Below are positions 1 to 64,000 of a DNA stretch of 64,000 nt, piece by piece. The notes beneath the pieces were generated by a model that saw only the letters and a list, made by a program, of their open reading frames with translations, did no database searches and was not told the DNA's origin. Position 1 is the stretch's first letter. Each line of letters begins with the position of its first letter. The DNA lies in contig NZ_JAKCFI010000001.1 of the NCBI RefSeq assembly GCF_021412625.1, forward strand, positions 1,054,001-1,118,000. Reading direction: 5' to 3'. The stretch comes from Myxococcus stipitatus. GTDB lineage: Bacteria; Myxococcota; Myxococcia; Myxococcales; Myxococcaceae. The position numbers were made by a program, and so were the translations under genes.

Positions 1-308
1 TGCTGGGCGAGGTGAAGGCCCCTGGCGCGCTGGAGCGGCTGAAGGAGATCGTCGAGGACGCGAAGGATTCCTGCCGGGGCGCGGCCGCGCGGGGCCTGGG
101 TCGCCTGGGGGACGCGAGGGCGCTGCCCTGGTTGCTCGCGCTCCTGCGGGATTCGCGGGCGGACGAGGAGGACCGGCTGGACGCGGCGGACGGGTTGTGG
201 CGGCTGGGAGACGCGGAGGGACGCGAGCAGGTGCGCGCGGCCGTGAGCACCTTCACCTCACCCGAGGCGCGCAGGGAGCTGGACGAGCTGCTTCAGGAGG
301 GGTCATGA
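1..308 (+). CDS. HEAT-repeat protein, 3' part only
   Basis: The reading frame is open from the left edge, so the start lies outside the window. About 100 residues are visible and show helical repeats of PBS-lyase/HEAT type, such as RGLGRLGDARALPWLLALL followed by a similar unit ending LWRLGDAEG. Such repeats bind proteins and give no catalytic activity. The stop codon overlaps the start of the TatD gene by 4 bp (ATGA), so the two are probably co-translated. The specific partner cannot be inferred. Confidence 0.75.
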   Translation, partial: LGEVKAPGALERLKEIVEDAKDSCRGAAARGLGRLGDARALPWLLALLRDSRADEEDRLDAADGLWRLGDAEGREQVRAAVSTFTSPEARRELDELLQEGS

Positions 309-1081
309 GACTGGTGGACGCGCATTGCCACCTGGAAGTGAAGGACTTCGCGGACGTAGCCCCGGTGCTGGAGCGGGCCCGGGCCGCGGGGCTGGTCCAT
401 GCCATCGTCGTGGGGCAGTTCCACGGGCCGGGCGAGTGGGGCAACGCGCTGGCGCTGGCCGCGGCGCACCCGGAGTTCCTGTCGCCCACGCTGGGCATCC
501 ACCCTCATGAAGCCGCGCGCGCGACGGACGCGGACCTGGCCACCCTGGACGCCACCTGCGCCCGACCGGAGGTCCGCGCGGTGGGCGAGGCGGGGCTGGA
601 CTACTACTACGACCACTCGCCTCGCGAGGCGCAGGCGCGCATCTTCCGGCACCAGTGCGACCTGGCGGTGAGGCTGGGCAAGCCGCTGGTCGTCCACGTC
701 CGCGACGCGCACGAGGACTGCGACGCCATCCTCGGCGAGGCCGGCGTCTCCCGCGGCGTCATCCACTGCTTCACCGGGGACACCGCCGCGGCCCGTCGCT
801 ACCTGGACCGGGGCTTCTTCCTCTCGCTGTCGGGCGTCATCACCTACAAGAAGACGGAGGCGCTCCAGGACGCGGTGCGCTTCGCGCCGTTGGATCGGCT
901 GATGGTGGAGACGGACAGCCCGTACCTGGCGCCCGTGCCGCACCGGGGGCGGAAGAACGAGCCGTCGCACGTGGTGGAGACGGCGAGGAAGCTGGCGGAG
1001 CTGAAGGGCGTGTCGTTGGAGGCGGTGACCGAGGCCACCACCGCCAACGCCTCCGCCCTCTTCAACCTCATGCTGCGCTGA
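305..1081 (+). CDS. tatD: TatD-family metal-dependent DNase
   Basis: 258 aa starting at the ATG that overlaps the preceding stop; a GGAGG-type site lies just upstream. The TatD metal-binding residues are in order: DAHCHL near the N-terminus, GEAGLDYYY in the middle, VHVRDAHED, HCFTGD and the C-terminal ETDSPYLAP. Family members are cytoplasmic TIM-barrel 3'-5' DNA exonucleases linked to DNA repair and fragment turnover. Length is normal. The 3' end overlaps by 14 bp the end of the convergent regulator gene. The family is clear; substrate specificity is not. Confidence 0.9.
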   Translation: MRLVDAHCHLEVKDFADVAPVLERARAAGLVHAIVVGQFHGPGEWGNALALAAAHPEFLSPTLGIHPHEAARATDADLATLDATCARPEVRAVGEAGLDYYYDHSPREAQARIFRHQCDLAVRLGKPLVVHVRDAHEDCDAILGEAGVSRGVIHCFTGDTAAARRYLDRGFFLSLSGVITYKKTEALQDAVRFAPLDRLMVETDSPYLAPVPHRGRKNEPSHVVETARKLAELKGVSLEAVTEATTANASALFNLMLR

Positions 1082-3017
1082 TGGCGCCGGCCAGGACCTG
1101 GAGGTCCTGGTCCATCTGCGGCACGTCGAGCAGCAGCGCGTCCGGGTCGTACTGGAAGTCGGCCTGCTTGAGCTTCAGCAGGGCCTGGAGCGCGGGCTCT
1201 CCCGTGTGGCCGCCGAACGAGGCGAACACGACGCGCCCGGCCTCCAGGTGCAGCGAGCCCTCCAGCGTGTGCTGACGCAGCTGGAGCCGGCCGCTCTTCT
1301 TCCCACCGCCCAGCGTGCGCAGCAGCTCACGCGGCGGCAGCTCGTCGAAGCTGCCGCGCACCACGCGGCCCGGGCCGTTGTGGAGCACCCGGTCCTCCAG
1401 CATGGCGCGCACCGCGAGCGCCACGGCGGGCTTGTCCCCGGGGGGCAGCACCTGGGTGGCCCCGCCCATCAGCAGTCGCTCGCGGGTGGGCGCGTCGGGC
1501 TCGCCCACCACGGCGATGGGCAGACCCGCCGTCTCCGGCGCGGAGCGCGCCTGCTGGAGCAGGTCGAGCACCTCCTGCTGACCCAGGCGCAGGCTGAGCA
1601 CGAGCACGTCGCAGTCCTGGCGCGCCAGGCCGTCGATGGCGCCCTCCTGCGTGGACAGCGCGTGCGCCACCAGGCCCTGCTTGAGCACGGCCTCCAGCAG
1701 CTCCCCGCGCGCCGTCTCGTCCGGCTCCACCACCAGCACCTGCCGCCCGTCGCTCTCCAGGCGGTGGCGCAGCAGCTCGCCGCTCTGCAACTGGATGACG
1801 AGGTCCGCCACCACCGGGTCGTAGAGCACGCCCGCGTTGGCGCGCAGGTGCTCCAGGGCCTGCTCCTTGGGGAGCGCCTTGCCCAGGGCGTTGCCGGGGT
1901 TCTTCGTCAGCTCGAGGAAGCTGTCGACCGCCGCGAGGATGCGCGCGCCCAGGGTGATGTCCTCGCCCTTGGCGCCCTGGGGCGTGCCGGAGCCGTCCCA
2001 GGCCTCGTACATCTGCGCGAGGATGGTGTTGACCTGCGCGGGCAGGTGCACCGTCTCGAACAGCTTGGTGGGCGCGCGGCACGCGGCGCGGGCCTGCGCC
2101 TTCCACTCGGAGTTGACGGCGTTGCTGGCGAGCGAGAAGTGCCGTTCGGAGGGCTTGCCCAGGTCGTGCAGGTACGCCGCGATGGACAACGCGGCCAGCT
2201 CCTTGTGGGGCATGCCCATGCGCTGGCCGACGATGCCCGCCTGCCGCGCCAGCTGCGCGGAGTGGCCCCGATGGCGCTGCCGGTCCTGCTCGAGCAGGCC
2301 CACCAGGATGCCCAGCGTCTCCACGTAGTCGATGTCGCTGACGAGCCCTCGGGGGCCGCCCGGCTCGCGGCGCTGCGTGGAGGCGCGCCCGGCCGCCTGC
2401 GTGCCGCTCGGGCGCTGCAGCCTCAGCCGCGCGTCCGTCTCCATCTTCAGCGACAGGCTGGTGCGCTGGCCCGCGGAGGTGCGGTTGTGCTCGGCCGCGC
2501 CCGCGCGGGACGTGCTCTCCTGCGCGCGCCCCTGGCCGCTGGCCGCCTCCTGCAGCGTGGTGAACGCGGTGGTGTCGCCGTAGTAGTGCTTGCGGATGGC
2601 CGCGGCGATGGCGCTGCGCAGGCCCACGTACGCGTAGACCTCCGACATGCCCGTCACCAGGGCAATCTCGTCCATCAGCGCCTTGTTCTGCGGCTCGGCG
2701 GCGACGACGGACAGCAGCTTGCGGTCTGGATCCACCGCGAGCGGCAGGACGTTCTGCGCCTCGGCCAGCCGCACCGGCAGCCGGTCGAGGACCTCGGTGG
2801 CGATGCGCGCCTTGGCCAGCTTGTCCGCGCTGACGAAGCGCGTCTGGAACTCCGCGGCCAGGAAGCGCAGCAACGCCGCTTCCTGGAGGAGCCCCAGCTC
2901 CACCAGCGAGTCACCCAGCTTGTGGCCGGTGATCTTCTGGTGCTCCAGGGCCTGCTCCACGGCCCCGGCGTTGACGAGCCCCGCCTCGATGAGGCGCTCA
3001 CCCAGCTTCTTCGCCAT
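1068..3017 (-). CDS. MshEN / HD-GYP-like / DUF4388 regulator
   Basis: 649 aa. Residues 1-150 resemble the N-terminal c-di-GMP-binding MshEN domain of GspE/PilB ATPases (MAKKLGERLIEAGLVN, then VELGLLQEAALLRFLAAEF). A polar Ser/Thr/Arg linker follows. Residues of about 230-400 form an HD-GYP-like domain with YLHDLGKP intact, but the GYP signature reads DGSGTP and the preceding HHE is MYEAW, so phosphodiesterase activity is doubtful. A receiver-like segment (VLVVEPDETARGELLEAV) comes next. The C-terminus is a DUF4388/PATAN domain typical of myxobacteria. A role in c-di-GMP-linked signalling, perhaps motility, is inference. The next upstream gene on this strand ends 6 bp away. Confidence 0.75.
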   Translation of the reverse strand: MAKKLGERLIEAGLVNAGAVEQALEHQKITGHKLGDSLVELGLLQEAALLRFLAAEFQTRFVSADKLAKARIATEVLDRLPVRLAEAQNVLPLAVDPDRKLLSVVAAEPQNKALMDEIALVTGMSEVYAYVGLRSAIAAAIRKHYYGDTTAFTTLQEAASGQGRAQESTSRAGAAEHNRTSAGQRTSLSLKMETDARLRLQRPSGTQAAGRASTQRREPGGPRGLVSDIDYVETLGILVGLLEQDRQRHRGHSAQLARQAGIVGQRMGMPHKELAALSIAAYLHDLGKPSERHFSLASNAVNSEWKAQARAACRAPTKLFETVHLPAQVNTILAQMYEAWDGSGTPQGAKGEDITLGARILAAVDSFLELTKNPGNALGKALPKEQALEHLRANAGVLYDPVVADLVIQLQSGELLRHRLESDGRQVLVVEPDETARGELLEAVLKQGLVAHALSTQEGAIDGLARQDCDVLVLSLRLGQQEVLDLLQQARSAPETAGLPIAVVGEPDAPTRERLLMGGATQVLPPGDKPAVALAVRAMLEDRVLHNGPGRVVRGSFDELPPRELLRTLGGGKKSGRLQLRQHTLEGSLHLEAGRVVFASFGGHTGEPALQALLKLKQADFQYDPDALLLDVPQMDQDLQVLAGAISAA

Positions 3018-3023
3018 GGTGTC

Positions 3024-4511
3024 TCAGCCTTCCGAGGAGCCCTCTCCATCCTTCTTGGCCGCTGGCTCCGAGGAGGGACTCAGGCTCGTCAGCGCGCTGA
3101 ACGGCTTGAAGGTCAACTCCTTGGGGAGGGTGTTGGGGTCCCGCGGCGGACGCTCCTCGCGGGGCGGCCGGGGCGGGCGCTGCTCGTCGCGGGGACGCTC
3201 CTCGCGGGGCGGGCGCTCCTTGCGCGGCGGACGCTCGGCGCGAGCGGGCGGCTGCGAGCCACCCTCCGCCGGGGCCTGCTGCGGCTCGGCCGGGGCGTTG
3301 CCGCCGTGCTGCGGACCCTTGTCGCCCCGCGCCTTGCGCTTCTCCTCGCGGGACTTGCGACGGCCGGAGCCGCCGCCCTCCACCGGAGCCCGGCCCCGGC
3401 TGGTGGGCACGGGGCCCTTCCAGAGCTGCCGGTCGGCGTGGCGCGCCGGGTCCGTCCACCGCTCGTTGCCGGAGTCCTTCTGCATGGCCTCCAGCCACGT
3501 GGCGATGCGCGAGTCCAGCGCGTCGAGCGACAGGACGATCTGCGCCTCCAGCGTCACGGGCACCCGGGCGCCGCCGTGCGCGTCCTCCTGGGCGATGGCC
3601 AGGTGCGTGAGGTGCTGCTCGAGCAGGGGTGGGAAGCCCGGGAGCGCCAGGGTCTTCTCGCGGATCTTCTGCGCGGCCAGCACCGCGTGGCCCACCAGCC
3701 GGGCCTCGTCCGTGGCGTCATGGCCCTTGTCCGGCGACGTCTCCGCCACCTTCATCACGTTGCGCAGCAGCGCGCCCGCCAGCAGCAGGTCGCGGTCCGC
3801 GACGGGGTAGTGGTCCGCCACCCGCAGCGTCAGCCGCAGCACGGACAGGACGTGCTCGGCCAGGCCCCCGCGCCAGGCGTGGTGCGTGCCACGGGCGCCC
3901 GGGGCCACCGGCAGGCCGGCCGACACCTGGGCGTCGTCGAGGAAGGCCACCAGCAGCGCCTTCACGTTCGGGTCGCTCACGCGCTCGGTGACGAGCTCGC
4001 GGATGAGCCCCGCGGCCCGCGCGCCACCCCCGCCGCTCTCGTGGCGGGGCTCCTGGGCCTTGGCCTCGCCCTTGTCGGCCTTCTCGGGGCGCTCGGCCCG
4101 GGGCTCGGGGGCGGGCTTCGCCTCCGGGGGCGGGGCCGGGGGCGGCTCGAACTCCTTGGGGTCCAGCGGCTCCGGATCCAACCGCTCCACGGCCTCGACC
4201 ACCACCTGCGTGCGGCCGTGGAACTGGATGACGTTGCCCTGGACGAGCACGAAGTCCCCGCTCTGGAACGCGGGCTCGAGCGCGTCGACCTTGTCGAAGA
4301 CGCGCGCGTCCACCTCGCCGCTCTTGTCGGCGAGCGTCACCGCCAGGAAGACCTTGCCACTGCGGGCGGTCACCTTCTCCTTCTTGGTGACGCGGAAGAC
4401 GGTGTTGACGCGGTCCTTCTCTCGAAGGTCGGCCGCGTACACCTTGCGGACGGTCTCGACGGAACCTGCCGGGGTGGAGGACGCGGTCTCGGGGGAGTTT
4501 TCGTTGGTCAT
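3024..4511 (-). CDS. OB-fold plus degenerate HD-domain RNA-binding protein (YhaM-like)
   Basis: 495 aa from the ATG at 4511; the longer upstream frame lacks family-like sequence. Residues 20-110 form an OB fold (RSGKVFLAVTLADKSGEVDA) as in YhaM/Cbf1-type 3'-5' exoribonucleases. After a Pro/Glu linker, residues 170-345 match the YhaM HD domain, including THHAWRGGLAEH and LDALDSR. The catalytic HD pair, normally LLHDIGK, reads LLRNVMK at residues 248-254, so two metal ligands are lost. The last 140 residues are Arg/Pro/Glu-rich and probably disordered. It may bind nucleic acid without cutting it. It is probably in an operon with the downstream regulator, 6 bp away. Confidence 0.7.
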   Translation of the reverse strand: MTNENSPETASSTPAGSVETVRKVYAADLREKDRVNTVFRVTKKEKVTARSGKVFLAVTLADKSGEVDARVFDKVDALEPAFQSGDFVLVQGNVIQFHGRTQVVVEAVERLDPEPLDPKEFEPPPAPPPEAKPAPEPRAERPEKADKGEAKAQEPRHESGGGGARAAGLIRELVTERVSDPNVKALLVAFLDDAQVSAGLPVAPGARGTHHAWRGGLAEHVLSVLRLTLRVADHYPVADRDLLLAGALLRNVMKVAETSPDKGHDATDEARLVGHAVLAAQKIREKTLALPGFPPLLEQHLTHLAIAQEDAHGGARVPVTLEAQIVLSLDALDSRIATWLEAMQKDSGNERWTDPARHADRQLWKGPVPTSRGRAPVEGGGSGRRKSREEKRKARGDKGPQHGGNAPAEPQQAPAEGGSQPPARAERPPRKERPPREERPRDEQRPPRPPREERPPRDPNTLPKELTFKPFSALTSLSPSSEPAAKKDGEGSSEG

Positions 4512-4554
4512 CGCGGCGGCGCACACTAGCACCCCGGAGGGCCGCGCGGGGGCG

Positions 4555-5694
4555 TCAGGTGACCTCCAACGCCACCGCCTCCAGGTACTCGGCCCAGGGG
4601 GAGCCCACGAGGCTCGGATGGTCGGGGGGCAGCCCGGGCCGCGCCAGCCGGGTGGCGATGCGCACCTCGGACTCACAGGCGGTGGCCACCAGCTCGTCGA
4701 AGCCCCCCAGGGTGATGGGTGGGTGGTAGCCGACCACGAGCAGCCGACCTCCATGCCGGGTGCGGCGCAGGGCATGCCGGACGTGCTCGACGAACAGCTC
4801 CTCGGATTCGACTCCGAGTGTATCCAGCAGCACCAGGTCGAACGTCTCCCTCACCGCGCGCAGCGCCTGGAGGGCCGTGCCCTTCTCCACGAGCACCCGC
4901 CCGAGCAGGCCGTTGGCCTCGGCGTTCTCCCGCGCCAGGTCCGCGGCGTCCGCGTCCTCGTCGAAGGCGAGGATGTGGCGGGCGCCATGCAACCCCGCGT
5001 GGACGAAGAGGCCGCCCACGTTGCAGCGGGCGTCCAGCACCCGGCCCCCCCAGGCCAGCCGGCCGACGAGGCGGCGCGGCTCCCGCAGGTCGTACGCGTA
5101 GCCGGTGCCCTGGCCGTACGTGAGGTCCACCGTGAAGCGCGCTCCCTGCTCCAGCAGCCGGCTCCAGCGGGGCGGGGTGCCGTAGAGGACGTGGGGGCGC
5201 TGGAGGGGCAGGCCCAGCGCCTTGCGGCGGGGTGTGTCGTTGCGCAGCAGCACGGAGCCGGCGCCCGTCACCTCCACCAGGGCGCGGGTGATGTCCTGGT
5301 GGCGCGCGTCCATGGCGCGGGTGAACGTCTGCACCACGAAGTGCGTGTCGTACCGGTCCACGACGAGGCCGGGCAGCCCGTCCCCGTCGTCGTTGACGAC
5401 GCGGCAGAAGCGCGGGTCGTCCACCAGCTGGGCCCGGCGCTCGAAGGCGTGACGGAGGTGGCGGGGGAGGAGCCCCTCCACCGCCTCGTCGGGGAAGCCC
5501 AGGCGGCGGATGGCCAGGGGGGACTCGAGGTCCACGTCCCCCAGGCCCAGCACCACGCCGTCCTCGTCCATCAGCCGCACGGGCTCGCCGGGCTGGGGCG
5601 TGCCCTCGATGGAGACGATGTCCTCCCGGCGCAGCCAGGGGGCTCCATGTCGCAGCCTGCGGGCGGCGTCGCGGGACAGATAGGTGCTGAGCAC
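4555..5694 (-). CDS. RlmI-like PUA/SAM methyltransferase, atypical
   Basis: 379 aa from a GTG at 5694, chosen because GGGGAGG lies just upstream and the PUA domain begins here. The N-terminus ([18 protein letters not shown]) is a PUA domain. The centre has the RlmI EEHEH-like segment with VDLTYGQGTGYAYDLREPRR, matching the family GQ.TG..D.R motif. The SAM-binding loop is DARCNVGGLFVHAG. Motif IV, usually DPPKF, is LLDTLGVES, and the usual C-terminal Cys motif is VVGYHPP. The fold is that of 23S rRNA m5C methyltransferases, but active-site residues differ, so the substrate may differ. It lies 43 bp downstream in the same direction as the YhaM-like gene's upstream side. Confidence 0.7.
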   Translation of the reverse strand: MLSTYLSRDAARRLRHGAPWLRREDIVSIEGTPQPGEPVRLMDEDGVVLGLGDVDLESPLAIRRLGFPDEAVEGLLPRHLRHAFERRAQLVDDPRFCRVVNDDGDGLPGLVVDRYDTHFVVQTFTRAMDARHQDITRALVEVTGAGSVLLRNDTPRRKALGLPLQRPHVLYGTPPRWSRLLEQGARFTVDLTYGQGTGYAYDLREPRRLVGRLAWGGRVLDARCNVGGLFVHAGLHGARHILAFDEDADAADLARENAEANGLLGRVLVEKGTALQALRAVRETFDLVLLDTLGVESEELFVEHVRHALRRTRHGGRLLVVGYHPPITLGGFDELVATACESEVRIATRLARPGLPPDHPSLVGSPWAEYLEAVALEVT

Positions 5695-5831
5695 GGCGCG
5701 TCCTCCCCTCTCGTGGTGGCCGCGAGCCTGGATGCCCGCGGACGACTTCCAGCGGACAACATGGGCCGTGCGCTTGCCGATGGCGGCGGGCGCCGGGCCG
5801 TCGCGCCGGAGGGCAGGGGAGGGGGCGGGCC

Positions 5832-6200
5832 TCAGGCCGAGGGGGGTGTCCGCTTGAACGCCTTGTACGTCACGCGCGTGAGCATCGAACTGGCCACCAG
5901 GGCCAGGACGATGCCCAGGATGCGAAAGCGCCACGAGTCGCGCAGCACCAGGGACAGCGCCACCGCCCCCAGCAGCACCACCGCCGCCACGGGCAGCCAC
6001 TGTCCCCGGGACGCCATCCCCGAACCGGGCCGCCGGGCGCGGGCCAGCACGGGCAGGCTGCCCGCCTTGCGCCAATGCGCGGAGTCCTCCTCGCGCACCT
6101 CGTCGTCGGGGTCGACCAGCCCCTGGACGTAGGCCCGCTCCACGTCGAGCAGGCTGGGGTAGGTCAGCTCGCCATCCGGCGTGCGCACGACGTAACGCAT
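5832..6200 (-). CDS. Small membrane protein with GYF-like N-terminus
   Basis: 122 aa. Residues 1-50 (MRYVVRTPDGELTYPSL, then GLVDPDDEVREEDSAHWRKA) resemble the GYF_2-type peptide-binding fold often placed before membrane segments in bacteria. Two hydrophobic helices follow (about residues 68-85 and 92-108), and the C-terminus is basic. The RlmI-like gene lies downstream on the same strand, 137 bp away. No catalytic residues are visible and no function can be assigned. Confidence 0.6.
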   Translation of the reverse strand: MRYVVRTPDGELTYPSLLDVERAYVQGLVDPDDEVREEDSAHWRKAGSLPVLARARRPGSGMASRGQWLPVAAVVLLGAVALSLVLRDSWRFRILGIVLALVASSMLTRVTYKAFKRTPPSA

Positions 6201-6245
6201 GACACCCTTCCTTGCCCGGGTGGAGGTGGCCGCGCCGACGCGGCC

Positions 6246-7841
6246 TCAGGACAATTCGGTGGCAATCTGCTCCGCGACCCGCAGGCCATCAATGGCCGAC
6301 GAGACGATTCCGCCCGCGTACCCGCAGCCCTCGCCCGCGGGGTAGAGGCCCCGCAGGGAGACGGACTGGAGGTCCTCGCCCCGGGTGATGCGCACCGGCG
6401 ACGAGGTCCGGCTCTCGATGCCGATGAGCTTGCCCTCGTCGCTGATGAAGCCGCGCATCTTCCGGTCGAACGTCTTCAGCGCCTGCTTGATGGAGGTGGT
6501 GAGTCGCGCGGGGAACAGCCGGTTCAGGTCCACGTGCGCCAGCCCCGGCCGGTAGCTCGTCCCGCCCGGGTCCTTCTTCACGCGGCCGGCCAGGTAGTCC
6601 GGGATGGTCTGCGCGGGCGCGAAGAAGCGGCCTCCGCCCAGCTCATACGCCTTCTGCTCCCAGTGGCGCTGGAACTGGAGCCCGGCCAGGGGGCCCCGGA
6701 AGCCCTCCCGCTCGAAGTCCGCGACGGAGACGGAGACGACGATGCCGGCGTTGGCGTAGCGCGCGTTGCGGCGCGAGTTGCTCATGCCGTTGGTGCACTG
6801 CAGCCCGTCCTCCGTGGGCGTCGGCACCACGATGCCGCCGGGACACATGCAGAACGAATAGACGCCGCGCACCTCGCCGTCGACGTCGAGGTTCTCCGCC
6901 AGCTTGTAGTCGGCCGGGGGCAGCTTCGGGTTCTTCGCCGCGTTGCCGTACTGGATGCCGTTGATGAGCGTCTGCGGGTGCTCGGCGCGGAAGCCCAGGG
7001 CGAAGGGCTTGGCCTCCACGCTGACGCGGCCATCCACCGCGAAGCGCTCGTACAGCTCCCGCGCGGAGTTGCCCGGCGCGAGGATGACGCGGTCGCTCTC
7101 CAGCGTCCGCCCGTCGGCCAGCTTCACGCCCGCGACCCGGCCGTCGCGGTAGAGCAGGTCGTCCACGCGCTGGCCGAAGTGGACCTGGCACCCGCCGGCG
7201 ATGAGCTCCTCACGCAGCTTCGCCACCGCGCCCGGCAACAGGTCCGACCCGATGTGCGGCTTGCCCTCGATGAGGATGTGGTCCGGGGCGCCGTAGCGGG
7301 CGAAGGCCTCGATGACCTTGCGCACCATGGGGTGGTTGATGCGCGTGGACAGCTTGCCGTCCGTGTAGGCCCCGGCGCCGCCCTCGCCGAAGTTCATGTT
7401 GCTCTCGGGGTCGAGCGTCCCGTCGCGCATCAGCTTCGCGACGTCCTTGCGGCGCGCCACCACCTCGCGGCCCCGCTCGATGAGGATGCTGCGCACCCCG
7501 CGCTCCAGGAGCCCCAGCGCGCAGAACAGGCCCGCGGGCCCGGTGCCGACGATGATGGGCCACTGCTCGGGCGCCTTCACCGGGGGCAGCGCCTCCGGGG
7601 GCGGGGGCGCCTCGCCCACGTCGGGCGGCAGCGTCGCGGGCTTGCGCCCCGGCGCCAGCTCCACCTCCAACGTGTAGATGTAGCGGGGGCTGCCCTTCTT
7701 GCGAGCGTCCAGGACCGAACGCACCACGCGCACGGACGCCAGGTCGGAGCGGGTGACACCCAACTTCTCCGCGGCGCGCTGGCCGAGCAGCTCCTCCGGC
7801 TCGTCCAGCCACAGCCCGATGTTGTTCACCCGATACGCCAT
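6246..7841 (-). CDS. NAD(P)/FAD-dependent dehydrogenase, YtfP/HI0933-like
   Basis: 531 aa from the ATG at 7841 (MAYRVNNIGLWLDEP). An N-terminal ACT-like extension of about 90 residues precedes the FAD-binding Rossmann motif VGTGPAGLFCALGLLERG. The MNFGEGGAGAYTDGKL segment and the FCMCPGGIVVP Cys-rich loop are typical of the large uncharacterised flavoprotein family annotated as FAD-dependent dehydrogenase. The C-terminal GLYPAGEGCGYAGGIVSSA closes the FAD site. Family members are cytoplasmic and their substrate is unknown. A 329-bp gene-free region lies upstream. Confidence 0.85.
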   Translation of the reverse strand: MAYRVNNIGLWLDEPEELLGQRAAEKLGVTRSDLASVRVVRSVLDARKKGSPRYIYTLEVELAPGRKPATLPPDVGEAPPPPEALPPVKAPEQWPIIVGTGPAGLFCALGLLERGVRSILIERGREVVARRKDVAKLMRDGTLDPESNMNFGEGGAGAYTDGKLSTRINHPMVRKVIEAFARYGAPDHILIEGKPHIGSDLLPGAVAKLREELIAGGCQVHFGQRVDDLLYRDGRVAGVKLADGRTLESDRVILAPGNSARELYERFAVDGRVSVEAKPFALGFRAEHPQTLINGIQYGNAAKNPKLPPADYKLAENLDVDGEVRGVYSFCMCPGGIVVPTPTEDGLQCTNGMSNSRRNARYANAGIVVSVSVADFEREGFRGPLAGLQFQRHWEQKAYELGGGRFFAPAQTIPDYLAGRVKKDPGGTSYRPGLAHVDLNRLFPARLTTSIKQALKTFDRKMRGFISDEGKLIGIESRTSSPVRITRGEDLQSVSLRGLYPAGEGCGYAGGIVSSAIDGLRVAEQIATELS

Positions 7842-7987
7842 GTCCGTTCGCTCCTGATGGGGGGCGCGTATCTGCTCCACCCCCTTGAAAGATTGCAAGC
7901 ACTTGAAACCACGGGAGCCCGCAGCACTCCCGGAGGTGCGTACCCGCTGATGCACCCGCCCGGGGCTTTCCCCCGGCTCGCCCCCCA

Positions 7988-8008
7988 GGTGCGAAGCCCG
8001 CTTCGCAC
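7988..8008. repeat. Perfect 10-bp inverted repeat
   Basis: GGTGCGAAGC and GCTTCGCACC are separated by CC, within the 329-bp gap (7842-8170) between the flavoprotein and a small conserved ORF. It could be a protein-binding palindrome or a hairpin in either transcript. There is no T-tract, so it is not a standard terminator. Apart from this palindrome and the promoter candidate at 8087 nothing else is seen in the gap. Confidence 0.45.
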
Positions 8009-8086
8009 CGCGTCAGGACGTATTCCAGCCCGCCGCGGAGTTCAACCCATTGGAACTGCTGGGGAATCCGTCTGGAAGAGAACGAC

Positions 8087-8102
8087 TGGCACGAGGGTTG
8101 AA
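8087..8102 (+). promoter_or_regulatory. Candidate sigma-54-type promoter
   Basis: TGGCACG-N4-TTGAA matches the sigma-54 consensus TGGCACG-N4-TTGCA except that the conserved -12 GC is GA. Spacing between the GG and the second element is the required 10 nt. It lies about 70 bp upstream of the small gene at 8171. The -12 mismatch makes this tentative. Confidence 0.3.
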
Positions 8103-8170
8103 TCCTTGGCCCGGAGTGATTACGCGGCGGCCCCCCTCATTCCCGCCGCCCGAAATGGGAGGCATCCACA

Positions 8171-8374
8171 GTGAGCACCGATCAAAAGGGCACCCGGATC
8201 CTGGCGCGCACGTTCTTCAACCAGCTTCGCGCGAGCGGCTACACCCCGCACCAGGTCATCGGCATCGCCACGGAGCTGCTCGATCTGGTGACGTCGGACC
8301 TCAAGGAAGGCGACAAGGAGGTCGCCGTCGCCGCGCCCCAGGAGCAGGGCGCCGAGTGGCAGCAGCGCGCCTGA
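8171..8374 (+). CDS. Small conserved-looking protein, 67 aa
   Basis: GTG start at 8171. The soluble protein begins MSTDQKGTRILARTFFNQL, is predicted largely helical, and ends in an acidic/Gln-rich tail. It has no signal peptide, membrane segment or catalytic motif. Support for it being a gene: a tidy frame, a promoter candidate 70 bp upstream and an intrinsic terminator 93 bp downstream. The family is not recognised. Confidence 0.6.
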   Translation: MSTDQKGTRILARTFFNQLRASGYTPHQVIGIATELLDLVTSDLKEGDKEVAVAAPQEQGAEWQQRA

Positions 8375-8466
8375 GCTGACGAGATGAAGTCCCACGACCC
8401 CGCGGGTGAGTGGGCTCCGGACGGGTTCCGGGGCTCCCGCCCGCGAGGTGGAAGGGGTCGAACCGA

Positions 8467-8487
8467 GCCGGCGTCAGCCGGCTTTTT
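8467..8487 (+). terminator. Rho-independent terminator inside the convergent gene's end
   Basis: GCCGGC-GTCA-GCCGGC followed by TTTTT. It would end the transcript of the 67-aa gene. The hairpin also encodes the last codons and stop of the diacylglycerol kinase gene on the other strand, so the two convergent genes share this DNA. Confidence 0.65.
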
Positions 8488-9169
8488 CGTGTCCGTTGAC
8501 CGGAGAATCGCTCGCCGGGCGGCCCGTGGAGCGCGCTTCGCGCCTGCGCGTCCAGGCACTGGAGCCGGCGACGAAGAGCAGGCCCGCGGTCATCGCGGTG
8601 AACACGAGGCTGGCCGAGCGCTGGGCCAGGACGGCCAGGAGCACGCCGCCACCCAGGAACGCGGTCAGGTCCACCCATGCGGGGCGGGGCTGGGGCAGCA
8701 CGAGCACGACCACGCACGCGGTGAGGGGCAGGCCGAGTGTCACCTGGCGGGCGATGGCGTCCGTGCTGGTGCGCACCGTCTCCCAGTTGTGCACGAGGAT
8801 GGCGGCGAAGATGACGACGGTGCCCAGCGCGAGCACCAGCACGCCCGCGGCGGCGGCGTCCTTGGTGAGGCGGGCCTTCTCGTCGAAGTGGTCCACCGCG
8901 AGGTCGACGAGGTGCTCCAGGGCGCTGTTGAGGATTTCGGCGAAGAAGATGAGCAGGACGCAGAAGATGAGCGTCACCTTCTCCGCGAGCCCCAGGGGGA
9001 TGCCGCTGCCGACGAGCCCCACCAGGACGGCGGACACCAGGTGCACGCGCATGTTGCGCTGGTGGACGACGGTGTGGATGAGGCCCGCCCAGGCGTGGCC
9101 GAACGAGGCGAGCAGCCCCGTGCCATGGCGAGGGGGGAACGAGGGCGGTGGCCGGGCAGGTGCGTTCAT
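8474..9169 (-). CDS. dgkA: Diacylglycerol/undecaprenol kinase, DgkA family, with C-terminal extension
   Basis: 231 aa. Residues 15-125 match the integral-membrane DgkA family: HAWAGLIHTVVHQRNMRVH, the acidic signature EILNSALEHLVDL, and KARLTKDAAAAGVLV. Three membrane helices form the usual core. A further 100 residues hold about three more hydrophobic segments absent from the classic 120-aa enzyme. The enzyme phosphorylates lipid alcohols at the inner membrane for phospholipid or undecaprenol recycling. It is divergent from the amidase gene 78 bp away. Confidence 0.85.
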   Translation of the reverse strand: MNAPARPPPSFPPRHGTGLLASFGHAWAGLIHTVVHQRNMRVHLVSAVLVGLVGSGIPLGLAEKVTLIFCVLLIFFAEILNSALEHLVDLAVDHFDEKARLTKDAAAAGVLVLALGTVVIFAAILVHNWETVRTSTDAIARQVTLGLPLTACVVVLVLPQPRPAWVDLTAFLGGGVLLAVLAQRSASLVFTAMTAGLLFVAGSSAWTRRREARSTGRPASDSPVNGHEKAG

Positions 9170-9247
9170 CGGACCCTGAAGGGGTGGTCAGGCTAGCACC
9201 CACGGCTCCGATTGCCGTGGGGATGTGAATGGGTAAGGTCGCCCGTC

Positions 9248-12106
9248 ATGAGTACCGACTTCTCGTGGACACGTCCGGTGGGCGTGTTGTGCGCCCTGCT
9301 GTGGACCTCGTCGCTGGCCTGGGCCGCTGGACCCTCCGTCGCCCAGGAGGAAGTGGGCGCCTGTGGCCTGGAGCCGCCCGGCGTCGAGTACCTCCCCGCG
9401 CCAGGGCCGCGCGCGCACGAGACGCGCAGGCTGAGCGCCAGCGACGCGCCCGTGGTCCGCCGCGAGGCGCGTGACGGCGCGGCGGGGGTCTCCGCGCTCG
9501 CGGGCGTGCCCCAGACGCGGGTGCGGACCGGCGCGCTGTCCGGCAAGGTGGTGTACCTGAGCCCGGGGCATGGCTTCTACCGGGACGCCTCGCTCGAGCG
9601 CTGGGCCACGCAGCGGCCCAACACGTGGGCGGTGGTGGAGGACTTCATCTCGGCCGAGGTGCTCAACCAATACCTGCTGCCCATGTTGATGGGCGCGGGC
9701 GCCACCGTGGTGCCGGTGCGCGAGCCGGACCTCAACCCGAACATGGTCATCGTGGACGAGGGCGGGCCGGGCTTCTCCCTGGAGGGGGACACGGGGCTGG
9801 TGCGGGCCACGGACCAGAAGGGCTGGGGCCCGCCGCCGTCGCCCATGGGCAATGGCGTGGAGCCGTTCACGCTCGGCGCCACGCAGGTGCTCGTCACCAC
9901 GACGGTGCCCACCGCGACGGCGACGTGGGCCCCCGTCGTCCCGGCGGACGGCCACTACAACGTCTACGTCTCCTATGGCTCGGACGCCTCGCGCACGACG
10001 AGCGCGCACTACGTGGTGCGCCACGCGGGCGGGGAGAGCCACTTCCGCGTCAACCAGCGCCGGCACGGTGGGACGTGGGTGCTGCTGGGGCGCTTCTACT
10101 TCCATGCGAACGCGGCGCCGACGGCGGCGTCGGTGGTGTTGATGAACGACGCGGAGGAGGGGGCCACCGTATCGCTGGACGCGGTGCGCTTCGGCGGTGG
10201 CCAGGGGGTGATTGGCGACGCGGCGCAGGCGGCGCTGCCCCGGCCGCGCTACGAGGAGGCCGCCCGCTACCACGTCCAGTTCAGCGGCGCGCCCTTCAGC
10301 GTGTACGCGCCCACGGGCGCCAACGCGTTGTCGAACGAGCGCAACGCGGACGTGACGTCGCGCGCGCGCTTCGCCGCGTGGCTGCACGAGGAGGGCGAGG
10401 ACGCGGTGTACGTCGCCTGGCACACCAACGCCTCCACGTCGGGGACGGTGGTGGGGACGGAGGGCTACGTCTACGGGCCGAACCCGGTGGACGGGACGCT
10501 CGACTTCACGGGGGTGCCCGGGAGCGACGTCCTGGCGAGGGCGCTGCTGGATGAGCTCGGCCGCGACATCCGCCGCGAGGTGGACCCGAACTGGCGGGTG
10601 CGCAACCTGCGCTCGGCCAACCTGGGCGAGGTGAATCCCAGGCACAACCCGGAGATGCCGTCCGTGCTGCTGGAGGTCGCGTATCACGACGCCGTCTCGG
10701 ACTCGAACCGGCTGAAGGAGCCGGAGTTCCGCCGCGTCGCCGCGCGCGCCATCCTCCAGGGCCTCATCAAATACTTCGCCGCGCGGGACGGCGTGGCGGT
10801 GCACCTGCCGCCGGAGGCGCCCGCGGCGGTGGTGGCGCGCAACGCCTCGGCCGGCACGGTGGAGGTGCGCTGGGCCGCGCCGGTGGCGAACCCCGACGAG
10901 GAGGGGCGTGACGCGCCCAGCGCGTACCGCGTCTACCAGAGCGTGGACGGCAAGGGCTGGGACGAGGGGACGGAGGTGCCGCAGACCTCCTTCTCCCTGC
11001 CCCTGGCCGCGGGCGCGGTGCGCTACTTCCGCGTGGCCGCGGTGAGCGAGGGCGGCGAGGGGTTCCCCTCCGCCATCGTCGGCGTGCGCGCCGGACAGAC
11101 GCCGCCCGCGCTCATCGTGAACGCGTTCGAGCGGCTCGATTCCGCCCTGGCCTGCGGCGTGGCGCTGGACGCGTACGACCTGGAGGCGCCGCTGCGGGTG
11201 CTGGTGGAGGCGATGAACGACGGCACCTACGTGCGGCGGCATGGCGAGGCCGTGGCGTATTCCGGGCTGGCGTTCGACAGCGCGACGAGCGCGGCGGTGG
11301 CCGCCGGGTTGATCTCCCCGGGTGGGGGCTACGCGGTGGTGGACTGGTTCACCGGTCGGGGAGGCGCGGACGGAGCGCGGCCGACCCGCGCCGAGCAGGA
11401 CGCGCTGCGCGCCTTCGTCGCCGGAGGAGGGCACCTGCTCCTGTCCGGCAGCCAGGTGGCGTCCGCGCTCGCGGTGGGGACGGCGGACGACAAGGCCTTC
11501 CTGGCGGACATCCTCCGGGCGTCCGTCTCGGGAGGGACGCCTCCGCTGGCCGTGGAGGGGATTGCCGGCGCGGACTATCTGTCCGAGCTGACCGGGGTGA
11601 CGCTGGACGACGGCACGCGTGGGGCCTACCCGGTGGGCGTGACGGACGTGCTGACGCCGGCCTCGGGCGGGGCGGCGGTGCTGCGCTACACGGGGACGGA
11701 CCTGGTGGCGGGCGTGGCGTCGGTGCCCGGGGGGCAGGTGCTCCTGCTGGGGCTGCCCTTCGAGGCGGTGGTCAGCTCGGCGGCGCGGGCGCGGCTGTTG
11801 TCCGCGTTCCTGGTTCGCGCGGGCTTCCCGGCGCCAGGGACTCCGCCGGCCGCCGACCCGGCGGATGCGGGGAGCGGCCTTTTGTCCGGGTGCGTGGCGC
11901 CGCGCGGGCTGGATCCGCACCCGCCCAAGCCGCCCGAGCCTCCGGAGCCCATCGTCGTGGACGTGCTGCCGCAGTTCTATCCGCTCGGCGACTCGGGTTG
12001 CGGCTGTGGGGCCGGTGGGGGAACGGGAGCCGGGGCGTGGTTGTTGCTCGGAGTGATTGTTCAGCTTCGACGGGCACGTCGTCGCGCGGGCCACGGGAAG
12101 CGTTGA
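9248..12106 (+). CDS. Secreted N-acetylmuramoyl-L-alanine amidase with golvesin-like insert and MYXO-CTERM tail
   Basis: 952 aa from the ATG at 9248. The signal peptide ends near AWA. Amidase_3 begins around residue 98 (VVYLSPGHGFY). At about 214-318 a beta-rich domain of the golvesin C-terminal type (YNVYVSYGSDAS, YFHANAAPTAASVVLMN) interrupts it. The amidase resumes with the metal-ligand segment WHTNAS near residue 391 and the catalytic-Glu segment LLEVAYHD near 474. A fibronectin type III domain (530-612) and a ThuA/GATase-like region follow. The last 35 residues are a MYXO-CTERM sorting tail: GCGCG, a hydrophobic helix, then RRARRR. It probably cleaves peptidoglycan at the cell surface. 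Confidence 0.88.
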   Translation: MSTDFSWTRPVGVLCALLWTSSLAWAAGPSVAQEEVGACGLEPPGVEYLPAPGPRAHETRRLSASDAPVVRREARDGAAGVSALAGVPQTRVRTGALSGKVVYLSPGHGFYRDASLERWATQRPNTWAVVEDFISAEVLNQYLLPMLMGAGATVVPVREPDLNPNMVIVDEGGPGFSLEGDTGLVRATDQKGWGPPPSPMGNGVEPFTLGATQVLVTTTVPTATATWAPVVPADGHYNVYVSYGSDASRTTSAHYVVRHAGGESHFRVNQRRHGGTWVLLGRFYFHANAAPTAASVVLMNDAEEGATVSLDAVRFGGGQGVIGDAAQAALPRPRYEEAARYHVQFSGAPFSVYAPTGANALSNERNADVTSRARFAAWLHEEGEDAVYVAWHTNASTSGTVVGTEGYVYGPNPVDGTLDFTGVPGSDVLARALLDELGRDIRREVDPNWRVRNLRSANLGEVNPRHNPEMPSVLLEVAYHDAVSDSNRLKEPEFRRVAARAILQGLIKYFAARDGVAVHLPPEAPAAVVARNASAGTVEVRWAAPVANPDEEGRDAPSAYRVYQSVDGKGWDEGTEVPQTSFSLPLAAGAVRYFRVAAVSEGGEGFPSAIVGVRAGQTPPALIVNAFERLDSALACGVALDAYDLEAPLRVLVEAMNDGTYVRRHGEAVAYSGLAFDSATSAAVAAGLISPGGGYAVVDWFTGRGGADGARPTRAEQDALRAFVAGGGHLLLSGSQVASALAVGTADDKAFLADILRASVSGGTPPLAVEGIAGADYLSELTGVTLDDGTRGAYPVGVTDVLTPASGGAAVLRYTGTDLVAGVASVPGGQVLLLGLPFEAVVSSAARARLLSAFLVRAGFPAPGTPPAADPADAGSGLLSGCVAPRGLDPHPPKPPEPPEPIVVDVLPQFYPLGDSGCGCGAGGGTGAGAWLLLGVIVQLRRARRRAGHGKR

Positions 12107-12131
12107 CTCGGCGGGTTGGCGTGCCTACGGT
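12103..12131 (+). promoter_or_regulatory. Candidate vegetative promoter for gapA operon
   Basis: -35 TTGACT (12103-12108), a 17-bp spacer, -10 TACGGT (12126-12131). The -35 box overlaps the stop codon of the amidase gene. Start would be near 12138, giving a leader of about 70 nt to gapA. The -10 match is only partial. Confidence 0.45.
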
Positions 12132-12206
12132 CGGCGGCCCTCTTTTTCCTGACGTGAAGACCCGTGGGCGCCCTTGGGTCGCCCACCCCTCCTAGGAGAC
12201 ACGCAC

Positions 12207-13217
<1,011 letters not shown>

Positions 13218-13246
13218 GGGCTGTCGGGCGCAGAGGGGAGACCGAG

Positions 13247-14434
13247 ATGATCCGCTACATCGACGAGCTGCAGCTCACCGGCAAGCGCACCTTCATCCGC
13301 GTGGACTTCAACGTCCCGCTGGAGGGGCGCCGCGTGACGGACGACACCCGCATCCGCGAGGCGCTGCCGACCATCCGGCGCGCGCTGGAGCTGGGCGGGA
13401 AGGTCATCCTGGCCTCCCACCTGGGCCGGCCCAAGGGCCCGGACCCGAAGCTGTCGCTCGAGCCCGTTGCCCAACGACTGGCCGAGCTGCTCGGCCCCAA
13501 GCACGAGGTCATCCTCGCGGATGACTGCGTGGGGGACGGGGTGAAGAAGCAGGTGAAGGAGCTGAAAGAGGGGCAGGTCCTCGTGCTGGAGAACCTGCGC
13601 TTCCACAAGGAGGAGGAGGCCAACGACGAGTCCTTCGCCCGCGAGCTCGCGGCGCTGGCGGACGTCTACGTCAACGACGCCTTCGGCACGGCGCACCGCG
13701 CGCACGCCTCCACCGCCGGCATGGTGCCCTTCGTGAAGGAGAAGGCGGCGGGCTTCCTGATGAAGAAGGAGATCGAATACCTGGGCCGCGTGCTCAAGAA
13801 CCCGGAGAAGCCCTTCGTGGCCATCCTCGGGGGCTCGAAGGTCAGCGACAAGATCAAGGTCATCGAGAACCTGTTGCCCAAGGTGGACGCGCTGCTCATC
13901 GGCGGCGCCATGGCGTACACCTTCCTGAAGGCGCAGGGCGTCGAGGTGGGCAAGAGCCGGGTGGAGGAGGACAAGCTGTCGCTCGCCACGCGCATCCTCG
14001 AGGCGGCGCACCGCCTGAAGACGCCCATCGTCCTGCCGGTGGACCACATCGTCGGCACCGAGCCGACGGACAAGAGCCCCGCGCAGGAGACGGCGGACAA
14101 CGTCGTCCCCAAGGACATGATGGGGCTCGACATCGGTCCCAAGACGCGCTCCATCTTCACGCAGCACATCCGCGACGCGCGCACGGTGGTGTGGAACGGC
14201 CCCATGGGCCTGTTCGAGGTCGCCAAGTTCGCCGAGGGCACGCGCTCGGTGGGCACGGCGATGGCGAACAACTCCCAGGCCACGACGGTCATCGGCGGTG
14301 GTGACAGCGCGGCGGCGGTGGAGCAGATGGGGCTGGCCTCCAAGCTGAGCCACGTGTCCACCGGCGGTGGCGCGTCGCTGGAGTTCCTGGAAGGCCGCGA
14401 GCTGCCGGGCATCAAGGCGCTGGAAACGCGGTAG
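13247..14434 (+). CDS. pgk: Phosphoglycerate kinase
   Basis: 395 aa from the ATG at 13247 behind GAGGGGAG. Signatures: [63 protein letters not shown] and the nucleotide-binding GGGDSAAA. It transfers the acyl phosphate of 1,3-bisphosphoglycerate to ADP. Length is normal. It follows gapA by 29 bp and precedes tpiA by 41 bp. Confidence 0.97.
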
Positions 14435-14475
14435 GCTCCGCGCTCGTCAAGACACCTACTCTCCCTGGGGGATGC

Positions 14476-15252
14476 ATGACCACCGCGGCTCGTCGTCGGA
14501 AGATCGTCGCCGGCAACTGGAAGATGAACAAGACGGTGCCGGAGGCGTTGGCACTGGTGCGCGAGCTGCGGGGGGCGGTGACCTCCGTGGGGGACGTGGT
14601 GGAGGTGGTGGTGGCGCCGACGTTCGTGGCGCTGCAGCCGCTGCACGTCGCGCTGGAGGGGGCGCCCCTCCAGCTGGCGGCGCAGAACTGCCACTGGGAG
14701 TCCTCCGGAGCGTTCACCGGCGAGGTGTCCGCGCCGATGCTGGCGGAGCTGGGGTGCGCCTACGTCATCGTGGGCCACTCGGAGCGCCGCCAGCTGTTTG
14801 GTGAGACGGACGAGACGGTGAACAAGAAGGCCAAGGCGGTGAAGGCCGCGGGGATGACGCCCATCCTCTGCGTGGGCGAGACGCTGGCCGAGCGCGAGGC
14901 GAACCAGACGCTGGCGGTGGTGGAGCGTCAGGTTCGCGGGGCGCTGGCGGGGTTCGAGGCCCCAGATGTAGGTGGTTTCGTGCTGGCGTACGAGCCGGTG
15001 TGGGCCATTGGGACGGGGCGCAACGCCACGTCGGCGCAGGCGCAGGAGGTCCACGCGGCGATTCGTGGGCTGATCGGCCGGCTGTACGACGGGGAGACGG
15101 CCGGGCGGGTGCGGATCCAGTACGGTGGGAGCGTGAAGCCGGACAACGCGGCGGAGCTGCTCGGCCAGCCGGACGTGGACGGGGCGCTCGTGGGCGGGGC
15201 GAGCCTGAAGGCGGGCGATTTCGTGGCCATCGTCCAGGCGGCCGCCCGGTAG
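14476..15252 (+). CDS. tpiA: Triosephosphate isomerase
   Basis: 258 aa. The family residues are all present: NWKMNKT (catalytic Lys), [14 protein letters not shown] (catalytic His), [11 protein letters not shown] (catalytic Glu) and GGSVKPDNA at the phosphate site. It interconverts dihydroxyacetone phosphate and glyceraldehyde-3-phosphate. Third gene of the gapA-pgk-tpiA run. secG starts 94 bp downstream, an arrangement common to many bacteria. Confidence 0.97.
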
Positions 15253-15346
15253 ACCCGCGGGAAGTCCCACCATTTGGTGCTATCCACGGGACCTGGAGGT
15301 GCAATAAGGTGCGCCTCCTTTTCACGGAACGTTTGGAAGAGTCCTC

Positions 15347-15793
15347 ATGCTGATCTTCGTCACGACCATCCACGTACTCGTCTGCGTGTTCATGATCTTC
15401 GTCATCCTGCTGCAGCCGGGTAAGGACGCGGGCATGGGCTCCGCGCTCGGCGGTGGTGCCGCCACCAGTGCCTTCGGCGGCCGTGGGGCGGTGACGTTCC
15501 TCAGCAAGCTGACGGGTGTCTGCGCCGGCCTGTTCTTCTTCACGTCGCTGGGCCTGTCGTTCGTGGGTCTGCGTTCCTCGGTGGTGGCGGGTGGTTCGGT
15601 GGCCGCGCCTCCTCCGGCGGCCCAGGCTCCGGCGACCCCGGGCTCCGCGGCGCCGGCCGAGCAGTCCGCTCCGGCTTCGACTCCGGCCGACGGCCAGCAG
15701 GCGGCCCCGGGCTCGGTGGAGCAGCCGCGCGGTGAGGCTCCGGCCGCTCCAGCGGAGGGGCAGTCTGCCCCCGCGCCGACCCCGGCGCCGTAG
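15347..15793 (+). CDS. secG: Preprotein translocase subunit SecG with long Ala/Pro tail
   Basis: 148 aa. Two membrane helices (TTIHVLVCVFMIFVILLQ and a second at about 62-85) flank the conserved cytoplasmic loop QPGKDAGMGSALGGGAATS and FGGRGAVTFLSKLT. These are hallmarks of SecG, the accessory subunit of the SecYEG inner-membrane channel. The tail after residue 88 is Ala/Pro/Gln-rich low complexity and longer than usual. It is the last gene of the gapA operon; a tRNA-Leu gene follows. Confidence 0.93.
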   Translation: MLIFVTTIHVLVCVFMIFVILLQPGKDAGMGSALGGGAATSAFGGRGAVTFLSKLTGVCAGLFFFTSLGLSFVGLRSSVVAGGSVAAPPPAAQAPATPGSAAPAEQSAPASTPADGQQAAPGSVEQPRGEAPAAPAEGQSAPAPTPAP

Positions 15794-15838
15794 TCTCGCG
15801 TCGGAACAAATCCCATCACGCAGCGGTTCAGAATGTCG

Positions 15839-15867
15839 TTGCGTGATTGGGTGCGGTGGTGTAGATG
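15839..15867 (+). promoter_or_regulatory. Candidate promoter of tRNA-Leu
   Basis: TTGCGT (15839-15844), a 17-bp spacer and TAGATG (15862-15867). Predicted start near 15874, 8 bp before the mature tRNA 5' end. Matches to consensus are weak, so support comes mainly from position. Confidence 0.3.
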
Positions 15868-15881
15868 AGCCGCGCAGAAAC

Positions 15882-15963
15882 GCCCAGGTGGTGGAACTGG
15901 TAGACACACCATCTTGAGGGGGTGGCGCCGAAAGGTGTGCGGGTTCGAATCCCGCCCTGGGCA
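15882..15963 (+). tRNA. tRNA-Leu, anticodon GAG
   Basis: 82 nt, class II. The acceptor stem GCCCAGG pairs with CCTGGGC at 15956-15962, with A as discriminator. The D arm is TGGTGGAACTGGTAGACACA. The anticodon stem CCATC/GGTGG encloses loop TTGAGGG with GAG at 15916-15918, decoding CUC and CUU. A variable arm follows, then the T arm GCGGGTTCGAATCCCGC. CCA is not encoded, so it must be added after transcription. Confidence 0.95.
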
Positions 15964-15970
15964 CTCCGAC

Positions 15971-16004
15971 AAGAGCCTCCGAGTCGAAAGACTCGGGGGC
16001 TCTT
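15971..16004 (+). terminator. Terminator hairpin after tRNA-Leu
   Basis: A 15-bp stem with one G-U pair (AAGAGCCTCCGAGTC with GACTCGGGGGCTCTT) closes a GAAA tetraloop. The T-tract that follows is weak (TTGCCGTTT). Its place 7 nt after the tRNA supports a terminator role. Confidence 0.7.
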
Positions 16005-16131
16005 GCCGTTTCGGGGGGAGGGAAGTCCCCGAGTCGCGCGGCCTCTTCCGCTTGCGCGGCGGAGACATCTGGGGCCAGCGGGATGGGCCCTCTTGCCAAC
16101 GCGGAGCGCGCCATGGGACGAGGCGTGGCGC

Positions 16132-16464
16132 GTGTTCGCCCTCCTGAGAGCATTCGGCCTCTTCGTCCTGACGGCGGTGGCGGAGGTGGTGGGTTGCTAC
16201 CTGCCGTACCTCTGGCTTCGCGAGGGGAAGTCTCCACTGCTCCTCGTGCCCGCGGCCGTGAGCCTGGGCGCCTTCGCCTGGCTTCTGACGCTCCACCCCA
16301 CGGGGGCCTCGCGCACGTATGCCGCATATGGCGGCGTCTACATCGCGGTGGCCTTGATCTGGCTTTGGGGCGTGGAAGGAGAGTGGCCCAGCGCCTGGGA
16401 CGTCACGGGAGCCATCGTGGCCCTCATCGGCATGGCCATCATCGTGCTGGCCCCGCGTCGATAG
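16132..16464 (+). CDS. UPF0060 (YnfA-like) membrane protein
   Basis: 110 aa from a GTG at 16132. Upstream codons in the same frame do not resemble the family. It matches YnfA-type proteins closely: [40 protein letters not shown] and [17 protein letters not shown]. Four membrane helices are predicted. The family resembles small multidrug-resistance transporters but its substrate is unsettled. The gene stands alone between tRNA-Leu and a degraded gene fragment. Between 16465 and 16732 no gene is seen. Confidence 0.85.
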
Positions 16465-16732
16465 CGCGAGGAGTGGGGGGGCGCACGCGCCATGCGCGGC
16501 AGCACCTGGACACGCTCCATGGCTGCCTCAATCCCCGGCGGTGCCTGGGATTGAGTCCCAGACGGATGTATCGGGGGCGCGGCGATCATCCCTGACGCGG
16601 GCTCCAGGACCCATGGGGCGCACTCACCAGGAGCGGAGACCCACGCCTCCGCTCCCGGGCACTGGAGGTCATGACTTCACGAGGCCGCGCCTCGCCTCAC
16701 CACAGCCGAACGGGCGTCGGAGAGAACCCCGA

Positions 16733-17245
16733 CTTGCCGTTTCCGAACTGTCCATAATGGTCGCCGATGCGTCCGGAGCCCTGTATCTCATCACCAGCCC
16801 GGGCATCACGTTGCGCGCGCTGCGGGGAGGCGTCATGGAAACCTTCACGCTGGCGACCGCCCTGGAGCCCTATACCACCGCGTTTCCCATCGTCCTGGGA
16901 GAGAACGGGCGCCTGCTGGTGTTGCTGAACGGCGGCCCCACGGGGAGCAAGAACGGCCTGTATGAAATCACGCCCGCGTCGCCGCTGGCGAACTCGACCG
17001 TGAAGACCTTCGCGACGGATTACGTGTTCGAGGGCACGGATATCGATTTCGCCCTGGGGAGGCCGGCCCTCGCCGTTCGACGGGATACGACGTTGGAGCT
17101 CGTCACTCCGGATGAACAGGGCTATTGGCTCTATACCCAACTGGGCTCGGCGCAGGACAACTACAGCCCGAGCGTGGCGATCAACCCGGCGACGGGGAAC
17201 GCCCACGTCTGCTACCGGCTGAACAACAAGGTGACCTTCCAGTAG
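16733..17245 (+). pseudogene. 5'-truncated paralogue of the lipoprotein at 22173-23561
   Basis: About 170 codons align along their whole length with the C-terminal third of the 462-aa lipoprotein: ADASGALYLITSPGI against DAAGTLYVVNKSGV, then TTLELVTPDEQGYWLYTQLG against TTLELVTPDARGFWTFTQWG, then HVCYRLNNKVTFQ against HVCYQRDGKVTFQ, with both stopping at the same residue. There is no signal peptide, N-terminal domain or clear ribosome-binding site. The frame runs open upstream but that part has no similarity. It is most simply a remnant of an older duplication. A short functional protein from the ATG at 16757 cannot be excluded. Confidence 0.7.
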
Positions 17246-17368
17246 TCCATGACGTCCGCGTGCCATCCCCGCTAGAGCCCGCTGGCGGGGACACGTGTTC
17301 CGCTGAGCCGCACGACGTCGAACGGAGCGCTCGGGGCCCGCACGCGCGAGCACGCGAACGCCGGCCTC

Positions 17369-17641
17369 CTATGGGTTGGGCGTCCAGCAGAGGAACTGAT
17401 CTTCGACGTAGTTCGAAACGTAGGTGTTGGCGTCGAGGACGCGGAAGCGGATGTACTTCGTGTAGTAGCGCCCGTAGGTGTACAGGCCGTACTTGCAAGG
17501 CTCGCTGAATGCTGAATGATTTGCAGGAGGTTCCGGATTGCAGATGTCGGCGAGTATCCTGAACTGCTCATTTGTCGTGAGCGCCTTCAGGGCGCGCTCG
17601 TCCGCGGCGTCGGTCCAGCGCGTGAGGGCAGGGCGCCTCAC
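17369..17641 (-). CDS. Unknown 90-aa protein, translationally coupled
   Basis: GTG start at 17641 overlaps the stop of the upstream gene (GTGA), which fixes the start. The polar protein begins VRRPALTRWTDAADERAL, is Tyr-rich in its second half (YGLYTYGRYYTKYIRF) and has three Cys. No signal peptide or known domain is seen. The coupling implies that it works with the 198-aa membrane protein. The family is not recognised. Confidence 0.6.
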   Translation of the reverse strand: MRRPALTRWTDAADERALKALTTNEQFRILADICNPEPPANHSAFSEPCKYGLYTYGRYYTKYIRFRVLDANTYVSNYVEDQFLCWTPNP

Positions 17642-18234
17642 TCCGGATACGAATTCTTCGCGGCTTCCTTCCGGGCGCGCTCCGCTGCCTGGCTCTCTTG
17701 CCACTGGCGCTCGGATGCCGCGTTCGACTCGATGGCTCGCGCGAGCTCCAGGGGATACTGCTCGACGATGAGGGGCGCGAGTTGCTCGAGCGAGCGTTTG
17801 AGTTCGGGGAACGCCACCGAATCCTTCTGGACCATGACTTTCCAGGGGGCGGTGGGGGAGCTTCGCTCGAGGTTGAAGGCGACCTCGCGGGACTGGAGCT
17901 CCGGCGGAACGTCGACCGAGACGTAGGAGACCGGTGATTCGCCGCACGGTGTGACGTAGGCCGTCTTCCAAGAGCCCGTCGAGCGATGCGCGAGGACTCC
18001 CGCGCGCACCCCGTACTGGACCTCGCATGCGGCCAGGGGCAACCACTGTGCCTGGGCGGCGGCCAGCTCCTGCAACCCGCCGACGTCGGTCCACTTGGAA
18101 CCCCCGAAGAGGGTCGTTCCCTTGCCGACCAGCAGGACTCCCGCGGCCAGACCTCCGCCCACCACCATCGCCGCGGTGATGACGATGATGGGGATGGCTG
18201 AATTCCTCTTCCGCTGCGTGGGGAACTTGCTCAT
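17638..18234 (-). CDS. Single-pass membrane protein of unknown function, 198 aa
   Basis: From the ATG at 18234 (MSKFPTQRKRNS). A short basic cytoplasmic end precedes one helix (IPIIVITAAMVVGGGLAAGV). The outer part of about 160 residues holds two Cys in ACEVQYGVRAG and TPCGESPVSYVSV and ends in an Ala/Glu/Arg helical tail. It overlaps by 4 bp the 90-aa gene downstream. No recognised domain. The 343 bp upstream (18235-18577) hold no convincing gene and presumably the promoter. Confidence 0.65.
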   Translation of the reverse strand: MSKFPTQRKRNSAIPIIVITAAMVVGGGLAAGVLLVGKGTTLFGGSKWTDVGGLQELAAAQAQWLPLAACEVQYGVRAGVLAHRSTGSWKTAYVTPCGESPVSYVSVDVPPELQSREVAFNLERSSPTAPWKVMVQKDSVAFPELKRSLEQLAPLIVEQYPLELARAIESNAASERQWQESQAAERARKEAAKNSYPE

Positions 18235-18577
18235 GGCCGCTGACCCTAAGTGGAAGGCGCGCACCGGGGAAAGCCAGAATCGGATCGTCTCCAGAACTGC
18301 CGCGAAATTCGTGCTGGACGAGAACCCAGCCCTCCCTTTCCGAGAACGTGCTCGCCCCCCGCCTCTCGATGCGGCTCGGTCGTCGAATGCGTCCAGCGCG
18401 GGACCCTGGGGCCAGACAGCGCGGGGCGTGTACTGGCTTGCTGCGTCGTACCAGCGCGGATTCCAAGATGCGGAAGGCCCTCTGGCCGGTCGCCATCGTC
18501 ACGGTGGAGCCCTCGACAGCGTGACACCGCCACCGTGGGATGCGCGGGCCCGCCGGGACAGGCCCGTCTGCGGATGC

Positions 18578-20149
18578 TCAGTAGTTCCAGGCGACGCAGT
18601 CCGTGGTCGTGCGCGTGACGAACTCGGCGAGCGTGCGCAGGTTCCGGACGAACGTCCCCGTATCGTAGTAGTCGCCGGGGGTGGCGCCGCTTCGCGGGCC
18701 ATTCGGGTAGTGGGTGATCCACCGCTCGTTGTCCACGGTCGCGTCGACGGCTTGCACGGTGTCGGCGCGCAGCTTCTGGCACGAGCGCTTCATCACGGTG
18801 GTGTCGGTGGCCAGTCGGGCGTACTCGGCGCGGATCGCCGCGAGCTGCGACGGAACCTCCCAGGCGTAGTTCTGGTACGTCGGCGGGGCCGTCGAGAACT
18901 GGGCCGGGTAGCCACCGGCCTTCACCGTGAAGAAGCCGATGTTCGAGGGCGCGGTGTCATCGAGCTCGATGTAGCGGTAGAGGAGGGTGTCGTTCGCGTG
19001 GTCGACGTTCTCGAGGTAGTCGAGCGCCGTCCCGACCGCGTCGCGGTTCGCCGTCACGCTCGGGTCGAGCTGGTAGAGACGGAGCAGGGCCCACATGACG
19101 TCCTGGCTCTCCTGGCCCGCGATGGCGGGGGCCTCCCAGCTGCGCGCCCACCGGGGCTGCATCTGGACGTCGTATTGCTGAGCCCAGGCGGGCTGGGGCT
19201 GAGGCATCTGCGCGCGGCGGAGGAAGCCTCCGAACGCGGTGAGCATGTTCTGATACGTCGTCGCTTGCGCGGGATAGACCTCCTTCGCCCAATACAGCAT
19301 CTCCACGAAGGCAGACGCGAGGTTGTCATTCAGGGTGGGGTCGTCCCAGTACTCCGTGGTGTAGGCGTTCGCGTAGCAGTGGGCGAGTCCGCAGGCCGTG
19401 CCGGTGGACGGCGGGTAGCTTGCGTTGAGCGCGGGACGCGCGGCGACAGGCGCGGAGAAGCCCTGCGGAAATCCGCCGTGCGTGGGGTACTGCGAGGTCT
19501 CCACGCGTGCGCGGGCATAGGCGGACGAGGCGGAGATGTCCGCGTTCGCATACCCGAGGAGCTGATCGGCGCGCATCATCGCGATGAGCGCCGTCTGGGT
19601 GGCCTGGTCGTCATAGGCCGTCGTGTTGCAACCGCCACAACCGCAGTTGGCCGTCGTGTTGAGGTAACAGGCCCTGAGGGTCGGCGTCGCCTTGAAGTCC
19701 GCGTAGAGGCGCCAGCCTCCGGATTTGATCTGCCCCTGGCGGAGGGCCAGGGCGGCGTCCGTCGCGTACGTCGCGAGCGCCGGGGTCGCCGGGTCCGCGA
19801 GAGCGGCCTCCACGAACGCGATGACCACGTCCGCCGTGCCGGGGGACTGGATCATGATCTGATCCTCGTCGAGCTGGATGTCTCCCCAACGCTCGCTCAG
19901 GTTGGTGGCGTTCTGGTGCCACGCATACCCGCCGCGCCGCGCGACCTGATCGTGGAAGAACTTCGCCGCGTTGCGCATGCGTCCGAGCGCCTTCGCGCGC
20001 AGCGGGGTCGACGCCGCTCGAGTCGCCTCGGCCACCTCGTGGACGGGCGGAGCCGCGAGGGACGCCCTTTCGTCGGCAGGTGCGCCACAGGCGACCGTCG
20101 CGAGGACGGGGAGGAGTTTGAACTGGAGGGGGATTTTCATGAACTCCAT
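18578..20149 (-). CDS. Pectate lyase family 10-like secreted enzyme
   Basis: About 520 aa; start at the ATG at 20149 or 20140. A hydrophobic leader with a possible lipobox (ATVACG) suggests export and perhaps lipid anchoring. The body has the all-alpha toroid pattern of PL10 pectate lyases: GGYAWHQ, KSGGWRLYADF, PRWARSWEAPAIAGQES and the C-terminal YAWEVPSQLAAIRAEY. It also has a Cys-rich loop (NCGCGGCN). The predicted role is eliminative cleavage of polygalacturonate outside the cell. Catalytic residues were not mapped individually, so an uncharacterised relative is possible. It is divergent from the SDR gene; the 291 bp between show nothing else. Confidence 0.7.
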   Translation of the reverse strand: MEFMKIPLQFKLLPVLATVACGAPADERASLAAPPVHEVAEATRAASTPLRAKALGRMRNAAKFFHDQVARRGGYAWHQNATNLSERWGDIQLDEDQIMIQSPGTADVVIAFVEAALADPATPALATYATDAALALRQGQIKSGGWRLYADFKATPTLRACYLNTTANCGCGGCNTTAYDDQATQTALIAMMRADQLLGYANADISASSAYARARVETSQYPTHGGFPQGFSAPVAARPALNASYPPSTGTACGLAHCYANAYTTEYWDDPTLNDNLASAFVEMLYWAKEVYPAQATTYQNMLTAFGGFLRRAQMPQPQPAWAQQYDVQMQPRWARSWEAPAIAGQESQDVMWALLRLYQLDPSVTANRDAVGTALDYLENVDHANDTLLYRYIELDDTAPSNIGFFTVKAGGYPAQFSTAPPTYQNYAWEVPSQLAAIRAEYARLATDTTVMKRSCQKLRADTVQAVDATVDNERWITHYPNGPRSGATPGDYYDTGTFVRNLRTLAEFVTRTTTDCVAWNY

Positions 20150-20440
20150 GGTTGATCGATAAAGTATTGATGTCACGGTTCGCCCGCATGGACGCGCTCC
20201 GCGCCGCACGACGCGAACCGAGCGCAGGTCCTTCCGCGAAGCCATGGAACCTGGACCTGGAGACGGATTCGGGCATGCGCGTCGATGAGAGGGTCACCGG
20301 GCTCGCGTTCGCGCGGACCTGCGGGGTGCCTGCCGGTGCGTACCCAGCGGTGGAGAGTGAAGGGGTTGCCCTCGTGTTTGACTCACATCTTGGCGTTGCA
20401 CTGCTGGCAGGACTCGGGATTCTCGTTCCAGGAGGCCGTC

Positions 20441-21169
20441 ATGGGGGCATTGGAAGGAAGACTCGCAATCATCACCGGTGGCAGCACCGGGATTGGATTG
20501 GCCATCGCCGAACGCTATGCCAGCGAAGGGGCCGAGGTCGTCATCGCGGGGAGGAACAAGGGCCGCATGGACGAAGCGCTCGCGCGAATCGGCCATGGGG
20601 CCCGAGGCGTGGTGACGGACGTCGGTGACGAGGCCCAGGTCCAGCGACTCATCGACTCCGTGCCACGCGTGGACCTGTTGGTGACGTGCGCGGGCGGCGC
20701 GGTGTTCGGTCCCGTGGAGACGGTGCCGATGAGCGCCTGGCAGTCCCTCTTCAAGGATCGCTTCTTCGGCCAGCTCTCCGCGTGCCGCTACGCCGTTCCG
20801 AAGATGGCCGAGGGCGGCGTCATCGTGCTGTGCTCGGGCATCGCGGGCCATGCCGCGCTCGCCAACTACGCGGGCGGTGCCGCGTTGTGTGGCGCCATCA
20901 ACGCCATGGGGCGCTCGCTCGCCATCGAGCTCGCGCCGAAGGGCATCCGGGTGAATGTCCTGTCCCCGGGCCTCACCCGCGATACCGCCATCGACTGGGG
21001 TGTTCCCGCCACCCAGGTGGGGGCGTTCCTCGACACGCTCGCCAGCCATGTCCCGATGAAGCGGCCCGGCGTCCCCCGGGACATGGCGGACGCGGCGTAC
21101 TTCCTGGCGACGTGCGCCTATGCCACCGGCATGGTGCTCGACGTCGACGGAGGTTGGACCGCCGTGTGA
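20441..21169 (+). CDS. Short-chain dehydrogenase/reductase-like protein lacking catalytic Lys
   Basis: 242 aa from the ATG at 20441 behind GGAGG. The cofactor site is typical: ITGGSTGIGLAIAERYASEG, then a basic AGRNKGR suggesting NADP, and a CAGG motif. Ser132 and Tyr143 lie near the expected places, but YxxxK reads NYAGGA, so the lysine is Ala147. The C-terminal LDVDGGWTAV is normal. Either the protein is an inactive or binding-only relative, or it uses another base. No pathway can be inferred from the neighbours. Confidence 0.75.
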   Translation: MGALEGRLAIITGGSTGIGLAIAERYASEGAEVVIAGRNKGRMDEALARIGHGARGVVTDVGDEAQVQRLIDSVPRVDLLVTCAGGAVFGPVETVPMSAWQSLFKDRFFGQLSACRYAVPKMAEGGVIVLCSGIAGHAALANYAGGAALCGAINAMGRSLAIELAPKGIRVNVLSPGLTRDTAIDWGVPATQVGAFLDTLASHVPMKRPGVPRDMADAAYFLATCAYATGMVLDVDGGWTAV

Positions 21170-21188
21170 TGGACGCCCGCGGCGCTCC

Positions 21189-21866
21189 CTACTTCTCGCG
21201 GGACGCGGGGAGCTGCTTCCTCCGACCGGCGGTGAGCCAGCGCCAGAGGCTCGCGGGGGTCGGGGAGAGGCGGAACTGCGCGGCCCGGACCTGCTTCAGC
21301 GCCGGGCCGCCGAGCTGGCTCGCGAGGTTCTCCAGCCGGGCCAGCCCGTCCTTCTTCCGCCCCATGCGTCCGAGCACGCGGGCGAGCGCGAGGGTCGCGC
21401 CCAGGTGGTGCGGGTCGAGCTCCAGCGCCCGCTCCAGGAGCACCACTGCCTGCTGCCGGTAGCCCTTCGGCCTGGCCAGGTGCGAGGCGCCCTGCATCAG
21501 GTACTTCACGGCGTCGCCCCGGCGTCCGCGTTCGGAGGAGATGCCCGCCGCCTGGCTCCACAGCTTGTCGTCGAGCGGGAAGTGTGTCGCGGCCTGCACA
21601 TACATGGCGAGTGCCTTGTCCGCGAAGCCCTTCTCGGAGAAGACCCGCGCCGCCCGGGAGAAGGCTCGCGCCGCCTCGTCCTTCAAGCCCTTCTTGAAGA
21701 GCAGGGGCGCCACGCGGGAGTTCACGTGGGCATCGTCGGGGTCGACCGCGAGGATCTTCTTGTACTCGGAGATGGCCTTGCCGATGCGCCTCCGGCCACG
21801 GGCCTTCTCCGCCGCTTCGAGGACCTGGGTCCGGTCGTAGACCGCCTGTCGATTCCAGAATGCCAC
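21189..21866 (-). CDS. TPR-repeat protein
   Basis: About 225 aa from a GTG at 21866; the start is uncertain, since no strong ribosome-binding site is seen. Tandem TPR helices include ISEYKKILAVDPDDAHVNSR, DKALAMYVQAATHFPLDD and AVVLLERALELDPHHLGA. It ends in a basic tail (TAGRRKQLPASREK). It is a predicted cytoplasmic scaffold with unknown partner. It is convergent with the SDR gene, 19 bp away. Confidence 0.7.
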   Translation of the reverse strand: MAFWNRQAVYDRTQVLEAAEKARGRRRIGKAISEYKKILAVDPDDAHVNSRVAPLLFKKGLKDEAARAFSRAARVFSEKGFADKALAMYVQAATHFPLDDKLWSQAAGISSERGRRGDAVKYLMQGASHLARPKGYRQQAVVLLERALELDPHHLGATLALARVLGRMGRKKDGLARLENLASQLGGPALKQVRAAQFRLSPTPASLWRWLTAGRRKQLPASREK

Positions 21867-22172
21867 GGTGAGGACCGAGTCTACCCGACCCCCGCGCCGG
21901 CGAGGAGCCGGCGGGATGTCGTGAAGACCACCACGCGACACGTCGCGCCATGGGGGGGAGCGCGAGGTGGGACATGGAGTGCGGGAGGGCCGCGGAGGTG
22001 GCGCCGCCTCGCGGCGGTGGGACGCCAGAGCCCCCATTCCGGGTTCCATGAAGAATGGTTGTTTATGTTTAATCATTTGCATGTGCATCTGTGTGTCGAA
22101 AACCGATCGTGAAGCCCGTTCGTTGATGGGGGCGGCGAGGTCGACTCGCCGACTTCATCAAGGAGACTCGTT
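21867..22172. other. Divergent intergenic region with an AT-rich patch
   Basis: 306 bp between the TPR gene and the lipoprotein gene. Near 22050-22085 the DNA is clearly AT-richer (TTGTTTATGTTTAATCATTTG) than its surroundings. This is the probable promoter zone for the lipoprotein at 22173. No gene is seen. Confidence 0.4.
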
Positions 22173-23561
22173 TTGACGCCGCAGAGGAACGCTGTTGCAC
22201 GGATGCTGCTGTTGGGGTCGCTGACCCTGTTCACGGGTTGCGCGGAGGAGGTCGGGCCCACCCAGGTCATTGCCACACATGAGGCCGGCCCGCTGGCGTT
22301 GAGCCTCGCGCGAGAGGGAGGCGACGGGCTCTTCGTCGAAGGGGCCTCCGAGCGCTTCACGGTCACCGCCGCGGGCGAGGTCTTCACGTCGGTGCGGTGG
22401 AGCGCCACCGGTGGCGCCGTCGAGCCCGACGCGGAGCGGGTGACCTGGAAGCTTCCCCAGGAGGGGCGGGCCTCCTTGTCCGTGACGGTCGAGACGGCGT
22501 CCGGGAAGAAGGCGGAGGGTGAGTTCCACTTCAACGTGGTGGGCTCGTCGAACCTCGTCGCGAGCAGCGCCATCGACACGAGCCCGGATGTGACGGGGGG
22601 CTTCTGCGAGCTCACCTTCGACAACGCGGGCAACGGGCACGTCGTCTACTTCAACGACACGCACCGTGGCGTGTGGTACGGCCAGTGGAACGGCACGTCG
22701 TGGACGACGGAGCAGATCGACGGTCCTGGCTTCAACAACGACGGCCAGTTCACGTTCAACCCCGTCATCGCGGTCGAGCCCGCCACGGGCACCCCCCACG
22801 TCGCCTATCTCAAGGGAGATGGCGACCCGGCGATCGGCGGAGAGACCTTGCGTGTCGCCTACGCCACGCGCGTCAACGGCAGCTGGATCCGCGAGCTCGT
22901 CGACCCGGTGAACCGCTCCGACTCTGTCCGCCTGTCCATCGCGCTCAACCCCACGCAGAGCCTGCGCCCCACCATCGTCTACAGCGACCCGTCGACGGGC
23001 GTGAGGGTCGCGACGCGGACGGGGACCAACGCGTGGAGTGTTCCCCAGCTCTCCACGGGCGGGGTGACGAGCGAGGCCCTCTTCGACGCGGCGGGAACCC
23101 TGTACGTGGTCAACAAGAGCGGGGTGCTCAACGCCATCAAGGGCACCACGGTGGAGACCTACGGCCTGGGCGGTCAATCCGCTTCCACCGGCTGGTTCTC
23201 GCTGGCCCTGACGCCGAACCAGCACCTGCTGGTGCTGCCCAACGGGTCGGCCTACAACGGCGCGTGGGTGGGCTTCTACGACGTGACGCTGGGCTCGCCG
23301 CTGTCCACCAGCACCACGCGCATGTCCCAGGGGGACTTCGTGAACCACTCCAATGACCTGGCCTATGGCGGGGGCAAGCCGTACTTCGCTCAGCGCCACG
23401 GGACGACGCTGGAGCTCGTCACGCCGGATGCGCGCGGCTTCTGGACGTTCACCCAGTGGGGCACCATCCAGGACGGAACGCGGCCCAGCATCGCCATCCG
23501 CCCCACGGATGGAACACCCCATGTCTGCTACCAGCGGGACGGTAAGGTGACGTTCCAGTAG
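22173..23561 (+). CDS. Lipoprotein with repeated beta-propeller-like modules
   Basis: 462 aa from a TTG start; AAGGAG seven bases upstream decides it. The leader ends in lipobox LFTGC. Residues 40-115 resemble an Ig-like domain (SVRWSATGGAVEPDAERVTW). The rest repeats units of the form IAVEPATGTPHVAYLKGDG, with AIRPTDGTPHVCYQRDG near the end, suggesting a propeller of about six blades. It is probably displayed on the outer membrane or cell surface. A truncated copy of its C-terminal third lies 5 kb upstream at 16733-17245. No catalytic motif is seen. Confidence 0.75.
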   Translation: MTPQRNAVARMLLLGSLTLFTGCAEEVGPTQVIATHEAGPLALSLAREGGDGLFVEGASERFTVTAAGEVFTSVRWSATGGAVEPDAERVTWKLPQEGRASLSVTVETASGKKAEGEFHFNVVGSSNLVASSAIDTSPDVTGGFCELTFDNAGNGHVVYFNDTHRGVWYGQWNGTSWTTEQIDGPGFNNDGQFTFNPVIAVEPATGTPHVAYLKGDGDPAIGGETLRVAYATRVNGSWIRELVDPVNRSDSVRLSIALNPTQSLRPTIVYSDPSTGVRVATRTGTNAWSVPQLSTGGVTSEALFDAAGTLYVVNKSGVLNAIKGTTVETYGLGGQSASTGWFSLALTPNQHLLVLPNGSAYNGAWVGFYDVTLGSPLSTSTTRMSQGDFVNHSNDLAYGGGKPYFAQRHGTTLELVTPDARGFWTFTQWGTIQDGTRPSIAIRPTDGTPHVCYQRDGKVTFQ

Positions 23562-23578
23562 CACTCGCAGCGAAGAAT

Positions 23579-23608
23579 GGCTCCAGCCTCCGAGACCAGG
23601 CTGGAGCC
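23579..23608 (+). terminator. Hairpin after the propeller lipoprotein gene
   Basis: An 11-bp perfect stem (GGCTCCAGCCT / AGGCTGGAGCC) around an 8-nt loop, 17 bp after the stop. No T-tract follows, so termination may need Rho, or the hairpin may protect the 3' end. Confidence 0.5.
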
Positions 23609-23821
23609 GCCCGCGCCACTTCGAATCTCGTGTCATCAGATTCCAAGTGGGTGAGCATGGCTTTCCAAGATGTTGCATTCCCGGAGTCCGAGAGCCGTTG
23701 AAAGGCAGTCCGGAGTCAGCCCGGGCCCGCGCCACGTCGACGAGAATGACAGGGGCATGAGTTAGGGTCTTTCCGTACCGGGAGCTTCTTCCCGGCATTC
23801 GACTGCAGAGAGGTTTTCCTG

Positions 23822-25660
23822 ATGCGTTTTCCTGTCTGGGCGCGCGCGTTGCGCATGACTTCGTTTGGCCTTATGGGGGCTTGCTCGTTGCTCGTGGGCT
23901 GCGACTCCGACGAGGAGCCCGAGCCCCCGCGCGACACCACGCCTCGCACGCTGACCCTGCTTCAGACGAGCGACCTGCACACGAACATCTTCCCGTGGGA
24001 CTATTTCTCCGGCAAACCCGACGCGAAGCGCGGCGTCGCGAAGGTGGCCACGCTCGTCAAGCAGGCGCGGGAGGCGAACGGAGCCTGCACGCTGCTCGTC
24101 GACACGGGTGACACCATCCAGGGCACGCCGCTGGGGACCTACTACGCCCTGGTGGACAACGCGCCCGTGCACCCCATGGCCGCCGCCATGAACGAGCTGG
24201 GCTACGCCGCGATGGCGCTGGGCAACCACGAGTTCAACTTCGGCCAGGACGTCCTCGAGAAGTTCAAGAGCGAGGTCAACTTCCCGCTCCTCGGCGCCAA
24301 CGTACGCAAGAGCGCGGACGGCTCCGAGGCCTTCACCCCCTACGTCATCAAGACGGTCTGCGACGTGAAGGTCGGCATCCTCGGCCTCGTGACGCCCGGT
24401 GTGACGACGTGGGAGCGCGCGGAGAACATCGCCGGCCTGCGCTTCGACGACCCCCTGGAGACCGCGAGGCAATACGTGCCGCGGATGAAGGCGGCCGGCG
24501 CGGACGTCGTGGTGGTGGCCATCCACGGTGGTCCCGACAAGCAGCCGGTCGGCAGCGCGAGCAACCCCGACTCGTGGCTGGCCGACTACGCGGATGACTC
24601 GAAGTGGACCGACCGGGGGAACCTCCCCGGCGAGAACCAGGCCGTGCAGATCGCCCAGCAGGTCGCGGGCATCGACGTGCTCCTCACCGGCCACACGCAC
24701 CAGCCGATCCCGAAGATGCTGCTGAAGAACCAGGATGGGGGCGAGGTCCTCCTCACGCAACCCAACCGCTGGGGCAGCCACCTGGCCGACGTCCAGCTCC
24801 GGGTCACCTGGGATGGCAAGCAGTGGGGCGTGGACTCTCACGATGCCCGGCTCCACGCCGTCGACGACACGGTGGCGGAGGATGCCGCGGTCGTCCAACG
24901 CACCCAGTCCTATCACGACACGACGGTCGCCTATGTGAACCAGAAGATCGGCACCACCACCGGGGTCTTCCCGGGAGGCTTCGCGGCACGCTATGTGGAT
25001 GGTCCCCTGGGCGACCTCATCAACATCGTGCAGGAGCAGGCGGCGCTGGAGGCGGGCTACACCGTGGACCTGTCCCTGGGCGCCATCTTCACCAATGACG
25101 TCTCGCTGCCCGCGGGGGACGTCACCCTGCGCGATGCCTATAGCGTCTACATCTACGACAACACGCTGTATGTGATGGAGATCAACGGCTCCATCCTGCG
25201 GCGCGCGGTGGAGATGAACGCGAACTACTTCGCGACCATCAACCCGGCCAGCCTGCCCGCGACGCCCGCGGGAGCCAAGGCCACCTCGCCCTCCATCGCG
25301 GACTACAACTACGACCTCTACTCGCACATCGACTACGGCTACGACCTCACGAAGCCCGCGGGCTCGCGGCTCACGCACCTGCGCTTCAAGGGCCAGGACG
25401 TGACGGATGATCAGGTGTTCATCGTGGCCATCAACAACTACCGCGCGGGCGGCGGTGGCGGGTACAGCATGTTCCGGGAAGGCCGCGTGCTGTGGACGTC
25501 CGCCGACGGCGTGCGTGACTACATGGCGCGCTATCTTCAGGATCACCAGGGCTTGTCTCCGGACGCGGTGAACACCTGCAACTTCTCGCTCGCGCCGGAC
25601 CTCTACACGCCGTACTACGAGGCCACGTTCGGCGCGGCGAAGTGCGTGGCCGCGGAGTAG
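23822..25660 (+). CDS. 5'-nucleotidase / 2',3'-cyclic phosphodiesterase family lipoprotein
   Basis: 612 aa. The leader ends in lipobox LLVGC. The calcineurin-like metallophosphoesterase motifs are complete: TSDLHTNIFPW, DTGDTIQGTPLG, GNHEFNFG and LTGHTHQPI. The C-terminal 5_nucleotid_C domain (from about residue 370) carries DLSLGAIFTNDV, DAYSVYIYDNTLYVMEI and NNYRAGGGGGYSMF, which binds the base. Members hydrolyse extracytoplasmic nucleotides to release phosphate and nucleosides. It stands alone, with a terminator-like hairpin downstream. Confidence 0.88.
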   Translation: MRFPVWARALRMTSFGLMGACSLLVGCDSDEEPEPPRDTTPRTLTLLQTSDLHTNIFPWDYFSGKPDAKRGVAKVATLVKQAREANGACTLLVDTGDTIQGTPLGTYYALVDNAPVHPMAAAMNELGYAAMALGNHEFNFGQDVLEKFKSEVNFPLLGANVRKSADGSEAFTPYVIKTVCDVKVGILGLVTPGVTTWERAENIAGLRFDDPLETARQYVPRMKAAGADVVVVAIHGGPDKQPVGSASNPDSWLADYADDSKWTDRGNLPGENQAVQIAQQVAGIDVLLTGHTHQPIPKMLLKNQDGGEVLLTQPNRWGSHLADVQLRVTWDGKQWGVDSHDARLHAVDDTVAEDAAVVQRTQSYHDTTVAYVNQKIGTTTGVFPGGFAARYVDGPLGDLINIVQEQAALEAGYTVDLSLGAIFTNDVSLPAGDVTLRDAYSVYIYDNTLYVMEINGSILRRAVEMNANYFATINPASLPATPAGAKATSPSIADYNYDLYSHIDYGYDLTKPAGSRLTHLRFKGQDVTDDQVFIVAINNYRAGGGGGYSMFREGRVLWTSADGVRDYMARYLQDHQGLSPDAVNTCNFSLAPDLYTPYYEATFGAAKCVAAE

Positions 25661-25680
25661 GGCTTTCGGACCGTTCCCGA

Positions 25681-25713
25681 GGCCGGGTGCACGTCGTCCG
25701 AGTGCACCCGGCC
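25681..25713 (+). terminator. Terminator-like hairpin
   Basis: GGCCGGGTGCAC and GTGCACCCGGCC form a perfect 12-bp stem with a 9-nt loop, 20 bp after the 5'-nucleotidase gene. No T-tract follows. Confidence 0.5.
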
Positions 25714-25766
25714 CCAGGGGCCTGGAGCGTCCCGGGAGGGAACATGGGTGTGATAGAGGGACGCCC

Positions 25767-26261
25767 ATGAACTTCTCGCGACGGTGGTTGGCTGGACTGG
25801 GTCTGGCATTCCTGGTGATGGGCTGTGGTGGGCGCCGGAGCAACGCCAGGGTGGACTTGTCCAAGATGGGGCCCTCCATGAATGCCCGGCGCTACGCGAA
25901 CCTGGAGAAGCTCGCTGCCCAGGACCTGAAGTGTTCGGAGGAGCTGGTGACCACCTATCTCGGTGAGAACCAGTACCAGCTGACCGGCTGCGGCGCCGAG
26001 GGGACCTACGAGCTGCGCTGTCTCATGGGCCAGTGTTCGTGGGTCCCCGACGTGAGGGCCCGCGCGCGGTTCGACATGGGGTGTGAGCGCGCCCAGCTCG
26101 AGACGACGCGAATCGACAAGCACACGGTGGGCGTCACCGGCTGTGGCAAACGCGCCACCTACCGGCTGCTCGGCTCGCGCTACTCCTTGAGCTGGAGCCT
26201 CAACTCCGAGGTGACGCAGGACACCGCGCAGCCTCAAGTCAGTGACGAGGCCCCTCTCTGA
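25767..26261 (+). CDS. Small lipoprotein with two GCG modules
   Basis: 164 aa. The leader ends in lipobox LVMGC. Two similar cysteine units are visible: YQLTGCGAEGTYELRC and VGVTGCGKRATYRL, about 50 residues apart, each preceded by a DLKCSEE- or DMGCERA-type segment. The pairing suggests disulfide-stabilised repeats in the periplasm or at the surface. The pattern looks familiar from myxobacterial lipoproteins, but no function is known. Confidence 0.7.
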   Translation: MNFSRRWLAGLGLAFLVMGCGGRRSNARVDLSKMGPSMNARRYANLEKLAAQDLKCSEELVTTYLGENQYQLTGCGAEGTYELRCLMGQCSWVPDVRARARFDMGCERAQLETTRIDKHTVGVTGCGKRATYRLLGSRYSLSWSLNSEVTQDTAQPQVSDEAPL

Positions 26262-26334
26262 CCCCGGGCCACGGCTCCGTGGCCGCGAGCCGCCAGGCGG
26301 TGATGGAGCAGCTGCCTGGCCTGTCGCCGTGTCT

Positions 26335-27147
26335 TCATTCGACGACGTCCAGCCGCACCTCGAAGAGCGCGGGCCACAGCTTGCCAGTCAGGAACATGCG
26401 CCCGGTGGCTGGCTCCACGGCGATGCCATTGAGCACGGCCTCGGGGTTGTGGAGGCGGGAGGCCACCGCTCGCCGCAACGCGGAGGCGTCGATGACCGCG
26501 ATGACCTTGCCGGTGGTCGGGTCGATCTCCACCACGTCATCGGTGAACCAGACGTTGGCGTAGATGACGCCGTGGGCGCACTCCAACTCGTTGAGCTGGT
26601 CCAGCGGCTGGCCCGCGAGCGTCACCGTGATCGAGCCCACGGGCTGGAATCCCCTGGTCGTGTGGAACGTCAGCGTGGGGCTGCCGTCACTGCGCACCAG
26701 CCTGCCCTGCCAGTAGCACAGGCCCCAGCCGTCGCCCGAGTAGCGCGTGGTGGACTCCCGCACGGGCGGGAGCCCGCGCCACGTGAAGAGGGTGCCCTCC
26801 GTCCAGGTGAGTTGATAGAGCCGCTCTCCGTCGCTGGCGAGCCCCTGCGCGAACATCCCGCCCAGGGACTCCATCCAGACGGGCTCGGCGCGAGTCAGTG
26901 ACAGCTCGCGCAACGTGCCCTGGTGCCCCGTGCTCTCGAACAGCCGGCCCTGATGGAACACGAGCCCCTGGGTGAAGGACTCGGGGGAGTGGGGGTATTC
27001 CCGGACGATGCGCGCGACCTTGCGTACCGGCGCGCCGCTCGTGGTGGCCTCGGGCGCCGGAGGCTTCGTGGGACGCTGGCGCGTGGTGCCGCAGCTCAAC
27101 GCCAGTCCGCAGGCCACCAGCCAACTCGAGGAGATACCGAAGCGCAT
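26335..27147 (-). CDS. Glutaminyl-peptide cyclotransferase, lipoprotein form
   Basis: About 270 aa; ATG at 27147, with an in-frame GTG 12 bp earlier as alternative. Lipobox LALSC. The body matches the plant/bacterial-type glutamine cyclotransferase propeller: YPHSPESFTQGLVFHQG, LFESTGHQGTLR, LNELECAHGVIYANVW and VLNGIAVEPATGRMFLTGK. These enzymes convert N-terminal Gln to pyroglutamate on exported proteins. Length is normal. It is monocistronic by context. Confidence 0.85.
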   Translation of the reverse strand: MRFGISSSWLVACGLALSCGTTRQRPTKPPAPEATTSGAPVRKVARIVREYPHSPESFTQGLVFHQGRLFESTGHQGTLRELSLTRAEPVWMESLGGMFAQGLASDGERLYQLTWTEGTLFTWRGLPPVRESTTRYSGDGWGLCYWQGRLVRSDGSPTLTFHTTRGFQPVGSITVTLAGQPLDQLNELECAHGVIYANVWFTDDVVEIDPTTGKVIAVIDASALRRAVASRLHNPEAVLNGIAVEPATGRMFLTGKLWPALFEVRLDVVE

Positions 27148-27336
27148 CGCACCACCCACCCAGGGACAAGTACCGCCGGGCGGGAGCCTACCTCGGCGGG
27201 AGGCCGCGAAGGACCGACGCAGCGGCCCTGGTTGCTCCGCTGCTCGCGGTGGATGGCCCCCGGGCGCGTCATCGCGTCAGGGGACTCAGGCATGGAGGGC
27301 TTCGGCCGACGGCCGCGCTCCGAAGGAGCTGGCGCG

Positions 27337-28788
27337 CTACAGGCGGTAGACGAGGACGTCCTGGTCCGCCGGGCTCATCCACACGATGGCGTCGAGGCTG
27401 GGGAAGTAGATGGCCCGGCGCCGGGCGATTCCGCTCTGAAGGGCGGGCGCGGCGTTGGCGAAGGTCTTGGGCCGCAGCGTCGCGGGCGTGGTCTTGAGGT
27501 CGAGCTCCAGCCACGTCATCCCGGTGTTGAGCTTCGTGTAGACCCAGTAGATGTCCTCGCTCGGCACGTAGACCATGCCGTGCCCGTCGGTGGCGTGGTC
27601 CGTGTCGGGGAAGGAGGCGAGCGACAGGCCGCCTTCGTAGTTCCACGTCGAGCCCGAGGAGAGCACGGAGTGGGTGGACACGTCGTAGCGCTGCCAGCGG
27701 CCCGGGCTGGCGTAGAACCCGGCGCTTTGCGGCGGCGTGAAGAAGGTCACGATGTCGCCGTGCTGGGTGTAGGCGGAGCCGCTCCAGTCCCAGCTGCCCC
27801 AGGTCGAGCGCGGCGCGAGCCACGTGTCGGTGCGCAGGTCGTAGTCGGCTGAGAAGGGGCCGTTGGAGCCGCAGGAGCCGATGATCAGCTTCGACTCGTG
27901 GTCGAGCACCGCGATGACTTCCTCCGCCATGGCGTTCTCGTCACCGTTGGCGCGCGGGTGCGTCTTGAGGGTCCACTTGTGGCCCTCCAGGGAGTAGCGC
28001 CACAGGCGGCGGCAGGCGACGACCAACTCGTTGCTGTCGGGGATGTAGATGAAGCCGTCGTACACGTGCCGCGCCGTGGGGTTGCCCATGGGGTTGCTGG
28101 TGGTGCGGTCCCAGAAGATCTCGTCGTAGTACCAGTGATCGCGCTGCGCCCAGGTGCCCGCGGAGACCTCGGTGTTGTAGGCGGCGCGCGACTCGGGGCA
28201 GCCCGCGAAGCCGCCCGACGTGCGGTACGCCTGGCTCCAGAGGTTGGTGTCGCTCGGCATGTGTTCGATCGACCAGCGCATGAAGTCGAGGTCGAAGCGG
28301 TAGATGCCGTTGTTGCTCGAGTCGGCGTGACCACCGCCGTGGCGCCAGAGTCGACGGCCGGCGAGGTCGAACGCGGGCGCGTTCCACGCCTCGGTGACGC
28401 CGCTCCAGCCCATGTTGCCGTAGTCCTTCCAGCCGGGAATGGCGGCCTGCACCTGGGCGCTCAGGGCCTGGAGCTTCGTTCCCGTGACGCTCACCCACCT
28501 GCCGCGGGGGACCAGCGCCCAGCTCGCTTCGTTGATGCGCCCGTCGCCATCACGACCGGGCGTCCACACGTCGTTGGAGAAGGTTCCGGTGTCGGAGCCG
28601 TGGCCCCAGCCTGGGGAGACGCCGGCATCCCGCACGCCCGCATCGGAGGACGTCCCCGCGTCGCTTGTTTCACCCGCGTCGACCACGACGGGGCCGCCAT
28701 CGCCGGACGCCCCAGCGTCGGACGCGGTGGGCGAGGTGGAATCCGCACAACCCGAGAGAAGCAGCAGGACCAGCAGCCAGCGTGACAT
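27337..28788 (-). CDS. Kelch/galactose-oxidase-like lipoprotein
   Basis: 483 aa from the ATG at 28788 (MSRWLLVLLLLSGC), a clear lipobox. An Asp/Ala/Gly/Ser-rich linker of about 50 residues follows (DAGETSDAGTSSDAG). The rest contains kelch-like blades such as LWRHGGGHADSSNNGIYRFD, HVYDGFIYIPDSNELVVACR and DGHGMVYVPSEDIYWVY. No copper-site residues of galactose oxidase were identified, so a binding role is as likely as catalysis. It is probably surface-exposed. Confidence 0.7.
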   Translation of the reverse strand: MSRWLLVLLLLSGCADSTSPTASDAGASGDGGPVVVDAGETSDAGTSSDAGVRDAGVSPGWGHGSDTGTFSNDVWTPGRDGDGRINEASWALVPRGRWVSVTGTKLQALSAQVQAAIPGWKDYGNMGWSGVTEAWNAPAFDLAGRRLWRHGGGHADSSNNGIYRFDLDFMRWSIEHMPSDTNLWSQAYRTSGGFAGCPESRAAYNTEVSAGTWAQRDHWYYDEIFWDRTTSNPMGNPTARHVYDGFIYIPDSNELVVACRRLWRYSLEGHKWTLKTHPRANGDENAMAEEVIAVLDHESKLIIGSCGSNGPFSADYDLRTDTWLAPRSTWGSWDWSGSAYTQHGDIVTFFTPPQSAGFYASPGRWQRYDVSTHSVLSSGSTWNYEGGLSLASFPDTDHATDGHGMVYVPSEDIYWVYTKLNTGMTWLELDLKTTPATLRPKTFANAAPALQSGIARRRAIYFPSLDAIVWMSPADQDVLVYRL

Positions 28789-29014
28789 GACGCCGAGTGT
28801 AGAGTGTTCACTGTGCGACACAGAAGGAGAATGCGGCCAGCCGCACGGAGGAGTCCTTCGCATGTGCTCCCATCGCGTCCTCGGGCACCTTGAGGAGCGT
28901 GTCTCGCTCCGTTCTCACGGGCGCTGGATGGAGCGCGGCTCCAGGACGTGTGGGGTCGACTTCTTCGAGGCGCGCCTCGCCCGACGGACCCACCGGGGTC
29001 CGGGGTCGAGCAGG

Positions 29015-31315
29015 TCACCAACTCGCCGTCGCACAGGTGCAGAGACTCGCGGGGGTGAAACACGTACCGCTGCTGGCGGCCACGACGGCGTAGCAGGTGT
29101 TGCGCCCGTTGAGGACTTCGGTGTCCACGAAGCCGGGGGCGGTGACCGTCGCGACACGGGCCATTCCGAGTCGACACGCGTTCACCCCGTCCGACTTCAT
29201 GACCCAATACTCGGTGGCGCCAGGCACGGGGGCCCAGCTCAAGGTGATCGTGTCGGACGAGGGGCTGGCCGTGACGTTCGGCCTGACGGTGGGCCCCGTG
29301 GCGCAGCCGCTGTTTCCGAGCGGAGGCGAGGGACAGGCGATGTTGTGCCGGTTGAAGGCGTTGAAGAGGGCGGTCATGTGAGGCGTGCCGTCGTTGAGGT
29401 TTCCGTTGTCGTCGTCCGCCGCCAGCCACTGCATGTACCCGTTGGTGGCCCCACACCCTCCCGATGTGCCAGCGGAGCAGCTGCATGCGTGCCACGCCCC
29501 GACGTTGCCACTGCCCTGGTAGAAGAGCTTGTTGCCGATGAGCAGGCTCGTGATCACGTCGTAGTTGAAGGGGTAGGAAAGCAAGTCGCGGAAGGCGAGG
29601 TCGTACGCCGCCTGTCCCATCGGGAGGGATGCGCAGCGCGCGTTCCTGGCGCATGGTCCCGTCCCGGCAAGGCAGGTCGTGCAGACGCGTTGAGGCGTGG
29701 AGGGAATGACCAGCGGTTCCCTCGTGTAGTCCAGCTGCCGCGCGGTGTAGTTCGCATCGTTGCAAGTGGTGATGGGATTGGGACCCACTCCCATCCCGAT
29801 GCATGAAATCGACAGACGGAAGGCCGCGGCGATATCGCCATAGGTCTCCGCTGAGTTGCTCAGCGTTCCCGCCGTGTCGTTGTCGTCCAGCCCATGGCCC
29901 CATTCGTGGTCCAGGACGTCCGCGGCCTCTCCTGTGTTCCTGCAGCCGCCACCGCTCCGATAGAAGTTGACCGTCGTCCCGTTCCAGAAGGCGTTGCAAG
30001 TCGAAACGATGTCCACATTGGCTGTGAGGGTCTGGTTGAGCCAGGCGTTGTTGGGAAGCCAGCCGCGACCGACCTGGGCGATCCGATTCAGTTGGTAGAA
30101 GGCCGTTCGCGCCGCCGCTGTATTTCCGGCGCTGGTGCCCGGCGGGACGATACAATCATGGTGGTTGTTGGTACCGCCCAGGGCAATGTTCCCCGTTCCA
30201 CTGCCCCGGATGGCACCGCAACTGCTCTGGATGCGGACGTATCGCCCGGACAGCGTGGTCACGGTGGGGCCGGAGTCCCATGGGAACATCCCGGCGCTGT
30301 CGGCGTAGATTCCACCTCCGACGTCCGCCCAAGGCATGGGGGTGTCGGGCTGCATCGTCCCGCAGGTGGTGATGTCCTCGCACAGCCCCGAGCTCGTCAC
30401 TGGATAGACTCCGCCCGTGACGGACTGGTCGGCATAGTGGTTGTCGTCCTCGATGGCGAGCACCGCCGCCGAGATGGCGTCCACCGTCACCTTCCACCGC
30501 GCGTGTTCGCCTGGGAGCGTCAGGCCATAGGTCCACACGAGACGGTGCTTCTGTCCTTTCCCGAAGCTCGCGTCCTTCGCGGCCACCGGGGCCAGTTCCA
30601 GGGTCGGCTCCAGCCACAGCCGCGATGGACTCACGGTCAGACCGAACCGCTCGTTCCCCGCCTCCATGGCCCGCTCCGCGTCCACCAGGGGCACGGGGGA
30701 GACGTCCACGTTGCTCCAGGACTCGGTCCCGAGGAGGACGAGGTTTCCGTGGCTCACGGTCGCCGCCAGCCGCCCATGCCTCACGGGAATCCCCAGGTGG
30801 ACCTGCGGGAAAGACAGCTGCCACAGGTCATCGGAGATCGGGTGGACGCGGGGGGCGCCGAGCTGGCGCGTGTCCACTCCGATGGCTGCGCGGTTGGACT
30901 CGATGAACTGGAAGACGAGGTCGGCGACCACCGCCTCATCCACCGTCGTCACCTCCCTCCCGAGCCTGTCGCTCAGCCCCGCCAACGTCACCGCGTTTCC
31001 AATCCCGCGCCCGGGAATCAGTGGAACGGCCCCCACGATGTTCGCGGCCGTCCCCGTCTGCGCGTCGATGAAGACGGTGAAGTCCTTGCCGTTGCGCATG
31101 AAGAAGTCCTCCCAGGCCTTCTCCACGTCAGCACCCAGCTTCGGCAGGGCCACCTCCAGCGGAGCCTGCCCGCTGGGGAGCACGAGCTCGGGTACGAAGA
31201 AGGCCTCACGTGCTCGCGGAGCCTCCGCGGTGGGGGCGGAGGGCTCGAACGCCCAGGCGGCGCCCCCCATGGCGAGAATGGCCAGACAGACGAGACGAGT
31301 GCAGACGGAGCGCAT
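29015..31315 (-). CDS. Secreted M36-like (fungalysin) zinc metallopeptidase
   Basis: 766 aa. A signal peptide ends at AAWA. The propeptide region (about 30-270) has FTP-like segments (GKDFTVFIDAQTGTAANIVG, LWQLSFPQVHLGIPVRHGRL). The catalytic motif DHEWGHGLDDND lies near residue 470 and provides two zinc-binding His and the catalytic Glu. Several Cys pairs follow (CTTCLAGTGPC, CSCSAGTSGGCG). The C-terminus is a fibronectin type III domain. A predatory or scavenging protease is a reasonable inference. It starts 15 bp after a small VWA gene, so both are likely co-transcribed. Confidence 0.83.
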   Translation of the reverse strand: MRSVCTRLVCLAILAMGGAAWAFEPSAPTAEAPRAREAFFVPELVLPSGQAPLEVALPKLGADVEKAWEDFFMRNGKDFTVFIDAQTGTAANIVGAVPLIPGRGIGNAVTLAGLSDRLGREVTTVDEAVVADLVFQFIESNRAAIGVDTRQLGAPRVHPISDDLWQLSFPQVHLGIPVRHGRLAATVSHGNLVLLGTESWSNVDVSPVPLVDAERAMEAGNERFGLTVSPSRLWLEPTLELAPVAAKDASFGKGQKHRLVWTYGLTLPGEHARWKVTVDAISAAVLAIEDDNHYADQSVTGGVYPVTSSGLCEDITTCGTMQPDTPMPWADVGGGIYADSAGMFPWDSGPTVTTLSGRYVRIQSSCGAIRGSGTGNIALGGTNNHHDCIVPPGTSAGNTAAARTAFYQLNRIAQVGRGWLPNNAWLNQTLTANVDIVSTCNAFWNGTTVNFYRSGGGCRNTGEAADVLDHEWGHGLDDNDTAGTLSNSAETYGDIAAAFRLSISCIGMGVGPNPITTCNDANYTARQLDYTREPLVIPSTPQRVCTTCLAGTGPCARNARCASLPMGQAAYDLAFRDLLSYPFNYDVITSLLIGNKLFYQGSGNVGAWHACSCSAGTSGGCGATNGYMQWLAADDDNGNLNDGTPHMTALFNAFNRHNIACPSPPLGNSGCATGPTVRPNVTASPSSDTITLSWAPVPGATEYWVMKSDGVNACRLGMARVATVTAPGFVDTEVLNGRNTCYAVVAASSGTCFTPASLCTCATASW

Positions 31316-31330
31316 GGTGCCTCCTCCTCA

Positions 31331-31957
31331 TTACGGAAGACTGGCCATGATGACGTCGAAGTTCTGGACGACAGGGGACTGGGGAATGCCCTCGTTGTTG
31401 GGGTCTCCCGACACCAGCTTGTTGCGGACCTTGAACTGCCAGGAGCCAGGGGTCAGCATGGGATACGGGGCGGTGCTCGGCGGGCCGTAGCACTGTGACG
31501 AAACGGGTGTGCCAGTGTCCGTGGACGCCAGGAAGAGGGCGATCCGCTTCCTCGCCAGCGCCTGAGGCCGATAGGCCAGGAGCTCGTCTACCGACCCGCA
31601 GATGGCATGGGCCAATGGCGCCGCCTCCCTGCCCACCAGGAGGCTGTTCAGGGTGGCGTGGATGAGCGCGGTGCTCGCCGTGAAGCCCTGGTGGACGATG
31701 TACGAAGAGCCATTGAAGGTCACCACCGCGTAATGCCGCAGGGGGCCGACGGCTCCGTTCACGATGGCGTGGGCCTGCTGGACGGCCACCTGGAAGCGCG
31801 TGAGGCCGCTGGTTGTCGGGACCGCCATGGAAGCGCTCCGGTCCAGGAGGAGGACGGTGTGTTCCTCATACTCCTGAGCGGAAGCGGTCCCCGCGCATGC
31901 AATGAGGCACAGGCCCACCCCCAGAGCCAGACGCAGCATCTCCTTGTGTGTCATCAC
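31331..31957 (-). CDS. Secreted von Willebrand A domain protein
   Basis: 208 aa; GTG at 31957 or ATG at 31954, both behind AAGGAGG. The signal peptide ends at TASA. The mature part begins with a VWA fold whose MIDAS motif is LLDRSASM; later FLASTDTGTPV supplies the expected Thr/Asp loop. It has two Cys. Such domains bind proteins through a metal ion. It is followed 15 bp later by the M36 peptidase gene, so a substrate-capture or chaperone role for that enzyme is possible but unproven. Confidence 0.7.
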   Translation of the reverse strand: MMTHKEMLRLALGVGLCLIACAGTASAQEYEEHTVLLLDRSASMAVPTTSGLTRFQVAVQQAHAIVNGAVGPLRHYAVVTFNGSSYIVHQGFTASTALIHATLNSLLVGREAAPLAHAICGSVDELLAYRPQALARKRIALFLASTDTGTPVSSQCYGPPSTAPYPMLTPGSWQFKVRNKLVSGDPNNEGIPQSPVVQNFDVIMASLP

Positions 31958-32338
31958 GATGGGCCTCCTTGCATCGGCGGAGCAACGGCGCGAACGTGAT
32001 CGGTGCCTGAGGCAATGATTGTGACATCGCCTCAGGGCAATGATGATCTAGATGGTTAAGTCGAGAAATAGTGGAAAATCACTAGTGGGTTTATGTGATC
32101 GGGCGTGTCGCACCGCCGGCCGTGTGAGGGGCGTGTCTGCCCTTCGGGTCGGCGGTGGTGTTTTGTTTGTTGGTTCATGTAAAGTGGCTGACAATGCCTT
32201 GTCGATCGCTTTGTCTGCTGTAGGAGGCCGCCAAGGGGTGGCGTTCACGCCGGAGCCGTTCGTCGACGGGCATGCTGGGAAGCTCAGGGTAAGCACTTAC
32301 GCGGCCAGGGCTGTCTGATGGCCGTCGGGGGGACGACC
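31958..32338. other. AT-richer divergent intergenic region
   Basis: 381 bp between the VWA gene and the sigma factor gene. Segments near 32040-32095 and 32155-32220 are notably AT-rich for this genome (for example TGGTTAAGTCGAGAAATAG). An 88-codon frame (32052-32318) lacks a ribosome-binding site and any family signal, so it is not called. The region probably holds divergent promoters, perhaps autoregulated by the sigma factor. No clear -35/-10 pair was found. Confidence 0.4.
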
Positions 32339-32923
32339 ATGGCAGTCAACCTTCGGAGTCCGGGCCTCCCGGCTCAGCCCTCATGGGATGCGCCACGAGG
32401 TGTGGTCGAACTCTATCGGCGGCACTGCGGCCTCGCGTATCGCCGCGCATTGAGGCTCCTACGGAACGCGGATGAGGCGCGGGACGTCACCCAGGATGCC
32501 TTTGTCTCGCTGATGGCGCGCTGGGAGCAACTGGATACCCCTGGGGAGACGGCGTCTCTGCTCTACGAGGTCGCGACCTGTCTGGCAATCGACAGAATTC
32601 GCAGCCAGCGGAAGAGGGCGCACCTGCAGATGCCCCTGAGAGCAAACGCCGCGGCGGCCTTCCCCTGGGAGCTCGCGACCCAGGAAGGACATGCGCGCGT
32701 CGACGCGGCACGGGACCTCGCCGTGCTGACTCGCGGAGAGTCACCGCGCGCTCTCTCCATCGCCGTCCTCCATTTCGTGGAAGGGCGTAGCATGACGGAG
32801 GTGGGCGAGGCCTTGTCCCTCTCTCCGAAGACTGTCAGGCGTATGCTCACTCGCTTCGTGAATCGGGCACGCAAGCGGTGCTCACGACTGGATGGACCGG
32901 TCATGGTCTCTCCCGAGGGCTGA
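32339..32923 (+). CDS. ECF-type sigma-70 family RNA polymerase sigma factor
   Basis: 194 aa from the ATG at 32339 with GGGGGGA upstream; an in-frame ATG at 32318 is less well placed. Region 2 is YRRHCGLAYRRALRLLRNADEA, cut here as YRRHCGLAYRRALRLLRNA followed by DEARDVTQDAFVSLM. Region 4 is MTEVGEALSLSPKTVRRMLT with a basic end. No regions 1 or 3, as in ECF sigmas. No anti-sigma gene is adjacent; a VWA lipoprotein gene follows 90 bp later. Its regulon is unknown. Confidence 0.82.
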   Translation: MAVNLRSPGLPAQPSWDAPRGVVELYRRHCGLAYRRALRLLRNADEARDVTQDAFVSLMARWEQLDTPGETASLLYEVATCLAIDRIRSQRKRAHLQMPLRANAAAAFPWELATQEGHARVDAARDLAVLTRGESPRALSIAVLHFVEGRSMTEVGEALSLSPKTVRRMLTRFVNRARKRCSRLDGPVMVSPEG

Positions 32924-33013
32924 ATCCCCGGAGAATTTTGTCCGTTCTCGTCGCCGCCGATCGATTCCATCTCCAGCACCCATCACCCCACCCGTGGTCC
33001 TGTTGGAGCCCAT

Positions 33014-34615
33014 GTGAGCCTCTTGCTGAAGCGCATGCTGAGCTGTGCCTTCCTGCTCCCGCTGCTCTCCGCCTGCGGTCCGGAGGTCGGAAGCGAGCCG
33101 TCTTCACCCCTGGCGTCGAAGCCCGCGGAGGTCGTCACGGCCATCGTCTCCGGGCCAGGCGCGCCTCATGAGGACGTGAAGGCGGACGGGCCTCGCATTC
33201 CCACGCGCCTGGTCCTGGCGAAGAACGCCATCTCGCCCAAGCCCGACAGCCAGGATCTTGGCCCGAGCCGGTATGGGTTGATCCTCATCGACCGTTCCGG
33301 CTCCATGTTGACGGTCAGGGACAGCACGAAGAACACCCGCTGCTATGACTCCATCAAGCAGGCGAAGGTCGAACTCGGCAATCTGTTCGATCCGAATGGG
33401 GCGGATCGTACGCACGTTGCCGTCTGGTCCTTCACGGACACCGAGGTGACCAAGCACACCACGGCACCCGTCGGGAAAGCGGAGGCGGAGGCCGCCATCG
33501 ACCTGGTTGCGGGCGTGCCTTGTTCTGGCAACACGCCGCTGGCGGAGTCCATGTGCTTCGCCATTGACTATCTGTCCTCGCTCGATCCGGGATTCACGAC
33601 CTATCTCTATATCGGGACGGATGGCTATGAGAACTCGAGCGATGGGCCGTGCGCGGGCCCTTCCGGAACCACCGCGGATGCCGCGAGCTGGCACGGGAAG
33701 GTCTTCAAGAAGGCCAACGACAGCCTCGTGAAGACGAGCACGTCCTTCTGGGTATCGAGCACGGACCTGGAGCTGCGCGCGGATTCACAGCAGCTGGCGG
33801 CGGTCGCGTGCAGCGCCACGACGCCCCTGCCATGTGATGATCAGCTCTTCAACAAGCTGGCGACCTCGTCCGGCGGTGAGTATCGCCGGGCCGTCGACAC
33901 GAACACCTCCTTCCCTTGCGCCAACTCGGCGAGCTGCCCGGTCCCCCTGTCCGTGCCACGGGGCAACGTCCTGCCGTTCAGTGTCAGCAACACCGCCAAC
34001 GCGACCGTCAACACCGCGAACCAGGGAATCCATCTGCGCGTGGGCGAGACGCTGACGGTGGGGACCTGCGGCGTGACGGGTGCGTCGGGGGTCGGTGACA
34101 CGTCCATCAAACTCTACGCGCCCACTGGGACGCTGCTCGCCCAGAACGACGACAGCTGTGGTCTGCTGTCGAAGCTCACCTACACTGCGACGACGACGGG
34201 CGTCTATCAGGTGCGTGTGGGCTGCTTCGCCAACAATCCCTGCAATGGACAGTTGGCCTACACCATCGCTGGCTCCTTTGCCTTCACGGCCGCCAACACC
34301 AACAACGGCACGGTCAACACCTTCAACAGCAAGGTCTATCTGCGGCCCGGGCAGCGGGTCCAGATGGGAACCTGCGGCGTCGCGGGCTCCTCGGGTTTGG
34401 GTGACACCATCTTGAGGCTCTTCGGGCCGGGAGCCCAGCCGACGCAGCTCGTCGTCAATGACGATGCGTGCGGTGGCAGTCTCTCCAACTTCTCCTACGC
34501 CGTTCCGACGACGATCGCTGGCGAATCGGAGGTCCGGGTCGGCTGCTTCGCCACCACTTCGTGCAGCGGCACGGTGGCGTATCAGCTCATCGATGACCTG
34601 ACGGGCGGGCCCTGA
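33014..34615 (+). CDS. VWA-domain lipoprotein with two C-terminal PPC-like repeats
   Basis: 533 aa from a GTG with GGAG six bases upstream. Lipobox LLSAC. The VWA domain covers about 90-300 with MIDAS LIDRSGSM. Two repeats of roughly 100 residues follow, each with VGTCGVTG/MGTCGVAG, a GDT.(I)LxL(Y/F) strand, a DDxCG loop and VRVGCFA, like bacterial pre-peptidase C-terminal domains. It is probably an outer-surface adhesin or binding protein. It follows the sigma factor gene and may be in its operon. Confidence 0.75.
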   Translation: MSLLLKRMLSCAFLLPLLSACGPEVGSEPSSPLASKPAEVVTAIVSGPGAPHEDVKADGPRIPTRLVLAKNAISPKPDSQDLGPSRYGLILIDRSGSMLTVRDSTKNTRCYDSIKQAKVELGNLFDPNGADRTHVAVWSFTDTEVTKHTTAPVGKAEAEAAIDLVAGVPCSGNTPLAESMCFAIDYLSSLDPGFTTYLYIGTDGYENSSDGPCAGPSGTTADAASWHGKVFKKANDSLVKTSTSFWVSSTDLELRADSQQLAAVACSATTPLPCDDQLFNKLATSSGGEYRRAVDTNTSFPCANSASCPVPLSVPRGNVLPFSVSNTANATVNTANQGIHLRVGETLTVGTCGVTGASGVGDTSIKLYAPTGTLLAQNDDSCGLLSKLTYTATTTGVYQVRVGCFANNPCNGQLAYTIAGSFAFTAANTNNGTVNTFNSKVYLRPGQRVQMGTCGVAGSSGLGDTILRLFGPGAQPTQLVVNDDACGGSLSNFSYAVPTTIAGESEVRVGCFATTSCSGTVAYQLIDDLTGGP

Positions 34616-34751
34616 GCCTCCGTTGTTCCCGACAGTCCTCCGCCCGTCCGCCCATGGCGTCGGGCGGAGGACCCGTGGGAGCGCGTCCCCCGGGACGAAG
34701 TCGGAGCCTCACGGGCGGGAGACAGGGACGTCCTGGTCCGCTTCCTGTCGT

Positions 34752-35507
34752 TCACTCCACTCGGTGGACCCCGCGCCCGGGATCTTTTGTGTTGAAGGCC
34801 CATTCAGGGAAGCCTCGCACGTGACAGCGGCCCTCGCTGTCCGGAGTCGCGGTGAGGTTCCAATCGAACCAGAGGAGCTGTTCGAGGATTCGCAGCGGGC
34901 TGAGCTCCAGGGCGAACTCGTCCGCGACGGTGCGGCGGAGCGCTTCAACGGCCTCCCGGTTCCTCGTGAGCAGGCGCCGCATCTCTTGCTGGAGTCCGGC
35001 CACATCCAGGGAGTCGTCGAAGGCCGAGCGCAGCGCGCTGTCATACATGGGGACGAGCCAGGGCCGCTTGACCATCAGGAGCTTCGTTGCGATGGCGAGC
35101 TGGACGTCCTCCTGCACCAGTGAATCGACGGCCTTGGAGACCCATGTGTCCCAGCGCGGCTCCTCGATGGTCGCCCCGACAGGCACCTGCTCAAGCACCG
35201 TCTGGAGCCGCTGCTGACAGCTGGCGTCGATGATGCGCGACCAGCGAGTGTGACGAGCGCTGAGGTTGCCGGACATCAGCTGGTCGACGGCTGCCATGTC
35301 GACCGGGGTGATGCGGTTCGGCTCGTGCTGGGGATAGTGGAAGACGTAGTGGTCGAAGATGAGGCTTCCGCCGCTCGTGTATTTGGCGCGCAGCTTTTCG
35401 AGGGGCGCGACAATCGTCCAGCCCGTGAGTGGGCGCTGCTGCCAGCCGTTGGCGTACTCATCCACGCGAACGAAGTCGAGTTCAATTTGAATACGGTCCG
35501 CTGCCAC
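34752..35507 (-). CDS. Hypothetical protein, DUF6308-like
   Basis: 251 aa from a GTG. Soluble, mixed alpha/beta. Helical stretches carry KAVDSLVQEDVQLAIATKL and the segment KRPWLVPMYDSALRSA, which recalls the actinobacterial DUF6308 pattern of a conserved lysine-rich helix followed by P.YDS. An N-terminal region (LFxFHYPQHEPNRITPVD-like, residues 50-75) precedes it. No signal peptide. The family assignment is a weak recollection and no function is known. Confidence 0.55.
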   Translation of the reverse strand: MAADRIQIELDFVRVDEYANGWQQRPLTGWTIVAPLEKLRAKYTSGGSLIFDHYVFHYPQHEPNRITPVDMAAVDQLMSGNLSARHTRWSRIIDASCQQRLQTVLEQVPVGATIEEPRWDTWVSKAVDSLVQEDVQLAIATKLLMVKRPWLVPMYDSALRSAFDDSLDVAGLQQEMRRLLTRNREAVEALRRTVADEFALELSPLRILEQLLWFDWNLTATPDSEGRCHVRGFPEWAFNTKDPGRGVHRVE

Positions 35508-35636
35508 GGGTAAGCTCGGGCCCCCTGTGAATGGAATGGGATGAAGAGATCGCGGCTCTGCTCCAGGGAAGTGGAACCGCCGACAGGGATGCCCCTGTCG
35601 GCGCGGGGAGACGTGGGGCAGGACGCGTCCCGAAGA

Positions 35637-35918
35637 CTACTCACACTGCCAGGCGCCATCGATGCAGCGGCAGTAGAACCACTCGCAGTAGTTGGGCAGG
35701 TAGCAGCGGCGATTGACGGTGGTGGAGCACGCCGCGCCGATGACGTTTTGACACCACTGGGACGAAGGGCCGGGCTCACAGAGGTTCTGCTCCTGCGCGC
35801 CGGTGCTCTCGGTGGGCTCCGTCGGAGCCTGGGCCTCCAGCTCCTCCTGGCCCATTCCACACGCCACCAGGGACAGTGACATCGCCAGCAGAACGAGGGT
35901 GTTACGCAGCATGGTCAT
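35637..35918 (-). CDS. Small cysteine-rich lipoprotein
   Basis: 93 aa. The leader ends in lipobox LSLVAC. A Glu/Thr/Pro linker is followed by a 50-residue domain with eight Cys (ending YCEWFYCRCIDGAWQCE), suggesting four disulfides. Similar size and layout to the lipoprotein at 60907 but without clear sequence similarity. Function unknown. It is a candidate surface toxin-like or binding module. The 275 bp upstream hold no gene. Confidence 0.65.
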   Translation of the reverse strand: MTMLRNTLVLLAMSLSLVACGMGQEELEAQAPTEPTESTGAQEQNLCEPGPSSQWCQNVIGAACSTTVNRRCYLPNYCEWFYCRCIDGAWQCE

Positions 35919-36193
35919 GTCTTCCTTTCAGGCGGGGATTTCCGCCTGAATCAAGAATACATGAGCCTTTCGTCATCCCAAGACCGTGACGTATCGGTCA
36001 GCAGGTGTCATCACGGTGTGCGCCGGGTCGCCACCGAACCCATGTGAGTCATTGCCTGTCCGGGTCGGGACGCGCCCTGCTTGTGTCGGGATTGACCTGA
36101 CTGGCGGAGCAGGGGAGCTCGAGACGCCTGTCAGGTGGCGCGCGGACTCCAGGAGGCGGCAACCTCCTGGAGCCACACGGGGTCCAGCGAACC

Positions 36194-36442
36194 TCAGGCG
36201 ACCTGCGACGCCAGGCGGGCACCGAAGGACTCGGTGATGGCCTGGTGGGCGGTGTCGAACAGGCCGGCGTCGATGGACGACGCGCCCGTGCCCAGCAGCC
36301 AGAGCTCCAGCCCGGTGGTGGCGCCGGCCGAGGGCGCGGCGCTGGCGACGCTCGCGCCCAGTCCCGCGGGAAGCAGCGTCGATGCGGCGGTGAGCCCCAT
36401 CGCCTTCAGGAAACCACGGCGGTTCGTTCCGTCCTCAAACAT
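36194..36442 (-). CDS. Tat-exported small protein, 82 aa
   Basis: From the ATG at 36442 behind GAGGAG. The twin-arginine signal TNRRGFLKAMGLT is followed by a hydrophobic stretch and an ASA cleavage site, leaving about 50 mature residues ending FGARLASQVA. No cofactor motif is present, although Tat substrates usually bind cofactors or fold with a partner. It starts 59 bp after the end of the 269-aa Cys/His protein, so it may travel with that product. Confidence 0.65.
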   Translation of the reverse strand: MFEDGTNRRGFLKAMGLTAASTLLPAGLGASVASAAPSAGATTGLELWLLGTGASSIDAGLFDTAHQAITESFGARLASQVA

Positions 36443-36501
36443 GGGTTGCTCTCCTCGATGAACTCGCGTTGCGCTGGCTCTTCGTCTCGTGTGCCCCGAC
36501 C

Positions 36502-37311
36502 TCAGGACACGCTGACGCCGAGGCCGCGGTAGTAGCCGTAGAAGGCCGTGTAGGGACCACGGTCGCTCGTCTCGGGGTTCAGGATGCGCTTGCCCGCGTT
36601 GTCGAAGTTGCGGGCAGCGGCGGGCCCCGGCTTGTGGCACCAGGTGCCGTTCGCCGCCAGCCGGTACAGGTGGTAGTCCGTGCCCGGCCACACCACGAGG
36701 CAGACGTTGTAGGCGTCATCGCCCACGTTCGAGCTGCTCCAGCCGTCGCGCGTCACCGCCGCCACGAGGCTCGCGTCATCCAACCCGCGCCACACGGCGC
36801 CCGCCGCGCGGCCCGGCTGCGCGAAGGAGTTGGTGCGCAGGTTGCTGGCGTAGTTGTAGCAGTTGTTGAAAGGACGGTGCGCCGGGTCGTTCCAGAAGCC
36901 GAACTCCGTGTCGCTGGTGCACGCCAGGCCAGCGCCCTCCGCGTGCTTCGCCGTCGCGGCCATCACGTTCTCCGCCACGCCGAACACCTGACCCGGATCC
37001 TTCAGGTCCAGGCGCGCGCTCTCCGCCGTGTGCAGCAGGAAGCGCGAGCTGCCCAGGGACTCGGGCCGGAACTGGCCACCCAGGCGCACCCGCGACGGCA
37101 GCCCCGCGCGCTTCCACACGTCCGCCGCGCCCGTGTCCTGCGCGGTGATGACGAACCCACGGTAGCCCAGGCCTCCCGCCTCGGAGTCCAGCGGCAGCAG
37201 CTGGGACGGGTCCGCCCGCACGCGCTCCGCGAGCTGTTGAGCCTCCTTCGGTGACAGCGTCCAGCGAGGGTTGGGTCGTCCCGAGAAGATATCCAGCTCG
37301 ACAGCCACCAT
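36502..37311 (-). CDS. Unknown protein with NNCYNYA / HKPG motifs
   Basis: 269 aa from the ATG at 37311 (MVAVELDIFSGRPNPRW). The N-terminal 70 residues form one module. The C-terminal half has two strong motifs: FNNCYNYASNLRTNSFAQPG and later DYHLYRLAANGTWCHKPGP with NFDNAGKRI and DRGPYTAFYGYY. The order Cys, His, Asn/Asp resembles papain- or transglutaminase-like active sites. I recall similar motif sets in actinobacterial proteins of unknown function. No signal peptide. It is divergent from the PhyH gene. Confidence 0.6.
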   Translation of the reverse strand: MVAVELDIFSGRPNPRWTLSPKEAQQLAERVRADPSQLLPLDSEAGGLGYRGFVITAQDTGAADVWKRAGLPSRVRLGGQFRPESLGSSRFLLHTAESARLDLKDPGQVFGVAENVMAATAKHAEGAGLACTSDTEFGFWNDPAHRPFNNCYNYASNLRTNSFAQPGRAAGAVWRGLDDASLVAAVTRDGWSSSNVGDDAYNVCLVVWPGTDYHLYRLAANGTWCHKPGPAAARNFDNAGKRILNPETSDRGPYTAFYGYYRGLGVSVS

Positions 37312-37361
37312 GGAGGCACCTCTGTCTTGGGCTCGCACCGCGGCAGGCGCACAAGCGACCG

Positions 37362-37435
37362 TTGGAGAATAACGAGAAAAGCTAGCGGATCCATTTGGAT
37401 GCAGTCAACGGGGTAGGCTTGGATAACGAGATAAG
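37362..37435. repeat. Pair of imperfect direct repeats in a divergent promoter region
   Basis: TTGGAGAATAACGAGAAAAG at 37362-37381 and TTGGATAACGAGATAAG at 37419-37435 differ by a 3-nt gap and one substitution. Between them lies ATCCA-TT-TGGAT, a small palindrome. They sit between the Cys/His protein gene and the dioxygenase gene, where a regulator could bind. The right-hand copy lies about 30 bp before the dioxygenase start. Confidence 0.45.
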
Positions 37436-37465
37436 TCCGTGTCTCGTGACGGGAGGCTCCACGCC

Positions 37466-38299
37466 ATGTTGGAAACGCACGAAGCGCCGCGTGACGGCGC
37501 GCGGCCCGTGACGGACGACGAAGTCCAGCACTTCAGGGCGAACGGTTGGGTCGTCCTGCGCGCGTTCTACGCGCCGTGGGTGGTCGAGGGGCTGCTGGCG
37601 CGGGCGCGCGCGAGGATGGGCGAGGCGCCGCTCACGGTGAGCCGGACGAACCCCGACGAGCGGACGCCGAACGAGTTCAACTGGTACGCGCGCTGGGATG
37701 GTTGCTCCCACACGGACGGGTGGATTCACCAGTTCAGCCATTCCCAGTCACTCGCCCGGGGTGCGGCGAGACTCATGGGGAGCGCCCAGGTGCGCTTCTA
37801 CTTCGACCACGTCTTCGTGAAGCTCCCGGTGGCGAGCGGAGGCGGCAAGACGCCGTGGCACCAGGACCTGCCCCATCACCCGCTGGACCGGCAGGGCGCG
37901 CTGACCATGTGGGCGCCGCTCGTGGACTGCCCTCCGGAGATGGGGACCATGCGGTTCCTGAGCGGGTCGCACCGGGTGGGGCTGTTGGGCCGCTACCTCA
38001 ACCGTCGGGACGGGGTGGCCCTGGTGGACGAACACCCCTGGGTGCTCGACGCCCACGCGTCGTCACCGCCGCTGCACCTGCATCCTGGAGACATCACCGT
38101 GCACGACCTCGCCGTCGTGCACTGTGCCTCCGAGAATGTCTCGGGCGCGCCGCGCTGGGTGTATGCGACGCAGTGGTTGCCGCCCGGGGCGCGTTACACG
38201 GGGGCGCCGAACCACCGCACGGACGGGCACGGCCTCGTGCTCGACGAGCCGCTGGACCATCCCCGCTTCCCCATCATCCCGCTCGGGTCCACCGGGTAG
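37466..38299 (+). CDS. Phytanoyl-CoA dioxygenase (PhyH) family oxygenase
   Basis: 277 aa from the ATG at 37466 behind GGGAGG; an in-frame GTG at 37439 is an alternative. The Fe(II) ligands are visible as WHQDLPHHP (HxD) and the distal His in LAVVHCASENVSG, followed by the 2-oxoglutarate-binding Arg in APRWVYATQW. Members hydroxylate or otherwise oxidise small molecules using 2-oxoglutarate and O2; many act in natural-product tailoring. It opens the block of biosynthetic-looking genes, and its 3' end overlaps by 26 bp the convergent NDK-like gene. Confidence 0.82.
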   Translation: MLETHEAPRDGARPVTDDEVQHFRANGWVVLRAFYAPWVVEGLLARARARMGEAPLTVSRTNPDERTPNEFNWYARWDGCSHTDGWIHQFSHSQSLARGAARLMGSAQVRFYFDHVFVKLPVASGGGKTPWHQDLPHHPLDRQGALTMWAPLVDCPPEMGTMRFLSGSHRVGLLGRYLNRRDGVALVDEHPWVLDAHASSPPLHLHPGDITVHDLAVVHCASENVSGAPRWVYATQWLPPGARYTGAPNHRTDGHGLVLDEPLDHPRFPIIPLGSTG

Positions 38300-39245
38300 G
38301 GTCCACCGCGGGCAGCAGGTCGACCGGGTCCGGCCGCTCGTACCAGAGCACGGTGCTGACGACGGCGATGAAGTCCCAGCGGTCGACTCCGGGAGCGCGC
38401 CTGTCGATCATCGCGCACAGCGCGTCCCAGCCCGTGCGGCGACCCTCCGCGCGCAGCCCCCGGAGCTTCGCCGCGTCGCCCGCGCTGACCGCGGAGACCT
38501 TCTCCAGTCGTTGGAGCGACGCCTCGAAGTCGAGGTCGTGCGCGGGGTAGCGCGTCTCGATACGGTCGATGGCGGCGAGGACGTCCGTGGTCCGGTCCAC
38601 GCCGAGGCTCCGCTCGAGGTCGTGGAGCAGGGCCTGGCGCTCGGGCCGGTCGAGGAGGATGCCCAGCTCCCGGACGATGTCCGCGGGCTCGTCCTGGACG
38701 TGGGTGAAGTTGAGGAACCGGTTGGGCGGGCGCAGCAGGGTGCGCATGTCCCCGGCGGTGCGCTTCTCCGGGACGGAGGAGCCCTTGAGCCGCGCCAGTC
38801 GCACGGAGGCGGGCAGGGTGCCCTGGGGGCGGAGGTCCTGGAGCACGAACAACAGGATGTCGACCTCCGTGTACCACAGCGTGGAGAACGCCAGCCGGTC
38901 GACCGGGTAGACGTGCCAGTCGTAGCGCCAGACCTCTCGCATCGAGTGGCGCGTGAGCTGGAACGGCGCGCACCCGATGGGCTGGAAGCCATGGCGGGTG
39001 ACGAACTCCAGGATGGGCTTCATCCGCCGGCCGACCACGGCGTCGGGCTTCACGTTCATCACCGCGATGGAGCCGAGCAAGGGAACCAGCCTGTCTCCGA
39101 AGTGCTCGGCCAGGTCGGCCCAGCTCTCCCGGAAGTACAGGTCCTTCTCGTAGGCCTCCCGCTTGGCGGGGACGACCGTCAGCCGCTCCCACTGCGCGTC
39201 GGTGGGGAGCACGTCCTCCGGCCGGGGCTCCTGGTTGTCGCTCAT
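38274..39245 (-). CDS. Nucleoside-diphosphate-kinase-like protein, copy 1
   Basis: 323 aa. Residues 60-190 resemble NDK: MNVKPDAVVGRR (Lys66 as the ATP-site lysine), a VDILLFVLQD strand, LARLKGSSVPEKRTAGDMR and then NRFLNFTHVQDEPADIVREL. His182 falls where NDK has its phospho-histidine, although the exact NIIHGSDS motif is changed. Flanking regions of 55 and 130 residues are extra. A homologue is at 55341. It is probably a phosphotransferase acting on another substrate. It is the last gene of the leftward operon 45243-38274, 9 bp after the aminotransferase. Confidence 0.65.
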   Translation of the reverse strand: MSDNQEPRPEDVLPTDAQWERLTVVPAKREAYEKDLYFRESWADLAEHFGDRLVPLLGSIAVMNVKPDAVVGRRMKPILEFVTRHGFQPIGCAPFQLTRHSMREVWRYDWHVYPVDRLAFSTLWYTEVDILLFVLQDLRPQGTLPASVRLARLKGSSVPEKRTAGDMRTLLRPPNRFLNFTHVQDEPADIVRELGILLDRPERQALLHDLERSLGVDRTTDVLAAIDRIETRYPAHDLDFEASLQRLEKVSAVSAGDAAKLRGLRAEGRRTGWDALCAMIDRRAPGVDRWDFIAVVSTVLWYERPDPVDLLPAVDPTRWTRAG

Positions 39246-39254
39246 CGCCGCGCC

Positions 39255-40349
39255 CTACCGCGCATGTCCAGCTCCCATCTTCTGGCGCAGCAGCGCCATG
39301 CGTGCCTGACTCAGTGGAACACTCAAGCGGTACCGGTGGGGCACCGCGTGCGACGTCTCGCCCCAGAAGGGCTGGAGCTTGCCGATGATGCCACGGCGCT
39401 CCAGGTCCTGCCGTGTCCGCGTGTCGCTCCCGTCGCAGAAGACGTACGGAAGGCATTCGCGCGACGACCACCGCGCGCCGAGCCCCGCCTGCTCGAACAG
39501 CGACAGCATCTCCGCCTTCGCGCTGCGGACGCGCTCGCGCAGCGGACCCGTGATGTCGCCCAGCTCGAGGACCGCGCGGGCGAGGCGGAGGGAGAGCGAC
39601 GAGGACTGCAAGGGGGGCGCGATGGCTCGGATGCGTTCGCTGAGCGACCGCGACGCCACGCAGTAGCCCAGGCGCAGGCCTCCCAGCCAGTAGGCCTTGG
39701 AGACGCCGCGCAGCACGGCGAGGTTCTCGAGCTCGGGCACCAGGTGGATGGCGCTGAAGGCGGGGGGGTAGTAGTTCGCGTAGGACTCGTCCACCACGAC
39801 CACGGCCCCATGCCCCGCGACGCCGAGGCTCAGCTCCCGCAGTTGCTCCAGGTCGAGCTCCTCGCCGACCAGCGCCGGGTGGTCCACCAACACCAGGCGG
39901 GCGCCCAGCGCGCGGACGTTGCTGACATGGTCGTCCCCGGGGCGCCCGTCCCGGCGGGACAGACACCGCGCCTCGAGCCTCTCCACCCAGTGCGGGAGGT
40001 CCGGGTACACGTCGCCCACCACGTACGTCGGTCCGCCCCCGGTCAGCTTCGCGAGCGCGTGCAGCAGGCCGTTGACCCCCGCGCCGCAGGTGATGCCCCG
40101 GCCCCAGTCGGCGCGCGCGAAGTAGCCGTCGATGGAGGGGCCGAGGCACGCCTCCCCGTACGGGTCCTGCACGAAGTAGCTGTTCACGAAGCGCGGCTGG
40201 TGCGCTTCGTCCAGCAGCTCGCGGGCGACGACCGCCGCGACATCCACCGCGAGGAACTCACGCTCGTCCAGGGTCCAGGCGAGGTTGAGGACGTCCTCGC
40301 CGTCCTGGAGGGTCTTCAGCTTCGCGTAGGAGGAAATCGCCAGCGCCAT
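39255..40349 (-). CDS. PLP-dependent aminotransferase class I/II, copy 1
   Basis: 364 aa with GAGGAGG six bases upstream. Fold-type I features: ITCGAGVNGLLHAL, the Asp of VVVVDESYANYYPPAFS, and Lys218 in GVSKAYWLGGLRLGY as the Schiff-base lysine. The N-terminus (LNLAWTLDEREFLAVD) is unusual and shared with copy 2 at 47657. It resembles histidinol-phosphate aminotransferase-like enzymes. The substrate is unknown. It lies between a phosphatase-like gene (30 bp) and the NDK-like gene (9 bp), implying a joint pathway. Confidence 0.82.
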   Translation of the reverse strand: MALAISSYAKLKTLQDGEDVLNLAWTLDEREFLAVDVAAVVARELLDEAHQPRFVNSYFVQDPYGEACLGPSIDGYFARADWGRGITCGAGVNGLLHALAKLTGGGPTYVVGDVYPDLPHWVERLEARCLSRRDGRPGDDHVSNVRALGARLVLVDHPALVGEELDLEQLRELSLGVAGHGAVVVVDESYANYYPPAFSAIHLVPELENLAVLRGVSKAYWLGGLRLGYCVASRSLSERIRAIAPPLQSSSLSLRLARAVLELGDITGPLRERVRSAKAEMLSLFEQAGLGARWSSRECLPYVFCDGSDTRTRQDLERRGIIGKLQPFWGETSHAVPHRYRLSVPLSQARMALLRQKMGAGHAR

Positions 40350-40379
40350 CGGACACCCTCCTCGGGGAAAGGGGTGGGC

Positions 40380-41432
40380 TCACTCCAACCAGCGGGCAAA
40401 CGGAACGGCCAGCTCCACCTCCGTGGTGGAGCCGTGCTCGAAGCGGTGACCGGAGAAGGTCAGGAACTCATCTCCCCCGGCGATGAGGACGATCCGGCCC
40501 ACGCGCCCGAGGGCGAGCGAGCCCGGCTCGAAGACGGTGTCCGCCGGGCAGACTCGCACCGAGGCGGGCAGCGCGCGCTCCAGGGCCGACACGAGCCGGT
40601 CCTCCCGCGCCGGCGGGACATGGAACCACCGTGTGCGGCCCGCGCCTCCGAGCACACCGTCGTGTTCGGACTGGAGGTGGTCCAGGTGCCTTTCCAGCTC
40701 CGGAAGATGCCGGGTGGGGGTGAGCCCGTGGTCCGAGTGCGCGAGGACTCGGACTCCGCGCGCGGTGAGCTGGAGCGCGAGGTCGTCGAGGCATTCCAGG
40801 AAGCGGACCAGGGGCTCGTCATAGCCCCAGTGGTGGATGTGCTGGTCCGCGTCGATGAAGCACCACACCAGCCTCGGGCGCTCCGACGGGGTCTCCAGGC
40901 AGCGGGAGAGCGCGTCCAGGACGGACCGGGCCCGCTCCGAGGGCTCCGCGTGCGAGGGCGCGGTGTAGAAGCGATGACCGCGGACCACGTGCGAGCCACG
41001 CAGGAGCACGTCGCGCCAGGTGCAGTCGAATGGCTCCCAGTCGCCCATCACCGCCATGGGGTGGTAGCCCGCCTCCTCCGCGTCGCTGAAGATGTTCCCC
41101 GAGTTCGGGACTCCGAGCGGCCCTCGATGCTGGAACACGTTGAGCGTCGTCCCCTCGGGGCCGAGGAAGACGACGCCGGGGATGCCGTGACGGCCGACGT
41201 CGAGGCCCGTGAGGCTGCTCAGCCACGCGGTGGACGACGTCGTCGGGAACACCGAGCGCATCGCGCAGACGCGCGCGTGCCTCCACGTGGCGAGCGCCAG
41301 GTCGTGCGGGATGCCATCGACCGCCAGGACGACGACATCCGCGTGACGCCCCTCGCGCCGCTCGGCGTCGAGCAGCGCCCGGAGCCGTCCTCGAAACGTG
41401 GTGATGGAGGGCGCGCCCTCAGGAGGCGACAT
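40380..41432 (-). CDS. Alkaline phosphatase superfamily (NPP-like) hydrolase
   Basis: 350 aa from the ATG at 41432; a longer frame begins at 41471. The metal and nucleophile residues of the nucleotide pyrophosphatase/phosphodiesterase branch are all present: VVVLAVDGIPHDL, the Thr nucleophile in FPTTSSTAWLSSLTGLDVG, DADQHIHHWG, AHSDHGL and the late His in FEHGSTTEVELAVPF. There is no signal peptide, so a cytoplasmic phospho- or phosphonate-ester substrate is likely. The start overlaps the FAD gene end by 14 bp. Confidence 0.75.
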   Translation of the reverse strand: MSPPEGAPSITTFRGRLRALLDAERREGRHADVVVLAVDGIPHDLALATWRHARVCAMRSVFPTTSSTAWLSSLTGLDVGRHGIPGVVFLGPEGTTLNVFQHRGPLGVPNSGNIFSDAEEAGYHPMAVMGDWEPFDCTWRDVLLRGSHVVRGHRFYTAPSHAEPSERARSVLDALSRCLETPSERPRLVWCFIDADQHIHHWGYDEPLVRFLECLDDLALQLTARGVRVLAHSDHGLTPTRHLPELERHLDHLQSEHDGVLGGAGRTRWFHVPPAREDRLVSALERALPASVRVCPADTVFEPGSLALGRVGRIVLIAGGDEFLTFSGHRFEHGSTTEVELAVPFARWLE

Positions 41433-43578
41433 GCGCGTCTCGCTCGCCGGGGAGGGATGGACGCGTGACACGCAGCCCCTCGACCAGCTCGTTCGCCCAG
41501 CGCGCGATGGTGTTGAGGATGGAGCTGTTCGACTGGGGGCGCGCGGCGCTGAGCTGGAAGAACGCGACGCCCTCGATGGGGGCTCCGAGGAGGGTGAGCC
41601 GCGCGTCGACCGTGCCGTCCGCGCGCACCGGGTGGAAGGCCGGCGTCACGTCGAGGCCGCCCGGGATGAAGTCCTCCGACGGCGTTTCGCCGGGGTTGCG
41701 CCAGCGGCGCACGAGCCCGCGCCGGAGCAGGTTGGGGTAGAGCGGGCACAGGTCCCGCTCCGCGTCGAAGGGATGGGCCTTGCCCTCCACCAACACGTCG
41801 AAATCGCGCCGCGTGCCCGTGACGGGCCCCCGCACGCGGAAGGAGGGGCGGCCCGGGAGCGGCTCGACGATGGGGCGCGGGCCGATGGAGACATCCACCA
41901 GGCCCGACTCGACGAGCGCCAGCACCTTGGTCATCGCCTCGAGCCCCGCGCCGTTCGACATCCGGATGTAGTAGCGCCAGTAGACGTCGACGAAGCGCCG
42001 ATGGGACGCGGCGGTGAGCCCCCCGAAGTCCACGACCTGGGAGTAGATGGCGCGAAGGTCCCGCCAGACGCCATCACACGCGGCCTTGGTCGGGTTGCGC
42101 AGGTTCCCCTGGGCCGCGGCCAGCTGGTCGCGTCGCATGACGGAGACGAGCCGCTCGCGCCACGTCTCCCCGGGGAGCGTGGCGGGCTCCCCGAGGGGAT
42201 GGAACAGCCCGCGCCAGTCGAAGCGGTGGGCATGGACCTCCGTCGGGTGTCCCCACGGCGAGGCCGGCAGGGGTTCACGCTGCCCATAGAGCGTCTCGTG
42301 GAAGGCCTCACGGAGCCCCAACCCCTCGAAGCGGGGAGAGGCCCAGGTGGCCACCTCGTCGAAGCAGTCCTGGAGCGGAGCCAGCAGGGCGTCGATGCCG
42401 TCGTCTCGCCGCTCGCACCCGGCCCGGAGGAAGTCGCGGTAGCGCGGCTCCACCGCGCGGCGCAGCGCGGGCCCCAGGCGCTCTCCGAAGAGGGTGGTGT
42501 AATAGACGTAGGCCATCTCCAGGACGACGAGCGGGAAGACGTGCAGCTCGAAGTCGAGCTGCCGTACCTCCCCGCCGCCCAGGACGACGGGCTTCCCCAG
42601 GGACTCCCTCAGCGCGTGCACCGCGTCGCTCGTGAGGAAGACGCCCTGGTGCTGCAACGTGCCGTGGCCACGACCCGAGCCGTCCACGGCCTTGGCGTTG
42701 TAGGGACGGCAGGTCGTGAACAGGCCGCTCGGGCTCACGGCGACGATGGCCGCGGGCTCCCGGCCGCTGGGCAGGTACTTCAAGAAGGGCGCCGGTCCGG
42801 AGGCGTTCTCCCGGACGAACGTCCCGCCGCGGCCCTCGGTCAGGTAGAGCAGGACGTCGATGGCGGTCAGCCCCATGCCCAGCACCCCCACGGTGCTGCC
42901 CGGAGGGACGGCGGCCTCCGAGACCTGGGTGTCCAACGGGTAGGCGAAGGGGACGTGCCGCGCCGGCGGCGTCTGGCGCGCGTGGTGCTCCAACACCTCC
43001 TCCAGCGAGCCCTTCGCGGGATGGTTGTTGGAGTGCCCCGTGACGAGCAGGACGTGGGTGGCCTCGAAGGTGCGCCCGCCCGAATGGACCCGGAACGCAC
43101 CGGAGTCCTCGCACGCGATGTCGGTGACCTCGGTCGCGTGCAGCTCCACGTGGACGCCCGGCAGCGCGCGCAGCCAGGCCACGTAGCAGTCGAATCGTTC
43201 CCGCAATGCCTCGCCATGCAGGTAGCGCGGAGGGACCTCGACGGGATGGAGGTGGAAGCGCCGCTCTCCCGTGGCCTGGTACTTCGCCTCGGCCCACTCG
43301 ACGAAGGTCGGCCTCAGCTCGCGCGGCAGCAGCCGTGGCGCGTCCAGGTTGGACTCGTCCGCCGCGAACCCAATCTGGCTCGCCACGCGGTTCATGTAGC
43401 TGGTGGCGACCTGCGCGTCGCTGTGGGTCGCGCCGGCGCCGAAGCGGCCCGTCTTCTCGAAGATGGACAGCGTCAGCCCGGACGACAGCTCCAGGCCAGG
43501 GAGCAGCGCCGCCAGCCGCTCCAGCGCATACGTGCAGAAGGGGCCCCCGCCGACGACCACGACATGCGGGCCGCTCAC
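41419..43578 (-). CDS. Large FAD/NAD(P)-binding oxidoreductase
   Basis: 719 aa from a GTG that overlaps the amidase stop by 4 bp. An N-terminal FAD-type dinucleotide fold (VVVVGGGPFCTYALERLAALL) and a second fold (VGVLGMGLTAIDVLLYLTEG) match the NAD_binding_9 family, which includes N-hydroxylase-like proteins. A further 350 residues at the C-terminus are unrecognised. It could be an amine or N-oxygenating enzyme, though reductase action is equally possible. Fully embedded in the leftward operon. Confidence 0.75.
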   Translation of the reverse strand: MSGPHVVVVGGGPFCTYALERLAALLPGLELSSGLTLSIFEKTGRFGAGATHSDAQVATSYMNRVASQIGFAADESNLDAPRLLPRELRPTFVEWAEAKYQATGERRFHLHPVEVPPRYLHGEALRERFDCYVAWLRALPGVHVELHATEVTDIACEDSGAFRVHSGGRTFEATHVLLVTGHSNNHPAKGSLEEVLEHHARQTPPARHVPFAYPLDTQVSEAAVPPGSTVGVLGMGLTAIDVLLYLTEGRGGTFVRENASGPAPFLKYLPSGREPAAIVAVSPSGLFTTCRPYNAKAVDGSGRGHGTLQHQGVFLTSDAVHALRESLGKPVVLGGGEVRQLDFELHVFPLVVLEMAYVYYTTLFGERLGPALRRAVEPRYRDFLRAGCERRDDGIDALLAPLQDCFDEVATWASPRFEGLGLREAFHETLYGQREPLPASPWGHPTEVHAHRFDWRGLFHPLGEPATLPGETWRERLVSVMRRDQLAAAQGNLRNPTKAACDGVWRDLRAIYSQVVDFGGLTAASHRRFVDVYWRYYIRMSNGAGLEAMTKVLALVESGLVDVSIGPRPIVEPLPGRPSFRVRGPVTGTRRDFDVLVEGKAHPFDAERDLCPLYPNLLRRGLVRRWRNPGETPSEDFIPGGLDVTPAFHPVRADGTVDARLTLLGAPIEGVAFFQLSAARPQSNSSILNTIARWANELVEGLRVTRPSLPGERDAHVAS

Positions 43579-45044
43579 GACGCGCGCCCCACCCGCGCGG
43601 TCGCGGCCTCGCCGGCGTCGTCGAACGCGGGCCGCCGGAGCGTCACGCCCGCCTCGGCCTCGAACGCCGCGCCGACGCGGAAGAGGGTCCGCTCGTCGAA
43701 GGGTCTGCCGACGAGCTGCATGCCCAGGGGCAGTCCGTTCGAGAAGAAGCCCGCGGGGACCACGAGCGCGGGGTTACCGGTGACGTTGAAGGGCACCGTC
43801 TGCACGGCCACCGACAGGGAGGGCGGCGGCCAGTCGTGGGGGAAGCCGTCCAGGCGGGGCGCCGAGGCGAGCGCCGTCGTGGTGAGCAGCGCGTCGTAGC
43901 GCGAGAGCACGTCGCGGTTGAGTTGCACCGTCAGTTCCTGGCGGAGGCGAAAGGCTTGCGTCAGGTCCGCCGCGGTGAGGGCCGCCGCGGGGACGACGCG
44001 CTGGTAGGTGTAGCGGCCGAAGTCGCGGGGCCGCTCCTTCAGGTCCTGCTCGTGGATGGCATAGGCCTCCACGGTCATGATGATGCGACCGCAGGCCTTG
44101 AACAGCTCGAAGTCCGGCAGCACGACCTCCTCGACGATGGCGCCCAGCTTCGCCAGCGTCCCGGCGGAGGCGTCCATCGCCGCGAGGACGTCGGGAGAGA
44201 CTCCGGGGACGTCGCTGAAGAGGCGCCGCGCATAGCCGAGCCGGAGCCCCTGGAGGTCGCGCCCCAGGTCCGCCATGTAGTCGCGGGTCTCCGCCGCGAC
44301 GCTGCTGGGGTCGCGCGCGTCGTGGCCCGCGATGACGCTCAGCGCGAGCGCGGCGTCCTCCACGCTCCACGTCAGCGGGCCGCAGTGGTCCAACGCGAAG
44401 GAGAGCGGGAACACGCCGCGCCGGGAGACGAGCCCATACGTGGGCTTCAGGCCCACGACGCCACAGTGCGAGGCGGGCGAGCGGATGGAGCCTCCCGTGT
44501 CACTGCCGAGCGCCAGGCGCAGGAAGCCCGCCGCCACCGCCGCGCCGCTCCCGGACGACGAGCCTCCCGTGAAATGCGCCGGGTTCCACGGATTGCGCGC
44601 GGGAGGGAAAGGCAGGTCGAACCCCGGGCCCCCCAGCGCGAACTCGTGCGTCGTCAGCTTGCCGAGCAGCACCGCGCCGCCCGCCTTCAGCCGCGCCTCC
44701 ACGTGGCAGTCCTCCGTGGGGGCGTGCTCCAGCCGCAGCCTCGAGTTGCACGTGGTGGGGATGCCCGCCACGTCGAAGATGTCCTTCAGCGCGTACGGAA
44801 TTCCGTGCAAGGGGCCCCGGTCGACACCGGAGCGCAGCTCCTGGTCGGCCCGCGCGGCGTCCTCCAGCGCGCGCTCGGCCGTCACGCGGATGAAGGCCCG
44901 CAGCGCGCCGTCATGCGCTGCGATGCGCGAGAGCGCGTGCTCGGTGAGCGCCCTCGAGGTGAGTTCGCCGGCACGCAGCGCGGCGCCGGCCTCCGCGATG
45001 GAGAGGGTATGCGGGGGCCGCGGGTTCACTGGCTCACCGCTCAC
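43575..45044 (-). CDS. AtzE-like amidase signature hydrolase, copy 1
   Basis: 489 aa. The Ser-cisSer-Lys triad is complete: Lys87 in PYALKDIFD, Ser162 in TGGSSSGSGAAV and the nucleophile Ser186 in GSDTGGSIRSPA, with the normal 24-residue spacing. It belongs to the GatA/AtzE group. The gene overlaps by 11 bp a tiny AtzG-like gene just upstream, as in other AtzG/AtzE pairs, so the two probably form a complex. Predicted to hydrolyse or transfer an amide. Homologue at 53607. Confidence 0.85.
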   Translation of the reverse strand: MSGEPVNPRPPHTLSIAEAGAALRAGELTSRALTEHALSRIAAHDGALRAFIRVTAERALEDAARADQELRSGVDRGPLHGIPYALKDIFDVAGIPTTCNSRLRLEHAPTEDCHVEARLKAGGAVLLGKLTTHEFALGGPGFDLPFPPARNPWNPAHFTGGSSSGSGAAVAAGFLRLALGSDTGGSIRSPASHCGVVGLKPTYGLVSRRGVFPLSFALDHCGPLTWSVEDAALALSVIAGHDARDPSSVAAETRDYMADLGRDLQGLRLGYARRLFSDVPGVSPDVLAAMDASAGTLAKLGAIVEEVVLPDFELFKACGRIIMTVEAYAIHEQDLKERPRDFGRYTYQRVVPAAALTAADLTQAFRLRQELTVQLNRDVLSRYDALLTTTALASAPRLDGFPHDWPPPSLSVAVQTVPFNVTGNPALVVPAGFFSNGLPLGMQLVGRPFDERTLFRVGAAFEAEAGVTLRRPAFDDAGEAATARVGRAS

Positions 45045-45243
45045 GCAACAGGGCCCGCAGGTTGAACACGTTCGAGGGTTCGCTCTCGGCGGCCCGGGGC
45101 TGGCGCAGCAGCGTGGCCATGCGCGTCAGCTCCAGGTACACCGCCAGCGCGCCCGGACGCAGGTCCGCGGGCACGTCATGGCCGCACCTCGCCATCACCG
45201 CGTCGAACTCCTGCTCGTGCGCCTTCCGGGACTCGGTGCCCAC
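45034..45243 (-). CDS. AtzG-like (DUF4089) small amidase partner, copy 1
   Basis: 69 aa from a GTG at 45243, chosen for GGGAGG five bases upstream and for matching the length of copy 2. The pattern DVPADLRPGALAVYLELTRM, then ESEPSNVFNLRALLR follows AtzG/HpxX proteins, which are GatC-like subunits of amidases. The stop overlaps the amidase start by 11 bp. The family call rests on pattern and on context, both of which agree. Confidence 0.68.
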   Translation of the reverse strand: MGTESRKAHEQEFDAVMARCGHDVPADLRPGALAVYLELTRMATLLRQPRAAESEPSNVFNLRALLRER

Positions 45244-45282
45244 CACGGCCTCCCTCGGCGTCGAGGTGACGCCCGACCCCTC

Positions 45283-45311
45283 ATGATAGGGGACGGGATA
45301 AGCCTGATCAA
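45283..45311 (-). promoter_or_regulatory. Candidate promoter of the leftward operon
   Basis: On the minus strand: -35 TTGATC (45306-45311), a 17-bp spacer and -10 TATCAT (45283-45288, five of six consensus bases). Transcription would start near 45276, giving a leader of about 33 nt to the AtzG-like gene. Confidence 0.5.
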
Positions 45312-45376
45312 CGCGATGGACCAGAACAGCACGAGGGCCTTGTGTCATTCACAGACGTCCCACGGGCCGGGTTGCC

Positions 45377-45406
45377 TTGACCCATGCGTCGAGCGACTCG
45401 TATCCT
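45377..45406 (+). promoter_or_regulatory. Candidate promoter of TPR gene copy 1
   Basis: -35 TTGACC (45377-45382), an 18-bp spacer and -10 TATCCT (45401-45406). The start would be near 45413, giving a leader of about 48 nt. Same layout (TTGACC-N18-TATNNT) as the promoter of the small peptide gene at 53510. Confidence 0.48.
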
Positions 45407-45460
45407 GAGTGTTGGCTGTCTTCACTTTCAGGGAATCGCGGGAAAGAGAGGCAGGGGGGC

Positions 45461-46228
45461 ATGGCTAACAGGACGAAGTCGGCGGTCGCGGCGCGTTGGA
45501 CGCAGAGCACGGCCCGGCAGATCGAGAAGCGGCTGCTCGAGGCGCTTCAATCCCAGTCGGCGAACGTGGAGGACAACACGGCGGAGGGCGCGCTCGCGCG
45601 GGGGCGGTTGTTCTCCGTGGCGCTCTACCACGAGAAGGCCATCGAGAGCTTCCGGGAGGCCTTGAGCCTGGACCCCTCTCAATACGAGGCGGCCGCGCGG
45701 CTGGTGTTGGTGCTGCTGCGCACGCGGCGCCACGAGGAGGCGTTGGAGGTCGCCACGAAGCTGGCGGCGGAGGCCCCCGACTACGAGCTGCCGGAGATGA
45801 CGTCGGACGAGCGCATCAGCGTCTTCACCCTCCTGGGCAACGCGCTCGTCCAGAACCAGCGCACGGATGACGCCATCCAGGCGTACCAGACGGCGCGCAA
45901 GCTCAGCAAGCGAGACACCACGGCCGCGGCCCGGTTGGCGCAGCTCTACCTCTCCTCCGGCGAGCCCAAGCGCGCGTTGGAACAGTCGAGCGCCTTCTCA
46001 CGCAACCCCCGCTTCCAGGACCTGGCGTCCGTGCTCACCCTGGGCAAGACGAACGAGGCGCTGTTGCCCACGTACCGTCGCGCCTCCATCGCGGACATCG
46101 TCGGGCTGACCGACCATGGGCGCCCGCTCACGGTGCCGGACGGCTCGCGGCTCGCGTCGGTGGTGGAGGGTTCGACGGCGTGGTGCGCGGAGCCACGCGA
46201 CGTGCTCGCGGACGACGCCTCCGAGTGA
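45461..46228 (+). CDS. TPR protein with conserved C-terminal tail, copy 1
   Basis: 255 aa from the ATG at 45461 behind GGGGGG. About four TPR units (IESFREALSLDPSQYEAAAR, FTLLGNALVQNQRTDDAIQAY) are preceded by an N-terminal GALARGR segment. The C-terminal 60 residues do not fit TPR: DHGRPLTVPDGSRLASVVEG, then AWCAEPRDVLADDASE. The same tail pattern ends the protein at 58184. It is a likely scaffold for the locus. It is followed by a hairpin, so perhaps a single-gene transcript. Confidence 0.7.
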   Translation: MANRTKSAVAARWTQSTARQIEKRLLEALQSQSANVEDNTAEGALARGRLFSVALYHEKAIESFREALSLDPSQYEAAARLVLVLLRTRRHEEALEVATKLAAEAPDYELPEMTSDERISVFTLLGNALVQNQRTDDAIQAYQTARKLSKRDTTAAARLAQLYLSSGEPKRALEQSSAFSRNPRFQDLASVLTLGKTNEALLPTYRRASIADIVGLTDHGRPLTVPDGSRLASVVEGSTAWCAEPRDVLADDASE

Positions 46229-47638
<1,410 letters not shown>

Positions 47639-47656
47639 CGCGAGACGGGCGGTCGG

Positions 47657-48733
47657 ATGCCTCTCGCCGTCAGCCTCTACGGGGCCGTCGCCAGTCTCGA
47701 GGACGGCCCCGGGTTGTTGAACCTGGCCTGGACCCTGGATGAGCGCCGGTGGCTCTCGGTGGACCTGGACGCGCTCGTCACGCGCGAGCTGGAGGCCGAG
47801 GCGCGGGAGGGGTTGACCTTCGTCCACCGCTACTTCGTGAAGGACCCCTACGGCGATGACGTCCTGGGGCCCTCGGTGGCGGCGTACTTCGGCAGGGAAG
47901 GGTGGTCGACCCGGGTGACGTGCGGCGCGGGCGTCGTCTCGCTGCTGCACGCGCTGGCGCTCCTGTCGGACGGGCGGCCCGTCCTCTTCACGGGGGACTG
48001 CTACCCGGACCTGCCCCACTGGCTCTCGAGGCGGGCCGAGCTCCGCGCGGCCGTGGACGCCCGGGACGTGGACCCCGAGGGGGCCTCGCTCGTCTTCCTC
48101 GAGCGGCCGAGCCTCGTGGGAGACGGCTTCCGCGACCTGGGCGCCATCGCGGAGCTCTGTGTCCGCGCGGCCCGGCACGGCGCGGTGGTGGCCATCGACG
48201 AGTCCAACGCGAACTACTACCCGCCGGCCTTCAGCGCGGCCCACCTGCTGCCGGACGCGGACAACCTCGTGGTCATCCGTGGCTTCTCCAAGGCGTACCA
48301 GCTGGGGGGGCTGCGGCTGGCGTACTGCCTGGCGGCGCGTGAGCTGACCGAGCGGCTGCGCGCGGTGGTGCCGCCGCTGCTGGCCTCGTCCCTGTCCCTG
48401 CGCCTGGGGCGGGAGGTGCTCGGGCTGGGGGACGTGGCGGCGTCCCTGCGCGAGCGCATCACGGCGAACAAGGCCGAGACGCGGCGCCTGCTGGAGGCGG
48501 CGGGCCTCCCCGACGTGCTCCCCTCGAGCCAGTTCCTCCCCTACCTGTTCCTCCGTCACGACGCGGCGGACAGTCTGGCCTTCCTGGAACGTCAGAGGAT
48601 TCGCGGTAAGCTCCATCCCTACTGGTCGGCGGCCACGCGGGACGTGGCGTGCATGTTCCGGTTGAGCGCGCCGTTGAGCGCGGAACGGATGGACCTGCTG
48701 CGGGGGCGGTTGGAGGTGGCGCGGCGGGCCTGA
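47657..48733 (+). CDS. PLP-dependent aminotransferase class I/II, copy 2
   Basis: 358 aa. Close in sequence to copy 1 at 39255: LNLAWTLDERRWLSVD, VTCGAGVVSLLHALALL, AIDESNANYYPPAFSAAHLL and Lys212 in GFSKAYQLGGLRLAY. The shared odd N-terminus shows that both belong to one subfamily. It starts 18 bp after enolase and is followed 15 bp later by a flavin monooxygenase. A distinct amino donor or acceptor from copy 1 is likely but cannot be read from sequence. Confidence 0.82.
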   Translation: MPLAVSLYGAVASLEDGPGLLNLAWTLDERRWLSVDLDALVTRELEAEAREGLTFVHRYFVKDPYGDDVLGPSVAAYFGREGWSTRVTCGAGVVSLLHALALLSDGRPVLFTGDCYPDLPHWLSRRAELRAAVDARDVDPEGASLVFLERPSLVGDGFRDLGAIAELCVRAARHGAVVAIDESNANYYPPAFSAAHLLPDADNLVVIRGFSKAYQLGGLRLAYCLAARELTERLRAVVPPLLASSLSLRLGREVLGLGDVAASLRERITANKAETRRLLEAAGLPDVLPSSQFLPYLFLRHDAADSLAFLERQRIRGKLHPYWSAATRDVACMFRLSAPLSAERMDLLRGRLEVARRA

Positions 48734-48748
48734 ACGAGGGAGGCGGAG

Positions 48749-50116
48749 ATGGGCCGCGCAGACGCGGGGATGAAGCTCGCGGCGTTCTTGTACCCGACGG
48801 GCTACCACGTCGCCGCCTGGCGCCACCCGGACGTCCCCGCGGACGCGGGCGTCAACTTCGCCCACTTCACGCAGCTGGCCCGGACGGCCGAGCGGGGCCT
48901 GTTCGACTTCCTCTTCCTGGCGGACAGCGTGGCCGTGCGAGGCACGGACCTGCCGGCGCTGAGCCGGACCGCCATCCGCTACGTCGCCCAGTTCGAGCCG
49001 TTGACGTTGCTGTCCGCGCTCGCCGCCGTCACCGAGCGCATCGGCCTGGTGGCGAGCGCGACGTCCACCTACAACGAGCCCTATCACCTGGCGCGCAAGT
49101 TCGCGTCGCTCGACTTCATCAGCGGCGGTCGCGCGGGCTGGAACCTCGTGACGTCGTCCAATGGCGACGAGGCGCACAACTTCGGGTTGGACGCGCACCC
49201 CGAGCATGGCGAGCGTTATGGACGGGCGCGTGAGTTCGCGCAGGTGGTGAAGGGGCTGTGGGACAGCTGGGAGGACGACGCCTTCCTCCGCGACAAGGAC
49301 ACGGGCCTCTACTTCGACCCGGACAAGCTCCATGTCCTCCACCACCGGGGCGAGGAGTTCTCTGTGCGGGGCCCGCTCAACGTCCCGCGCACGCCGCAGG
49401 GCCATCCGGTCCTCGTCCAGTCGGGCTCCTCCGACGTGGGGCGCGAGCTGGCGGCGGAGATCGGCGAGGTGGTGTTCACCGCGCAGCCGACGTTCGCCGG
49501 GGCGAAGGCCTTCTACGCGGACGTGAAGGCGCGCGCGGCGAGGAAGGGGCGCTCGCCCGACGCGTTGAAGGTGATGCCCGGCATCTTCCCCTTCGTGGGG
49601 CGGACGCAGCGGGAGGCCGAGGCGCGGTACGAGCAGCTCCAGGCGTTGATCGACCCCGTGGTGGGCCTGTCGCTGCTCAACGGACTGTTGCCCGGCGTCG
49701 ACCTCTCCGCGCATCCCCTGGACGGGCCATTGCCAGAGGTGCCGCAAGTCCAGGGGAGCTGGAGCCGGCAGAACCTCATCGTCGAGGAGGCCCGGCGCAG
49801 GAACCTCACCATCCGTCAGCTCTACCTGGACATCGCGGGCTCGCGAGGCCACTGGCAGCTGGTGGGCACGCCCGAGCGCATCGCCGACGAGCTGGAGGTC
49901 TGGTTCCGGGAAGGCGCGGCGGATGGCTTCAACGTGATGGCGCCCTATCTTCCCGGTGGGCTCGACACCTTCGTCGAGCTGGTGATTCCGGAGCTCCAGC
50001 GCCGGGGCTTGTTCCGCACCCGCTACGAGGGGCGCACGCTGCGCGAGCACCTGGGCCTGCGTCGCCCCGAGCACGTGTCGCGTCGCTCCCACGGGCGGAG
50101 CGCGGTGGCGGGGTAG
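48749..50116 (+). CDS. LLM-class flavin monooxygenase (NtaA/SnaA/DszA type)
   Basis: 455 aa behind GAGGGAGGCGGAG. It matches the FMNH2-dependent nitrilotriacetate monooxygenase subfamily: GLFDFLFLADSVAV, EPLTLLSALAAVTERIGLVA, SATSTYNEPYHLARKFASLD, GGRAGWNLVTSSN and HPVLVQSGSSDVGRELAAE. These enzymes oxidise amines, sulfur compounds or cyclic ketones and need a separate flavin reductase, not obvious here. It is co-directional with the aminotransferase and the M28 peptidase, 8-15 bp spacing. Confidence 0.88.
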   Translation: MGRADAGMKLAAFLYPTGYHVAAWRHPDVPADAGVNFAHFTQLARTAERGLFDFLFLADSVAVRGTDLPALSRTAIRYVAQFEPLTLLSALAAVTERIGLVASATSTYNEPYHLARKFASLDFISGGRAGWNLVTSSNGDEAHNFGLDAHPEHGERYGRAREFAQVVKGLWDSWEDDAFLRDKDTGLYFDPDKLHVLHHRGEEFSVRGPLNVPRTPQGHPVLVQSGSSDVGRELAAEIGEVVFTAQPTFAGAKAFYADVKARAARKGRSPDALKVMPGIFPFVGRTQREAEARYEQLQALIDPVVGLSLLNGLLPGVDLSAHPLDGPLPEVPQVQGSWSRQNLIVEEARRRNLTIRQLYLDIAGSRGHWQLVGTPERIADELEVWFREGAADGFNVMAPYLPGGLDTFVELVIPELQRRGLFRTRYEGRTLREHLGLRRPEHVSRRSHGRSAVAG

Positions 50117-50124
50117 ACGCGTCC

Positions 50125-51927
50125 ATGCCGAGCGAGCTCGTCTCCCGCCTGCTGCGCGCCGTCCCCATCGATGACGTGATGCGCTCCCTCGCGCGCATCG
50201 CGGAGCACGACCGCTATCAGGCCTCGCATGGCATCGACGACGCCGCGAGCGTGGTGGCGCAGAGCGCCCGGGACCTGGGGCTGGCGGACGTCACCGTCTC
50301 GCGCTTCCCCGCCGATGGCGCCGCGCGCTGGTGGTCCTTCCGCGCCCCCGTCTCGTGGACGCCCGTGGTGGCGAGGCTGGAGGTGTGGGCCGGAGGGCAC
50401 CGGGCGCTCCAGCTCGACCACGCGCTCCAGCCCTTCTCGGTCGCGACGTACTCCGCTGCCACCCCCGCGGGCGGCGTCGCCGCGCGGCTGGTGAAGGTCC
50501 AGGGCGCGCCACGGGACTTCGACGTGCGTGGGGCCGTCGCCGTGGTGGGGCGCGAGGAGCTGGCCCGGGGGGACCTCCCCGCGGAGCTGGCCCGGTTGGG
50601 GGCCCTGGGCTTCATCACCGACGCGCCCGCGCGGACCGGGGCCGCCGGCGAGGAGCACCCCGGGCGCATCGAGCTGGAGCCCCACTCGCCGCTGTTCGCC
50701 TTCAGCCTGACGCGGGCGCAGCTGGGGCGCGTGAGGCCCCTGCTCGACGCGGGCGCCGAGGCGCGGGTCCTCATCGAGGTGGATGCCTCCGCGTCGATGC
50801 CCGTCGTCTCGGGGGTGCTTCCCGGCGACGAGGCGGGCGGGGAGGTGTGGCTGACGGCGCACCTGTGTCATCCCCGGCCCGGGGCCAATGACAACGCCTC
50901 CGGCGTCGCGGCGCTGCTCGGGGTCGCCGCCGCGCTGAGGGCGGAGCGCGCCCGCTCGCCACGCAGGAGCATCCGCTTCTTCTGGGGCCCCGAGTTCCTG
51001 GGCGTGGCCGCGGTCCTCCACGAGCGGATGGCGTCGCGGGGGCGCGCGGGCCTGCCCTCGGCGGTCATCAACGTCGACATGGCGGGAGAGGACCAGGCGC
51101 TGTGCGGCAGTCCCTTCCTCATCGAACGGGGGCCGGACTTCCGGCCGTCGTTGCTCGTCCCCTTCGCCGAGCACGTCGTGGGCGAGGTGTTCGCGCGGAC
51201 GGCGGCGCACCCGGGCGTCTGGCGGGCCATCCCGTTCGCGGGCTTCTCGGACCACGCGCTCTTCGCGGACCCGAGCACCGCCTCGGCCGCGGTCCAGCTC
51301 TGCCACGCTCCGGACCGCTTCAACCACTCCGCCGCGGACACGCTCGACAAGGTCTCCGCGGTGGAGATGGCGCGGACGACGGTCGCCGCCTCCGCGCTCG
51401 CCTGGATGATGGCCTCGCCCGGGGCACTGGCCGTCCCCATGGTGGAGCGCATCGTCGGGGACTGGTGCGCGAGCGAGCTCGCGGCGGCGCATCGGGTCGC
51501 GAGCCGGTTCGAGGGCCTCCAAGCGGGGGAATGGAGCCGTCGCCTCCTGCGCCACGTGGAGCGCTCCAACGAGGCCATGCGCGCGCTCGTGCAGCCAGGG
51601 ACGGGCTCCGAGGCGCCTGCTGCCCCCGCGCGAGGTCGGGTCATCCGTCGTCGCTGGTCCGGCCCGTTCAACGCGCGCGCCATGGCCGCGGACCTCCCGG
51701 CGGACAGCCGCGCGGCGCTGACGCGCCTGATTGCCGCCGACAAGCAGAACCTCGCGTTGCTCCTCAACTTCGCCATCCGCGCGGATGGGAGCCGTGGACG
51801 CGAGGACCTGGTGGACGAGACGTCGCTGGCGCTCGGGCGCCCCATCGAGGAGGGCGTCGCGCGCGGGCTCGTGGACCTGCTGCTGGAGTCGGGGTGGGCG
51901 ACGGAGGACTCGCCGTCCGACGACTGA
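50125..51927 (+). CDS. M28-type metallopeptidase with PA-like insert (DUF4910-like)
   Basis: 600 aa from the ATG at 50125. Zinc ligands are in order: His in TAHLCHPRPGANDNASGVAA, cut as AHLCHP and GANDNASG, Glu in WGPEFLG, Asp in NVDMAGE and the last His in FNHSAADTLDKV. A PA-like domain (about 80-200) precedes the catalytic half, and 170 residues of helical tail follow. No signal peptide, so it acts in the cytoplasm. An aminopeptidase that trims a peptide product would suit the context. It ends the rightward operon from enolase. Confidence 0.8.
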   Translation: MPSELVSRLLRAVPIDDVMRSLARIAEHDRYQASHGIDDAASVVAQSARDLGLADVTVSRFPADGAARWWSFRAPVSWTPVVARLEVWAGGHRALQLDHALQPFSVATYSAATPAGGVAARLVKVQGAPRDFDVRGAVAVVGREELARGDLPAELARLGALGFITDAPARTGAAGEEHPGRIELEPHSPLFAFSLTRAQLGRVRPLLDAGAEARVLIEVDASASMPVVSGVLPGDEAGGEVWLTAHLCHPRPGANDNASGVAALLGVAAALRAERARSPRRSIRFFWGPEFLGVAAVLHERMASRGRAGLPSAVINVDMAGEDQALCGSPFLIERGPDFRPSLLVPFAEHVVGEVFARTAAHPGVWRAIPFAGFSDHALFADPSTASAAVQLCHAPDRFNHSAADTLDKVSAVEMARTTVAASALAWMMASPGALAVPMVERIVGDWCASELAAAHRVASRFEGLQAGEWSRRLLRHVERSNEAMRALVQPGTGSEAPAAPARGRVIRRRWSGPFNARAMAADLPADSRAALTRLIAADKQNLALLLNFAIRADGSRGREDLVDETSLALGRPIEEGVARGLVDLLLESGWATEDSPSDD

Positions 51928-51936
51928 GGAGACGCG

Positions 51937-53151
51937 TCAGCTCTTCCCCACCATGCGCTGGAAGCGGTGGCGCAGTGGGAAGGGCACGAAGCGCTCGACG
52001 TGGAAGCCGAGCTGCTCGTCGAGTGAGTACGTCACCGGGTCCGTCAGGCTCAGCTCGGACATGCCCCGGGCCATCTGCTCGAGGAACCCCGGGTACTGGG
52101 ATTGGAGGGTGTAGACGACGCTGTAATAGAGGTTCCGCCCGAGCGAGAAGCACGGGTAGCGCGCGTCGTAGTTCTCCAGCGAGTACTTGGGGAAGCACCC
52201 GTCGATGATGCGCTTGGGGCACAGCCACAGCGGCATCACCAACGTCATGTCGCCGATGACGCGCGCGGGGAAGGGCGCGGGCTTGAGGCCGGTGGAGACG
52301 CGGAACATGGCCTCCGTGACGACGTCCTCCAGGTTCAGGCCCGTGCAGACGAAGCGCGTCCCCAGCTCGCGGGCCTTCTTGAAGAGCGCCAGCCGCACCA
52401 GCAGCGTGCCGAGGAACTCGAAGTCGTCTCCCTCGAACTCCTTCTGGAAGCGGTCGATGAGCGAGGCGGAATCCCGGGGGATGCCGAGCAGCTCCTTGAC
52501 GTCCAGCTCCTCCATCACCGTCAGCTCGAGGCCGTAGGTCGCGCACAGCTCCCGCGCGCGCGGCACGCCCGCGTCCCAGTCCGGGATGCCCTTGATGATG
52601 AGGGGATGGACCGTGAGCCCATGGTCCTTCAACTGCGTCAGCGCGTAGAGCAGGGCGTTGCTGTCGCCGCCGCCGCTGACGCCGACGACCAGGTGGGAGT
52701 CCGGAGGCAGGTGCTCGCGCACCGTCTCCGCCACCCGCGCCGCGATGACGGAGCGGCACTCGTCGGGGCTGAGCTTCTTGAGGAAGGACTCCGCCGTCGA
52801 GCTGGCGTTGTCCAGGCGCTGGTAGAAGTACTCGGTCGCCTGTCGCTCCGGCTCCGCGCTGGCCACGGTCATGGCCTGGGCGAGCGAGAACAGGAAGGGG
52901 TTCACGTTGCGGTTGAAGTAGAGCAGCAGCTCCGCCGCGTCCTTCAGGTCGCTGGCCGTCTGGTCGAGGCACGGCCGGATGGTCGGCGCGCCACCGGACC
53001 TGGGCACGACATAGATGGTCAACGCGGACCAGGGGACCTGGTGGCGATTGAGCAGGTCGATGAGCCGCTCATCACCATTCCAGCTCAGTGACTGACGCCC
53101 GTGGGACGTCACGAGCGACACGGCAGGGGAGGATCGTGGACCGGTGCTCAT
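51937..53151 (-). CDS. PP-loop (alpha-ANH) ATP pyrophosphatase with beta-grasp-like N-terminus
   Basis: 404 aa. The PP-loop GVSGGGDSNALLYAL at about residue 157 with SGGxDS is characteristic of the TtcA/TilS/ThiI superfamily, which adenylates a carbonyl before sulfur, nitrogen or amine attack. The N-terminal 50 residues (SWNGDERLIDLLNRHQVPWS) look like a MoaD/ThiS beta-grasp fold, but this is uncertain. Three Cys follow later (LCPKRIIDGCFPKY, RYPCFSLGRN). It lies 90 bp after the small peptide gene on the same strand, so it is the best candidate for its first modifying enzyme. Confidence 0.75.
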   Translation of the reverse strand: MSTGPRSSPAVSLVTSHGRQSLSWNGDERLIDLLNRHQVPWSALTIYVVPRSGGAPTIRPCLDQTASDLKDAAELLLYFNRNVNPFLFSLAQAMTVASAEPERQATEYFYQRLDNASSTAESFLKKLSPDECRSVIAARVAETVREHLPPDSHLVVGVSGGGDSNALLYALTQLKDHGLTVHPLIIKGIPDWDAGVPRARELCATYGLELTVMEELDVKELLGIPRDSASLIDRFQKEFEGDDFEFLGTLLVRLALFKKARELGTRFVCTGLNLEDVVTEAMFRVSTGLKPAPFPARVIGDMTLVMPLWLCPKRIIDGCFPKYSLENYDARYPCFSLGRNLYYSVVYTLQSQYPGFLEQMARGMSELSLTDPVTYSLDEQLGFHVERFVPFPLRHRFQRMVGKS

Positions 53152-53211
53152 CTGCCTGTGCTTGCTCTCACACGCCTCACGGGCGCAGCGGGACTTCGGA
53201 AGAGACAGGAT

Positions 53212-53230
53212 GCCGCCCTCGCGCGGCGGC
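53212..53230 (-). terminator. Small intercistronic hairpin after the peptide gene
   Basis: On the minus strand GCCGCC-GCGCGAG-GGCGGC forms a 6-bp GC stem 12 nt after the peptide stop. No T-run follows. It may act as a partial terminator that yields more peptide than enzyme message, a common design for precursor peptides. Confidence 0.35.
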
Positions 53231-53241
53231 CTCCTGGAGGA

Positions 53242-53457
53242 CTACTGGGCGCCCGTGTCGCAGCTGGCGCCGCAGATGGTCTCCAGCCCGTGCTTGGAGG
53301 CCGGGATGGCGCGGCGCTGCGTGCGCATCGCCTCCAGGTCCGCCACCGCGATGAAGGCAGTCGCGGTCCGGCGCTCGCTCGCGGGCACCAGCTCGACGGA
53401 CACGTTCTTCAGATTGAAGTTGTTCTGGACCTCGACACTCTCTTTCTGCTGGATCAT
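53242..53457 (-). CDS. Candidate RiPP precursor peptide, 71 aa
   Basis: ATG at 53457 behind AAGGGG. The N-terminal 55 residues are a polar, Asn/Val/Glu-rich leader (begins MIQQKESVEVQNNFNLKNV; later RRTATAFIAVADLEAM). The last 16 residues are HGLETICGASCDTGAQ with two Cys, Ser, two Thr and four Gly, which looks like a core peptide. There is no signal peptide. The codons of the first 20 residues are AT-richer than neighbouring genes. It lies in an operon with the PP-loop enzyme, has its own promoter candidate and stands among peptidase and oxidase genes. No known family was recognised, so its role as a precursor is inference. Confidence 0.6.
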   Translation of the reverse strand: MIQQKESVEVQNNFNLKNVSVELVPASERRTATAFIAVADLEAMRTQRRAIPASKHGLETICGASCDTGAQ

Positions 53458-53509
53458 CTCAGCCCCTTCTCTCCGTCAAACGTCGGGTGGAAGCCGCGAC
53501 AACCCTGGA

Positions 53510-53539
53510 ACCATAGCGGGCGCCCCGTCCGATGGTCAA
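53510..53539 (-). promoter_or_regulatory. Candidate promoter of the peptide gene
   Basis: On the minus strand: -35 TTGACC (53534-53539), an 18-bp spacer and -10 TATGGT (53510-53515). Predicted start near 53503, leader of about 46 nt. It lies just past the end of the amidase gene, in a 149-bp gap. Confidence 0.48.
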
Positions 53540-53606
53540 CGTGCAAAACCAGCACTCCGGTACCAGCCTGTAATTGCTCTTCGCGCGCGATCCGCGCACG
53601 TGCGCG

Positions 53607-55019
53607 TCAGCGTGAGGGGGGCGCGGCGAGGAGAGGGCGCCTGTCGCGCACGCCGAGCGCGGCCTCCAGCGCGGCGCCCGCGCGCAGCACGGTGGTCTCG
53701 TCGAAGACGCGGCCGACGAGCTGGAGCCCCAGGGGGAGGCCCGTCGAGGAGAAACCCGAGGGCATCGTGAGGGCGGGGTTGCCCGTCACGTTGTAGGGGA
53801 TTGTCTGCATCGGCATCTTCAGTGGCCAGTCGGGAGGGAACTCGTCGAGGCGCGGCGCGGGGCCCACGCCGGTCGCGGTGAGCAGGAGGTCGTGGTGTTT
53901 CATGACCCCCTGGTTGAGCGTCACCGTGAGCTCACGTCGGAGTCGGAAGGCCTGCGTCAGGTCCGCGGCGGAGAGCGTCGCTCCGAGGATGAGGCGTTGA
54001 TACGTGTATCGCGCGAAGTCGTGCGGGCGCTCGCGGAGGTCTCGTTCGTGAATCGCATGGCCCTCGGCGATCATGATGACCCGGCCGCACGCGCTGAAGA
54101 GGCGGAAGTCGGGCAGCCGCACCTCCTCGACGCTGGCGCCCAGCCGGGTCAGCGTCCGGGCCGCGGCGTCGAGCGCGGTGATGACCTCCGGTGAGGTGCC
54201 CTCGGCCTCGGCGAAGTGGTGCCGGGGGTAGGCGACGCGCAGGCCGTGGACGCCCTCTTTCAGCCGCGCCGTGTAGTCGGGCACGGGCTCGTCGGCGCTG
54301 CCGGGGTCGAGCGGGTCATGCCCCGCGATGACGCCCAGCGCGAGCGCCGCGTCCTCCACGGACCAGGTCAGGGGCCCGCAGTGGTCCAGCGCGAAGGAGA
54401 GGGGGAAGGTGCCTCGTCGCGAGACGCGGCCATAGGTGGGCTTGAACCCCACGGCGCCGCAGAAGCAGGCGGGGCCGCGGATGGAGCCGCTGGTGTCCGA
54501 GCCCAGGGTGACGCGCAGGAGCCCGGCGGCGACGGCGGCGGCGCTGCCCGAGGACGAGCCGCCGGTGAAGTGCTCCAGGTTCCACGGGTTGCGCGCGGGC
54601 GGGAAGGGGAGGTCGAAGCTGGGGCCCCCGAGCGCGAACTCGTGCGTGGCGAGCTTGCCCAGGAGCACCGCGCCCCCCGCCCTGAGCTTCGCCTCGACGA
54701 AGGCGTCCTGCGTGGGGACGTGGTCGACCCGCAGCTTCGAGTGACACGTCGTCCGGATGCCGGCGGTGTCGAAGATGTCCTTCAGCGCGTACGGGATGCC
54801 GTGCAGGGGCCCCCGGTCGACCCCCGCGCGCAGCTCCAGGTCGGCGCGGTGCGCGTCCTCCAGCGCGCGCTCCCTCGTGACGAGGACGAAGGCGTGCACC
54901 GGCTCGTCGATGGACGCGATGCGCGCCAGCGCGTGCTCGACGAGAGCCGTGGCGCTGAGCTGTCCGGAGCGCAGGCGCGAGCCCGCCTCCGCGATGGAGA
55001 GTTCGTGAAGTGGCTTCAT
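53607..55019 (-). CDS. AtzE-like amidase signature hydrolase, copy 2
   Basis: 470 aa from the ATG at 55019. The triad is Lys80 in PYALKDIFDTAG, Ser155 in TGGSSSGSAAAV and Ser179 in GSDTSGSIRGPA, again 24 residues apart. It is similar to copy 1 over its length (for example TWSVEDAALALGVIAGHDPL), so the two arose by duplication. An AtzG-like gene ends 10 bp upstream. Substrate unknown; an amide made or used by the locus is likely. Confidence 0.85.
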   Translation of the reverse strand: MKPLHELSIAEAGSRLRSGQLSATALVEHALARIASIDEPVHAFVLVTRERALEDAHRADLELRAGVDRGPLHGIPYALKDIFDTAGIRTTCHSKLRVDHVPTQDAFVEAKLRAGGAVLLGKLATHEFALGGPSFDLPFPPARNPWNLEHFTGGSSSGSAAAVAAGLLRVTLGSDTSGSIRGPACFCGAVGFKPTYGRVSRRGTFPLSFALDHCGPLTWSVEDAALALGVIAGHDPLDPGSADEPVPDYTARLKEGVHGLRVAYPRHHFAEAEGTSPEVITALDAAARTLTRLGASVEEVRLPDFRLFSACGRVIMIAEGHAIHERDLRERPHDFARYTYQRLILGATLSAADLTQAFRLRRELTVTLNQGVMKHHDLLLTATGVGPAPRLDEFPPDWPLKMPMQTIPYNVTGNPALTMPSGFSSTGLPLGLQLVGRVFDETTVLRAGAALEAALGVRDRRPLLAAPPSR

Positions 55020-55029
55020 CCCCGCCCCG

Positions 55030-55248
55030 TCACCGTCCGCGCAGGAGCGCGTCCAGGTGGAACACGTTCGAGGGCTCGCTCTCAGCCTGCCGGGGCTGCC
55101 GCAGGACGGCCGTCATCCGCTTCAGGTCCTCGTAGCCCGCGAGGACGCCGGCCCGATACGCCTCCGGGACGGTGATGCCTTGTCGCCGCATCAACAGGTC
55201 GAGCTCGCGCTCGAGCGGGGAAGCTGCCTCCGGCCCTGCCTTGTCCAT
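55030..55248 (-). CDS. AtzG-like (DUF4089) small amidase partner, copy 2
   Basis: 72 aa from the ATG at 55248 behind GGAGAGG. The core TVPEAYRAGVLAGYEDLKRM and the tail ESEPSNVFHLDALLRGR correspond almost residue for residue to copy 1 at 45034. It precedes amidase copy 2, mirroring the first pair. The conservation of both partners in both pairs supports a required heteromeric amidase. Confidence 0.68.
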   Translation of the reverse strand: MDKAGPEAASPLERELDLLMRRQGITVPEAYRAGVLAGYEDLKRMTAVLRQPRQAESEPSNVFHLDALLRGR

Positions 55249-55340
55249 CCACCTCTCCAGTCGTGGAAACGAGCGTAACACGCAGGGCTTGAAGTCCACG
55301 GATTGCGGAGAGAGCCCGTGGCGGGTAGACCGGAGGCGTC

Positions 55341-56312
55341 ATGGACCGAAGCTCACGCGACATCGAGTGGAGCCACCTGTCGTCCCTGGAGGAGAAGCGC
55401 GCGGCCTACGCGCTCGAGTCGTACTTCCGGGAGAGCCTGTGGGACGCGCGGGTGGTGCTCGGCGAGCGGATGCTGCCCATCCTCCAGCGCATCACCCTGC
55501 TGGTGTTCAAGCCGGAGGCGCTCGTGGGGCGCCGGGTGGACGGCACGATGCGCTTCCTGGCGGACAACGGCTTCACGCCCATCCACTACCGCCCCTTCAC
55601 CTTCACGCGGCCCATCACCCGCGAGGTGTGGCGCTTCCAGTGGAACGCCTCGACGCTGGACAAGATCGACGTGTCGACGCTCGCCTTCTGCGCGCTGCCC
55701 ACGGTGATGGTGGTCCTGCGGGACGACTCGTCGCCGTTGGAGCTGCCGGGCTCGGTCCGTCTGAAGAAGCGCAAGGGGGCCGCCGCTCCGGAGGCGCGGG
55801 CGCCGGGCACGCTGCGCTCCGTCGTCTCCGCGCCGAACCGGATGATCACCTTCGTCCACACCACGGACGAGCCCGCGGACGTGCTGCGCGAGGTCGGCAT
55901 CTTCTTCGACCGGCCCACGCGGCGTGAGTTCTTCCAAGCCATCCTGGAGGACTTCCGAGGGGACGCCACGGCCGGGTGCCTGGGGGCCTTGAAGCGGCTG
56001 GAGGCGCGGGCGCCCACGTCGGACTTCGCGCCCGAGGGGGCGTGGCAGCGCATCCTGGCGCGGGCCCAGGGCCAGACGCGCGCGCGGCTGGAGGCGCAGC
56101 GGGCGCGGTTCGGCGAGACGGGGAAGGTCGACTGGGAGGACTTCCACGCGCTGTGCGCGGACGCGGGCTGCGACACCTGGGACATCGTCTCCATCGGCAC
56201 CGCCGCCATCGACTACGACGACGTGGGCCACGCGCAGCTCATCAACTTCGACCGGGGAGGGCTCGACGGTTGGTTGAACGGCAAGGCGCGGCTCGTGCCG
56301 GGCGAGAGCTGA
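55341..56312 (+). CDS. Nucleoside-diphosphate-kinase-like protein, copy 2
   Basis: 323 aa behind GGAGG. Homologous to the protein at 38274: Lys57 in LLVFKPEALVGRR, strand LPTVMVVLRDD, LRSVVSAPNRMITFVH with His173 at the NDK phospho-histidine position, then TTDEPADVLREVGIFF. The length is identical to copy 1, so the flanking extensions are conserved parts of the family. Likely a phosphotransfer enzyme with an unknown acceptor. It is convergent with the nucleotidyltransferase gene, 3 bp away. Confidence 0.65.
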   Translation: MDRSSRDIEWSHLSSLEEKRAAYALESYFRESLWDARVVLGERMLPILQRITLLVFKPEALVGRRVDGTMRFLADNGFTPIHYRPFTFTRPITREVWRFQWNASTLDKIDVSTLAFCALPTVMVVLRDDSSPLELPGSVRLKKRKGAAAPEARAPGTLRSVVSAPNRMITFVHTTDEPADVLREVGIFFDRPTRREFFQAILEDFRGDATAGCLGALKRLEARAPTSDFAPEGAWQRILARAQGQTRARLEAQRARFGETGKVDWEDFHALCADAGCDTWDIVSIGTAAIDYDDVGHAQLINFDRGGLDGWLNGKARLVPGES

Positions 56313-56315
56313 GCC

Positions 56316-57497
56316 TCAGGAGCGGGAGCCCGCGGCCTCGAGGAGCGCGCGGATGCCCTGCACGTCGATGGGAGGGCGCGCGTTCAGCTTGGAGTAGCGC
56401 ACCGTCCCCAGCAGGCTCTCCAGGTTGCGCGCGCCCGCGTCGGGGCCCCAGACGCGCTCGGCGTGCCGCAGCGCCTGCTCGTGCGATGTCTCGCCATCGA
56501 ACAGGCTCAGCACCGACCAGGCCTGCGCGGTGAGCTGGAGCGGCGGGGTGCCCGCGTTCAGCCGCGTCAGGTCGTAGCGCTCGTCGCGCAAGCGCACCGT
56601 CACGTCGAAGTCGAGGGCGGGCAGGGGCTCGCCCCCCTCGGCGCGCTCCTCGATGACGGGGACGGAGGGCAGCTGGGGCGCGAGCAGTCGCTGCTCGGCC
56701 CAGGTGAAGACCGCGCGCGCGAAGGCCACGATGCGGTGGGTGAACCGGGTGACGTCGCTGGCGGTGGGCCGCGGGGGCGCCTGATGGAGGCCCAGATAGC
56801 GCTCTTGCGCGGACAGCCCCGAGGGACGACCGGGCAGCAGCCGCTCCCAGTCCGGTGGCAGGGCCTCCAGCAGCCGGGCCCGCCACTTGCGCGTCGGGTT
56901 GGTGAAGCCGTGGCCGGCGACGAGGCCGTCCACCGCGTGGCCGAGCAGCTCCTGCGCGACGAAGAGCATGCTGACCCAGTCGCTGACTCCATTGAGGCCG
57001 GCCAGGTCGATCTGCAGCGTGTTGGCTTGATAGCGCGCCCAGTCCAGCTTGTGCCGCGCGAGGTGGGCCTGGGGGACGCGGGCCTGATAGCGCTCCAGCT
57101 CTCCGGCGCCGTGGAGCGCCCTGCCGGTGCGCAGCCGGTGCAGCAGCTTGCGATCATCCTCCGTCAGCCCGGTGGCGGCGCGCGGCTGGCGCGGCTGGCG
57201 CTCCCACCGCTCGAAGGCCGTCAGCAGCCGCTCCAGCGCCTCGCGGTCGAGCACGCGCACGTCACAGACGATGGGCCCCACGGCGAAGGCCACGTCGTTG
57301 AGCGAGGTGAAGGCGATGTCCGTGCGGGAGGTGACGAGATACAGGTCGATGTCCGACGTCTCGTTGCCGAGCCCCTCGACGAGCGAGCCACACACGAACA
57401 ACACGTCCGCGTCCGTGAGGCACAGGGCCTCGCGGGCGCGGATGGTGATGGCGTCGAGGGTGAGCTTGCGGCGGGCCAGGAACTCGGTGAGGTCCAC
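56316..57497 (-). CDS. Nucleotidyltransferase fused to a PqqD/RRE-like domain
   Basis: 393 aa from a GTG. Residues 30-85 are an MNT/kanamycin-type nucleotidyltransferase: GSLVEGLGNETSDIDLYL with Gly37-Ser38, Asp49 and Asp51, and a third acid at Asp79 in VCDVRVLD. A helical middle follows. Residues 295-368 look like a PqqD winged-helix RRE: two strands (LDFDVTVRLRDERYDL), then LQLTAQAWSVLSLFDGETS and two helices. RREs bind leader peptides of ribosomal natural products. Together this suggests nucleotidylation or recruitment of a peptide. Third gene of the leftward operon from 58939. Confidence 0.68.
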   Translation of the reverse strand: MDLTEFLARRKLTLDAITIRAREALCLTDADVLFVCGSLVEGLGNETSDIDLYLVTSRTDIAFTSLNDVAFAVGPIVCDVRVLDREALERLLTAFERWERQPRQPRAATGLTEDDRKLLHRLRTGRALHGAGELERYQARVPQAHLARHKLDWARYQANTLQIDLAGLNGVSDWVSMLFVAQELLGHAVDGLVAGHGFTNPTRKWRARLLEALPPDWERLLPGRPSGLSAQERYLGLHQAPPRPTASDVTRFTHRIVAFARAVFTWAEQRLLAPQLPSVPVIEERAEGGEPLPALDFDVTVRLRDERYDLTRLNAGTPPLQLTAQAWSVLSLFDGETSHEQALRHAERVWGPDAGARNLESLLGTVRYSKLNARPPIDVQGIRALLEAAGSRS

Positions 57498-57515
57498 GAC
57501 GACGTTCCTGGCGGC

Positions 57516-58187
57516 TCAGATGGCCGCGGCGAGCCCCTGCGTGCCCACGAGCGCGATGGCGCGCGGGGCGATGACATCCTGGAGCATGGCCTTGCGCACC
57601 TCGGCCCGGGAGCGGGCGGTGAGGTGGCCGTACTGCTCCATGATGACGGGCTCCTCGGGCAGGTCGTTCGCGGGGAGGATGGCCAGGGCGCGACCGAAGG
57701 CCGTCTGCGCGAGCGGCAGCAGCGAGGGGTGTCGGGTGAGCATCCACTCGGTGAAGCGCCAGGAGAGGTCGGCGTGCCGGCCCTCCTCCTCGACGATGCG
57801 CGAGAGCACCTTGCGGATGCCCTCGTCCGTCGTGCGCTCGAGCGCGACCTCCGCGCACTTCGCGGAGATGGTCTCGTTGACACAGCCCTCGATGATGGAG
57901 GCCTCGAGGATGGCCGCGGGCTCGTCGGAGGCGTCGAGGACGCTCTCCAGGGACAGCTCGCCCGGGCCCGCCGGCACGCCCGTGAAGCGGGAGGCGATGC
58001 CGAAGCAGTAGCGCGCGTGATGCACCTCCTCCTCCATCGCCTTGATGGCGGCGAGGAGCAGCTCGGGAGGGGCGGCCAGCTTCATCAGGTGGAGCACGAA
58101 CCGGGCGAACGCCGCCACGGAGGCGTGCTCACCCAGACCCTGCTCCAACCACCTCTTGCCAATCAGCGCGCGCTCTTCGGGAGTCAC
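57516..58187 (-). CDS. Ferritin-like di-iron protein
   Basis: 223 aa from a GTG that overlaps the TPR stop (GTGA). The di-iron ligands are in helices: Glu20 in GLGEHASVAAFARF, AMEEEVHHARYCF with ExxH, Glu in LEASIIEGCVNETI and EEEGRHADLSWRF. Similar ferritin-like proteins are common in myxobacteria and often uncharacterised. It could be an oxygenase or N-oxygenase of the locus. Its translational coupling to the TPR protein and 18-bp spacing to the nucleotidyltransferase argue for a shared task. Confidence 0.78.
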   Translation of the reverse strand: MTPEERALIGKRWLEQGLGEHASVAAFARFVLHLMKLAAPPELLLAAIKAMEEEVHHARYCFGIASRFTGVPAGPGELSLESVLDASDEPAAILEASIIEGCVNETISAKCAEVALERTTDEGIRKVLSRIVEEEGRHADLSWRFTEWMLTRHPSLLPLAQTAFGRALAILPANDLPEEPVIMEQYGHLTARSRAEVRKAMLQDVIAPRAIALVGTQGLAAAI

Positions 58188-58939
58188 GGGCGCGCGTCGC
58201 TCACGAGGACGTCCGAAACGTCGGCGCACCAGGAGGAGTCCCCCTGGACGACCGGCGCCAGGCGGGCGCCTTCCTCGACCATGGACAGCGGGCGCCCGTG
58301 GACGTCCAGCTCGATGGTGGAGAGGTCGATGTACGGCATCTGGGCCTGGCCGTTGCGCACCAGCTGCAGGTGCGCGGAGAACTCGGCGAAGCGCGGGTTG
58401 TTGGCGAAGGTGTCCGCCAGCTTGAGCGCCTCATCACCCCTGCCGGTGGCGATGTACACCTGCGCCAGCCGCGCCGCGGCCGTGGTCTCCGTCACGCTGA
58501 CCTGCAGCGCGGTGAGATAGGCCTGGATGGACTCGTTGACGAGGCCGTTGAGCAAGAGCGCGTTGCCCAGCAGCGTATAGGCGCTGATGCGCTCGTCCGA
58601 CGTCATCTCCTGCAGCACGAAGCTCGGCTTCTGCTCGGCCAGCTGCTTGGCGGACTCGAGCGCCGCTTCCTTCTGCCCCGTGCGAATCTGCAGGACGGTC
58701 AGGCGCGCCCGCGCCTCGGCCAGGGAAGGGTCCAGCTTCAGGGCTTGCTGATAGCTGGTGATGGACTCCTGGTTGTACGCGGCCAGCGCCAACGTGCGGC
58801 CACGCGCCAGCGCGCCCTTGCCGCTGGTGATGTCACCGAGCTGCGGCGCATCGGACTGGAGGGCTTGAAGCAGATGGGCGGAGATCTTCTGGGAGACTTC
58901 CACCAACCAGGGCGCTGCGGAGGCATTCGACGAACCCAT
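58184..58939 (-). CDS. TPR protein with conserved C-terminal tail, copy 2
   Basis: 251 aa. Homologous to the protein at 45461 from end to end: GALARGRTLALAAYNQES, ITSYQQALKLDPSLAEARAR, LQEMTSDERISAYTLLGNAL and the tail HGRPLSMVEEGARLAPVVQG, then SWCADVSDVLVSDARP. The tail, with one Cys in the same place in both, is outside the TPR repeats. It leads a three-gene operon with the ferritin-like protein and the nucleotidyltransferase. Confidence 0.7.
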   Translation of the reverse strand: MGSSNASAAPWLVEVSQKISAHLLQALQSDAPQLGDITSGKGALARGRTLALAAYNQESITSYQQALKLDPSLAEARARLTVLQIRTGQKEAALESAKQLAEQKPSFVLQEMTSDERISAYTLLGNALLLNGLVNESIQAYLTALQVSVTETTAAARLAQVYIATGRGDEALKLADTFANNPRFAEFSAHLQLVRNGQAQMPYIDLSTIELDVHGRPLSMVEEGARLAPVVQGDSSWCADVSDVLVSDARP

Positions 58940-59554
58940 GAGCTGCTCCCCTCTCTCGCTTTGCGCGAATTAATGAGGAAGCCGAGGTTAGGGGGTGCAC
59001 AGCTCCCGCGTCAAGCGGAAGCCGGAATTCGAGAGATTCACTGCGTGAGCCTCGCGAGACAGTGGCGTCACGCGAGACCCATGAAACGCTCGAGGGGCCA
59101 GTGGGAGCGCGCGCCGGAGGGGATGCATGCGAGGGCCCGCGGCGCAGCCATCCGTGGCCCTGCACCGAGGGCGACGACGGCGCGAACCCCGCGACGGACG
59201 GACGCGGAGCGTCTCCATGGAGCGGGCGGGGCTCGCTTGAGGTGCCGGGCCGCGCGGTGACGACGGGAAGCGTCAACGCGTCCGTGTCACAGGCTCTCAC
59301 GGGTTGAGAGCGATTCGCCCGAGTCTCAGAAAGCAAGCAGGCGTAACCCTGTCAAAACAGACAGTGCGGCGGGGTTTGTTTTTAATCCGTGAATACCCTG
59401 TCTCGCCATGGGGGCGCGTTCGCGAGCATGGAACGCGTGATTGAAGTGGGAATCCGTTTCAAATGAGCGAGCGTTCGTTTATATGTGTGAGACGTCATCG
59501 CTGGGCGTTCGTGCCCCGGCTCCAGCCTGAGTTCCGGCCCGCCTTGGAGGCACC
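58940..59554. other. Gene-poor interval at the right edge of the locus
   Basis: 615 bp between the TPR operon and a membrane protein gene. It includes the promoter at 58985-59014. The segment 59320-59500 is AT-richer, with runs such as GTTTGTTTTTAATCCG and TTCGTTTATATGTGTG, presumably the promoter of the gene at 59555. Small frames inside lack ribosome-binding sites and family signals. Confidence 0.5.
58985..59014 (-). promoter_or_regulatory. Candidate promoter of the TPR-ferritin-nucleotidyltransferase operon
   Basis: On the minus strand: -35 TTGACG (59009-59014), an 18-bp spacer and -10 TAACCT (58985-58990). The start would be near 58978, with a leader of about 39 nt to 58939. It has the same 18-bp spacer as the promoters at 45377 and 53510. 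Confidence 0.42.
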
Positions 59555-60274
59555 GTGAAGCGCTCGCATCCGCTCGTCTTTCCCACGTCCCAGGTCTACT
59601 GGTTCATCGCGGGCCTTGTGCTCGTCTACCTGGTGGTGGCGGTGTGCCTGGCGCCCGCGGGCATCTACCTGGTGTCGCGCGGGTTCGTGACCGCGTTCCT
59701 CCGCTACCACGCCGCGCCCGTCATCCTGCTGTTGGGGGGGCCCTGCGGCATCTACCTGATGGTGTGGCGGGCCAGCGACGTCTTCGCCTGGATGCTCTCG
59801 CCGCGCGTGCTCGAGTGGGACGTGACGGGGTTCCAGGTGGGGGACACTCGCGTCGCGTGGCGGGACATCACGGAGATTGTGGAGCAGTACAACCTCGACC
59901 GCGTCGTGCTGCGGCACCGCTCGGGGAAGTACAAGCTCCGGCTCAACCTCTGGCGTGACTCGGAGCGGCTGCACGAGGTGGTGTGGGAGCGGGTCGTCCC
60001 ACCGCTCTTGCGGCGGGTGGAGGAGGAGGTGGCCGCCGGCGAGGAGGTCGCCTTCGGCCCCGTGCGGCTCAGTTCGGAGGGGCTGACCTACAAGCGCAGG
60101 CTCATGCGCTGGGAAGACATCGAGAACATCCGCGTCCAGAACGAGCATGACCAGGGCGTGTCGTCACGCGAGGTCATCATCGACGCGGACGGGAAGACCC
60201 AGAAGATCGACGAGAGCAAGCTCGTCAACGCGCCAGTCCTGCTGGCCTACCTGTCGGGGCGCCTCGCCGGCTGA
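59555..60274 (+). CDS. Two-helix membrane protein with duplicated PH-like modules
   Basis: 239 aa from a GTG behind GGAGG. Two membrane helices (YWFIAGLVLVYLVVAVCL and HAAPVILLLGGPCGIYLMV) are followed by a cytoplasmic part with two similar beta-rich modules: FQVGDTRVAWRDITEIVEQY and LSSEGLTYKRRLMRWEDIEN. The pattern W(R/E)DI recalls bacterial PH-like domains of DUF6585-type proteins. Function unknown. The next gene starts 28 bp later with a matching W-E-H segment, so they may be co-transcribed. Confidence 0.6.
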   Translation: MKRSHPLVFPTSQVYWFIAGLVLVYLVVAVCLAPAGIYLVSRGFVTAFLRYHAAPVILLLGGPCGIYLMVWRASDVFAWMLSPRVLEWDVTGFQVGDTRVAWRDITEIVEQYNLDRVVLRHRSGKYKLRLNLWRDSERLHEVVWERVVPPLLRRVEEEVAAGEEVAFGPVRLSSEGLTYKRRLMRWEDIENIRVQNEHDQGVSSREVIIDADGKTQKIDESKLVNAPVLLAYLSGRLAG

Positions 60275-60302
60275 CAGACTTTTCAATCACAGACGCGACA
60301 TC

Positions 60303-60785
60303 ATGGAAATCTACAGCTCTGCTCAGTCCAAGGCGAAGGCTGAAAAGCCTCGTCAAGTCTTCTATTCGCGGACCCGGCTCATCATCGGAGTGGTCATCTG
60401 GATCGGCGCGACGGCGCTCTTCGGGGGGCTGACCTACAAGGGGCTCCCGGACACCACGGTGCTGGTCATCGGGGGCCTCTTCACCCTGCTCGCGGTGTGG
60501 ATGCTCTTCAATTGCATCCGGGGCCTGGGGCGTGTCGACAAGCCGGTGCTCGTCATCAGCCGCCAGGGCATCCAGTTCGATGACGGCGTGCTGATCCACT
60601 GGGAGCACGTGCGGGAGAACACGTACCTCGACCAGTCGTACATGGGCATCCCGGTCTTCCGGGCCATCGAAATCAAGACCACCCTGCCCAAGCCCAAGCG
60701 CAAGCACGTGCGCGTGTCCGCGCTGGAGATCGGCAGCGACGAGTACCTGGAGCTCTGCAGCCGTTACAGCAGCCACCTGCGCTGA
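60303..60785 (+). CDS. Small membrane protein with PH-like domain
   Basis: 160 aa from the ATG at 60303. Two helices (LIIGVVIWIGATALFGGLTY and VLVIGGLFTLLAVWMLF) precede a domain containing ISRQGIQFDDGVLIHWEHVR, comparable to the module in the preceding protein, and end with ALEIGSDEYLELCSRYSSHL. Function unknown. Probably in an operon with the gene at 59555. Confidence 0.62.
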   Translation: MEIYSSAQSKAKAEKPRQVFYSRTRLIIGVVIWIGATALFGGLTYKGLPDTTVLVIGGLFTLLAVWMLFNCIRGLGRVDKPVLVISRQGIQFDDGVLIHWEHVRENTYLDQSYMGIPVFRAIEIKTTLPKPKRKHVRVSALEIGSDEYLELCSRYSSHLR

Positions 60786-60906
60786 TTCCACGTCGGGGGG
60801 GCGGTGGGGGAGAGGGGGACGGGGCGGGGGGCCCGGACCCACCGCGACGAGGGGAGGGCGACCGGTCCGGAGCGCGCGCTCTCGGACCGGGCATCTGGCA
60901 GGGGTT

Positions 60907-61155
60907 CTACTGGAGGGCGGGGCCGCCGCAGTAGGCACGGGTACAGGACAACCACGCCCGGACGCAGGCCTCCTCTTGCTCCGTCGTCGTCGCGGCGTTC
61001 ATGCAGTTGTCCAGGCGGGTACTGCACGGCTCACAGTCCTTCATCTCGTGGACCTCGCCTTGCGTGGCCTCCGCGCCGGGAGCGGAGTCCAGCTCCGCTC
61101 CGCCACACCCCGCCAGCAGTGCCGCCGCCAACAGCCCCTGGATGACGTTCCGCAT
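60907..61155 (-). CDS. Small cysteine-rich lipoprotein
   Basis: 82 aa. The leader ends in lipobox LLAGC. An acidic linker is followed by a helical region with six Cys in a twin CxxC/CxxxC style (CEPCSTRLDNC, ACVRAWLSC and TRAYC), suggesting an alpha-hairpin held by disulfides. Function unknown. Confidence 0.65.
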   Translation of the reverse strand: MRNVIQGLLAAALLAGCGGAELDSAPGAEATQGEVHEMKDCEPCSTRLDNCMNAATTTEQEEACVRAWLSCTRAYCGGPALQ

Positions 61156-61280
61156 GTGACCTCCCGTATGGATGGTTGCTGCGTTGCAACTGTATCAATC
61201 TTCGGGAGGTCGTGAAGTCCAGGGGCGTTGCTGGAGTGGCCTCCAGGACGGGGTCGCCGCCCTGAAGGCGACGGGAGCGG

Positions 61281-61571
61281 CTACTTGCAGATCTCCCGGG
61301 TCAGCTTGTCGCGCTGGGCCTGCTCGGCCGTGGCGCGCTTGATGCCCTCCTCCAGCGCGTCGTCGGCCTTCTCCAGCGCGTCGAGGACGCGGCTGGTGGC
61401 GCGGCCCTTCTTGGCGATGGTCAGCACCTCGCGCATCTCCTTGCGCGCCTGCTTGAGGGCGTCGAGGTTGTCCTCGCGCTCCTTGAACTCCTTCTTCGCG
61501 GCCTTGCACTCCGGGGACTGCGCGGACGCAGTCGACGCACCCAACATCACGACGGCAACCAGCCAACGCAC
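61281..61571 (-). CDS. Exported coiled-coil protein, 96 aa
   Basis: GTG start at 61571. The signal peptide ends at TASA. The mature part is a highly charged Lys/Glu helix (AAKKEFKEREDNLDALKQAR) with one Cys near each end, which could form an alpha-hairpin or dimer. Periplasmic by prediction, function unknown. Confidence 0.65.
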   Translation of the reverse strand: MRWLVAVVMLGASTASAQSPECKAAKKEFKEREDNLDALKQARKEMREVLTIAKKGRATSRVLDALEKADDALEEGIKRATAEQAQRDKLTREICK

Positions 61572-61637
61572 GCGACACCTCCAGGTGACAGGGGCCCGAT
61601 TATAGGCCCCCGCCCGCGTGGCGTGGCGCGTCGCGCG

Positions 61638-62096
61638 CTACTTCGCGGCGCTCTTGGCCCCGTCCTTCACCTTGGCGTAGGTGCCCTTGAGCGCCATGCC
61701 GACGACGAAGGTCCCCGCGTGGCACTCGACGTCCGTGGGGCTGCGGACCTCGCTCTTCTTGTAATAGCTCACGATGTCGACCACGGCGTTGGCGCCGCGC
61801 TTCTTGGCGCCCTCCTGGAGGGCGATGAGCGCGGACAGCGTCACCCACCGGCAGGCGTCCTCGTCGGACTTGCCCACGCCGTTGGTCTTCTTGTTGGTGA
61901 CGTCCTCTCCGAGCGACTCCAGTACCTTGGGCGTCTTCTGGCCGGCCAGGTAGAACTTCACCGTCCCATCCAGCTTCTGCTGGGCCTCCGGCATCTGCAG
62001 CACCTCCGCCAGGGGCTGGCGGATGGCGGTGTCGCGCGCGAGCGCGGGCGTGGGAAGCATCAGGGCCAGCAGGGCGATTGTCAGCGTCTTCTTCAT
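61638..62096 (-). CDS. Exported protein of unknown function, 152 aa
   Basis: The signal peptide ends at ALA. The mature part contains ALQEGAKKRGANAVVDIVSY, which resembles the GA.A(V/I) core of YbjQ-like beta-barrel proteins, and two Cys (DACRWVTL, VECHAGTFVVG). Such proteins are often misannotated as excinuclease subunits. It starts 10 bp downstream of the FabF gene on the same strand, so it may belong to the aryl-polyene-type locus. Confidence 0.6.
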   Translation of the reverse strand: MKKTLTIALLALMLPTPALARDTAIRQPLAEVLQMPEAQQKLDGTVKFYLAGQKTPKVLESLGEDVTNKKTNGVGKSDEDACRWVTLSALIALQEGAKKRGANAVVDIVSYYKKSEVRSPTDVECHAGTFVVGMALKGTYAKVKDGAKSAAK

Positions 62097-62106
62097 CGGT
62101 TCCCCC

Positions 62107-63345
62107 TCAAGTCCAGCGGCGGAAGATCAACGAGGTGTTGATGCCGCCGAACGCGAAGTTGTTGCTCATGACGACGTCGGTCTGGAGGCTTCGACCTTCC
62201 CCCATGACATAGTCCAGCGGCGGGCAGCGTGGATCCACTTCGCCCGGCTCCAGGTGCAGCGTGGGCGCGAACCACCCCGAGCGCATCATCTCCAGGCTCA
62301 TCCACGCCTCCAGCGCGCCGCAGGCGCCCAGCGTGTGGCCCATGTAGCTCTTGAGCGACGACAGGGGCATCCGCTCGCCGAAGACGGCGTGGGTGGCCGT
62401 GGTCTCCGCCACGTCGCCCTGGTCCGTCGCGGTGCCGTGCGCGTTGACGTAGCCGACCTCGGAGGGGGGGATGCCCGCGTCCTCCAGCGCCAGCCGCATC
62501 GCCTGCGCCATCGTCTCCGCGTGGGGCTGGGTGATGTGGCGTCCGTCGCTGTTCGTCCCGTAGCCGATGACCTCGGCGATGATGCGCGCTCCGCGCGCCC
62601 GGGCGTGCTCCAGCTCCTCGAGCACCAGCGTGCACCCGCCCTCGCCGAGCACCAGCCCGTCCCGCTTCGCGTGGAAGGGGCGGGGCGTCAGCTCCGGGGT
62701 GGCGTTGTTCTGGGTGCTCGTGGCGAACAGGGTGTCGAACACCGCCGCGCCCGTGGCGTCCAGCTCCTCCGAACCGCCCGCCAGCATCGCCACCTGGCGG
62801 CCCATGCGGATGGTCTCGTAGGCATAGCCGATGCCCTGGCTCCCGGACGTGCATGCGCTGGACGTGGTGATGATCCGCCCCGTCAGGCCGAAGAAGACGC
62901 CGATGTTCACCGCCGCCGTGTGCGACATCATCCGCACGTAGCTGGTCGCGCTGATGCCCTCGGTGGTCTTGTCCGTCACCATCCGCCCGAAGTCCCCCAT
63001 GTTCGCCGCGGAGCCCGCGGACGACCCATAGGACACGCCCATCTTCCCGCCGCGCACCAGCGCGTCTCCCAGCAGCCCCGCGTCCTGGAGCGCCAGCTCG
63101 CTGGCCCGGACCGCCAGGAGCGCCACCCGCCCCATGCCCCGCATCGTCTTGCGCGAGTACGTCTGGGGCGGCAGCTCGAACGGGGCCGCCGGCGCGCCCA
63201 CCTGGGTGTGCAGGCCCTCGTACTGCTTCCACTCCTCCATGACGCGCACGGCGTTGCGGCGCGAGCGCAGCCTGGCTTCCACCGCCGCCCAGTCGTGCCC
63301 CAGGGGGCTGAGCGCCCCGACACCCGTGACCACCACCCGTTTCAT
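62107..63345 (-). CDS. fabF: Beta-ketoacyl-ACP synthase II, aryl-polyene type
   Basis: 412 aa from the ATG at 63345, which overlaps the FabG stop by 4 bp. The catalytic triad is visible: Cys in TTSSACTSGSQGIGYAYE, His in NAHGTATDQGD and His in SYMGHTLGACGALE. The C-terminus NNFAFGGINTSLIF is typical. It condenses acyl chains with malonyl-ACP. Pairing with this type of FabG is characteristic of aryl-polyene gene clusters, where the pair extends a polyene chain. Confidence 0.9.
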   Translation of the reverse strand: MKRVVVTGVGALSPLGHDWAAVEARLRSRRNAVRVMEEWKQYEGLHTQVGAPAAPFELPPQTYSRKTMRGMGRVALLAVRASELALQDAGLLGDALVRGGKMGVSYGSSAGSAANMGDFGRMVTDKTTEGISATSYVRMMSHTAAVNIGVFFGLTGRIITTSSACTSGSQGIGYAYETIRMGRQVAMLAGGSEELDATGAAVFDTLFATSTQNNATPELTPRPFHAKRDGLVLGEGGCTLVLEELEHARARGARIIAEVIGYGTNSDGRHITQPHAETMAQAMRLALEDAGIPPSEVGYVNAHGTATDQGDVAETTATHAVFGERMPLSSLKSYMGHTLGACGALEAWMSLEMMRSGWFAPTLHLEPGEVDPRCPPLDYVMGEGRSLQTDVVMSNNFAFGGINTSLIFRRWT

Positions 63346-64000
63346 CCGAGCATTCCCCCGTTCACCGAGATGACCTGCCGTGTGATGTAGGCCGCGTCCT
63401 CGCTCATCAGGAAGCTGACCACGGCGGCCACCTCCTCGGGGCGACCCATCCGCTTCGCCGGAATCAACTTCAGCGCCTCCTCCACGACGTGCGGCTCCAC
63501 CATCTCCGTGTCGATGAGGCCGGGGGCCACGCAGTTGACGGTGATGTTCCGGCTGGCCAGCTCCACGGCCAACGCCTTCGTCGCGCCGATGATGCCCGCC
63601 TTCGCGGCGCTGTAGTTCACCTGTCCGCGGTTGCCCATCTGCCCGGAGACGGAGGAGAGGGTGACGATGCGCCCGGGCTTGCGCCGCCGGACCAGCGGCA
63701 TCGAGAGCGGGTTGAGCACGTTGTAGAAGGCATCCAGGTTGGTGTGGATGACCGCGTCCCAGTCCTCGGGCGGCATGGCCGGGAACGCGTTGTCGCGCGC
63801 GATGCCCGCGTTGCACACCACGCCGTAGTAGCAGCCGTGCGCCGCGATGTCCGCGAGCAGCGCCTGCTCCGTCCGCGCGCGATCCGCCACGTCGAACTGG
63901 AGCACCCGCGCGGCGCGGCCCTGCTCGCGCACCCCCGCGGCCACCGCCTCGGCCTGCTCCACCTGTCCCCGGCAGTGCACCACCACGTCGAACCCGTCGC
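63342..64000 (-). CDS. fabG: 3-oxoacyl-ACP reductase FabG, 3' part only
   Basis: About 219 codons are visible; the start lies beyond the right edge. The SDR triad is present: Ser in VTLSSVSGQMGNRGQ and YSAAKAG with Tyr and Lys. YYGVVCNAGIARDNAFPAM, RIVTLSSVSG and VNCVAPGLIDTEMVEP match the aryl-polyene-type FabG closely. It reduces 3-ketoacyl-ACP with NADPH. Its stop overlaps the FabF start, so both are one operon. Confidence 0.9.
   Translation of the reverse strand, partial: DGFDVVVHCRGQVEQAEAVAAGVREQGRAARVLQFDVADRARTEQALLADIAAHGCYYGVVCNAGIARDNAFPAMPPEDWDAVIHTNLDAFYNVLNPLSMPLVRRRKPGRIVTLSSVSGQMGNRGQVNYSAAKAGIIGATKALAVELASRNITVNCVAPGLIDTEMVEPHVVEEALKLIPAKRMGRPEEVAAVVSFLMSEDAAYITRQVISVNGGMLG

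Follow-up and report, generated by a model that had tools for sequence, protein, structure and literature searches.

A 71-residue candidate precursor or carrier peptide encoded next to a tRNA-thiolase-like PP-loop ATPase in a conserved gene cluster of Myxococcus stipitatus

A short gene of Myxococcus stipitatus encodes a 71-residue peptide for which a role as precursor or carrier peptide is well supported by sequence comparison, and which is very probably the starting material of a previously undescribed natural product family. The gene lies on the minus strand of a 64,000-nt stretch of DNA, here called the window, and is followed by the gene of a PP-loop ATPase that quite likely uses the peptide as its substrate. 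The whole route, in which the gene would provide a precursor or reusable carrier for a new peptide-derived natural product, appears somewhat probable to us. A literature search, which reached few of the subscription journals, found no published description of a peptide/PP-loop system of this kind; in the parts of the sources that were accessible, only related work on RiPPs, thioamides and resistance-guided mining turned up.

Results and discussion

The peptide gene and its expression signals

A first-pass annotation of this DNA had claimed a 71-aa product, and an open reading frame of 71 codons is indeed found exactly at 53242-53457, running from 53457 down to 53242 on the minus strand (full translation MIQQKESVEVQNNFNLKNVSVELVPASERRTATAFIAVADLEAMRTQRRAIPASKHGLETICGASCDTGAQ); the plus strand reads differently there. 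As had been described, the frame terminates in ...SKHGLETICGASCDTGAQ. The good ribosome-binding site of the annotation is AGAAGG, 7 nt ahead of the ATG, and its promoter candidate could be traced to TTGACC-18 nt-TATGGT, found once as compared to a mean of 0.0 (sd 0.1) in shuffled sequence. The copy of the peptide gene in Myxococcus dinghuensis is preceded by both hexamers at identical spacing. An enzyme gene had been expected next in the operon; it is that of the PP-loop ATPase (51937-53151, minus strand), 90 bp downstream. In the 10.1-Mb host genome a search with the peptide finds, besides its own gene, one match at chance level (E 1.5). The coordinates of all features are given in Table 1.

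A hairpin had also been claimed between the two genes. The stem is present, but its stability does not exceed chance in this genome, where 141 of 200 shuffles of the 93-nt spacer were at least as stable (z +0.57). Folding covered five clusters (window, M. dinghuensis, Pantoea, Saccharothrix and G432): the spacers of M. dinghuensis (z +0.82) and Pantoea (143/181 nt folded, z −0.45) are likewise unremarkable, and strong hairpins are seen in the two actinobacterial ones, Saccharothrix (z −2.68) and G432 (z −4.42). A hairpin between the frame and the next gene, strong in these two genomes, would suit a regulatory leader peptide (attenuator) ahead of the PP-loop gene, the hairpin then being the regulatory element. 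However, 53100-53700 holds no terminator-like site, G432 does not have its peptide gene upstream of that of the PP-loop enzyme, and the tail is constrained in its amino acids across three phyla, all of which makes attenuation extremely improbable.

Table 1 Features of the window around the peptide gene, and histidyl-tRNA synthetase genes at related loci
Feature	Coordinates	Strand	Remarks
71-aa candidate precursor/carrier peptide gene	53242-53457	-	N-terminal motif NFNLKN; near-invariant C-terminal 20 residues PASKHGLETICGASCDTGAQ
Ribosome-binding site AGAAGG	53465-53470	-	7 nt 5' of ATG
Sigma-70-like promoter candidate TTGACC-18-TATGGT	53510-53539	-	Hexamers and spacing identical in M. dinghuensis
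Hairpin 3' of peptide stop, 11-pair stem	53206-53236	-	Not above shuffled sequence in this genome
PP-loop ATPase, 404 aa, candidate defining enzyme	51937-53151	-	PP-loop domain nearest TtuA/NcsA/TilS by fold
Amidase (AtzE/GatA type)	53607-55019	-	7/7 clusters
Small AtzG/GatC-like amidase partner	55030-55299	-	Pfam AtzG-like E 0.14, below cut-off; position before amidase conserved
Second amidase	43575-45044	-	68% identical to first
Second small AtzG-like partner	45034-45348	-	56% identical to first over 68 aa
FAD/NAD(P)-binding protein (PF13454)	41419-43578	-	7/7 clusters
PF01663 phosphodiesterase/phosphatase	40380-41471	-	7/7 clusters
PLP enzyme	39255-40349	-	52% identical to 47657-48733
PLP enzyme	47657-48733	+	Nearest NCBIfam models CobD (Thr-phosphate decarboxylase) and HisC, both below cut-offs
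NDK-like protein	38274-39245	-	36% identical paralogue of 55341-56312; no own Pfam/NCBIfam match
NDK-like protein	55341-56312	+	PF00334, E 2.9e-5, below curated cut-off
M28/DUF4910 peptidase	50125-51927	+	7/7 clusters
NtaA/DmoA-family FMN monooxygenase	48749-50116	+	4/7 clusters
Enolase	46301-47638	+	Sole enolase found in this genome
PhyH-type Fe/2OG dioxygenase	37439-38299	+	5/7 clusters
Nucleotidyltransferase-fold protein	56316-57497	-	Weak Pfam matches below cut-off
Histidyl-tRNA synthetase genes at related loci	L021 6098-7402; L023 8263-9564; L117 8408-9445; L125 2690-4195		Three loci with peptide ending ALT[AG]HI

Homologues of the peptide and constraint on its tail

Evidence for a precursor or carrier comes from the homologues. 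When the species-genome collection was scanned with the peptide, 2 of 539 pattern matches proved to be relatives, one in M. dinghuensis (92%; the entries G114 and G196 have identical coordinates, were treated as one genome and are counted once) and one in Saccharothrix sp. NRRL B-16314 (54% over residues 12-71). A third, on the Pantoea agglomerans plasmid pMMD61212-C_B, was first met via its PP-loop gene and is matched in a plasmid tblastn search with 56.5% identity (E 3e-13). Three further homologues (G432, G910 and G943) were reached only via the PP-loop gene. In these three of the six homologues the adjacency of the two genes is not independent evidence, and the three genomes cannot test the association with enzymes. 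Homologues without modifying enzymes would speak against a precursor; all three that were found with the peptide sit in enzyme clusters, and the loci of M. dinghuensis, Saccharothrix and Pantoea each carry PP-loop ATPase, amidase, M28, PLP and FAD genes. A profile of the peptides, run over 11338 open frames, placed its members at E <= 1.6e-36 and the next frame at E 1.3; this shows separation only, because the members themselves built the profile.

Beside matching enzymes it is the tail that is kept and not the leader. The seven peptides of the window type (type I) have the tail consensus PASK[HY]G[LI]E[TA]I[CT]G[AG]SC[DE]TGAQ, and 14 of 20 columns are invariant in the tail as compared to 10 of 51 in the leader (Fisher p 1.5e-4, with columns taken as independent and kinship uncorrected). 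The second Cys of the tail (Cys66) is invariant in all seven; the first is replaced by Thr in three. When the window is compared with Pantoea, saturation of synonymous sites is seen in tail and leader alike (pS 1.01 and 0.98, respectively), and pN is 0.08 in the tail and 0.50 in the leader. Leader and core-like regions are thus under the unequal constraint that is expected of a RiPP precursor. The arrangement of a fixed tail behind a variable leader is unlike that of the classic RiPPs, in which the leader is conserved and the core variable; it is like that of carrier peptides or of precursors of a single fixed product. The first-pass annotation had called the layout of the genes the usual one for a precursor peptide, a reading to which the tail constraint and the shared enzyme company lend support.

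A conserved full-length fold would be a further argument against cleavage of the peptide. AlphaFold2 predicted no stable fold for six type I peptides (mean pLDDT 63, pTM 0.40); pLDDT is about 38-50 over the last 11 residues. This bears on another explanation, namely that the peptide is no substrate but serves the PP-loop enzyme as a small structural subunit or as an activator, in the way that AtzG/GatC serves an amidase. Its size and operon position would fit, and the cluster already holds such a small protein before the amidase. Yet the last 11 residues are among the least ordered of a peptide without predicted stable fold, related PP-loop enzymes are accompanied by different peptide families, and the leader varies while the tail is fixed at saturated synonymous sites; a subunit is therefore very unlikely.

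A phage or viral origin was also considered and rejected: neither the PP-loop protein nor the peptide had a match in the phage collection, and a scan of viral_contigs with the peptide alignment gave 44 pattern matches and 0 relatives.

Gene content of the type I clusters

Seven type I clusters from three phyla were compared by a tblastn tally (window, M. dinghuensis, Saccharothrix, G432, G910, G943 and Pantoea). Eight genes occur in all of them, as expected from the constant company of modification enzymes in RiPP clusters: those of the peptide, the PP-loop ATPase, a PF13454 FAD/NAD protein, a PF01663 phosphodiesterase, a CobD/HisC-like PLP enzyme, an M28/DUF4910 peptidase, an AtzE-type amidase and the small AtzG/GatC-like protein before it. 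Six clusters, all but that of Pantoea, have NDK-like proteins and enolase; PhyH is present in five, the NtaA/DmoA-type monooxygenase in four. A ClpX-like protein is also found in four, which are those of the four actinobacterial genomes; these AAA proteins lie at L020 7224-8654, L114 12121-13899, L115 12884-14167 and L030 13509-14774, and the PP-loop locus on a Xenorhabdus plasmid likewise has an AAA_2 protein (L008 17429-18322). No model of a recognised RiPP class-defining enzyme or of an RRE matched when 20 window proteins within 36502-58939 were scanned with Pfam and 15 window proteins with NCBIfam.

The PP-loop gene is rare. It was found in 2 of 195 genomes of the phylum to which the window belongs (E <= 1e-15) and, in three further draws that overlap (common members G195 and G674), in 7 of 297 (E <= 1e-10), 2 of 396 and 13 of 394 genomes (both E <= 1e-20). 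Among the matches of the draws, Saccharothrix (G195), G432, G910 and G943 are type I and the remainder are distant types.

Two TPR proteins of the window, at 58184-58939 (minus strand) and 45377-46228 (plus strand), could not be matched in any of the other five type I clusters. They are about 45% identical and end in a short tail that follows a conserved WCA[DE] motif (..SSWCADVSDVLVSDARP and ..TAWCAEPRDVLADDASE, respectively); the M. dinghuensis copy of the former retains WCADVSDVL. Both may be further precursor-like or partner proteins. The frame 57516-58229 (minus strand; 92% in M. dinghuensis) overlaps the end of the former TPR gene and has a weak rubrerythrin match below cut-off. The PP-loop locus of Geobacillus has a DUF455 gene at a distance of about 5.5 kb. 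The Pantoea Natural Product clusters were weakly rejected as the identity of the Pantoea locus: the cluster gene terms are absent from the main text of PMC11350110 and PMC7744662, as far as this was available.

A wider family of PP-loop loci with different peptides

Altogether 26 PP-loop loci were collected, 25 of which have a short peptide; at L021 a peptide was looked for near the PP-loop gene and none was found. In 17 loci the peptide gene precedes the PP-loop gene by less than 200 bp, and in eight it is located elsewhere in the vicinity (0.99 to 5.4 kb). It is about 1 kb away at L022, it lies 5.4 kb away on the opposite strand in G432, and at least one gene separates the two in six actinobacterial type IV loci. 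Because the wider peptide types were sought beside PP-loop genes, adjacency is not independent evidence here either.

Besides type I (n=7), the peptides fall into type III (n=7), ending in [LI][CSA]..ALT[AG][QH][VIM], type IV (n=7), with FRT and C followed by TD, type V (n=3), with GLESV.CCNS..A.G, and a singleton from Xenorhabdus that is assigned by its position alone. In five of the seven type IV loci, genes of PP-loop, PLP enzyme, M28, phosphodiesterase and NDK-like proteins occur together; the exceptions are L024, which is cut by a contig end (8069 bases), and L010, with the PP-loop gene only. With the type IV profile, two peptides that did not belong to its training set were recovered, those of L024 and L025 (E about 1e-18); all other matches of the peptide profiles were training members.

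When the 25 peptides were aligned ungapped from the C terminus, no position had one residue in all of them, and Cys is absent from three of the seven type III peptides. Within each type the C-termini are conserved. As no position is shared while the ends are fixed by type, any chemistry that the whole family has in common is more plausibly sited at the carboxyl end.

A PP-loop ATPase without the iron-sulfur ligands of the tRNA thiolases

Against Pfam, the PP-loop protein of the window gave ATP_bind_3 alone, as a weak match with E up to 1. Among solved structures, NcsA (E 1.2e-14) and TtuA are closest by profile. A comparison of folds puts TtuA, NcsA and TilS closest (Foldseek best E 4.9e-10), with VIA-align Z scores of 21.4 to 18.7 within residues 98-404 of a model (pLDDT 78.5) that was built from 9 sequences and is unreliable at residues 85-104 and 110-114; the structure alignment (A4) was made without four plasmid-derived PP-loop rows. 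The SGGxDS motif is intact, S, G, G, D and S being invariant in the 13 rows of alignment A3, which holds a minor part of the type IV and none of the type V sequences. In the same 13 rows there is no Cys at the ligand positions of the NcsA iron-sulfur motif CxxCG, and PCSFCG of NcsA aligns with the ddveflG stretch of the PP-loop profile. In the first 80 residues of the model the order of strands and helices resembles a beta-grasp fold, and SAMP2 gave matches below cut-off in the N-terminal segments of two distant members (E 0.012 and 0.029); none of the other four N-terminal segments examined matched a beta-grasp model. The N-terminal domain is possibly a beta-grasp, weakly assigned from the strand order of the model.

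With the CxxC ligands gone, amine transfer is favoured over [4Fe-4S]-dependent thiolation. The enzyme could nevertheless modify an internal residue, Cys66 or the adjacent backbone amide (as thioamide or amidine), the released tail then being the product of a side-chain or backbone RiPP pathway. The invariance of Cys66 in the type I peptides and a fold nearest to the tRNA thiolases TtuA and NcsA would agree with this. A 20-residue tail that is so fixed would, however, be unusual for the core of a peptide antibiotic, the CxxC ligands of iron-sulfur thiolases are absent, and so is Cys from some type III peptides, which renders the alternative unlikely. A precedent would be closthioamide, the thioamides of which are made by an iron-sulfur enzyme of the PP-loop type (adenine nucleotide alpha hydrolase) according to the accessible text of PMC6772006. 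Activation of the C-terminal carboxylate instead of a side chain or backbone amide is what we tentatively assume, as a leading candidate that still falls short of probable.

Proposed route and closest known systems

According to the route that we propose for a precursor or carrier peptide, the variable N-terminal part would be the leader, and the near-invariant C-terminal 20 residues would be the part that the pathway enzymes recognise and process. The PP-loop ATPase would adenylate the peptide, most likely at its C-terminal carboxylate, and then join an amine; ligation at the C terminus would require an amine donor. The attached or terminal group would be elaborated by the FAD protein, the PLP enzymes, the NDK-like proteins, the phosphodiesterase and the monooxygenase/dioxygenase, and trimming and release of the product may fall to the M28 peptidase together with the amidase and its small partner. 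The family names of the CobD/HisC-like PLP enzymes, the NDK-like proteins and the phosphodiesterase suggest phosphorylated intermediates. The tail might be fixed because one defined small product is made.

The nearest logic appears to be that of the pearlins. Judging from the accessible part of PMC9303977, their pathways start from a short ribosomal peptide with its own gene, on the C terminus of which enzymes act before a protease releases a small fixed product (3-thiaglutamate, 3-thiahomoleucine, ammosamides); the loading enzyme, PEARL, uses aminoacyl-tRNA and phosphorylation of a carboxylate. In the clusters described here a PP-loop ATPase stands in place of the PEARL ligase, and there was no LanB/PEARL-type Pfam match among the 20 window proteins (36502-58939).

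The lasso peptides also combine a PP-loop ATPase with a ribosomal peptide, the carboxylate of which is adenylated by the McjC-type enzyme. McjC is of the asparagine-synthetase type, whereas the PP-loop protein of the window is nearest to TtuA, NcsA and TilS, and neither a PqqD/RRE protein nor a transglutaminase-like protease is among the Pfam matches of the 20 window proteins. A variable front, a fixed C-terminal end and one small product are known from the precursors of mycofactocin (MftA) and PQQ (PqqA). Their pathways use radical SAM enzymes and an RRE protein, neither of which is among these Pfam matches, and the present clusters are rare, as seen from the 2 of 195 genomes in the phylum of the window. 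In microcin C, the short gene of the heptapeptide MccA is followed by that of the adenylating enzyme MccB. The order of peptide gene and PP-loop gene is similar, and some distant relatives adjoin a histidyl-tRNA synthetase gene; the enzyme here is of the PP-loop instead of the ThiF type, and no tRNA synthetase is among the Pfam matches of the 20 window proteins. TtuA, NcsA and TilS themselves share the PP-loop fold, as the best matches of solved structure, and the SGGxDS motif. Different from these are the position of the gene beside a peptide gene in a cluster of biosynthetic type, the N-terminal domain outside the matched region and, with respect to TtuA and NcsA, the missing CxxC ligands.

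If the reading as a precursor or carrier holds, a PP-loop enzyme of the tRNA-thiolase type would be added to the few enzymes by which classes of ribosomal peptide product are defined, and genome mining would gain a ready set of 25 loci with peptides (four types and one singleton).

The enolase of the cluster

The window enolase is the single enolase found in its genome. A survey of the genus (n=27 genomes, L031-L057) gave one enolase match each, 11 of the window type (84-100%) and 16 of another type (64-65%), so that one genus has two deeply different enolases. The other type shares one 4.3-kb locus with a SurE homologue in all 16 genomes. A tree of 32 enolases, drawn with a midpoint root, places the cluster copies from Saccharothrix and G432 with the window-type copies of Myxococcus (100/99), apart from the housekeeping enolases of the actinobacteria and from the other type of Myxococcus.

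Saccharothrix, G432, G910 and G943 have a cluster enolase with 71-75% identity to that of the window and a separate one of housekeeping type (62-64%). The extra copy in the cluster that would be expected for self-resistance is thus seen in all four actinobacterial type I genomes. The neighbouring enolase gene also hints at a target in central metabolism, a guess that can be tested ahead of product identification. The motifs examined are kept in the cluster enolases, a change from T to V in the lid loop is confined to the Myxococcus type, and no active-site or lid-loop change common to all six cluster enolases was found; a resistance signature in the lid loop was rejected on these grounds. Enolases of this kind also occur away from the clusters, on contig C5 of G432, on contig C21 of G905 and, as window-type enolase without a PP-loop match, in nine Myxococcus genomes. 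The 37-kb Pantoea stretch has a PEP-utilizers_C protein and no enolase match. We regard a self-resistance copy as doubtful. The kept motifs, the lack of a common lid-loop change, the Pantoea cluster and the copies outside clusters agree with an enolase that is a source of PEP for the pathway or merely a passenger; an argument against this is that each of the four actinobacterial type I genomes has a second enolase, of housekeeping type, which could supply PEP. Because such enolases occur outside clusters, we give PEP supply or a passenger an even chance.

Histidyl-tRNA synthetase genes at type III loci

A histidyl-tRNA synthetase gene adjoins the PP-loop gene in four type III loci (L021, L023, L117 and L125). 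It was recognised by Pfam at L125, and by blastp grouping and tblastn at the other three. Further matches to this synthetase in the respective genomes are a second close copy in G398, full-length matches of 30-31% in G1081 and G908, and a partial match of 34% only in G465.

One may go further and speculate on a multi-phylum class that would be defined by a tRNA-thiolase-like PP-loop ATPase which has lost its iron-sulfur site and activates the C terminus of a dedicated carrier peptide. The product of the present branch would attack enolase, and the producers would carry a resistant enolase that has replaced the ancestral one in some Myxococcus; a sister branch, with peptides ending in ALT[AG]HI, would attack histidyl-tRNA synthetase in the same way. 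We consider this extended picture, taken with all its parts, improbable.

In G908 the PP-loop gene (L125 1435-2828) is split into two frames and was counted as a locus; this copy may be decaying or misassembled. By eye only, a P450-like gene was read at L009 and L118, and a dioxygenase-like gene at L009 and L022.
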